In this document: positions 1 to 33,295 of the stretch, one piece after another
How positions within the stretch are numbered: the first letter of the stretch is position 1
Layout of the letters: each line of letters opens with the position of its first letter
Source: a virus
Strand: one strand, 5' to 3'
Length of the DNA stretch: 33,295 nt
Virus record (IMG/VR): IMGVR_UViG_3300042507_003088
Location: 1-33,295 of that record
Position numbers and translations under genes: made by a program
The notes under the pieces: model-generated
What the model was told of the DNA's origin: nothing
Seen by the model: only the letters and a program-made list of their open reading frames with translations
Database searches by the model: none

Positions 1-24
1 GAACCAACAACTGATAGTGTCTAA

Positions 25-741
25 ATGCTAAAACATCATATCTGTCATATCCACTGCTTAGATCATCCTAGTGTTTTTAAAGTAGTATCTTATGCTGCTA
101 AGTATAAAAATTTATTCAATGGAGTTAAGATAGCTACTCTAATAAAAGTAACTCCTGAATCTGATATTTATGATAGAGTATATTCTATATTACTTAAATT
201 AGGTTACGAAGTAATAACAGTACAGAATACACCACTTAGAGAAGTTGGTCATTTTTTTAATATAAGTTTACCTCTTTTATTAGAAAAAACTAATGAAGGA
301 ATGTTATATTATAACCACTCAAAAGGCGTGTCTTACCATCCAGATTCTGAAGACGGTAAAGTTACCTCTTTATGGACTGACGTTCTATATCATTATACTT
401 TAGATTGTGCATCTAAGTTACCATTTGAAGATAATAGATACAAAACATTTGGAGGTTGTATAATAAGGCATAGAAATTTTCTTAAACCTTTTAATTTAGG
501 AGAAGATTTCAGCTATCTAGGTACGTTTTTCTGGCTCAGAATAGAAGATTTAATCAATAAGAACTTTAAACCTGAAAGCTCATTATTCTATTTAGAGGCC
601 CTACCAGGTTTAATAGCTAAAAGCACTCAAGCTTTTAATATTGGTCCAGAGTTTTATAAACTTGAAAGTCCTTATAAGTTAGAATCTTGGAAAAAGAAAG
701 GTATTGAATATGGATTTCCAAACAAAGCAAATGTTCATTGA
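25..741 (+). CDS. Glycosyltransferase-like protein (RgpF / HsKG-type family)
   Basis: A 238-residue soluble protein that probably acts on glycans; donor and acceptor cannot be told. The middle carries YYNHSKGVS (about residues 95-103) followed by a conserved-looking Trp in SLWTDV, and the C-terminal half has YLGTFFWLR (about 164-172). That pair, an H-x-KG segment then a G-x-FFW segment, is what I know from rhamnan-synthesis-F-like and related capsular polysaccharide proteins. No signal peptide or membrane segment is seen. The ATG directly follows a TAA at 22-24 with no clear Shine-Dalgarno sequence, so it may be translationally coupled to an upstream gene. The 3' end overlaps the next gene. 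It sits just before head-tail joining genes, so virion glycosylation is possible but inferred. The family call rests on short motifs only. Confidence 0.5.
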   Translation: MLKHHICHIHCLDHPSVFKVVSYAAKYKNLFNGVKIATLIKVTPESDIYDRVYSILLKLGYEVITVQNTPLREVGHFFNISLPLLLEKTNEGMLYYNHSKGVSYHPDSEDGKVTSLWTDVLYHYTLDCASKLPFEDNRYKTFGGCIIRHRNFLKPFNLGEDFSYLGTFFWLRIEDLINKNFKPESSLFYLEALPGLIAKSTQAFNIGPEFYKLESPYKLESWKKKGIEYGFPNKANVH

Positions 742-994
742 TATGGCCAGAAAACAATATACAACTTTTGATAATGAATTTAGAGAGTATTTAGCCGATG
801 GAAATTCTTTTAGCGGTGCTTATAATCATTTTACTCTAGAAGATATAGAAATTCATAAGAAAAAATCTGAAATTTATAATCAAGTAGAAGCATGGAGTAT
901 AAAACATGCTAGTTTTAGAGACGCATCTCCTATACGACTGACTACTCATTCTATAGTGAAAGATTTGGAGAAATTAGATGGCGAACTTAGTTAG
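710..994 (+). CDS. Hypothetical protein, small, in head-tail gene cluster
   Basis: About 94 residues, charged and probably mostly helical; not recognised. I chose the ATG at 710 because AAAGG lies 8 nt upstream. A TTG at 704 would add two residues but sits too close to that site. The gene overlaps the glycosyltransferase-like gene by 32 nt and the connector gene by 17 nt, so it belongs to a tightly packed operon. Position before a gp6-like connector suggests a head-completion or assembly role, but nothing in the protein shows this. Confidence 0.7.
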   Translation: MDFQTKQMFIDMARKQYTTFDNEFREYLADGNSFSGAYNHFTLEDIEIHKKKSEIYNQVEAWSIKHASFRDASPIRLTTHSIVKDLEKLDGELS

Positions 995-2243
995 TTTAGC
1001 AGAAATAAAAGACTTTTTAGTTATCAAAGTTGTTAACACCGATGAAGATGGTCGTTTAGCTAATATAGCTACTCAAGTTAGTTCATTGGTAGAGTCTTAT
1101 TGCGGTAGAGTATTTGCAGCTAATAACTACACAGAATACTTTGATGGAGGAATTTCTTCAGTATTTGTTGCATACCCACCGCTAAATAGAGTTGATGAAG
1201 TTTCCCACTTTGACGGTAAAGAATATGTTATTTTAGGCGGACCAGGAGTTAATGGAGAACCTATTATAACAGATGGAACTTCTCATAGTCTTACTAATAT
1301 GGGTAATCCTAGACTATCAACTAGGGTTAAAAAGTTTAATAGATCTAGCTTACGATTAGATGGAAGTAGCTATATCCAAACAGACTCTACTATTGATTGG
1401 GATTTTGGAGTAGACCCGTTTACGATAGAAACCCAGGTAAGATTCGATAACGTTTCTTCTAAACAAACAATAGTAAGTAGTGGTTCTGGGTCTAACTATT
1501 GGGAATTTCAAGTAGATATGTTAGATGATGGAGCTAAATTTTTATTAGTTCAAAACGGCGTTGAGACAGTTAATGTTTCCCAAGGATCTAATACTGGATA
1601 CAGTGCTAATCAATTTTATCATATGGCGTTAGTAAGAGACTCTAATGCAATCAAAATATACCGAAATGGAACTAGTGTAGCGTCTGTAAATACTTCTGCT
1701 TCAATTCCTAACTTTAACATAGGTTTAAGTATAGGTACTGGACAGTCTAGCTTAAGTGGCTATTTAGATGACTTTAAGATTAGTCATATCTCAGAATATA
1801 CTTCTAACTTTACTGCCCCAACATTCCCTACTAGAATAGATGAAAACACTAAGTTAATGCTTAGATTTGATGGAGCTAATAATACTAATACTATAGCCGA
1901 TGTATCGAGAAAGGTTAATGATTTTAGTTTTTATCCTATAACGGGTGAAGTTACTTTTAATACTGGTTATGGCGGAGGAACAGAGGCTTTAGGATTCTTT
2001 AGACCGCTCAAGTTTTTTAATTTTCCAAAAGGTGTAAAAGTTACATACAATGGCGGATTTGCTACTATACCTAGTGATTTAAAACTAGCCACGCTAGAAA
2101 TGATTAAAGTTATTTATAAAGGTAGATCAGGAAGTGAAAGCGTTAGGATGCAAGGTGAGGATATAAATAGTCATAAATTATCTATGGACGGATTCCCTCC
2201 ACAAGTTAGAAGAGTTCTTAATCTTTATAGGTTGATTGAATAA
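978..2243 (+). CDS. gp6-like head-tail connector with inserted LamG-like domain
   Basis: Structural protein expected in the ring between portal and tail. Residues 1 to about 80 look like the N-terminus of HK97 gp6-type connectors: a helical start, then SYCGR and the YPPLNRVDEV strand. The C-terminus (about 315-421) has FPKGVKVTYNGGF, IPSDLKLA and a final helix ending LNLYRL, again as in that family. Between them, about residues 80-312 form a beta-rich LamG/concanavalin-like unit: SLRLDGSSYIQTD, FTIETQVRF, FYHMALVRD, IKIYRNG, GYLDDFKIS and LMLRFDG. Ordinary gp6-like proteins are about half this length, so the middle is an insertion in one reading frame. GGAG lies 7 nt before the ATG. The stop overlaps the next start as TAATG. 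Confidence 0.75.
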   Translation: MANLVSLAEIKDFLVIKVVNTDEDGRLANIATQVSSLVESYCGRVFAANNYTEYFDGGISSVFVAYPPLNRVDEVSHFDGKEYVILGGPGVNGEPIITDGTSHSLTNMGNPRLSTRVKKFNRSSLRLDGSSYIQTDSTIDWDFGVDPFTIETQVRFDNVSSKQTIVSSGSGSNYWEFQVDMLDDGAKFLLVQNGVETVNVSQGSNTGYSANQFYHMALVRDSNAIKIYRNGTSVASVNTSASIPNFNIGLSIGTGQSSLSGYLDDFKISHISEYTSNFTAPTFPTRIDENTKLMLRFDGANNTNTIADVSRKVNDFSFYPITGEVTFNTGYGGGTEALGFFRPLKFFNFPKGVKVTYNGGFATIPSDLKLATLEMIKVIYKGRSGSESVRMQGEDINSHKLSMDGFPPQVRRVLNLYRLIE

Positions 2244-3466
2244 TGTCTAATATTAGGCTATCTTTAGTATCTTTTACAAAAAATCCAGCTCTATTAAAGG
2301 TATACCAATCTTATATAGAAGCTGCGGATGAAACTTCTAGAGTTAGACTACAACAAAAGCTCGAAAGAGTTATTGGGGATAAACTATACGGCGCTAAAAA
2401 AGTTCCAGGTAATCCTAGATTAATACCTGATTGGTATATAGATCAAAGTGATGCTGCACTAGAGATTTCTAATAAGTTAGGAGTATTCGAAAGAGAAACA
2501 GATTCTGGCATATTAAGAATTGAAGCTAAACTGCAAAGAAAAGATATTAGCTCAAGAACAAAAACAACTATCGGCTCTGGAGTATTAGGAAATAGTATAA
2601 TAAATGAAATACTAGCTAATAAAGGCCAAATGCCTGTAGATAGAGTAGAACAAAAAATATTTAGACAGTTAAGACAGATAAAATCAGGTACTAACTTATT
2701 TAATTTCTTAGCAAAGAACGCACCTTCTAGTATTCATGAGCCTGCCTATCAAAAATCTAAAAACTTAACTATCCTATCTAAAACAGAGGGAAGTTTATTG
2801 GCTTATCAAATATATTTTCCTAGGTCTAAATTTAAAGCACCTATATTTGGCAGTTCTATAGGATCTGACGGTACTATAAGCTATTTTCTTCAAACCAGTT
2901 TCGAAAAGCAATTGTTAGGTGCGGCGTCTAGAGCAATGATGGCTGTAGATGCTGAAATTATGAGAGAGCAGCGTGAGCTAGTTAAAACTATTAAATCTAC
3001 TGATATAAGTTTTAGTAATCCTGTTAGGGGTAAGAAGGCAAAACCTAAAGAAACTATTGAGTTAATTTACTACTCAACAAATAGCATACCTATGTCTAGA
3101 GGTATACCTAAATCAACTACCAATCTTCGATTGCCCGCAGACATAGAAGAAAAAGATTTAAATGCGCCTAGAGATTCTACTATTGATATTACTTTAGCTG
3201 TAAAAAATAAAGTAAAGCAAAGAATGAGAAGAGGGGCTGGTAAGCCTAGACCAACTAAAATTTATGAACGTACAGGTGCTTTTAGAGGTAGTATACGTGC
3301 TTCATTTTCAGCTAAACAGCGTACTGTAGATTACTTTTATGAGCCTTATTATCAGCGACTAGAGCGTTCTGGTTATGAAATTACTAATTTAGTAGAAGAT
3401 TCTATCAGATCAGTAGTTCAAAACAAGTTTAAAGAACAAGTTACAACTAGAAGAATAAATCTTTAA
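2243..3466 (+). CDS. Probable neck / tail-completion protein (HK97 gp10-like C-terminus)
   Basis: A 407-residue protein coupled to the connector gene by a 1-nt TAATG overlap. The C-terminal 70 residues run RTGAFRGSIRASF, then YFYEPYYQRLERSG and a terminal helix (LVEDSIRSVVQNKF). This matches the general pattern of gp10/gpZ-type tail completion proteins (R-T-G-x-x-x-x-S followed by a Y-x-x-x-Y helix). The first 250 residues are basic and largely helical and are not recognised; there is no signal or membrane segment. The position between connector and tail terminator supports a neck role. The family usually has about 110-200 residues, so this one is enlarged. Confidence 0.55.
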   Translation: MSNIRLSLVSFTKNPALLKVYQSYIEAADETSRVRLQQKLERVIGDKLYGAKKVPGNPRLIPDWYIDQSDAALEISNKLGVFERETDSGILRIEAKLQRKDISSRTKTTIGSGVLGNSIINEILANKGQMPVDRVEQKIFRQLRQIKSGTNLFNFLAKNAPSSIHEPAYQKSKNLTILSKTEGSLLAYQIYFPRSKFKAPIFGSSIGSDGTISYFLQTSFEKQLLGAASRAMMAVDAEIMREQRELVKTIKSTDISFSNPVRGKKAKPKETIELIYYSTNSIPMSRGIPKSTTNLRLPADIEEKDLNAPRDSTIDITLAVKNKVKQRMRRGAGKPRPTKIYERTGAFRGSIRASFSAKQRTVDYFYEPYYQRLERSGYEITNLVEDSIRSVVQNKFKEQVTTRRINL

Positions 3467-3477
3467 AAAATTAAAAT

Positions 3478-3506
3478 TTGCCAATTATAGTTCTGCGTGC
3501 TATACT
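3478..3506 (+). promoter_or_regulatory. Extended -10 sigma-70 promoter before tail terminator gene
   Basis: TTGCCA at 3478-3483, a 17-nt spacer, then TATACT at 3501-3506 preceded by TGC (3498-3500), a TGN extended -10. Five of six bases match consensus in each hexamer. Transcription would start near 3513, only about 10 nt before the ATG at 3524. It lies in the only noncoding gap (57 nt) among the neck genes and would feed the tail terminator and tube genes. Confidence 0.7.
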
Positions 3507-3523
3507 TAAGAAAGAATAAAGAG

Positions 3524-3973
3524 ATGTCCAATCGTTCCGATATAAATGACTTCATCGTAAGTGAGTTACGAAATATAAACGGTAGAACATCACCGTATGA
3601 CTCTACTTACAATTTTAAGACGTCTCTACACGAAAATGTATACAGAGGAATTCGATTCTTAGATGAAATAAACGATTTCCCTTCTATATATGTAACAACA
3701 GGACGAGAAGTAAGAAAATTTAATACTCAAGGAAACATAGAAGCTAGAGTAGAAACTACATTACGCTGTTACTTGTATGGAGATGATACGGTTAATCAAA
3801 TTAACGATCTGATTCAAGACATAGAACACGTTATATATAATTTAAAGTTTCAACCAGCTCTACGAGTATTTGACGTTAGTATTATCACTGTATTAACAGA
3901 TTCCGGTTTATTAATACCATATGGAATGGCTGAGATATTTCTTAGTACTCGTTTTGAAATTTTTAAAATCTAA
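3524..3973 (+). CDS. Tail terminator protein (gpU-like), probable
   Basis: About 149 residues from the ATG at 3524. A GTG at 3497 in the same frame lies inside the promoter and is rejected. FPSIYVTTGRE, an R-x-E-x-T strand (RVETTLRCYLYG) and a following helix (INDLIQDIEHVIYN) give the compact alpha/beta pattern of siphophage tail terminators. These proteins form a hexameric ring that caps the tube and joins it to the neck. The position directly before the tail tube gene is the usual one. No near relative is recognised, so the call rests on pattern and synteny. Confidence 0.65.
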   Translation: MSNRSDINDFIVSELRNINGRTSPYDSTYNFKTSLHENVYRGIRFLDEINDFPSIYVTTGREVRKFNTQGNIEARVETTLRCYLYGDDTVNQINDLIQDIEHVIYNLKFQPALRVFDVSIITVLTDSGLLIPYGMAEIFLSTRFEIFKI

Positions 3974-3987
3974 AGGAGAAAGCTAAA

Positions 3988-5262
3988 ATGGCTTCATCAC
4001 TAAACCTTCAAAGAAACTCTGAAGTTTACATGTCTACCGTCGACCTAGCCGGTGGAGATGAGGGCGCAGATATGACCCCTCGCAATACTTGGAGAGTAGA
4101 AGTACTCGCCGGTTATGCAGCAAGTCAATCAGCGGCTACTCAAGATATTACATCACTAGAAAGTGGTCTAAGTCCTGACCGTGGTACACAAAGATTCAAC
4201 ACTGCAATTAATCCAACTGAATGGAGTTTCCAAACTTATCTACGCCCAACAGGCGTATTAAATACTTCTGGATCTACTAATGCAGATCCTACAGGAAACT
4301 CACAACCATTAGCTGACTGGTTCTTATGGCAAGCACTACTATCTAATACTGCATATTCTGCAGGAGTAGGTGCTTCTTCTAAACTACAATCTGCATGGCA
4401 AACTGGTGGAAAGTTCGGACTAGCAGCTCGTGCAGCTTCTGGAAACGCTGCAGCACATACTTCTAATATGGCTCGTGCTACTGAATACAACATGTACGTT
4501 AAAATGGACAACGTAGTATATCAAGTTAAAAATGCTACTGTTAATGAAGCTTCTATTGATGCGGCTATTGACTCTATTGCTATGACTAGTTGGAGCGGTT
4601 TTGGTACTGACTTTATTGAATTAACTAGTGCTGCACGTGATGAAATCATTTCTGTTGTTGGTGGAGTTCTTAACAATGGTACTTCTATTAGCGGAAACTC
4701 ACACTCAGATGCAAACACTGCGGCTCACGGTTATCACGCTTACGCTAGATATAACGTTGCAGGTACTACTACAACTAGCGCATTCATTCAAAATCGTCTA
4801 AGCTCTATCGAAGTAACTCATGAACCAGAAGGCGGTTCAGAATCTACTTACACATTCCCAGTTACTGGTTTAGGATTCACCTATTCTAACGCACTAACTT
4901 ATCTAACTCCAGAAGAACTAGCGGCTCTAAACTCTCCTATCAGTCAGTTTACAGGTTCTAGAACTATTACAGGTAACTTCACTGCTTACCTACGTTCTGG
5001 AACAGATGAAAGTGCTCAGTTCCTACGCAATATCTCTAACGATAGTAGAACCAGTATTGCACAAGCAAGCTCTGCTAACCTAAAGATTGGTGGTGCTACT
5101 GCTCCATTCGTTGCAACATACATGCCTGCTACCCAGTTCAACTTCCCAACACACACTGTTGAAGATATCATTGGTATTTCTGTAGAATTCTTAGCTCAAG
5201 AACCTACTGCTAGCCGTGGTACTGGTAGCGAACTAACATTGATTGTTTCTGCAGCATCTTAA
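3988..5262 (+). CDS. Major tail tube protein
   Basis: A 424-residue protein that should polymerise as stacked rings around the tape measure. It is rich in small and beta-forming residues (ASSLNLQRNSEVYMSTVDL at the start, ISVEFLAQEPTASRGTGSE near the end) and sits between tail terminator and tail chaperones, the standard place for the tube gene. It is longer than lambda gpV (about 246 residues), so extra surface domains are likely. A consensus AAGGAG lies 8 nt before the ATG. Codon use differs from the neighbours: more AAC, TAC and CGT/CGC and less AAT and AGA, as expected for the most abundant tail protein. Confidence 0.85.
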   Translation: MASSLNLQRNSEVYMSTVDLAGGDEGADMTPRNTWRVEVLAGYAASQSAATQDITSLESGLSPDRGTQRFNTAINPTEWSFQTYLRPTGVLNTSGSTNADPTGNSQPLADWFLWQALLSNTAYSAGVGASSKLQSAWQTGGKFGLAARAASGNAAAHTSNMARATEYNMYVKMDNVVYQVKNATVNEASIDAAIDSIAMTSWSGFGTDFIELTSAARDEIISVVGGVLNNGTSISGNSHSDANTAAHGYHAYARYNVAGTTTTSAFIQNRLSSIEVTHEPEGGSESTYTFPVTGLGFTYSNALTYLTPEELAALNSPISQFTGSRTITGNFTAYLRSGTDESAQFLRNISNDSRTSIAQASSANLKIGGATAPFVATYMPATQFNFPTHTVEDIIGISVEFLAQEPTASRGTGSELTLIVSAAS

Positions 5263-5270
5263 TAACAAAA

Positions 5271-5385
5271 TAAATTACGCTTGAGGGGGCGTGATTTATA
5301 AAAAATGCAGTTGGGTAGCTACCTCAGCAAGCTATTAGATCTCCCCTCACTAATAGTAAGTTGGATATGGTAGCTACCCTTTTTT
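5271..5385 (+). ncRNA. Structured intergenic RNA: two hairpins with complementary loops
   Basis: The 145 nt between the tube gene and the chaperone gene hold no supported protein gene but a dense fold. Hairpin 1 has a 10-bp stem (5271-5280 with 5289-5298, one G-U pair) and loop TTGAGGGG (5281-5288). Hairpin 2 has a 7-bp stem CTATTAG/CTAATAG (5332-5338 with 5350-5356) and loop ATCTCCCCTCA (5339-5349). TGAGGGG at 5282-5288 is exactly complementary to CCCCTCA at 5343-5349, so the loops could kiss. Hairpin 2 is enclosed by an 11-bp stem (5313-5323 with 5369-5379) followed by six T's. I recognise no named RNA family. It could stabilise the tube mRNA 3' end, terminate transcription or be released as a small RNA; these are inferences. 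Confidence 0.6.
5313..5385 (+). terminator. Terminator-like stem with T-tract after tail tube gene
   Basis: GGGTAGCTACC (5313-5323) pairs perfectly with GGTAGCTACCC (5369-5379), followed at once by TTTTTT (5380-5385). The 45-nt interior carries a second hairpin rather than a short loop, so it is not a textbook terminator. It would reduce read-through from the heavily expressed tube gene into the chaperone and tape measure genes. Confidence 0.55.
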
Positions 5386-5407
5386 ATAATAGAAATGAGA
5401 GGAAAAA

Positions 5408-5839
5408 ATGAGTTTAATTAAAAATCTTATGGTAACAGAAAAGGTTACCGAAGTAGAGTTCCCAGATATTGAAGGATTTGTAGTTCACGTTAACTATGTA
5501 GGACGTGACAAAATGATGAAAATCCGTAATAGCGCTCTAGTGTACAAATTTAATAAGCGTACTCGTCAACGTGAAGAAGAAGTAGATAATGATAAGTTTC
5601 TAGAAGCTTATACTGAAGCTACTATCAAAGGCTGGAAAGGCTTAACTGTAAAAGGCTTAAGTCAACTAATTCCAGTAGACACTTCAAAAATGAATCCTAG
5701 TCAAGAAATTCCATACACACCTGAAGACGCACTTGATCTAGTTAAAAGCTCTACTATCTTTGATCAATTTATCACTGATACGCTAAATGACTTTGATAAC
5801 TTTGAACAAACAAGAAAAGAAACTGACGAAAAAAACTAA
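5408..5839 (+). CDS. Tail assembly chaperone, short form (lambda G-like)
   Basis: A 143-residue cytoplasmic assembly protein that would coat the tape measure during tail building; it is not expected in the virion. It begins MSLIKNLMVTEK, has a beta-rich first part and an acidic helical end. AGAGGA lies upstream of the ATG. Position (after tube, before tape measure) and the frameshift signal at its last codons are the strongest evidence. Ribosomes that do not shift stop at the TAA at 5837-5839; those that slip at 5830-5836 continue into the next frame and make a 266-residue GT-like fusion. Confidence 0.85.
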   Translation: MSLIKNLMVTEKVTEVEFPDIEGFVVHVNYVGRDKMMKIRNSALVYKFNKRTRQREEEVDNDKFLEAYTEATIKGWKGLTVKGLSQLIPVDTSKMNPSQEIPYTPEDALDLVKSSTIFDQFITDTLNDFDNFEQTRKETDEKN

Positions 5840-5875
5840 AAGACTTCCTCCGCAACCAACTTAATGGCGGAGGAA
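5830..5875 (+). promoter_or_regulatory. Programmed -1 ribosomal frameshift signal
   Basis: The slippery heptamer A AAA AAC lies at 5830-5836 in the correct frame (GAA AAA AAC, then TAA). After an 8-nt spacer comes a perfect 9-bp stem, TTCCTCCGC (5845-5853) with GCGGAGGAA (5867-5875), and a 13-nt loop. After a -1 slip the frame is open through CTA AAA GAC and runs without a stop into the ORF ending at 6207. This is the layout used by lambda-type phages to set the ratio of G to GT. A possible pseudoknot (loop CCAAC 5856-5860 with GTTGG 5915-5919) is only a suggestion. Confidence 0.92.
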
Positions 5876-6207
5876 TGAGTACAGAACAGTACTACGCTAT
5901 GTGTGAACAGATGGGTTGGGAACCAAGAGACGATGAAATACCAAAAGATATTGGTTCCCTACCTTTTAACAGCCAGTTAGCTGTTTTATTTTTAAATTTA
6001 CTTCCAGACCGTTGGGATACTACTGGCGGTGGTTGGTTGGGAAAAGACTTCGCCCCCTTAGAATCATTTATGAACATATACGAGGCTCAGGACAGAAAAG
6101 AAGTACTTGATTTATTGCTAGTAGCTCATGGTGTCTTATCTGAACACTATAATCAGCAAAAGAAAGCTAGAGATTCCGCTAGTAAGAATAAAGCAAGAGT
6201 GAGATAA
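5875..6207 (+). CDS. Tail assembly chaperone, T-like extension made by -1 frameshift
   Basis: The T part of a G-T fusion. The open frame is continuous from 5836, adding 13 linker residues (LKDFLRNQLNGGG) before the methionine at 5875 and then 110 residues; the whole fusion is 266 residues. MSTEQYYAMCEQMGW is typical of this second chaperone part, and its end is basic (KKARDSASKNKARVR). Independent initiation is unlikely: the GGAGG before the ATG at 5875 leaves only about 1 nt of spacing and is locked in the frameshift hairpin. In lambda the T part recruits tube protein to the coated tape measure; the same role is inferred here. Confidence 0.85.
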   Translation: MSTEQYYAMCEQMGWEPRDDEIPKDIGSLPFNSQLAVLFLNLLPDRWDTTGGGWLGKDFAPLESFMNIYEAQDRKEVLDLLLVAHGVLSEHYNQQKKARDSASKNKARVR

Positions 6208-6210
6208 AGT

Positions 6211-9200
6211 TTGGCTACAATTAAGAATATAATTCAGACTCAATTTACTAGTACCGGAGCCGGTGGAGTAAACAAGCAAGTAGAAACTTTAAATAAAGGA
6301 CAAACCCGCCTAGCACAGAGTAGTGCTAGCGCGGGTCGTTCTTTTGCAGCTCAATCACAGGGATTAGGTGGTTTAGTAGCAGCCTATGCAGGCGCTGCTG
6401 CAACTACTTTTGCTTTACAACAAGCATTCTCTAAATTAGCTGGTGCTGCTCGTGCGGAACAAACTCTTGAAGGTCTTAAAAGTCTTGCTACTGCTAGTGG
6501 TGAGTCTAGTTCTATATTACTTAAAAATGTTCGTGAAATTACTAAAAATCAGCTTACATTGGCTGAAGCAGCTCAACAAATTAACCTTAGCTTAAGTGCT
6601 GGATTTGATCAAAAGCAAATTGAAGGACTAGCTAGCGTAGCCTTAAAAGCTTCTCGTGCTTTAGGTCGTGACTTAACAGATGCCTATACTCGTGTTATTC
6701 GTGGTTCTGCTAAACTAGAAACCGAACTTTTAGACGAACTTGGTATTTATACTAAGATTGGACCGTCTACTCGCGCTTATGCTGCTGCACTAAACAGATC
6801 AGCTGAATCCTTAACCGAATTTGAACGTCGCCAGGCTTTTGTTAACAGCGTTATAACAGAAGGCAATAAAAAGTTTGCTGCTATTAATACTACAATACCT
6901 ACTACTGCAGAAAAATTTGGAGCGTTTGGTACTAAAGTATTAGACTTAGCTACTAGTTTTGGTATATTACTAGCAAATAGTTTAGCTCCTTTAGCAGACT
7001 TTTTAACTAATAATTTTGCAGGTAGCTTAGCACTTGTAGCAGGTCTTTTAGCCTTAGTAGCTAAAACAGGATTAACACAATTAAGTGTAGGTATTAAGGC
7101 TTTTGAGAAACAAATAGTATCACTTAGTACTACAACTACTGCTTGGGTAACTAAAAATATTGGCGGATTTAAAGCTTATGGAGCAGCTGCACAGCAAGCT
7201 ATTCAAACCGTTAATACTCAGCTAAAAGGTTTAAGCAGAGCTGAGCAAGCTCAATTAGCTACCTTACGAGATACTTCTAAACAGCGAGCGCTAACTAGTG
7301 CCGAGCTTAAAACTGCTAATTTAATTTTAACTGAGCGTACAGCTGGGTTAAAGAAGCTAATAGCTACTCAAAATACCGAACTAGCTAATTTAGATAAGCA
7401 AATAGCTGGGCAGAAAAAAGGAAGCGCGGCCGCTAATGCCTTAACAACTAGTATAGCTGGATTAACCGCTAGGCTTGCTGCGAATAATGCGTTATTAAAA
7501 GCAACAGAAGCACAAACTATAGCTACTGCAGCTGCACAAGGTACTCTAGGAGCTAAATTAGGTACTGTAGCCTCAGGAGTTATAAATGGGTTAGGTATGG
7601 TAGCTTCTACTGCCTTAAGAGCAGGATCTGCTGTTATAGGATTTGCTACTGGAGCTTTGGGGGTAATAGCTGTTCTTTCTCTATTAGGCAGTACTATAGC
7701 GGGTCTTCTAGGTAAGCAAGAAGCATATAACCAACTGTTACAAAATGCAGGATTAGCTATCAAAGCATTTTTTACTGATGAAACAGCTGATAATATTAAA
7801 TCAGCTTTTACTTCTGTAGCTGCAGATGTTTTAGCAGATATGGAAAAAGTAGATAATAAACTAAGAGACTTAGAATCTTTTAAGATAAAAGATAAAATAT
7901 TTGGAGTTACTGTTGAGCTAGAAAAAACTAAAGAAGACTTAGTAAAAGGAGTAGGAGCAGCGGTTTCTGAAGCCAGTAGAGAAGGTGCTTCAGCAGGTGA
8001 AAGTTGGGGTGCTGCTATTTTAGGTAGTATAGGTGCAGTTTTAGGTGCGGGTCTAGGTTTATTATTAGGACCTTTAGGAGTTCCTGCAGGTTACGCTCTT
8101 GGTACGGCTATAGGCGCAGCTGCTGGAGTAGCTTTAGGTGTAGCTCTAGATCCTGCTACAAAGGAAGTAGCAGAACTTGCCGAAAGTAGATATGAAGAAT
8201 TAGGAAGAATGCTGGGTGACAAAGATATATTTAATTCTGCGGAATCTAATGAACTTTTAAGAAAAACTGTAGCGGTATTAGATGAACAATACGGTGCAAC
8301 TGCTAGATTATCTTTAGAAGGCCGTAAAATGTTTTCTACTATGTTAGAAATGGCTATTGCAACAACTAGTGTTTCTAATAATATGGAAATATTAGATGGA
8401 GTAGCTAAAAAAACTGGTATTTCTATAGTAGAATTAAAAGATAAATTTAATGATATAACTTTACCTTCAGGGGATGTAGAGCTTACTCCTAAACTAAATC
8501 TACCTGAGCAGTCTTTACCTTTAGTAATAAATATACAAAATGAAGAAGGTTTACTTGCTAGAATAGAAAAAATTAGGGAAGAGATTAGTAAAGTAACTAG
8601 AGTAGGTGCTAGAGGGGGAGTGCTTATAGAATTTGCAGTACCGCCCGAAGCCTTACCAACTCTGCAAGATATGACAGATAAGCTATTAGGTTTAGCTGAA
8701 TCTACAATAACTGTTAATAGTGATCTAGTGTTAGCTACTAATGTTATAGACAACTTTGCATCTGCAATAGATAACGGATCTCTAAACTTAGAAAGATTTT
8801 CTGAGAATGAATCTGCCATAACAAAAACTCTAATTAGAGCCTCAGTAGAATTAGGATCTGCTAAAACTAAATTAGACGAACTTAACGCTTCTAGAGCAGA
8901 AGCTCTTAGGTTAGGGGCTACTGAAAGTAATTTAGCAAGCATAGATGCTGAAATAGCTCGTCAACAAGCTTTAGTAAATGCCGGAGAAGATAGTGTTCAA
9001 GCAGCTAGACAAAGATTAAATATTCTTAGAGACATAGGCGCCCCATTAAAAGAGCAGCTAGAGCTAGAAACTAGAATTGCAGAACTATATGATGCAGAGC
9101 TAAAAACTAAGTTAAACTTATTAGCAGTAGACAAGGAAACTGGATCTATAGCAAAAACTTCTCAAGAAGAACAACTTTTTAGAGCACAAGAATTAGTGGG

Positions 9201-12200
9201 GCAAGCTAGAGCAGCATCAGCAGCCAGCAAAGAACGAGCTAGTTTTGAAGCTCAAGTAAGCAGAGCACTAGGAGCTGCAGGAAAATCTAATTTAGATTTA
9301 CAAACAGAAATTTTTGGATTAGTAGGAGAAGAGGGTCAAGCTAGATTAGCACAAATTGCTGCTGCTGAAGGATTGTCCGATACTTTAGGCTCTATAAAAA
9401 CCTTAACTTCCGAAACAGCACAAAGTGCGGATAGTTATCAGAATTTACTAAAAGTAGCTAAAGTTAATGCAGTTGAATTACTTAAAACTATATTTGCTAG
9501 TAACGTAGAATTAGCCAAACAAATAAAAGACGTAAATCAGCAACTTAATGATGCCGTAGCTGAAGACAGAATAGTAAAAATAAAACTAGAAGTAGAGTCT
9601 ATGAATTTAGACTACGAACTCGTTCAAGCTAATATAGATGCTCAAATTTCTGCGTTAGAATCTCAAGTTAGTATAGTAGAAGCATTAGCTAATTTAGATA
9701 ACTTTGCTACTGTAGACTCTATAGTTGCAGAAGTTAACGCGGCTTTAACTAATCTTAGCGTTAAAGTAGAAATACCAAAAGAATTACAAAATTTAAGTGC
9801 TGTTGAAGCAGCTAAAACTGTTACGGAAAAACAACTTCAAATATTAAACTTACAAATTGAAGCAGAAAAAGAACGCTATCAAAATGAAATATATAATATA
9901 GTAGCACAAAAATCTATACTATACGATCAAAAGAAGTTAGAAGATGCTAAAAGAGAAGCTGAAAAAGCTAATAGAATGGCCGAACTTGACTTACAGCGTA
10001 ATCAAATACAATCTTTAGCCGATTTATATATGCAAGCACTACAAAGCGAAAAAGACTTAAATCAATCTTTTGTTACCTCTTTAGCAGCTACCTTCACTGC
10101 AGGTGCCAATCAGCTAGCTGGTGTAATTGGTGCAGCCCCAGTAGCAGCGTTTGTTCCTCCACCAGTGGGGGCTAATATGGATATTGGTTCTAACTTTGCT
10201 GCAGTAAAACAAAGTTCTGATGAACTTTTTACTAGTTTAGAATCAGATCTTACTAGTTACTATAATACTCTGGACCAACTTGCTCAGCAAAACTACGAAA
10301 TGCAAAATAGTAATCTTACTAAACAACAAGAGATAGCTGAAGCAGGTCATAAAGCTAACGTTGAAGGTATTAAAGCTGGAGCTGTTGAAGCTGCTATTGC
10401 AGGTCGTCAGGCGTTAAAGGAACTTGCAGAAGCAGGTTCTAAAGAAGCGGCTGACCGTTTAAAAGCATTAGATGAGATGCAAAAGATTTTAAATGAAACT
10501 GGCGAAAAAGTAAAAGAGCTAGCAAAGCAGTTAGCAGAGCAAGTAATTGCAGCACTTCAAGAAGCGGTAACTGGCGTTATGCAGAAAAAGATCGATCTTC
10601 TAATAGCTCAAGAAGCTATGATTTCAGACACTCTTAGCTATGTAGCTAGTAGAACTGAAGAAGCTAGCACTAAGTTACAAGCAAGCTTAGAAAAAGAAAA
10701 TTCTCTTAGAGAAGAAGTTGCTTCTAAAACAGAAGCACTTAATCAGTCATATGTAGATTTTGTTACTTCTTTAGGGGAAGCAAACGGTAAAGTAAAAGAA
10801 TCTGGAAAAGAATATGTAGCTAAGCTTCTAGAGCAAAAACGCTCTATCATGGAACTTTATAAGACTGGTACTGCTCGTATTGCTCAAGAGGGTGTAGTTA
10901 AAACTCTTGAAGAAATGAAAATAGATTTAGAAAAGCGCTTAGAAGAAGTAACTTCTAAACGTATCAAAGCAGAAGAAAAGTTACAGAAAATACAAGAAGC
11001 ATTTGGACTACTAACTGACATGCTTAGTGGTAAGTTTATGCAAATGGCTAATACTGTTATGCAACTTTCTCAAGCTATATCAGCATTTAATGCTATGTCT
11101 GGCATGGGTGGCGGCATGGGTATGACTTTTCAACCTATTATAAATCAATTTGCGGACTCAGTTTCTCAATTTAATAAAGCCGCTCAAACTGCGGGAGCCG
11201 GCCTAACAGGAGCTGCTGGTGCTGGCGCAGGCGGTGCAGCTGCAGCAGGAGTAGGTGCAGCAACTTCTTTAATGCCTAAACTAGTAACTGGTATGAATTT
11301 ACTAAGTAGTGCTTTAAGCGGTTTTAGCATTGGTTCTATAGTAGGTCAACTAACTGGCGATACCGGTATGGGAAGTTCTATAGGCGGCTTAGTTGGTGGC
11401 ATTGCTGTTGCAATTCCAGCAGTAACTTCTGCTATAACTACAGGCATAACTGCAGCTCTAGGTTCAAGTGCAATAGGCTCTGCTCTTGGATCTGCGCTTT
11501 CTTTTGCTATTCCAGTTATTGGGCCTGTTTTTGGAGCACTACTAGGTGGATTATTTAGTAAAAAGCCTAAAGGTCAAGCGCAAGGCACTTTAACTTCAGA
11601 AGGTTTCACTACTACGAGCATGTCTGGAAGAAAAGTAGATCCTAAAGCTCTTGCTAGCATTGCAGACGTAGCCCTAACCAACGTTGTTGGATCTTTAGAA
11701 GCCGCTGGAATATCATTTACCGACACAGTTAACACTTCTATCAGCTTCTACAAAAAAGGAATCAACGGAGCTACTTTAGAGTTTGCTAACGGATTCAAAG
11801 CATCATTTAAGGGCGGATCGGCAGAAGCAGCTGGCAAATTCTTTGTAGATTCATTCTTTCAAGGATTAAGAGCTGGCAGCCTAAACGTAGACGAGGCATT
11901 ACCAGCAGCTGGCAGAATTCAATCAGCTATAGACAACTTTGTAGCTTTAAGTGACGTTTCTGAAAAAACTAGTGAGCGTTTTTCAAAGGCTATAGACTTT
12001 GCTTCTAAGTTTGATGAAGCTTTAGTATCTCTTAGTGGAACAGGTTCTACTATAACTCAAGTGTTTAGTGTTATTGAAAAAGCAGCCGTAGCTAATGCAG
12101 CTAATGTAAATAGATACTATCAAGAGTTCTTAGCTGATACTAAAGAAACTTTTGGAGCTTCTAGTTCTGAGTATAGAGAAGCATATGCAGCGGCTGTAGA

Positions 12201-15200
12201 TAATGCTTTAGGTCAAATAGGCTTAGCTAAAGACTTAGGTGGCAATATCATAACAGCCGCAGAAGCTATGAACGATTTAAATGCTGGTTCTATAATGGTC
12301 AAAGAAACTATTGCAGGAATTCAAGCATTTAGTAGTGTGCTAGAAGGTCTAGAAGTTCCTGATGTAGATTCTGTAATAACTCAAGCTATTAATGCCAAGC
12401 TTAGTGCTTTAGTTACTGATGTTGGCGATTCTCTAACTGAAAGTATTGAACTATTAAGAGATCCAGCTTCTGCAGCAGCTTTTCAGCTTAGAGATATTAT
12501 GCAATCTGGTGCTGATAGAGTAACAGAACTCACTGGAGTTTACGATCAACTTAGAACAGAAATAGCTGGAGGAGCTAGCATTGATGCAAGTATTGTTAGT
12601 GATGCTGCAGCCAACATTGCTAAAGCTACCGAACTAGCTGCTCTTCAAGTTGATGCTTATATAAACAGCCTAGATAAATCAGGGCTACGTGCTATTATAT
12701 CTAACCAAGCTTGGGGTGATGCAGCTGCTATGGCTGCTGCTGAAACTCGTTTAGCTATTGTATTAGAATACGAACGTGTTCAAGCTATTGAAAAGTTTGT
12801 AGACGTAAGTAAAAACTTTAAAAAGCGTTTAGCAGAAATTACTGGTCAAGTACAAAAAGTATCTGAGACTCCTATATCTTATACGGCTACAACCTCAGTT
12901 ATGAAAGCTTTTGAACAAGAAGTAAGCACTACCTTAACTAATAGCTTCACTAGCTTGTTAAACTCTATAGGTCGTGGCGCTAACATTACTGGAAACTTTG
13001 AAACAGCTATAGCCGAGCTTAATGCTGGACTAGCTTCTGGAGAGTTAGATAGTTTAGCTTATGCTAACGGTCTTGAAATGTTAAGTGATGTTACTGCTAG
13101 CGTATTAGAAGAAATTAATGCAATGGTAGAAGAAGCAGAATCTTTAGTTTCTCAAATAGCTCAAAGTTTTGATACTTCAAAAGATACTGTTATATCTGCT
13201 ATTCAAGAGCTAGGTAATCAGCTTGTAACTTTAACTCAAAATATTACCGATAAAACTTCTGAAATTTTAGGTATTTATGATGATACTCTAAGTTCAGTAG
13301 CCGAGTCTGGTAACGAACTATTTGATTTACGTGATACAGCTAAAGAAGCATTTTCAACTGCTGCAAAAGCTGTTGCAGAGTTCGAAAAGAGTAATAAGCT
13401 AAGCGGTAAGTCTTCTGCTGTGTTACGTGGTGAAATTCTAAATGTACAATCTCAGTTAAGCAACCTACTAGCTGCAGGAAATCTAGATTTTAGTGGATTT
13501 GCTCAATTTACAGAGCTTAGTGCTCGTCAAGGAGCACTAAAGCGTGAATTAAATGCTGTAGTAGCTGTTGAAAGTGAATATCAAGATTTACTAGATAAGC
13601 GTGGAACAACTCAAGAAGATTTAATATTTATTGAAGCTACTATTGCATCTCTTAATGAAGATTTAATTGATACTAGAATAAAAGAATCTGAGTTAATCGT
13701 AAAAGCTAAAGACGCTACTGTAAAATTTGTAAACTCACAAGAAGATTTAAAAGATATTACTGAGCTACTAGCAGCTTCTAATTTTAACTTAAATCAAGTT
13801 AGAGTTAATGAAGAGTCTGCTGTAAATAGAATGAGAACAGCTCTACAAGAGTTTACAACAGACACAGCTTCTCTAACTGAGCTATTAGACGGACTTGGCG
13901 GGGCTTCTGGTGCTGCACTAAGAGAATCTTTTATACAGGCTGCTACTGGTAATGCTGAAATTATGTTTGCTAATCTAGGCGATATAGCTAGAAGTGCTGA
14001 AATAAATGCAGCCGTAGCACAAGCTACTACAGCTTTTGATAGTTTAGAACAACTAGTTACTGAAGTTAGTTCTTATTTTAATCCAGTTGCTACAGAGTTT
14101 GAAGCTGTAAGTACTAGCACTGTTGAGTTAACAGACAGATTTGCAGCTTTTAACGAAGATCTAGTTAGATACTTAGACCAAGAAGGTTTAGCTAAGTTTT
14201 ATGGAGACGGCGGAGTATTCTCCAGCTTTAGAGATTCACTGCTAACTACTCTAAAAACTGATGGATTTGATATATTAACTGCTTCTGGTGGGCCCTTAGA
14301 AAGCTTTAATCTAAACTTAAATACTATTGGACAAGCAATGGCTACACTTACAGCTTCTGGTAACTTCCTAGATGTAAGTATTCAAACAGTTGAAACTTCT
14401 TTTGGTAACTTAGTAACAGCAATGGGTACTGATATGGCTGGCTTATCAGCTGCTTATGTAGGCTTATCTGTATTCAGTGCTTCTGCACAGCAAGTAGGCG
14501 ATATTGATTTAACTGCAATGGTAGATAATCTTGGAGAAATTAAATTAGCTTTAGACGGCTTAGGTAACTTAAGACTTAGTGTTGACGCTTTTGACTCTCT
14601 AAGCTCTATATATACTTCTATTACAGTTGTAGATTCGCTATTAAATAGTATTTCTTTTGATGTATCAGCTGGAAATGCTACAACAGCTATTTCTACTGCA
14701 GTTAGCGTAATTGATAGTACTCTTAATGCTATAACTTTAGGTCCTGTTACTGACGCTACTGTAGATAAAATTGAAGTAGCCTTTACCGCTATAAACTCTA
14801 CACTAGGTAGTGTAGATTTAGTAACTGTTACTGATTCTACTGTAGATAAAATTGATGTAACATTTTCAGCAATCAATAGCGCTCTATCTAACGTAAACCT
14901 AGTTACAACAAGAGACAGCAGTGTAGATCAAATTAACGCTGTTAATACAAATATAAACTCTTCTTTAAATGGTGTTAACTTTGTTACTAATAGAGACAGT
15001 AGCGTAAACCAAATTAATCTTGTAAATAACAATATTAATTCTTCTTTAAATGGCGTTAACTTTGTTGCTAACAGAGATAGCAGTGTAGATCAAATTAACG
15101 CTGTTAATACAAATATAAACTCTTCACTAAGCGGAGTTAACTTTGTTGCTAATAGAGATAGTAGTGTAGCGCAGATTAACGCGGTTAATACTAATATTAA

Positions 15201-18048
15201 TTCTGCACTTACTGGCGTAAACTTTATTGATAGTGCTAATAGTGCTGTAAATCAAATAAGCTTAGTAAATAATAACTTAAACTCTATTTTAGAATCTATA
15301 AACTTTGTTGTAAACAGTGATAGCGTAATAGGGCAAATTAGTGTTCTAAGCACTAACATAAATTCTGCCTTGAATAACGTTAACTTTGTTACATCTAGAG
15401 ATAGCAGTGTTGCCCAAATTAATACAGTTAATACTAACGTAAACTCTGCTTTAAGCGGAGTGAACTTTGTTACTAACAGAAATAGTAGTGTTGCTCAAAT
15501 TAACTCAGTTACTACTAGCTTAAACTCAGCACTAAACGGAGTTAACTTTGTTGTGACCACTAACTCTGTAGTAGATAAGATTACAGCTTATAACGTTGCA
15601 GTTAACTCTGCACTATCTAACGTTGATTTAGTATCTAATACTGATTCTCTGGTTAACAGAATTGGCACAGTTAGTGTATTAGTAAATACTGCACTTTCAA
15701 ATGTAGACTTTGAAGATACTACTGCTGACGTAGTGCAAATGATTACTGAGTACAATACTGATATAAATAAAGTATTAGGTTCTTTAGAGTTGTCTGTTGC
15801 TACTGAAACTCTAGTAGACTCGCTAAGCACTTTAAAAGATCTGGAAGGAGCAGTTAACTCTATAGATTTTTCTACGTCTATTGAAGATGTTACTGCTTCT
15901 TTAACTTCTGTTAACTCTGTTGTTAATCAGTATCTAGATGCTATAGATGTAACAGCCCGTTTAAAAGAAGCTACAGATCAAATAGGTTTAGTAAATACTA
16001 ATATAAATCTTAGACTAGATGAAGTAGATTTTACTACGCGCTTAAGAGAAGCTACAGATCAAGTAAGTGCATTAAATACTAATATTAATACTAAATTAGG
16101 TACTGTAGCTTTTGCAACAAACCTAACTACAGTTACTAATGCTATAGGTTCTGTAGCAACTTCTATTAACACAGCATTAAGCAACTCTACTATAAGCTCT
16201 ATGCAAAATACTTTTACTGCATTAGTTAATGTGTTTAACACTGATGCTAAAAATGGGGTTGATGCCTTTAAAGCTTCTATCGACAAATTTGTAAATTTAA
16301 CTACACAAATTAATTCTGTGGCAGGGCTTGCACAAGAGATAAATGATCTAAGTGCTTCTAATGGTGATATTTCTAGATTAATTACTAGATTTAATGAGTT
16401 ACAAACTCAGATAACTGCATTAACTGGTACTACGGGTATAGCGTCAGTTAAGGCTCAGTTAGCTACTATAGCTACGGATTTAGGTGCAGCATGGAACAAC
16501 ATAAATCTGCAAGTAAGTCAGTTACCTACTAAAATTACTGTAGCTAATACTGTTAATACTACAGTACAAGGTGGTTTTTCTAATACCGATAGTACTAACC
16601 TAGCAAAATTAACTAATACATTTCCAGCTATACAAGGGGCAACATATAAAAAAGCAACCTATGCTAAGGGGGGTTACGTTGGGGGCCCTGGAACTGGTAC
16701 TAGTGATTCTATCCCTGCTCGTCTTTCTAATGGTGAGTACGTAATAAAAGCGCAGGCAGTTAAAACCATTGGTAAGGATGCTTTAGATTACCTAAATGCT
16801 ACCGGGGATGTTCAGTCATATATAGCTGGTATGGGTAGACGTGGCGATACCGAGCTTGCTCATATTACCAGATACGAAAAAGAACTATTATCTAGCATAA
16901 GAAATGGTATAAAAACTACTAATCCAGATACTAATATTCAAGAGTTCTTCCCTCTTTGGAGCGGTGCTGTTGGCAAAATGTTTGCTAAGCAAGAAAAAGA
17001 TCTACTAGCGAAAACATATCTTTCTAAAATATTAGCGCGTAATGAAAACATATACAATTATAATTATAAAAAGCAGCAAAACGCAAGACCAGAAAAACGA
17101 ACACTAGAGGCAAGCTCTACTGGTACACCGTGGACAAATCCTAAATTTAGTAATCTAGCACTCGACGGTAAAAGTCAGGGCACAGGTAACTATGTAGATC
17201 GAGTAGCGGAAAATGGTCTATTTACTCCTACCTACACTAACGACCAAATCACTTCTCAGAGGGCCGTTTTTAATATGTTAAATGAAATGCTTGTTGCCAG
17301 AAAACCTGGAACAGCCCTAACTAAACTTGATTGGGTATATGCACCTAATAAAGCAGATGGAACACATAAATGGGGAAATTTTGGATTTAATAAATCTACT
17401 TCTAATACAAGTGAAGCCCAAACAGGTTGGGGTCCTTTTAAATTTAAGAGAAATCCATTTGATGATACTGATACCTATGGTCCATTTGGTCCTTCTCCTA
17501 CTAATACTGATGGCGGTGGATGGATGCATAAATCTGGCGTAGCACTTACACAGCATATGAAAGATCAATTTGGAAAAAATATTAGTACTGGTTTGAATCC
17601 TCTAAATAGATCTTATATGGATCAAGCTATTGATGCCGCTAACGAAGACTACGGTAACTTTGGCGATCTATACATGTTAAGCAACACAGGAAAAGGCAGA
17701 CCTACTGCAGCTAACTTAGCTAGCGGTGGTTTAATAGATAGCTCTTATAAACAATTCAAAGGGCTAAGAGACTCCGTCTCTGCCATGTTAGAGCCAGGTG
17801 AGTTTGTACTTCGCAAACCTATCGTAGATAAGCTTGGCGTAGACACTCTTAACAAAGTTAATGCTGGTAGTGGTGATTTTGGTGGTGATGTAAGTGTAGA
17901 AGTTAATATTAACAACAATGGAACTCCGGCTAACGTAACTGCAACTCCAGAAATCAGACGTGAAAACGGAAAGATTATTGTAGATGTTATACTAGAAGAT
18001 ATTAGAACAAATGGACCTATCCGTCAACAAATTAGGAGCTTAAGATAA
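6211..18048 (+). CDS. Tail tape measure protein, very long (3945 residues)
   Basis: This protein sets tail length and is ejected with the DNA; here it takes over a third of the window. The start is a TTG 3 nt after the chaperone stop with only a weak Shine-Dalgarno; no ATG follows for hundreds of codons. Residues 1-260 resemble the alanine-rich helical start of other tape measures. Hydrophobic stretches lie at about 465-500, 600-650 and 1690-1780. Long charged helices fill about 880-1000 and 1230-1640, and a tandem 27-residue repeat runs from about 2765 to 3330. Near the end, GGYVGGPGTGTSDSIPARLS with NGEYVI (from about 3486) is a widespread tape measure motif. A second, diverged copy with MLEPGEFVLRKP lies near 3837-3871, with about 300 unrecognised residues between. 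Confidence 0.93.
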   Translation: MATIKNIIQTQFTSTGAGGVNKQVETLNKGQTRLAQSSASAGRSFAAQSQGLGGLVAAYAGAAATTFALQQAFSKLAGAARAEQTLEGLKSLATASGESSSILLKNVREITKNQLTLAEAAQQINLSLSAGFDQKQIEGLASVALKASRALGRDLTDAYTRVIRGSAKLETELLDELGIYTKIGPSTRAYAAALNRSAESLTEFERRQAFVNSVITEGNKKFAAINTTIPTTAEKFGAFGTKVLDLATSFGILLANSLAPLADFLTNNFAGSLALVAGLLALVAKTGLTQLSVGIKAFEKQIVSLSTTTTAWVTKNIGGFKAYGAAAQQAIQTVNTQLKGLSRAEQAQLATLRDTSKQRALTSAELKTANLILTERTAGLKKLIATQNTELANLDKQIAGQKKGSAAANALTTSIAGLTARLAANNALLKATEAQTIATAAAQGTLGAKLGTVASGVINGLGMVASTALRAGSAVIGFATGALGVIAVLSLLGSTIAGLLGKQEAYNQLLQNAGLAIKAFFTDETADNIKSAFTSVAADVLADMEKVDNKLRDLESFKIKDKIFGVTVELEKTKEDLVKGVGAAVSEASREGASAGESWGAAILGSIGAVLGAGLGLLLGPLGVPAGYALGTAIGAAAGVALGVALDPATKEVAELAESRYEELGRMLGDKDIFNSAESNELLRKTVAVLDEQYGATARLSLEGRKMFSTMLEMAIATTSVSNNMEILDGVAKKTGISIVELKDKFNDITLPSGDVELTPKLNLPEQSLPLVINIQNEEGLLARIEKIREEISKVTRVGARGGVLIEFAVPPEALPTLQDMTDKLLGLAESTITVNSDLVLATNVIDNFASAIDNGSLNLERFSENESAITKTLIRASVELGSAKTKLDELNASRAEALRLGATESNLASIDAEIARQQALVNAGEDSVQAARQRLNILRDIGAPLKEQLELETRIAELYDAELKTKLNLLAVDKETGSIAKTSQEEQLFRAQELVGQARAASAASKERASFEAQVSRALGAAGKSNLDLQTEIFGLVGEEGQARLAQIAAAEGLSDTLGSIKTLTSETAQSADSYQNLLKVAKVNAVELLKTIFASNVELAKQIKDVNQQLNDAVAEDRIVKIKLEVESMNLDYELVQANIDAQISALESQVSIVEALANLDNFATVDSIVAEVNAALTNLSVKVEIPKELQNLSAVEAAKTVTEKQLQILNLQIEAEKERYQNEIYNIVAQKSILYDQKKLEDAKREAEKANRMAELDLQRNQIQSLADLYMQALQSEKDLNQSFVTSLAATFTAGANQLAGVIGAAPVAAFVPPPVGANMDIGSNFAAVKQSSDELFTSLESDLTSYYNTLDQLAQQNYEMQNSNLTKQQEIAEAGHKANVEGIKAGAVEAAIAGRQALKELAEAGSKEAADRLKALDEMQKILNETGEKVKELAKQLAEQVIAALQEAVTGVMQKKIDLLIAQEAMISDTLSYVASRTEEASTKLQASLEKENSLREEVASKTEALNQSYVDFVTSLGEANGKVKESGKEYVAKLLEQKRSIMELYKTGTARIAQEGVVKTLEEMKIDLEKRLEEVTSKRIKAEEKLQKIQEAFGLLTDMLSGKFMQMANTVMQLSQAISAFNAMSGMGGGMGMTFQPIINQFADSVSQFNKAAQTAGAGLTGAAGAGAGGAAAAGVGAATSLMPKLVTGMNLLSSALSGFSIGSIVGQLTGDTGMGSSIGGLVGGIAVAIPAVTSAITTGITAALGSSAIGSALGSALSFAIPVIGPVFGALLGGLFSKKPKGQAQGTLTSEGFTTTSMSGRKVDPKALASIADVALTNVVGSLEAAGISFTDTVNTSISFYKKGINGATLEFANGFKASFKGGSAEAAGKFFVDSFFQGLRAGSLNVDEALPAAGRIQSAIDNFVALSDVSEKTSERFSKAIDFASKFDEALVSLSGTGSTITQVFSVIEKAAVANAANVNRYYQEFLADTKETFGASSSEYREAYAAAVDNALGQIGLAKDLGGNIITAAEAMNDLNAGSIMVKETIAGIQAFSSVLEGLEVPDVDSVITQAINAKLSALVTDVGDSLTESIELLRDPASAAAFQLRDIMQSGADRVTELTGVYDQLRTEIAGGASIDASIVSDAAANIAKATELAALQVDAYINSLDKSGLRAIISNQAWGDAAAMAAAETRLAIVLEYERVQAIEKFVDVSKNFKKRLAEITGQVQKVSETPISYTATTSVMKAFEQEVSTTLTNSFTSLLNSIGRGANITGNFETAIAELNAGLASGELDSLAYANGLEMLSDVTASVLEEINAMVEEAESLVSQIAQSFDTSKDTVISAIQELGNQLVTLTQNITDKTSEILGIYDDTLSSVAESGNELFDLRDTAKEAFSTAAKAVAEFEKSNKLSGKSSAVLRGEILNVQSQLSNLLAAGNLDFSGFAQFTELSARQGALKRELNAVVAVESEYQDLLDKRGTTQEDLIFIEATIASLNEDLIDTRIKESELIVKAKDATVKFVNSQEDLKDITELLAASNFNLNQVRVNEESAVNRMRTALQEFTTDTASLTELLDGLGGASGAALRESFIQAATGNAEIMFANLGDIARSAEINAAVAQATTAFDSLEQLVTEVSSYFNPVATEFEAVSTSTVELTDRFAAFNEDLVRYLDQEGLAKFYGDGGVFSSFRDSLLTTLKTDGFDILTASGGPLESFNLNLNTIGQAMATLTASGNFLDVSIQTVETSFGNLVTAMGTDMAGLSAAYVGLSVFSASAQQVGDIDLTAMVDNLGEIKLALDGLGNLRLSVDAFDSLSSIYTSITVVDSLLNSISFDVSAGNATTAISTAVSVIDSTLNAITLGPVTDATVDKIEVAFTAINSTLGSVDLVTVTDSTVDKIDVTFSAINSALSNVNLVTTRDSSVDQINAVNTNINSSLNGVNFVTNRDSSVNQINLVNNNINSSLNGVNFVANRDSSVDQINAVNTNINSSLSGVNFVANRDSSVAQINAVNTNINSALTGVNFIDSANSAVNQISLVNNNLNSILESINFVVNSDSVIGQISVLSTNINSALNNVNFVTSRDSSVAQINTVNTNVNSALSGVNFVTNRNSSVAQINSVTTSLNSALNGVNFVVTTNSVVDKITAYNVAVNSALSNVDLVSNTDSLVNRIGTVSVLVNTALSNVDFEDTTADVVQMITEYNTDINKVLGSLELSVATETLVDSLSTLKDLEGAVNSIDFSTSIEDVTASLTSVNSVVNQYLDAIDVTARLKEATDQIGLVNTNINLRLDEVDFTTRLREATDQVSALNTNINTKLGTVAFATNLTTVTNAIGSVATSINTALSNSTISSMQNTFTALVNVFNTDAKNGVDAFKASIDKFVNLTTQINSVAGLAQEINDLSASNGDISRLITRFNELQTQITALTGTTGIASVKAQLATIATDLGAAWNNINLQVSQLPTKITVANTVNTTVQGGFSNTDSTNLAKLTNTFPAIQGATYKKATYAKGGYVGGPGTGTSDSIPARLSNGEYVIKAQAVKTIGKDALDYLNATGDVQSYIAGMGRRGDTELAHITRYEKELLSSIRNGIKTTNPDTNIQEFFPLWSGAVGKMFAKQEKDLLAKTYLSKILARNENIYNYNYKKQQNARPEKRTLEASSTGTPWTNPKFSNLALDGKSQGTGNYVDRVAENGLFTPTYTNDQITSQRAVFNMLNEMLVARKPGTALTKLDWVYAPNKADGTHKWGNFGFNKSTSNTSEAQTGWGPFKFKRNPFDDTDTYGPFGPSPTNTDGGGWMHKSGVALTQHMKDQFGKNISTGLNPLNRSYMDQAIDAANEDYGNFGDLYMLSNTGKGRPTAANLASGGLIDSSYKQFKGLRDSVSAMLEPGEFVLRKPIVDKLGVDTLNKVNAGSGDFGGDVSVEVNINNNGTPANVTATPEIRRENGKIIVDVILEDIRTNGPIRQQIRSLR
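14506..16200 (+). repeat. Tandem 81-nt (27-residue) repeats inside tape measure gene
   Basis: About 20 consecutive units of 27 codons. The consensus is close to RDSSVxQINxVNTNINSxL followed by xGVNFVxN. The best-conserved copies start at 14911, 14992, 15073 and 15154, exactly 81 nt apart; flanking copies are more diverged and at least one single-codon slip occurs near the end. Hydrophobic residues fall every 3-4 positions (V, I, V, I, L, V), so each unit is probably amphipathic helix. Boundaries at both ends are approximate. Confidence 0.85.
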
Positions 18049-18458
18049 TGACTACCTTCCCTACTGATGCTACTTACACTCTAAATGCGGTAACATACTC
18101 TATGACAGATAGACGCCCTGATAGAAACTATTCTTCTTCTAAGTCTTTTGAGGCTGCTATATTCACTTCTCAAGCTGGATATGAACGTAGACGACAAATA
18201 TCTCGTAGAGCTAAACGTACATTTAATTTTGCGTATAACAATGTTAGAGGCGTTTATAAAGAGGCAATAGAAAATTTTTATAATAGTAGGGGAGGGACCT
18301 ACGAGTCATTTGAATTTGATTTGTCATATGCAGGACAGTCTGGTACAATGATAGCAAGATTTAACGGAGATTTGAATATTGTTCAAATATTAGCTACTGA
18401 TAACCCATTAACTGACGTATACAACGTAACCTTTTCTTTACAGGAAACCTTCTCATAA
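18048..18458 (+). CDS. Minor tail protein, lambda M-like
   Basis: A 136-residue tail-tip protein coupled to the tape measure gene by a 1-nt TAATG overlap. The stretch YERRRQISRRAKRTFNFAY, then FYNSRGGTYESFEFD and a closing strand YNVTFSLQE, follow the pattern of phage minor tail protein M and related proteins. In lambda, M joins L at the tip complex. Position directly after the tape measure agrees. Confidence 0.8.
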   Translation: MTTFPTDATYTLNAVTYSMTDRRPDRNYSSSKSFEAAIFTSQAGYERRRQISRRAKRTFNFAYNNVRGVYKEAIENFYNSRGGTYESFEFDLSYAGQSGTMIARFNGDLNIVQILATDNPLTDVYNVTFSLQETFS

Positions 18459-20194
18459 TGTCTACAAGAGCATATGACTATATTGTACAAGTATCTGATT
18501 CTACTAGTTTTACAGTAGGTAATATAGTTATTGGTTCTAGCACTAATGCTGTAGGCGAGATTATTGCGATAGAGTCATCTAATTTAAAAATTAGAACTAG
18601 CAACTTATACGTAGAATACACAGTTGGCGAGCGTCTAATTAGTAATGCAGCTATTTTATATAGTCAAAATACTTTTATAGATCATTCTGCTAGTATTGAC
18701 GGCAGTACTAACAGCTTTGCTACTCCTACCACTGTAGATCTTAGAGATACTGTAACTGTATATGTAAACGGATTGGTAGCTCCTAGAGACTCTTATACGA
18801 TAAGTAGTTCTACTATACAATTTTTACCTGTACAGCGTATTGCTAACACAGAAAGCGGTGCCCTAGATAGCATTGTATTTCCTACAGATGATATAACTTC
18901 TCTGTTAGTTCAGGTTGTGCGAGGTAATATAGAATCAGCTAACTTTGTAGCTTCTAACATAGTTTCTTATGTTGAAACATCTAACTCTGCTATTGTAAAT
19001 ATATTTAGCGCTCCTTATATTGCAGAAAAAAATTCGTTTGAACAAACTCCGCTAGTTAAACTATATTCTATATATTATCCAGGTGAATGGTATCCTAAAA
19101 ATACAAGAGGAAATCCTTCAGGGTCCGGAGATACTTTTCCCTGGGCATATAACTTTCCTCTTCGCTATGCAGAAGTAGCAGGAGAAACATTTAGTGACTT
19201 TAACTATTCTGTAGTATACGGTAATGAAGATTATAAAGTAACTGCTCTTGAAAGCAGTGAAATAGGTGCTGATAGCTCAGGACAGATCAACGAAATATCT
19301 TTAGCTATTTCTAACTTTGACGGTTTTATAGCTTCAATAGTAGACGATGTAAATATATCAGGGTTCAACTCTACTAACTCTACTGTAGCTTTCGTAAATG
19401 GTGAGTTAGTACAAAACATAGATCCAAGAACTGTTAGTTCTAATATACACTATAATTCTGCTGTAGCTGCTGCAAGAGGAGCTAACTCTGCTCACGATTA
19501 CAACTCTACTTTAGAAACCGGCGGAACTTGGATACCATTCAAACGTGATTCTAGAGATTTATTAGATGCTATTGTAGAAGTAAAACTTACTTATGCTAAG
19601 TTTTTAGACTACTGGCCAGAGTATTCTGTGATTAAAAGTACTAATATAACCGAGAATAGTATGACGGTGTACTCTTCAGGACCTTACAGAATTGGTGATG
19701 TGATTACCTCCAACTCTAATCCTACTGAGCGAACTACTATAGTTGGTATTTCAGCTAACAAGCTATTCTGCTCTAACAGTGAAGCTCATGATGCTGTGAG
19801 CGGAGATAAGCTGTACATAGTAAATCCTGATGCAGATAAAAATGCTTATGTAGAACACATCTTTACTATTAATAGACTAGATGAGCTAGACGAATTAAAA
19901 GCTTCGTTCAATCTTTCGAACTGGTTACAGTATTTTAAAAATAGAGTTCCTACTAAAAAGTTTTTTATAACTACTTGCCCTTTTAGATATAAAGGCGAAG
20001 AATGTAAATATCCTGCTAATGGAAGTGGTACTATAGTGGGATCTAATCCTGCTCTTAGTGCTAATGGATACTTTACTGCGAGTAATGCTTCAACTATTAA
20101 TTTGTCGGAAGATATTTGTGGTAAGACACTAACTGCCTGTGCTTTAAGACGCAATTTAATTAACTTTGGAGGATTCCCTGGTGCTTCCTTGTGA
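18458..20194 (+). CDS. Minor tail protein, lambda L-like, enlarged, four-Cys C-terminus
   Basis: At 578 residues it is more than twice lambda L (232). The L-like part is the second half, ending with Cys507 and Cys516 (TTCPFRYKGEECKYP) and Cys554 and Cys561 (DICGKTLTACALRRN), then FGGFPG. In lambda L the C-terminal cysteines hold an iron-sulfur cluster; the four here could do the same. The first 160 residues are an extra beta-rich region including DTVTVYVNGLVAPRDSYTI, a small domain type also seen in the 1051-residue tip protein. It overlaps M by 1 nt (TAATG) and the peptidase gene by 14 nt. Confidence 0.82.
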   Translation: MSTRAYDYIVQVSDSTSFTVGNIVIGSSTNAVGEIIAIESSNLKIRTSNLYVEYTVGERLISNAAILYSQNTFIDHSASIDGSTNSFATPTTVDLRDTVTVYVNGLVAPRDSYTISSSTIQFLPVQRIANTESGALDSIVFPTDDITSLLVQVVRGNIESANFVASNIVSYVETSNSAIVNIFSAPYIAEKNSFEQTPLVKLYSIYYPGEWYPKNTRGNPSGSGDTFPWAYNFPLRYAEVAGETFSDFNYSVVYGNEDYKVTALESSEIGADSSGQINEISLAISNFDGFIASIVDDVNISGFNSTNSTVAFVNGELVQNIDPRTVSSNIHYNSAVAAARGANSAHDYNSTLETGGTWIPFKRDSRDLLDAIVEVKLTYAKFLDYWPEYSVIKSTNITENSMTVYSSGPYRIGDVITSNSNPTERTTIVGISANKLFCSNSEAHDAVSGDKLYIVNPDADKNAYVEHIFTINRLDELDELKASFNLSNWLQYFKNRVPTKKFFITTCPFRYKGEECKYPANGSGTIVGSNPALSANGYFTASNASTINLSEDICGKTLTACALRRNLINFGGFPGASL

Positions 20195-20555
20195 TTTTGA
20201 TAAGTTACTTTTAGATGTGCAATCTCATTCTATGAGAGACTACCCTAAAGAAGCTTGTGGTATTATAACTAAAGATTTTGCGTACATACCTTGTAAGAAT
20301 ATTAGTAATCGGCCAAAAACAAGTTTTGTTATAGACCCTCTAGCAATACTAGAACATGAAGATAATATATGGGGTTTTTATCACTCCCACCCCGGTAGCT
20401 CAGATCCAATACCTAGCAAAAAAGACTTAGAAAGCACCCTATTTTCTGAATATAAATTTTTAGTAGGTTTTGCTAATAATACTTATATATATTGGTTGAA
20501 CGAACAATCTGATCTATCTTTTGAGAAATTTAATGAAAGTCACTGTAAAGTTTAG
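20181..20555 (+). CDS. JAMM/MPN metallopeptidase, tail assembly protein K-like (N-terminal half only)
   Basis: About 124 residues from the GTG at 20181, chosen because GGAGG lies 8 nt upstream; a TTG at 20166 would overlap that site. The zinc-peptidase signature is complete: Glu24 in KEACGI, His68 and His70 in YHSHP, then seven residues to Ser79 and Asp82 (HSHP-x7-S-x2-D). Lambda K carries this domain plus a C-terminal NlpC/P60 peptidase; here only the JAMM half is present and no NlpC gene is seen nearby. The likely role is processing a tail protein or local wall digestion during entry. Confidence 0.85.
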   Translation: MLPCDFDKLLLDVQSHSMRDYPKEACGIITKDFAYIPCKNISNRPKTSFVIDPLAILEHEDNIWGFYHSHPGSSDPIPSKKDLESTLFSEYKFLVGFANNTYIYWLNEQSDLSFEKFNESHCKV

Positions 20556-21153
20556 TAAAACGCTACAAAAAATAACGGAACAGTCTGAGATTGTTATAGA
20601 CATATCTTCATATAGAGATGTGTTATCTGCATGTGTAAATTTAATTCCTGCTTTTGGATCTAACCTATTTTCTTCTAAACTTTACTCTCAGCTAACTTTA
20701 GTAGATAACGATAGATATATAAGAAATTTTGAATTAGACTTTCCACCCAAATCAGATACAATTTATTTAATACCTACTATTTCTGGTGGAGTTGCTACTG
20801 GATTTGATAGCTTAGGTAATTTGAATGTTTTTTATGGCTCTTCTACTGCGGTAAGTAATCAAGCACTAGCGCTTAGAGGAATAGACAGACGTATTAGAGA
20901 TTCTGTATTATTTGGTAGAGCTTCCACAGCTTTTGATGTGTCACAAAGAAAACCTAATAGATTAAATGGAATTTTAGAAAACTCAGAAGATCCTACAAAA
21001 GGATTTGGTGGGTTGGCTACTATGGACGCTGCAGGTAAATCTATACCTTTACACTTTGGATTAGTTAGAACATCAGGAGTGCTAATAAATCAACATATTA
21101 AGCATATACAAAGAGGCGGTATTGATACTGTTAGAGTGGCTGATTACTTATGA
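20533..21153 (+). CDS. Tail assembly protein, lambda I-like
   Basis: About 206 residues from the ATG at 20533; a TTG four codons earlier is less likely. The N-terminus (MKVTVKFSKTLQKI) begins a beta-grasp-like region, the middle has the typical IPTISGG run, and the end has KSIPLHFGLVRTSGVLINQHI, matching the P-L-x-x-G-x-V-R pattern of I-family proteins. In lambda, I acts in tip assembly with J and L but is not found in the virion. It overlaps the peptidase gene by 23 nt and the J-like gene by ATGA. Confidence 0.8.
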   Translation: MKVTVKFSKTLQKITEQSEIVIDISSYRDVLSACVNLIPAFGSNLFSSKLYSQLTLVDNDRYIRNFELDFPPKSDTIYLIPTISGGVATGFDSLGNLNVFYGSSTAVSNQALALRGIDRRIRDSVLFGRASTAFDVSQRKPNRLNGILENSEDPTKGFGGLATMDAAGKSIPLHFGLVRTSGVLINQHIKHIQRGGIDTVRVADYL

Positions 21154-23711
21154 ATAAAAAATATTTTTATATTGGCAATAAGCTAATACCTTTTATTGGT
21201 GGGGGTATGGAGTCTGTAGGTTCTACTCTTACTGTAGATTTTCAAGGTAGTTTTAGCTATAATCCTAACACTTCAAAAAGTACTGATATTTTATTTATGC
21301 AGCTTGCAATCGGTGAAGGACCTATATACAGAATTAACCCTAATGGACCTCAAGATATTGAGATTGATGGAAAATATATAGATGATTTAGTAGACTTTAC
21401 TACTAATAACACTAAGCCCGAAATGTTTGCAGCTAGATACGCTACAGGCACTAGCACTCAAACTCCTATGCCTTCGTTTTCTGAAGATATAATAACTCCT
21501 GTTAGATTTAATTCTCCGGTAGTGTTAAAGAGTGGTATATCTACTTTTGCTAATACAGTAGCTCCCCCTGCAACCACTATTTTATTTTATCCTACTAACG
21601 ATTCTCAAGGTCTTACCCCTATAGACTCTATTAAGATAAAATTTAACGTATTAGAACTTAAAACCGAATTTAATGGCGGTAGTGAGCCTGCGCAGCTTTC
21701 TCTTGTAGGTTTAGTGCATGAAATAACTGAAACTTCTAATTTAGATAATTACATATCTGGAGGCGGTTTGTTAATAAATAGTATTGTTAATGATGGTATG
21801 GCTGCTGAGTTAGAATTAAAAATACCCGAAGATAAGCGTTCTAGTGATGGATATGGAGTTTCTATATTAAAACTTTCAGAAGATGTAGCAGAAGCTGGGT
21901 ATGTTTCTGAAGTAGAAGTTATCGGTTTTGATGAAATTAGAAAAGAAATACATTCATACCCAAAAACTGCTTTAGCTGGTTATGCAGTTAAAACAACAGA
22001 TTTTAGAACAGAAACACTTCCTACATACACTAGTGCTGTGAAAGGTATGATTGTTGATGTTCCTTCTAACTATAATCAACCTATACTTGCTAGTGGAGAA
22101 GTAGATTGGCGTCAAATAGAAGTACCATCTACTGGTGGTTTAAGCGCAGCTGTTTCAGGTTATAGAACTCAAAAAACTGGTTTTCAATTACTTAACAACC
22201 TAGATATAAATATATATGATGGTATTTGGGATGGTACGTATAAAAAAGATTGGACTGAAAATAGGGTATGGATCATTAAACATTTATTAGTTAATATACT
22301 TGGTGTTCCAGAATCTTCAATAGATAAATATAACTTTTATAATGCTGCTCAATATGCAGATGCTGTAGATCCTAAAACAGGAAACTTTATAGGAGTTACT
22401 GGTTTTGCAGATGGTTCTTTTAGATACAAACCAAATGGTTACTCTACTGAAGTAGAAAATGTATTGCTAGGGTTACCGGAAGGTACTCAAGTCAAAGAGC
22501 GTAGATTTGTCTGTGGCCTATCTATAATAGATGAGACACAAGTAATGGATATCATAACTGGCTTAGCGGCAGGAATGAGAGCTGTATTTAGTAATACAGG
22601 TAATAAAATAAGACTTATCATAGATAAAGCAGATTCTTTACCTGTAGCTATATTTAATGAGACTAATATTGAAACAGGTTCTCTTAAGCTGTCTGGAGTT
22701 AGGTCTGAAGATATACCTACAGGCGTAGAAATATCTTATATCGACTTCTTAAATCATTTTGAAAAAGAAACAGTTGTTTTAGATAGTTCAGAAGCTTCTG
22801 AAATTGAAAGAACTAATAGAATATCTGTAGATGTAGTTGGCTGCACTAGAAAAAGTGAAGCTTTACGATTTGGCCAATACGCTCTAGACTCTGCTAGAAA
22901 ACTAAAAAGAAAAATGCAATTTAATGCTTTTGCAGACGCATCAGATCTTGAAGTAGGAGACATAGTAGCAGTATCTCACACCATTTCAGGAGTTTCCTAT
23001 GGTTATGGTGGTTTAATATTAGCTAATTCTCAAGCAGGATATTCTAATGCTTATTTAGAACACTTAACTAGCCCATCTATAAGCAGCTCTGTATTCACAG
23101 CTAATACTAATCCTTTAGTGCTAAAAATATTCAAACAAGATACTAATAGCCTAGACTACTACTTATTAAATAATACTAATTATAACTTAGTCGAAACGGG
23201 AAATACCTCATCTGGAATAGATTTAATAGACGTAAATATAATACAAAAATTAAATAACCTAACTAGAACTTTTCAAGCTAATTCAGCTTTTTCAGTTAAA
23301 ACTGCTCCTACAAGAGGGGATCTGTGGGCTCTTGGAGAAATAGATCCTACTAATATATATAATGACTCTAGTTACAAACTATTTAGAGTAGAGTCTATAT
23401 CTCTTATTGATGGTGGTAAAACTTCTTTAGTTGTTACAGAATATAATTCTTCTGTAATATCCGATTCTGACGTAGCTGCTAGAAACATAATTGCACAAAG
23501 AAGAAGTAGTTTGAATTATGTTACTCCACCACCACCATTACTATCTTTAAAATCTATTCCTTCTAAAACAGCTGAAGGAGTTATTAATTACAATCTGCTT
23601 CTAAATACTGTTTCGGATACTACTAATTATAATGTGCCTACTACTACCGTAATTCTACAAGGTACTATTGCTGTTATAGTTGAAATAGATTCTGTAGAAG
23701 TGATAGGATAA
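21150..23711 (+). CDS. Central tail hub protein, lambda J-like (hub portion)
   Basis: An 853-residue tail-tip protein forming the ring that closes the tube. The early motif LAIGEGPIYRI corresponds to the SEG-x-I-x-G segment of J proteins. Further on, RRFVCGLSIIDETQVMD, MRAVFSNTGNKIRLIID and the strand after GSLKLSG are the usual J core around residues 430-530. Lambda J (1132 residues) continues into FN3 domains and a receptor-binding end; here those parts are in the next gene. Translation is coupled to the I-like gene by ATGA overlap. Confidence 0.85.
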   Translation: MNKKYFYIGNKLIPFIGGGMESVGSTLTVDFQGSFSYNPNTSKSTDILFMQLAIGEGPIYRINPNGPQDIEIDGKYIDDLVDFTTNNTKPEMFAARYATGTSTQTPMPSFSEDIITPVRFNSPVVLKSGISTFANTVAPPATTILFYPTNDSQGLTPIDSIKIKFNVLELKTEFNGGSEPAQLSLVGLVHEITETSNLDNYISGGGLLINSIVNDGMAAELELKIPEDKRSSDGYGVSILKLSEDVAEAGYVSEVEVIGFDEIRKEIHSYPKTALAGYAVKTTDFRTETLPTYTSAVKGMIVDVPSNYNQPILASGEVDWRQIEVPSTGGLSAAVSGYRTQKTGFQLLNNLDINIYDGIWDGTYKKDWTENRVWIIKHLLVNILGVPESSIDKYNFYNAAQYADAVDPKTGNFIGVTGFADGSFRYKPNGYSTEVENVLLGLPEGTQVKERRFVCGLSIIDETQVMDIITGLAAGMRAVFSNTGNKIRLIIDKADSLPVAIFNETNIETGSLKLSGVRSEDIPTGVEISYIDFLNHFEKETVVLDSSEASEIERTNRISVDVVGCTRKSEALRFGQYALDSARKLKRKMQFNAFADASDLEVGDIVAVSHTISGVSYGYGGLILANSQAGYSNAYLEHLTSPSISSSVFTANTNPLVLKIFKQDTNSLDYYLLNNTNYNLVETGNTSSGIDLIDVNIIQKLNNLTRTFQANSAFSVKTAPTRGDLWALGEIDPTNIYNDSSYKLFRVESISLIDGGKTSLVVTEYNSSVISDSDVAARNIIAQRRSSLNYVTPPPPLLSLKSIPSKTAEGVINYNLLLNTVSDTTNYNVPTTTVILQGTIAVIVEIDSVEVIG

Positions 23712-23716
23712 TAAAT

Positions 23717-26700
23717 ATGGCCATATACCAAATAAGAACAAGTAATACCAGCTTCCTAACTGCAGGAGAAGAAATGGTATATGCAGGAAAAAATGGTTTT
23801 ACTACTACTTTAGGTGCTATACCTGTTTTATGTAATTCATACACTGCCAACGTTTCTAGTATAGTTTTTAATGCTTACAATCTTCATCTTCTACAGGATG
23901 ATAACTATGCTACACATATACTAAATGTTCCAGCTCTTGAAGGTGTTGCTACTAGCTATATAAAAACTCCTATATCTCAGTTCACTGCTAGCACTGTACA
24001 AGAAGGATCTGTAGGTTTCACAGAACAAGAAGCTAGTTTAAGCTTAGAAATACTTAGTTACAATATTAGTAGCAATACTATAACAGTAGCTAATAAACCA
24101 TATGGCGAATCTCAATTAGTTAGCACAATATTACCTGCTCCACCATTTTATATTACAACATATCAAACTCTAACATCTAATAATTTTTCAAATAGAACAG
24201 CTTATATAACTGGATCTAACAGACCTATTAAAAGAACTAATAACGTAGAGGGAGTATCGGGAGAATATGTTGCAGCTCTTGGAATTGACGTAAGAACTCG
24301 TAACTCTGTAAAAGTTTATTTAGATCAAACTCTTACAGAATCTTTCACGCTACAAAGTAATACGGTAACTCTTTCTCTTTCAGGGGGCACTACAGAGTTA
24401 AAAACAATTGTAGATCACTACAGCGTGCCTGCTATAGAATCAAAAGATTTAGTATCTCTAACACTGTTTAATAATACATATTCTATAAGCAATACTAGTT
24501 ATCAACCCTTAGATGCACTGTACAGTGCAGGCCTTACTAATAGCAATTTTTATAAAGTAAAGTTTAATAGACAATTTACTGCTAATGTGGCTGGTTCTCA
24601 ATTAATTAATATTAGCCCTGATTTAATTGGAACTGTAGGAAATATAACTTCTAATTCTTTCACAGTAGATACATCTTCTACATATCCGTACACTTACTCT
24701 CTATCTAATAGTAAAATATACTATCTGTATCAAAAGAATAAAGTTAATTATACAATAGCTAGGCTAGATGAATTTGGCAGGTTACCAGGCACTAATCCGG
24801 GTACTTATGTAGTAGAAGCTACAAATATTAATAGATATAATAGAACTAGTAGTTCTGTAAAAAGTGTTTTAGAAGTAAGTCCTTTAAGCATTTCTAAAGT
24901 TCCTGATATAGAAATAACAGAATCTATAGTAATTGATACTTCTGGCGGTGCTGCTATTAATATAACAGCTACTTTTCCCACTATACAAGGTAGAGATGTA
25001 ACTTCTTACGAATTAAAGTATAGAGTTACATCTGCTGAAGGCGAAGTGCTACCTGGCGGTATAGTATTTATTCCTCAAGATGCTAGTTTACCAAACATAT
25101 CTCATACTATAAATGGACTTCCCAGAGGTAGAACTGCTGGAGGTAATACAGTAGAAATAACGGTAACACCTCTAATAGGCTTATTTAGAGGCTTTCCGAC
25201 AAGAGTTACTCATTTTATTATCGGAAAACAGGGACAACCTTCTGGAGTTAGAAATCTTAATGTAGCACAGCAAGGAGTATTCTTACTATTCTCTTGGCAA
25301 TACCAACTTACTACAGAAGGATTTGTGTTAGACTTAGACACTAAAGAAGTAGAAATTAGACAGTATCCTGGCATACTAGATACTTCGTCAGAAGAATCTA
25401 TTGCAGCTGCTTGGGGATTCTCTATTGTAGCCGGTAGAGTAGCTTTTCCTAATACTGCTTACACATTGCCTATTAGTAGTTTTGGTCCTTATACCTATTT
25501 GTTGAGAGTTAGAGATACTAGTGATATAGAAAGCATTGAAATAGGGGCATCATCTTTATTAGTGCAAAGACCTTCTACTATACGAGTTATAAAAGCATAT
25601 AATGAAAGTGATCCTGCTACTACTTTTATAAGTCAAGATAATGCATCTTTCCCAAACTCCAATACTAATCCTGAATTATCTTTTACTAGCTTTAGTGAGG
25701 CTATAAACGGGGGTCTAGTACTTAGTGATAGTTCTAATACCGATAATGCTAATGGATCGGCCACAGGGTTATCAATATATAGTAACACTAGTTTTCTAAC
25801 TACATCGAATAATCCCTTTGCAGAATACATTACCCCTATTAGAGATATGGGTAGATCTGTAAGAGGCACCGTAAGAATTGCTCCTATTTTAGCAGCTTCC
25901 ACACCGGGTTTGACTTATGGAACATTCTATAACACTGTAGTTTCAGGAATTACAGACTTTCATGGCTCTGCTGGGTTATCTCCTAGTGCTAATGTGTTAG
26001 TCGATAATGCCTTTGGAGGTATAGGAACAATACTAGGATTTAACAATGCTCAAGCAGCTGCAGTAAGCTATAATAGTTTCCATAAAACTCTAACTAGTGG
26101 AGGAGCTTTAGGTAATATTTATGCTATCAGAAATACAGGTCAGTTCTTAGGTGATAGCGCTAACTCAAATAGTTATGCTTTAATCGCTGGAGTAATAAAT
26201 TCTAATGCTATAGCTTTAGGACAAGTTTACTTTGCTAATGGCAGACCATCTGGATCAAATAATTTTGGTAATGTTTCTATAAGCGGTAATTCCTATGCTC
26301 TTATAAATTTACAACAATACGGAGATCCAGAAGCGTCAATAACATTTTTAGGTCCAGAAAAAAGCATTATTCAAAACATATTTGTTAGATACTCTACTTC
26401 TAATGTATACTATTCAGCTGCCGCTAATGGAGTAGTAGGTTATCCCGGGCACGGAAACGTAAATGGAAACACTTTTTCTGGTGCTGCTAATAATGTTGAA
26501 TTTGGTTGGAAAAACTACGTTCCCGGTTCTGTAGATTTTAGATACTTTCAAATAAAACTACAGCTTATAAATCCTGATCCAGAAGTTACTGAAATAATAC
26601 TTCAAGACTTTAAATATGAAGTAGATACTGAACAAAAGACTATAAGACAAAAGATTCAAATTAGTTCTGTAAATGGTATAACTTTTGATTATGCTTATGC

Positions 26701-26872
26701 AGATTTTTACGAAATACCTGAAATATCGGCTACCGTTGTAGATTCAGCTACTTCTAAAGTTGCTCAAGCTTTTGATATCACTACTACTAGTTGCAATATC
26801 AAAGCATTTTTATCTCAAAACGGAAACCCAAGCAATAATGCTAGCGTCAGTGTTATGGCTGTAGGAGGATAA
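23717..26872 (+). CDS. Tail tip / central fibre protein with FN3-like domains, likely host recognition
   Basis: 1051 residues, almost wholly beta-rich, starting 6 nt after the hub gene with AGGA 8 nt before the ATG. The N-terminal third has repeated short beta units, including one (NSVKVYLDQTLTESFTL, about 195-211) like the extra domain of the L-like protein. Two FN3-like domains lie at about 395-500 and 510-620 (VTSYELKYRVTS; GVFLLFSWQYQLTTEG). The final section has RYFQIKLQLINPDPEVTEI and a beta-rich end, like J C-termini. Adsorption specificity probably resides here; receptor unknown. Confidence 0.7.
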   Translation: MAIYQIRTSNTSFLTAGEEMVYAGKNGFTTTLGAIPVLCNSYTANVSSIVFNAYNLHLLQDDNYATHILNVPALEGVATSYIKTPISQFTASTVQEGSVGFTEQEASLSLEILSYNISSNTITVANKPYGESQLVSTILPAPPFYITTYQTLTSNNFSNRTAYITGSNRPIKRTNNVEGVSGEYVAALGIDVRTRNSVKVYLDQTLTESFTLQSNTVTLSLSGGTTELKTIVDHYSVPAIESKDLVSLTLFNNTYSISNTSYQPLDALYSAGLTNSNFYKVKFNRQFTANVAGSQLINISPDLIGTVGNITSNSFTVDTSSTYPYTYSLSNSKIYYLYQKNKVNYTIARLDEFGRLPGTNPGTYVVEATNINRYNRTSSSVKSVLEVSPLSISKVPDIEITESIVIDTSGGAAINITATFPTIQGRDVTSYELKYRVTSAEGEVLPGGIVFIPQDASLPNISHTINGLPRGRTAGGNTVEITVTPLIGLFRGFPTRVTHFIIGKQGQPSGVRNLNVAQQGVFLLFSWQYQLTTEGFVLDLDTKEVEIRQYPGILDTSSEESIAAAWGFSIVAGRVAFPNTAYTLPISSFGPYTYLLRVRDTSDIESIEIGASSLLVQRPSTIRVIKAYNESDPATTFISQDNASFPNSNTNPELSFTSFSEAINGGLVLSDSSNTDNANGSATGLSIYSNTSFLTTSNNPFAEYITPIRDMGRSVRGTVRIAPILAASTPGLTYGTFYNTVVSGITDFHGSAGLSPSANVLVDNAFGGIGTILGFNNAQAAAVSYNSFHKTLTSGGALGNIYAIRNTGQFLGDSANSNSYALIAGVINSNAIALGQVYFANGRPSGSNNFGNVSISGNSYALINLQQYGDPEASITFLGPEKSIIQNIFVRYSTSNVYYSAAANGVVGYPGHGNVNGNTFSGAANNVEFGWKNYVPGSVDFRYFQIKLQLINPDPEVTEIILQDFKYEVDTEQKTIRQKIQISSVNGITFDYAYADFYEIPEISATVVDSATSKVAQAFDITTTSCNIKAFLSQNGNPSNNASVSVMAVGG

Positions 26873-27247
26873 ATGAATAAAATTATATTGTATGGTATTA
26901 TTATAGCTGCTATTATCGGATACTTTATATACACACAAACTCGTATGCAATCGCTAGTAGAAGATAAAGCAAATTTAACTACTAGTTTACAAGCTAGTGA
27001 AGGTAATATGAAAAACTACAAAGAGTCTATAGCTAAACAACAGAAGCTGTTAGGCGAAGCTAGCGCAGCTAAAGCTGTTGCAGAGCAACAAGCTAGAGAA
27101 GCTTTAAAGGCTATGGAAGATAATGATTTAGGTTATTTAAGCGAACAGAAACCCGAATTAATAGAAAAAGCAATAAATAGAGGTACTAAAAATGTATTTA
27201 AACAAATTGAAGAAGCTACAGCTCCACCAGTTGCTACTACCCCTTAG
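26873..27247 (+). CDS. Rz: Inner-membrane spanin, Rz-like
   Basis: 124 residues. One N-terminal membrane segment (about 4-20, IILYGIIIAAIIGYFIY) is followed by a long charged coiled coil with heptad-like A/E/K composition and a proline-rich tip (TAPPVATTP). This is the i-spanin layout: anchored in the inner membrane, spanning the periplasm and binding Rz1 to fuse the membranes at lysis. AGGAGG precedes the ATG by 4 nt and the start follows the fibre stop directly. The Rz1 frame starts inside its 3' end. No holin or endolysin gene is in the window. Confidence 0.85.
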   Translation: MNKIILYGIIIAAIIGYFIYTQTRMQSLVEDKANLTTSLQASEGNMKNYKESIAKQQKLLGEASAAKAVAEQQAREALKAMEDNDLGYLSEQKPELIEKAINRGTKNVFKQIEEATAPPVATTP

Positions 27248-27545
27248 TGCGGTTTTATTACTTGCTGGTTGTGTAGGATCTGGCGATGCTCCTAAAGTAT
27301 TACCAATGCCAGAAGCACCGCCAATTATAGCTCCCGACAAACCCAGAGCAATAACTACTAAACCAATTAATTTTGTGGTGATAACTCAAAATAATTTAAA
27401 CAAACTACAAAGCGAACCTGTTTGGTATGCTATAACTCCAGATAGTTATGAAAATTTAGCATTCAACACACAAGAAATGCTTAGATTTATAAAACAACAA
27501 AAAACTATAATTGAGTATTATGAAAGTGCTACTGCACCAAAATAA
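27192..27545 (+). CDS. Rz1: Outer-membrane spanin lipoprotein, Rz1-like
   Basis: 117 residues in a different frame, overlapping the last 56 nt of Rz. The signal peptide has a basic start (KLKK), a hydrophobic core and lipobox L24-A25-G26-C27, giving a mature lipoprotein of 91 residues. A proline-rich segment follows (VLPMPEAPPIIAPDKP), as is common in o-spanins, then a helical end. AGAGGT lies 7 nt before the ATG. Together with Rz this shows that the host is Gram-negative. Length is greater than lambda Rz1 (60 residues), which is common in non-embedded o-spanins. Confidence 0.88.
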   Translation: MYLNKLKKLQLHQLLLPLSAVLLLAGCVGSGDAPKVLPMPEAPPIIAPDKPRAITTKPINFVVITQNNLNKLQSEPVWYAITPDSYENLAFNTQEMLRFIKQQKTIIEYYESATAPK

Positions 27546-27560
27546 TTGTAAAAAATAAAA

Positions 27561-27588
27561 TTGACTTACCTATTTGGTATGCTATAAT
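27561..27588 (+). promoter_or_regulatory. Strong extended -10 sigma-70 promoter before two small genes
   Basis: TTGACT (27561-27566), a 16-nt spacer and a perfect TATAAT (27583-27588) with TGC just upstream. Transcription would start near 27595, immediately before the AAGGAG ribosome site at 27597-27602. It is the best promoter match in the window. Confidence 0.8.
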
Positions 27589-27610
27589 GTATATATAAGG
27601 AGTAAATCCA

Positions 27611-27808
27611 ATGATTAAAAAAGACAATCTTGTATTTCTGCCTAATACTGGAGATGAGCAATATTACCCTGTTGATAAACAAGGTGTAGATGCTACTTTA
27701 CTCCAGCTATCTCGCGGAGATCATCCTAATGTCAACTCTCTAAGCTACACACCTGTAAATCACGAGAGTTCAGGCATGATACCTATAAAGAATAAACCAA
27801 AACGCTAA
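27611..27808 (+). CDS. Hypothetical protein, 65 residues
   Basis: Not recognised. Soluble, no membrane segment, with a basic end (KNKPKR). AAGGAG lies 8 nt before the ATG and a strong promoter lies just upstream, so expression should be good. It is the first gene of a two-gene unit closed by the terminator at 28147. The next gene also ends in a basic tail (RKGKR), which hints at a shared partner such as DNA or the capsid, but that is a guess. Confidence 0.75.
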   Translation: MIKKDNLVFLPNTGDEQYYPVDKQGVDATLLQLSRGDHPNVNSLSYTPVNHESSGMIPIKNKPKR

Positions 27809-27822
27809 TTAGGAGATAACAT

Positions 27823-28143
27823 ATGGCAAAATTGCAAAGTATGGCTGGCGCAGATAATATTATTTCTGGAAACCCATCTGAGTATTTTACTCAAGTTTCC
27901 GGCGAGGGATTAGTTAATCCTATTATCGCACCAATGCCCACAGCTGGCGGAACAACTGCTATGCGTGGAGTTAAGGTAAACTACCCTAACTCTAACGAAG
28001 CAGGAATTCGCAACTCTATCAATGATGGAGCAACAGTTTCAGGAGGAGTAAAAGGTAAAAAAGTAACTGCCGGCGCTCCAATGAGAAACCCTGTAAATGG
28101 TACAAACCCTGCAAAACCTGTGCAACGCAAAGGTAAAAGATAA
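27823..28143 (+). CDS. Hypothetical small basic protein, probably well expressed
   Basis: 106 residues, rich in Gly, Ala, Asn and Pro, with few large hydrophobic residues, so probably extended or partly disordered. It ends with a basic tail. GGAG in TTAGGAGATAAC sits at good distance before the ATG. Codon choice (many AAC, CGT/CGC, TAC) resembles the major tail protein rather than the tape measure, which together with promoter and terminator suggests an abundant product. A structural or decoration role is possible; the function is unknown. Confidence 0.75.
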   Translation: MAKLQSMAGADNIISGNPSEYFTQVSGEGLVNPIIAPMPTAGGTTAMRGVKVNYPNSNEAGIRNSINDGATVSGGVKGKKVTAGAPMRNPVNGTNPAKPVQRKGKR

Positions 28144-28146
28144 AAG

Positions 28147-28173
28147 AAAACCCCGGAATTTCCGGGGTTTTTT
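28147..28173. terminator. Bidirectional intrinsic terminator between convergent units
   Basis: CCCCGGAA (28151-28158) pairs with TTCCGGGG (28160-28167), flanked by AAAA on the left and TTTTTT on the right, so it works on both strands. It separates the late plus-strand genes from the minus-strand replication genes, whose last stop codon lies at 28175-28177. Confidence 0.93.
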
Positions 28174-28174
28174 A

Positions 28175-28528
28175 TTAAAACTGTTCTCGCTCAGAGAAGA
28201 ACCAACACTTATAATAGTTTTCTAGTTCACCATAACTACCAAAATAAGCTGCTCCTCTAAAAATAGCTGGGGATTTTTTAGTATTATACTGAACAATAAG
28301 TCTACGCTGCCACTCTGGATTCATTAGAACATGCTTAAAGTTTTCTTTATGTTCTTTAAATAGGCTTACAGCTTTTTCTGTCCAAGGACAACCTTCGATA
28401 CCGATAATTGTCCACAACGCATCATCATCTACGTTACGCAATCTTTCTTCTTTTATTTCTTGTTTTACTACAGGTTTAGCTGCTACAGTAGTTGTAGCGG
28501 CTTTTGTATTTGCATTAGTTGTCATCAT
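28175..28528 (-). CDS. Glutaredoxin-fold protein with monothiol-like CPWT site
   Basis: 117 residues. After a variable Thr/Ala/Lys-rich N-terminus of about 35 residues comes a glutaredoxin-like domain: strand LWTIIGIEG, active-site CPWT (47-50), the cis-Pro loop KSPAIF (85-90) and the final helix after GSYGELENYY. The second cysteine of the usual CPYC pair is Thr, so it would act by a monothiol mechanism or only bind. It overlaps the thyX 3' end by 14 nt with AAGGAA upstream of its ATG. A redox partner role for the reductase or ThyX is possible but not shown. Confidence 0.72.
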   Translation of the reverse strand: MMTTNANTKAATTTVAAKPVVKQEIKEERLRNVDDDALWTIIGIEGCPWTEKAVSLFKEHKENFKHVLMNPEWQRRLIVQYNTKKSPAIFRGAAYFGSYGELENYYKCWFFSEREQF

Positions 28529-29225
28529 TTCTTTCCTTTTTAGTATAATTATCTAGTAGTGGAAATATTTTTGAAATAGCTTTTCCAATTTCTTTAGCTA
28601 CTAACATATGTTCTTTTTGAGTGCCGTTTGCTGAACGAAGTTCAACGTAGTGAATCCAAGAGCGAATAGTGCCTTGCATGTATAAGCGTGATACAGTATT
28701 TCCTTCTGGAAGAACGCTTCTAGCTTGTTCTTTAGCAATACCAATTTCTTTACTTATAGCCCATTCATAAGCTTCTTTAGCGGCTTTAATTACAGTTTCT
28801 TGTTTTAGTCGCCACTCACGATCTATATTTCTATGATACTCTCGAGTTAGGTCTAGCTCAACTGAGTCTTGACGATTAGTTGGGTGCTGAAGACGGGCTT
28901 CTCTAATAACAAAAGATTCTCCTAACGCATCAATTTCTTTGTACCGCTGAGAAAACTCTTGAAAAGAAAATGAGCGATGTCGAAGCATTTGACGTGCGAT
29001 ATCACGAGTAGTTTCAATTTCTATAGTTGCTGACGCCATTTCAAAAGGCGACCAGTGTTGATGATTACTCAAATAGTTAAGCAGTCGTTCTGTGGTTTCA
29101 AAATTAGCTTGGAATTGTGGGTTAGATACTTTTGCACAATATGCAATTAGATCTTGAACACCTTCTAACCCTTCAATGCCTAGATCTTCAACAGGTTGGC
29201 TATACGCAAACAGTTTAACTTTCAT
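28515..29225 (-). CDS. thyX: Flavin-dependent thymidylate synthase
   Basis: 236 residues. It converts dUMP to dTMP with methylenetetrahydrofolate, FAD and NADPH (EC 2.1.1.148). The ThyX signature RHR-x3-S-x4-SxR pattern is seen as RHRSFSFQEFSQR (82-94). Downstream EQARSVLPEGNTV and the final helical part with W-I-x-Y-x-E-L-R-x-x-x-x-x-Q complete the fold. Length is normal. It follows the exonuclease gene by 1 nt with AAAGG 6 nt before the ATG, and with the reductase it lets the phage make its own dTTP. Confidence 0.96.
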   Translation of the reverse strand: MKVKLFAYSQPVEDLGIEGLEGVQDLIAYCAKVSNPQFQANFETTERLLNYLSNHQHWSPFEMASATIEIETTRDIARQMLRHRSFSFQEFSQRYKEIDALGESFVIREARLQHPTNRQDSVELDLTREYHRNIDREWRLKQETVIKAAKEAYEWAISKEIGIAKEQARSVLPEGNTVSRLYMQGTIRSWIHYVELRSANGTQKEHMLVAKEIGKAISKIFPLLDNYTKKERNDDN

Positions 29226-29226
29226 T

Positions 29227-30084
29227 TTATACCTTTAGAGACTTACTTAACATATCGATTACTAAATCTTGTTTTTCTACTGAAGTTAAAACATCGTCTA
29301 TATAATCTAACAGATTAATAAGTTTTTCATTTCTAGTTAGTACATCAATACTTTTATTTAGATTTTGAATATATTTAGCTTTACCAGTAATCGGTAAACT
29401 ATTAATCAAGTTATCGAGTGTTTTATATTCTTTTACCAATGCAATACTACGCTTAGGACCAATGCCTTCAACTCCGCTAATATTATCACCAGAGTCTCCT
29501 TCAATCATTCTGGCGAAGGCATACTCTTTAGGAGTTAGATCGAAGTTCTCTGTTAAATAGTTTAAATCAACTTCTTTTCTAGAATACATATTGAAGATGC
29601 TTACATCTTCTTTTAGGAGCTGATACAAGTCTCTATCGCTTGATACAATCCAAGTATGGTTATATTTGCTACTAAGATGTTTAGAAAAGTATGCAATTAT
29701 GTCGTCAGCTTCAATGCCTTTGAACTTAAAGTGTTCAAAAGGTAATGCGTCAATAGTATCTGACAAACAGTTAAAGAACTCAGTAAAGCGTTCTTGCTCT
29801 TCTTCAGTACGTTCAACTTTTCTATTAGCTTTGTATTCTGGGAACATATTTTTTCTATATGCAGAAGCGCCAGAGTCAAAACAGCAAATAATGCGTTTTG
29901 CTTCATAGCTTTTTCCCAGACTAGTAACTGTTCTAATATAATCTTCAGTAAAGTTATTATAATTTTTACGTTGTAAATATCTAAAAGCTAGATTTACTCC
30001 GTCAATAAGCAATAGATTGTTTGCATTTTCTACTGCTTTTTTAGCTTGCGTTAATTCTGCAAGATCATCCCAATTTGTTACCAC
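29227..30084 (-). CDS. 5'-3' exonuclease / flap endonuclease (FEN, T5 D15-like)
   Basis: 285 residues. It removes 5' flaps and RNA primers during replication. All metal-binding motifs are visible: Asp28 (LLIDGVN), Asp70 (CCFDSGASAYRK) with basic residues up to KANRK, E125-x-D-D128 (GIEADDI), D150-x-D152 (SSDRDLYQ) and EGDSGDN (195-201), followed by the DNA-binding turn GVEGIGPK (204-211). The start is a GTG with AGAGGA 6 nt upstream. It is one gene away from the resolvase-like gene and heads the exonuclease-thyX-glutaredoxin group. Confidence 0.93.
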   Translation of the reverse strand: MVTNWDDLAELTQAKKAVENANNLLLIDGVNLAFRYLQRKNYNNFTEDYIRTVTSLGKSYEAKRIICCFDSGASAYRKNMFPEYKANRKVERTEEEQERFTEFFNCLSDTIDALPFEHFKFKGIEADDIIAYFSKHLSSKYNHTWIVSSDRDLYQLLKEDVSIFNMYSRKEVDLNYLTENFDLTPKEYAFARMIEGDSGDNISGVEGIGPKRSIALVKEYKTLDNLINSLPITGKAKYIQNLNKSIDVLTRNEKLINLLDYIDDVLTSVEKQDLVIDMLSKSLKV

Positions 30085-30115
30085 GATATTCCTCTTATAT
30101 TAATTATCATATGTA

Positions 30116-30144
30116 ATATTACCATATAAACTAGCTACCTGCAA
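30116..30144 (-). promoter_or_regulatory. Possible promoter for exonuclease-thyX unit
   Basis: Read on the minus strand, TTGCAG (30144-30139), a 17-nt spacer and TAATAT (30121-30116) preceded by TGG, a TGN extended -10. The hexamers match consensus only moderately. It lies in the 66-nt gap before the exonuclease GTG. Confidence 0.45.
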
Positions 30145-30150
30145 GAATAA

Positions 30151-30603
30151 TTATGAATCAACTTTAACCTTTAATTGAGCTTTAGGTAACCAGTGTTCAA
30201 GTAAACCCATTTTAAACTCGCAGTCTGCACTCTTAATAACTACATAATTTTGTATATTTATATCTTCATCTATCCAACATACATAATTTTTGCTTCTATC
30301 CCACCTATAAATTAGTAGTGGTAGCTTCTTCATTACTGCAGCTTCTCTAGTAGTTTGTCTCCAAAAGTCTAACAGTAGCGCACTTTTAGCTGTTAGCACA
30401 TTATTCCAAGGAACTTCTTTGTGGTGTTTTGCTTCAATGCACCAAGGAAAATCAGGTTTCCAAGGAGCATAAACATCTCCCTTTAAATAAGAAAGAGCGC
30501 CCGATAAAGGCACTCTTTCAAATTGTGTTTTAAAAGTATCCGTAAATATGTCTCTTACAACATATTCATAACTCCTACCTTTTGTCTTACTTAAATTTGT
30601 CAT
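30151..30603 (-). CDS. PD-(D/E)XK nuclease, Holliday-junction-resolvase-like
   Basis: 150 residues. The nuclease core is seen as a helix with KGRSYE (Glu13), then GALSYLKGDVYAP (Asp43) and WCIEAKHH (Glu58-x-Lys60), giving the E, D and E-x-K pattern of Hjc-like and other PD-(D/E)XK enzymes. A later strand LLIYRWDRSKN fits the fold. Phages often place such a resolvase with replication genes to clear branched DNA before packaging; other endonuclease roles are possible. AAGGAG precedes the ATG by 6 nt and a promoter lies upstream. Confidence 0.75.
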   Translation of the reverse strand: MTNLSKTKGRSYEYVVRDIFTDTFKTQFERVPLSGALSYLKGDVYAPWKPDFPWCIEAKHHKEVPWNNVLTAKSALLLDFWRQTTREAAVMKKLPLLIYRWDRSKNYVCWIDEDINIQNYVVIKSADCEFKMGLLEHWLPKAQLKVKVDS

Positions 30604-30621
30604 AAATTACTCCTTGCATAA

Positions 30622-30650
30622 AACATAGCAATTTATAACCTAACAGTCAA
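30622..30650 (-). promoter_or_regulatory. Extended -10 promoter for resolvase-like gene
   Basis: On the minus strand TTGACT (30650-30645), a 17-nt spacer and TATGTT (30627-30622) preceded by TGC. The -35 is identical to that of the plus-strand promoter at 27561. It starts transcription shortly before the resolvase-like gene and may also drive the exonuclease group. Confidence 0.7.
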
Positions 30651-30659
30651 AAAAGTTTT

Positions 30660-30887
30660 TTAAAGAGTTTGCTCAAAATACCTTACTAGATCGTCATATC
30701 CTCCAAGATGTGCAGAGTATAAATAGATTTGAGGTACAGTTTTAGCTTCTGGATATCTAGCAAATAGTTCTGCCTTTAAATCTGGATCTTCTATATTCTT
30801 TTCTAGATATTGTAGGCCTTTACTGCTTAGAAGCTGTTTTGTTTTTACGCAATATGAACAATTAGTTTTTGTGTAGATTGTATACAT
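30660..30887 (-). CDS. Glutaredoxin (dithiol CSYC)
   Basis: 75 residues, a minimal glutaredoxin/NrdH-size protein. Active site Cys10-Ser-Tyr-Cys13, cis-Pro loop TVPQIY (50-55) and GGYDDL (62-67) are all present. It begins 34 nt after the ribonucleotide reductase stop, with AGGAG upstream of its ATG, so it is probably the electron donor that re-reduces the reductase's C-terminal cysteines. Confidence 0.93.
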   Translation of the reverse strand: MYTIYTKTNCSYCVKTKQLLSSKGLQYLEKNIEDPDLKAELFARYPEAKTVPQIYLYSAHLGGYDDLVRYFEQTL

Positions 30888-30921
30888 AATTTCTCCTAAA
30901 ACAGTAAAGACCGTTTATCTA

Positions 30922-33045
30922 TTAGATAGCACAACCTGTGCTATCGCAGAACTTGTTAGCATTAGCATCTTCACCTTCAGTGGTCAAAGCGCTAAAGTCT
31001 AGAGGTAAAAGTGTAGCTGCATAAGCTTCAATTTCTTCTCTAGGAGTAGAAATATATGGAGCTTGTGCATATCCGTGATCGTCTAGTGGTAATAAGCTAA
31101 CACCTTTTAATTGCTTATCGAAGCAGCTTAGCGCTCTAGCAATTTGAGACTTTTCATGGTCTCTAAAAGTTATTGTGATACTAACTTGGTTATCACTCCA
31201 CTCACGCTGTAAGTCAACAGCATTAGCAAACTGTTCCCAAATACTTACATCTTTATTACTAATAGTTCCTTTTTCATGTAAAACAGGGAAGTAAACTACA
31301 GATGTTCTAATTGGGTCGCTTACAGCAGGTTCAATTCTGTAGTTAGCTGCTCGTAGAACAGGAATTAGCTCACTGGTATTAGATACTCTAACAGTTCTGT
31401 AATAGCTTTCAGCTTCTGCATGATGAATACCTGGGAGAGCGCCTGCAACTAGAGAAACTGTTCCACTAGGCTTTACGCTAGTCTTTTTAACTGATAAAGG
31501 AATGCCTAGCCACTCAGAATATTTATGATCTAAATAGTTAATATAGCTATAAGCTCTGTCGCAGAATTCGTCTAGATACTTACGTCTTCCAACTTTTAGA
31601 ATTGCTTCTTGAATACCGCTCTGAGAAGTACCGATTCTGCGATTACGCTTAATAACGTCGTTAGTTTCTCTCCAATGTGTAGGAACTAAGGTAACTGTTT
31701 TAGCGTATAGATAAGCGAATTTCAGTGTGCGCTGGAAATCCCAATAATCATTATGCTTAGCTGGGTATGTTTCTACTAAGCAGCATAGTTCATAAGGCTC
31801 AAGCGATTGTTCTAAGCAAGGGTTGCCACCACGAACTCTGCTATCTTTCCAATCTGCTGGATCTTTCATACGGCCATAAGCTTGCATATTCTCTAACCAA
31901 GCAAAACCTGGCTCACCGTTTATGGCAATACTTTCAGCAGCTTTGGTATAATCCATGCCAATTCTAGCAAACAATGAGTTGTTAGACGCCCAGCGCCATC
32001 CACCAAACTTGTAGGCCCACTCAGCGTCTGAGTACTTTTTAGCAATTAACGCTCTTGAGTTCCAGTCACTGTTATAAGTGTTATAGTCTTCTTCGTTTAG
32101 GTCTTTTAGTTCAATAGGAGCAACTGATCCAGTTTCAACTCCGAATTGTTGCCAATCTTTCATTGTCGTAAATTCTTCATCTTCTGGCTCACCAAAAGCA
32201 ATCTCAGCAGTACGACGAACGTTTCCAGCTACAACAATCTTACCAATAATATTCATTATGTCGGTAATATCTACAGAAGTTAGTAGCGTATTTTCACTAC
32301 GAGCACGAGCGTCTAGAATATCTCTAATGCCGTAAAATCCTTGAACTAGTGGCTCTGGTCCAGAAGCTACACCGCCAAATCCTTTAATTGGTTCTCCGTA
32401 AGCACGTACCAAGCTAACATCAGGCTGAACAGGATTAGAACCTTCTTCTAAATAAGAGTCAATCAAGCAAGAGATAAGTTCTACCCAACCTTCACGGCTA
32501 TCTTCAACAGTAATAACTTCAAGATCACCAGTTGGTACTGATGAAGCTATCTTGCCAGCTCCTTTAGTATCAAAACCTACACCAACTCCTACCATGCTCA
32601 TATCCATTAAGAATGCGAACGGCTTTGATAGTTCTGCGTCAATATTTTCGGTGCTAACAAAAGCACAGTTATTTAAGCAGGCTCCACCTTTTTCCCATAC
32701 AAAGTCTGTACCCATCATCCAAAGTCCGCGACCTGGAGGAGTCCATTTAAAGTTGTATAGTCTGCCAGCTGCTTCTTCTGCTAGCTTGTGAGCGCGCTTT
32801 TCGTCCCAAGTATGTCCTGAGGTAATAGAATGAGTTTTTAGGATAGAAAACATTCCCTCAATAACTCTGACAACACATTCAGCCCATGTTTCTAGTTTTC
32901 CATTATCTTTTTTTCTGGCATATGTTCTATAATAAGTGAAAGCAGATAAACCACCATATCCCCAAATTACAGGTGTAGCATTTAATTCGTCTTTAAAAGT
33001 TTGCTTTAGTTTAAAGTTAATTGGATTTTTTCCAATTGTAATCAT
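30922..33045 (-). CDS. nrdJ: Class II (B12-dependent) ribonucleoside-triphosphate reductase, monomeric
   Basis: 707 residues, close to the 739 of the Lactobacillus leichmannii enzyme. It reduces NTPs to dNTPs with adenosylcobalamin as radical source (EC 1.17.4.2). PPGRGLWMMGTD and ACLNNCAFVST lie near 103-131. GGNPCLEQSLEPYELC gives the thiyl-radical cysteine Cys410 and redox partner Cys421, 11 apart as in the Lactobacillus enzyme (408/419). Cys127 is the probable third site, and the tail CDSTGC (Cys700, Cys705) is the re-reducing pair. AAGGAG lies 7 nt before the ATG. No intein or break is seen. Its use implies that the host supplies cobalamin. Confidence 0.93.
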   Translation of the reverse strand: MITIGKNPINFKLKQTFKDELNATPVIWGYGGLSAFTYYRTYARKKDNGKLETWAECVVRVIEGMFSILKTHSITSGHTWDEKRAHKLAEEAAGRLYNFKWTPPGRGLWMMGTDFVWEKGGACLNNCAFVSTENIDAELSKPFAFLMDMSMVGVGVGFDTKGAGKIASSVPTGDLEVITVEDSREGWVELISCLIDSYLEEGSNPVQPDVSLVRAYGEPIKGFGGVASGPEPLVQGFYGIRDILDARARSENTLLTSVDITDIMNIIGKIVVAGNVRRTAEIAFGEPEDEEFTTMKDWQQFGVETGSVAPIELKDLNEEDYNTYNSDWNSRALIAKKYSDAEWAYKFGGWRWASNNSLFARIGMDYTKAAESIAINGEPGFAWLENMQAYGRMKDPADWKDSRVRGGNPCLEQSLEPYELCCLVETYPAKHNDYWDFQRTLKFAYLYAKTVTLVPTHWRETNDVIKRNRRIGTSQSGIQEAILKVGRRKYLDEFCDRAYSYINYLDHKYSEWLGIPLSVKKTSVKPSGTVSLVAGALPGIHHAEAESYYRTVRVSNTSELIPVLRAANYRIEPAVSDPIRTSVVYFPVLHEKGTISNKDVSIWEQFANAVDLQREWSDNQVSITITFRDHEKSQIARALSCFDKQLKGVSLLPLDDHGYAQAPYISTPREEIEAYAATLLPLDFSALTTEGEDANANKFCDSTGCAI

Positions 33046-33072
33046 TTACGTTCTCCTTACGCATAAAAGAAT

Positions 33073-33098
33073 CTATCCGCTCTCTCAAGAGCGGATAG
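33073..33098 (-). terminator. 11-bp hairpin between SbcC-like and reductase genes
   Basis: CTATCCGCTCT (33073-33083) and AGAGCGGATAG (33088-33098) form a perfect 11-bp stem with a 4-nt loop, and the minus strand continues ATTCTTTTATG. The stop codon of the SbcC-like gene lies in the loop and stem. It could be an intrinsic terminator, though the T-tract is imperfect, or a leader hairpin of the reductase mRNA. Confidence 0.6.
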
Positions 33099-33295
33099 TG
33101 CTTATATTATTCTTTTTCTCAATCTCTATTCGTGGAATTAGGGGGTGAGAGTAGTCATGTGATATTAAAAAGACATTTAAGTCTTTTTCTTCTTGAAGTA
33201 CTTCAAACAAGCGTTCTTTACCTGTTTCATCTAATACTCCAGTTATTTCATCTAAAAATAGCAGGTTTATACTTTTACCGCCTATTTTAGATAAA
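33085..33295 (-). CDS. SbcC/Rad50/gp46-like recombination ATPase, C-terminal end (partial)
   Basis: Only the last 69 codons are in the window; the gene continues beyond its right edge. The visible part carries Walker B with the catalytic Glu (INLLFLDEITGVLD) and then the H-loop VFLISHDY, ending IRS at a TGA at 33085-33087. This is the C-terminal lobe of an SMC-type ABC ATPase. With a Mre11/SbcD/gp47 nuclease, such a protein resects DNA ends for recombination-dependent replication. The partner gene may lie outside the window. Confidence 0.8.
   Translation of the reverse strand, partial: LSKIGGKSINLLFLDEITGVLDETGKERLFEVLQEEKDLNVFLISHDYSHPLIPRIEIEKKNNISTIRS

Follow-up and report, generated by a model that had tools for sequence, protein, structure and literature searches.

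A tailed phage requires many more copies of its tube subunit than of its assembly chaperone, and to our knowledge the setting of the tube/chaperone ratio at the junction of the two genes is poorly described. A 33-kb virus record from IMG/VR (the whole of this stretch of DNA is called the window below) raises the question of what happens at this junction, as the gap between its tail tube gene and its tail assembly chaperone gene appears to be filled by a folded RNA. A tail terminator gene precedes the tube gene. The closest relatives in culture belong to the T5 family (Demerecviridae), with tube and chaperone proteins that are ~27-35% identical, and DNA near-identical to the window was not found among cultured phages. 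The features of the locus are as follows.

3988 to 5262, plus strand: tail tube (major tail protein) gene, an ORF of 424 amino acids (PHROG 3575, E 5e-47)
5270 to 5299, plus strand: hairpin P1 (arms 5270-5280 and 5289-5299), which presents loop L1; predicted from the minimum free energy (MFE) fold, compensatory changes and cis/trans duplex energies
5282 to 5288, plus strand: loop L1, UGAGGGG, with the core GAGGGG found in 49/49 relatives
5313 to 5379, plus strand: P2, an outer, terminator-like stem of 11 bp (arms 5313-5323 and 5369-5379), with compensatory changes at 11/11 pairs
5324 to 5364, plus strand: P2b, an inner helix of 5 bp (arms 5324-5328 and 5360-5364), predicted from the MFE fold, cis/trans energies and a double change in one clade
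5331 to 5357, plus strand: hairpin P3, 8 bp (arms 5331-5338 and 5350-5357), predicted from folds and cis/trans energies
5343 to 5349, plus strand: loop L3, CCCCUCA, predicted from flank covariation to pair with L1, and potentially pairing with the chaperone Shine-Dalgarno (SD) sequence
5380 to 5385, plus strand: U-tract (T6) after P2, an intrinsic-terminator signature by its sequence and by T-run enrichment
5396 to 5403, plus strand: chaperone SD, UGAGAGGA, with 7 of its 8 bases complementary to L3 plus the 5' neighbour of L3
5408 to 5839, plus strand: tail assembly chaperone gene, first frame, starting at the AUG at 5408 (PHROG 313, E 2e-13)

The isolated 135-nt RNA reached an MFE of -46.7 kcal/mol as compared to -26.3 +/- 3.5 kcal/mol for dinucleotide shuffles (z -5.8; 0/200), which, together with the compensatory changes found in relatives, bears out the statement in a preliminary description of the locus that the gap is more ordered than an ordinary spacer. 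That description had also reported that TGAGGGG (5282-5288) and CCCCTCA (5343-5349) are exact complements in the loops of two independent stems, the second of which is enclosed by an 11-bp stem followed by six T's. Both 7-mers do sit in hairpin loops of the MFE fold, the stems are independent, and the enclosing stem and T-run are P2 and the T6 at 5380-5385. The stem lengths of 10 bp and 7 bp given at that time need to be corrected to 11 bp for P1 with its loop open (13 bp counting extra G-U-type closing pairs) and 8 bp for P3, and two features were absent from the earlier account, namely helix P2b and the GAGGGG that the chaperone SD shares with L1 in most relatives.

The chance that random loops of 8 nt and 11 nt share a perfect 7-mer is ~0.0008, and the L1 7-mer or its complement has no further copy in the 33-kb window beyond these two sites. 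In the window, a fold in which both loops are kept open is less stable by 2.6 kcal/mol (-48.1 to -45.5 kcal/mol), and the 7-bp L1:L3 duplex is predicted at -11.9 kcal/mol, a figure that excludes any kissing penalty. As a separate observation, both P2 arms of the window clade (5314-5323 and 5369-5378) contain the perfect palindrome GGTAGCTACC, so that each arm could self-pair between molecules. This palindrome was also considered as a protein or DNA site and was rejected, as it is found in the window clade only and other relatives have different P2 sequences.

Relatives were gathered by their tube or chaperone protein, the tube-chaperone gap was excised and near-duplicates were removed, which left 49 gaps. 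In every one of them the 5' part contains GAGGGG and the 3' hairpin contains CCCCTC, with tube identity to the window as low as 52-54%, and in these non-redundant relatives the element is always located in the tube/chaperone gap and occurs once per contig. In the homologous gaps of related phages, where loss of both features would have refuted the preliminary description by its own terms, the stems and the loop complementarity are both kept. Unconstrained folds placed CCCCTC (L3) in a loop in 49/49 gaps and GAGGGG (L1) in 41/49, and some relatives (L098, L119 and L230) folded with a weak P1 or none.

When 2.9 million viral contigs were searched for the pattern L1-L3-SD, 38 matches were obtained, 36 of them at the tube/chaperone junction; the remaining two are unrelated and occur in sequences that have no tube or chaperone gene. 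A covariance model found one element per record in 13 virus records (23-117 kb) and in a SAR86 MAG; in some of these, the same site also matched weakly on the other strand. An extra match to the loop pattern in the SAR86 MAG was not a copy of the element, being unrelated according to the covariance model. In L285, one of the 49 relatives, the element and tube gene are located on a contig of 5 kb that was assigned to a SAR86 cluster MAG, which is a weak hint at a SAR86 host. The carriers form a large group of aquatic phages that have not been cultured and whose tail genes are distantly related to those of T5.

The covariance model did not find the element in the genomes of the Vibrio phages phi 3 and Thalassa, which have a minor tail gene between tube and chaperone. 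In more distant relatives (~30% identity; L051 and L052-L061) the tube/chaperone gap is present without the element; the L051 gap has a simple terminator and a sigma-70-like promoter and the L052-L061 gap has a sigma-70-like promoter, suggesting that transcription is controlled at the junction in these relatives too. The gene junction and the presumed purpose, which is to separate tube from chaperone expression, are thus the same as in the window, whereas a promoter takes the place of the pseudoknotted RNA.

Sequence comparison supports each of the predicted helices. Mean duplex energies across the 49 relatives were lower for arms of the same relative (cis) than for arms exchanged among relatives (trans) in P1 (-6.8 vs -1.8 kcal/mol), P2 (-20.4 vs -8.5 kcal/mol), P2b (-6.8 vs -4.6 kcal/mol) and P3 (-8.3 vs -3.0 kcal/mol). 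For every helix, the cis mean was reached by 0/2000 permutations in which arms were swapped among relatives, kinship being ignored; three P2 boundaries, including that of the window, were mis-set in this run, which is too few to explain the difference. Compensatory double changes were found at 11/11 pairs of P2 in an alignment of 46 sequences, at 8/11 pairs of P1 in the window clade (14 sequences with an unambiguous alignment) and once in P2b in the window clade. Across clades, P1 and P3 could not be aligned reliably by MAFFT, so RNAalifold recovered P2 alone, and the inner helices were tested by the cis/trans energies and the clade alignment instead. In the window-clade alignment with the pseudoknot included, 99% of cells were paired, as compared to 34-52% when the alignment was slid by 1-3 columns.

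The same type of comparison supports the pairing between the loops. Contiguous Watson-Crick pairing of L1 with L3 averaged 8.55 in cis and 7.46 in trans (0/5000 permutations, kinship ignored), with 7-13 contiguous pairs in most relatives and 6 in four. Since the 6-bp core is invariant, it shows no covariation by itself; the flanks, by comparison, show more pairing in cis than after permutation at positions -1 (U-A and C-G), +6 (G-C, A-U and U-A) and +7 (U-A, A-U and C-G). Complementarity is therefore kept by covariation of the flanks, as expected of a kissing loop, and we classify the two loops as a predicted kissing-loop pair. Taking helices and loops together, we are close to certain that the structural observation is genuine. 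Moreover, the cores GAGGGG and CCCCUC are invariant while every stem varies, a pattern that points to a further partner; the simplest candidate would be the chaperone SD, with a protein as the alternative.

The chaperone SD is unusual. It contains GAGGGG in 30/46 relatives, as compared to 2/116 other genes on the same contigs (Fisher 9e-19, kinship ignored), and it reads GAGGGGAAA in most relatives. As this hexamer is the L1 core, and hence complementary to L3, the SD could also pair with L3, and control of chaperone translation becomes at least as likely as mere protection of the 3' end, one of the roles that the preliminary description had offered. Mean predicted duplexes were -17.3 kcal/mol for L1:L3, -12.2 kcal/mol for SD:L3 and -8.0 kcal/mol for the SD with the 16S rRNA tail. 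Covariation between SD and L3 did not go beyond permutation at flanking positions -1, +6, +7 and +8, and a signal at position -3 is isolated, with mostly unpaired positions between it and the core; the case for SD:L3 pairing thus comes from the core and the enrichment. Four of the 49 relatives (L251, L260, L268 and L208) are without a GAGG-type SD match and still have the loops. For a few relatives, among them L230, L077, L098 and L119, the SD begins just 6-8 nt after P2, so that pairing with L3 would need a sharp bend or an opening of P2. The internal loop between P2 and P2b, which in the window lies on the 3' side only (5365-5368) and across relatives usually has the larger 3' side, may allow such a bend for both pairings of L3.

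Downstream of P2, a T-run of at least 4 was found in 40/49 relatives (82%) as compared to 9% of background windows, a result in support of a terminator-like role in most relatives, though not in all; the U-tract is weak in the other nine (for example L101, L108 and L035), and termination may therefore not be universal. P2 and the T6 have the stable, G+C-containing stem followed by a U-tract that is expected of an intrinsic terminator. The hairpin loop is not short, as P2 encloses ~45 nt that fold into P2b and P3, and a simple terminator scan of the window did not list P2. The condition-sensitive terminator that had been proposed initially is compatible with these data, and its terminator-like 3' side is what the T-run enrichment supports. 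A putative promoter inside the element (TATAAT, 5385-5390) was rejected because it is not retained in relatives, and a short ORF from 5305 was set aside because, by inspection, neither its start nor its frame is retained.

What would such an element do? The most likely reading, to which we give an even chance, is that the gap, from 5270 to 5407, represents a cis-acting pseudoknotted RNA that sets chaperone expression against that of the abundant tube protein. P2 and the U-tract would form a partial intrinsic terminator, which would also cap the tube mRNA, and L1 and L3 would pair into a kissing-loop pseudoknot across the terminator hairpin. We infer that termination is partial and that the kiss could gate termination, initiation at the chaperone gene or both, by way of competition for L3. 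In read-through transcripts, pairing of L3 with L1 would leave the chaperone SD free, whereas pairing of L3 with a GAGGGG-type SD would repress the chaperone, this being the presumed direction of the switch. The choice of partner might be biased by events at the tube stop codon, with the ribosome as a putative trigger; wherever measurable, this codon is located 8-25 nt before L1, so that a terminating ribosome would touch P1. More tentatively, and here we lean towards doubt, the element could be a three-way switch in which the anti-SD loop L3 is common to the chaperone SD and to an upstream SD mimic, L1, which a separate hairpin presents just 3' of the tube stop codon. If this were true, chaperone translation would be decided by traffic where the tube gene ends, and the need to keep a working SD would explain the unchanging loop cores amid changing stems.

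The alternative that survives best, which we consider rather unlikely, is that the element acts only as a partial intrinsic terminator and 3'-end cap, with a kissing loop that merely stiffens or times the hairpin and a GAGGGG SD that is unrelated. This would agree with the very stable P2 and the enriched T-tract, and it has precedents: in ABC importers of Clostridia, internal intrinsic terminators that combine a long stem with a poor U-tract set operon stoichiometry (PMC9045158), and in E. coli, terminators are modulated by ribosomes near stop codons (PMC4824070). The terminators of Clostridia resemble the element in having a stable stem and a poor-to-good U-tract after a highly expressed first gene, and differ from it in that the element has, within the terminator hairpin, a loop predicted to pair with that of another hairpin, and that its loop sequences do not vary. 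Termination by itself, however, leaves unexplained both the invariant loop cores amid varying stems and the GAGGGG SD in 30/46 relatives, and fits poorly with the nine relatives in which the U-tract is poor.

Two further readings appear improbable. Under the first, the element is a processing site for RNase III or another enzyme, and cleavage separates and stabilises the tube mRNA. P2, the internal loop, P2b and P3 do form a long irregular hairpin with an interrupted helix of ~24 bp, similar in shape to the R sites of phage T7, which are long irregular hairpins with an asymmetric internal loop between genes. The T7 sites, however, are not known to have loop-loop pairing or to need sequence-invariant loops, and cleavage by RNase III would require neither P1 nor loops that are complementary and invariant, whereas conservation of the element is highest in these loops. 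Under the second reading, to which we attach equally little probability, the element is an autoregulatory operator in which a phage or host protein (e.g., the tube protein or the chaperone) reads GAGGGG in L1 and in the SD, and L1:L3 serves as a scaffold. One hexamer common to L1 and the SD in most relatives, along with an invariant core, would suit sequence-specific recognition; against this, no RNA-binding protein is implicated and the flank covariation indicates that pairing is kept, not sequence alone.

Release of the terminated 3' end as a trans-acting phage small RNA with the CCCCUC loop as its seed, which the preliminary description had suggested, is very improbable; a compact, terminator-like 3' UTR would be compatible with it, but L3 covaries with its partner in cis, the element was found nowhere outside the tube/chaperone gap in the contigs and records scanned, and nothing points to such an RNA. 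Chance folding of an ordinary spacer can be dismissed, as it is refuted by the z of -5.8, by compensatory changes throughout and by conservation in all relatives at close or moderate distance.

Returning to a cis-acting regulator of chaperone expression, the nearest known system by function would be the pseudoknot switch of plasmid repZ and repA genes. In these systems, the loop of an upstream hairpin pairs with a downstream segment and alters access to the ribosome-binding site of the next gene, and control depends on translation of the upstream frame. The element would share with them an upstream loop that pairs with a downstream segment and the link to the next gene's ribosome-binding site proposed here, and the 8-25 nt between tube stop codon and L1 would be compatible with a similar dependence on upstream translation. 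Unlike in repZ and repA, no antisense RNA was seen, the gene upstream codes for a structural phage protein and the partner is in the loop of a terminator-like hairpin; homology was neither found nor expected. Among the titles cited in PMC10724649, pseudoknot systems are named for repZ of ColIb-P9 (IncI-alpha) and for repA of IncL/M and IncB.

Rfam 15 had no family match in the window at the gathering score and only far sub-threshold microRNA models at relaxed thresholds, in agreement with the initial impression that no named RNA has such a layout, and no description of such an element was found in the literature searched. We take the element to represent a genuine, undescribed RNA family, combining a predicted terminator and pseudoknot regulator, of an uncultured phage clade with T5-like tails. 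Its significance lies in a covariation-supported RNA, absent from Rfam, that is fixed at the tube/chaperone junction across a large clade of aquatic phages. The clean architecture, with swappable stems and fixed loops, lends itself to simple mutational tests, and the element may serve as a ratio-setting part for synthetic operons.

Other observations concern the neighbouring genes. Directly 5' of the chaperone stop codon (TAA, 5837-5839) is a slippery heptamer, A AAA AAC (5830-5836), and 3' of the stop codon are a CCTCCGC/GCGGAGG hairpin and then a second chaperone ORF at 5875; by sequence, this is the classical arrangement for the predicted -1 frameshift of tail assembly chaperones. A slippery-like heptamer is located close to the chaperone stop codon in 34/48 relatives. 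Tandem tube-like genes occur in L112, L113, L115, L117, L166 and L208, where the RNA element is found 3' of the second copy. Upstream, positions 978-2243 encode a head-tail connector or head-completion-like protein with an inserted Laminin_G_3 (concanavalin A-like) domain, and downstream, positions 6211-18048 hold a tape-measure-like ORF of 3945 amino acids with many near-repeats of the type NTNINSALSGVNFV.

Follow-up and report, generated by a model that had tools for sequence, protein, structure and literature searches.

A tandem 27-residue array as a probable expandable length-setting module in the tape measure protein of a T5-like siphophage

Tape measure proteins (TMPs) form extended helical rods. 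Each residue deleted from a TMP shortens the tail by 0.145–0.15 nm, and removal of the TMP repeats of TP901-1 also led to a shorter tail (PMC5099701). About 5% of annotated TMPs carry tandem 11-residue repeats with Trp/Phe markers, which undergo duplications and losses (Belcaid 2011, PMC3271669). We analyzed a 33.3-kb IMG/VR virus fragment (hereafter, the window), in which a TMP gene contains a tandem array of a different period, 27 residues. Does this array set tail length, and does it do so in whole units?

The tape measure gene and its repeat array

Gene order and family matches indicated that the window carries siphophage tail genes. They are arranged as tail terminator, tube protein, tail chaperone, TMP, and distal tail genes. 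The features used below are as follows.

3988–5262, plus strand: tail tube protein, T5 pb6 homologue (phmmer against T5 pb6 chains, E 1e-27; phrog_3575)
5408–6207, plus strand: two small genes between the tube protein and TMP genes, the first matching tail assembly chaperones (phrog_313, E 1.9e-13; gene order)
6211–18048, plus strand: TMP gene, 3945 aa, TTG start (phrog_3779 tape measure, E 1.2e-30)
14560–16206, plus strand: array of about 20 tandem 27-residue (81-nt) units (lag-27 segment analysis with shuffled null, unit print-out, and repeat search)
14749–14910, plus strand: two "TD(S/A)TVDKI" units, a sub-block defined by unit-by-unit comparison
14911–14991, plus strand: core unit A
14917–14963, plus strand: 47-nt identical stretch, copy 1
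15073–15153, plus strand: core unit C
15079–15125, plus strand: 47-nt identical stretch, copy 2
15802–15882, plus strand: unit with the only one-codon slip inside the array

The N-terminus of the TMP matched structures of the T5 TMP pb2 (E 1.5e-22), and its C-terminus matched many TMP families. Together with the phrog_3779 match, these results supported the identification of the protein as a tape measure in an earlier note on this DNA. The gene is also flanked by tail chaperone and distal tail genes, as expected for a T5-type siphophage TMP. Its N-terminal region and the tube protein are homologous to pb2 and pb6, and a trimeric TMP is expected; in the tip, the TMPs of T5 and lambda are trimeric. 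A difference is that pb2 has about 1220 residues, whereas the TMP of the window has 3945 and contains the array.

Three other observations concern the gene neighborhood. The neck protein at 978–2243 has head–tail connector and head-completion matches, one at each end, and a LamG/concanavalin-like lectin domain (PF13385, E 1.7e-15) is inserted in its middle, an unusual location for a sugar-binding domain. A 283-codon open frame runs antisense to the TMP gene (8091–8942, minus strand) and is probably a by-product of codon usage. The region adjoining the tail module (28515–33045) encodes ThyX, a class II ribonucleotide reductase, and a 5'-3' exonuclease, functions of nucleotide metabolism and repair.

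The earlier note placed about 20 tandem units at 14506–16200. In the lag-27 analysis, the maximum-scoring segment covered frame residues 2785–3324 (nt 14560–16179; 20.0 units) with a score of 827, whereas the maximum of 200 block shuffles that kept local composition was 39. The array was therefore found where it had been placed, except that the first 81 nt (14506–14586, DLTAMVDNLG...) contained no clear unit. Tandem Repeats Finder reported period 81 (7.9 copies, 14911–15553) and also period 162. When the frame was printed in 27-residue steps, the register was kept from the unit at 14587 through 16206 with a single one-codon slip near 15802–15880; the proposed exact 81-nt register over the best copies held apart from this slip. 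A one-codon slip is present at nearly the same place in the relatives L006, L007, L008, and L143. The consensus of the core units is close to RDSSVxQINxVNTNINSALxGVNFVTN. The TMP outside the array had lags of 11, 14, 18, 21, and 25, and 27-residue periodicity was absent from array-free TMP segments, which sets the array apart as a segment of its own kind.

The array had no credible sequence match in Pfam, PHROG, or PDB, and the few matches obtained resembled chance coiled-coil or low-complexity matches. Searches of cultured phages found no phage with the same array, and searches of bacterial genome contigs found no relative. The match to Rhodococcus phage GuyFagieri extended no further than the C-terminal region of the common GGYV motif.

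Like the published 11 or 11-11-18 TMP repeats (PMC3271669; TP901-1, Mahony 2016, PMC5099701), the array is tandem, variable in number, and gapless in register, with duplications and losses. It differs from them in its period of 27 in the lag scan. It also lacks Trp and any fixed aromatic marker: neither Trp nor Phe predominates at any position, and position 24 was Leu in 50, Phe in 46, and Ile in 21 of 133 units. In a search of mostly open-access literature, neither a 27-residue TMP repeat nor a unit-per-ring match was found. Duplication and loss have been described for TMP repeats of 11 and 18 residues; the 27-residue period appears to be new.

Turnover of units among relatives

Relatives were gathered by IMG/VR searches with several TMP segments. 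Homologous arrays were present at the same site, and the lag-27 segment analysis gave 10.3 (L108), 10.8 (L114), 11.1 (L104), 17.6 (L009–L012), 20.0 (window), 21.0 (L006), 22.1 (L008), 22.4 (L007), and 41.9 (L143) units, plus 32.0 in L032, whose 5' end is missing. More distant TMPs, among them L013, L014, L089, and L120, had no array. Unit number thus varied from about 10 to 42 within the clade and did so by whole units, as in the 11/18-residue W/F repeats. Two sister pairs were the most informative. The window and L006 were 96% identical in a conserved region, and their arrays differed by exactly one unit; the TDSTV sub-block had two units in the window and three in L006. L007 and L008 were 88% identical, and their arrays also differed by one unit in this sub-block. 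These results indicated that units were gained or lost on at least two separate occasions.

The outer units of the window and L006 were clear orthologues. The inner units resembled other units of their own phage, and dS between them and their positional partners was 1.45, against a flank dS of 0.32. Between units, dS ranged from 0.36 up to saturation. Neither a fixed copy number nor equal synonymous divergence was observed, and the earlier proposals that whole units are gained and lost and that units differ in age both agreed with the sequences.

A recent copying event was localized in the core of the array, in four units starting at 14911 (A), 14992 (B), 15073 (C), and 15154 (D). The earlier note had ascribed the likeness of A and C to a recent duplication of a 162-nt block of two units. 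The 47-nt identity on which it relied was confirmed (14917–14963 = 15079–15125). A and C were 91% identical in nucleotides, whereas A–B and B–C were 81% and 77% identical, so that A and C are indeed closer to each other than either is to the middle unit. For B–D, the identity was 72%. The dS was 0.36 for A–C and 1.74 for B–D, the raw differences were 7 and 23, respectively (Fisher p=0.002), and at lag 162 the high identity spanned only about 100 nt. A block duplication predicts the same age for A–C and B–D. Their divergence differs, and the 162-nt duplication was rejected for this quartet as unsupported; copying of a single unit, or gene conversion, accounts better for the data. As the A–C dS is similar to the flank dS between the window and L006, the copying event dates roughly to the split of these two phages.

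Block events do occur in the group. In the L009 array, neighboring units were up to 99% identical (lag 81), and identity at lag 243 reached 98%, a three-unit block pattern. No copy-number variation was seen within the L009-group species, the array being identical in five contigs.

Between some lineages unit identity was below 25%, yet off-register steps were rare, and dN was well below dS between orthologous units. These results suggested constraint on both the units and their spacing. In L032, frame residues about 430–620 run in 26-residue steps within an otherwise 27-residue array. This run is a natural test of whether 27 residues are strictly required.

Fold of the unit

To describe the unit, 151 units from eight arrays were pooled into a residue profile. 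Large hydrophobic residues made up at least 90% at positions 8, 15, 19, 22, and 24, 77% at position 5, and about 50% at positions 11 and 12. The hydrophobic moment of positions 3–22 peaked at 100–105 degrees in all eight arrays and not at 170 degrees. For the pooled units, it was 0.208 at 100 degrees and 0.043 at 170 degrees; the alternating in/out hydrophobic pattern of a β-solenoid was not present. A peak at 100–105 degrees in every lineage is a helix signature, and a unit probably consists of a single amphipathic helix (about residues 3–22) and a short break. This helix-plus-break unit with hydrophobic positions 22 and 24 is a further difference from the 11-residue repeats.

The a/d heptad positions are 5, 8, 12, 15, 19, and 22, and the next a falls at 32 = 26+6. 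The unit can thus be written as 27 = 3x7+6, that is, three heptads plus a 6-residue insertion. In trimeric coiled coils, inserting 6 residues creates a β-layer (PMC4786415). The array unit resembles such α/β coiled coils, whose heptads carry 2- or 6-residue insertions, in its arithmetic. The residue preferences fit only partly. The expected layer positions 26 and 27 are mostly small or polar, the hydrophobic positions being 24 and 25, and the published register leaves the strongly hydrophobic position 24 unexplained; the homotrimer is putative.

Array length, tape measure length, and tube rings

In the seven complete array-bearing TMPs, array length correlated with total TMP length (r=0.996, slope 1.27); over the only four independent lineages behind this correlation, r was 0.998. 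These TMPs had 3588–4685 residues, and their remainders without the array had 3297–3551. The TMP of L143 was predicted to be long from its 42-unit array while its gene was only partly visible, and the full length, 4685 residues and the longest of the set, later bore this out. In the array-free relatives L089, L120, L013, and L014, TMP length ran from 3039 to 3960 residues; the TMPs of even more distant relatives were shorter. As array-free TMPs also vary in length, the array is not the sole source of length change. Among them, L013 (3550 residues) and L014 (3960 residues) are 410 residues apart. The length of L014 had suggested a constant total TMP length, the array making up for losses elsewhere, an idea rejected because lengths ranged from about 3040 to 4685 residues.

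The unit was then compared with the tail tube. Tail tubes rise 38–43 Å per ring; the values are 40.6 Å for T5 (PMC9022992) and 40.25 Å for P74-26 (PMC10034513). As a helix, one unit would measure 27 x 1.5 Å = 40.5 Å, close to the T5 value, and at 0.145–0.15 nm per residue it would correspond to 3.9–4.05 nm of tail. The 27-residue period matches the ring rise, whereas the 11-residue period does not. As the tube of this phage is pb6-like, one unit per ring is a natural reading. It is plausible, and a numerical coincidence until tails are measured.

We consider it probable that the array is an expandable length-setting module within the TMP of a T5-like siphophage. Homologous recombination or slippage between similar units may add, remove, and overwrite copies. 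In the tube lumen, the unit helices would form an extended rod, probably a trimer; with such a rod, each extra unit would lengthen the tail by about 4 nm, close to one T5-type ring. Varying by whole copies that are each about one ring long, the array looks like a ruler evolving ring by ring. A TMP of 3945 residues would imply a tail near 590 nm, and we counted this predicted length against the ruler model.

Three other explanations were weighed against the length-setting module. The array might be a neutral by-product: recombination makes and removes copies, tail length tolerates this, and the number 27 is inherited from the founding unit with no match to the ring. Duplication automatically keeps its own period, the rest of the TMP varies as well, the L032 array partly lacks the 27-residue step, and array-free relatives function at a similar TMP length, as L014 does. 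The rarity of off-register steps among units less than 25% identical argues against this explanation, as does the low dN of orthologous units, although the constraint on units and spacing could simply be coiled-coil packing. We regard this explanation as unlikely. The array might also lie outside the measuring part, in a cleaved C-terminal piece that sits in the tip or is ejected and that tunes reach or channel formation. T5 provides a precedent: cleavage of its TMP downstream of the hydrophobic stretch yields a C-terminal piece that is at first located in the tip and later leaves it (PMC10038345). The array is indeed located about 1000 residues past the last long hydrophobic segment, and the hydrophobic segments, read by eye from the translation, follow an order unlike that of T5. 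The roughly 2100 residues after the hydrophobic segment are too many for a tip, however, and the array has the regular helical rod pattern of other TMP lumen segments, making a location outside the measuring part improbable.

Least probable, by a further step, is that the array folds as a β-solenoid or another compact repeat, in which case a unit would add about 0.5 nm instead of 4 nm. AlphaFold 2 (AF2) modeled the near-identical units of the window array as a β-solenoid (pLDDT 63, pTM 0.62), in conflict with the helix model, and Asn, Ser, and Val are abundant in the units. False β-solenoids are a known error of AF2 on near-perfect repeats (PMC11795689), and the solenoid model of the window array is likely such an artefact. 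For the diverged L114 array, AF2 predicted helices separated by short breaks, one for every 27 residues, and no strands, at low confidence (pLDDT 43). The helical and not alternating placement of hydrophobic residues in every lineage, together with the extended helical form of TMPs, also argues against a solenoid.

Within the length-setting module, a stricter reading is that each unit is a literal tick mark, its 27 residues (three heptads plus the break) spanning exactly one T5-type ring. This is possible, but we hold it only tentatively. If it were true, the array would keep the tape in register with the rings, tail length would evolve in single-ring steps, and the tube would select for the strict 27-residue spacing, which would not be merely inherited. 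It would also bear on how a TMP is seated in the tube and whether it contacts the rings in register, its density being blurred in the tail maps of T5 and P74-26. More generally, the array suggests how tail length could evolve in whole steps, and relatives with about 10 to 42 ring-length units, including two pairs one unit apart, would allow ring-by-ring tests of tail length.
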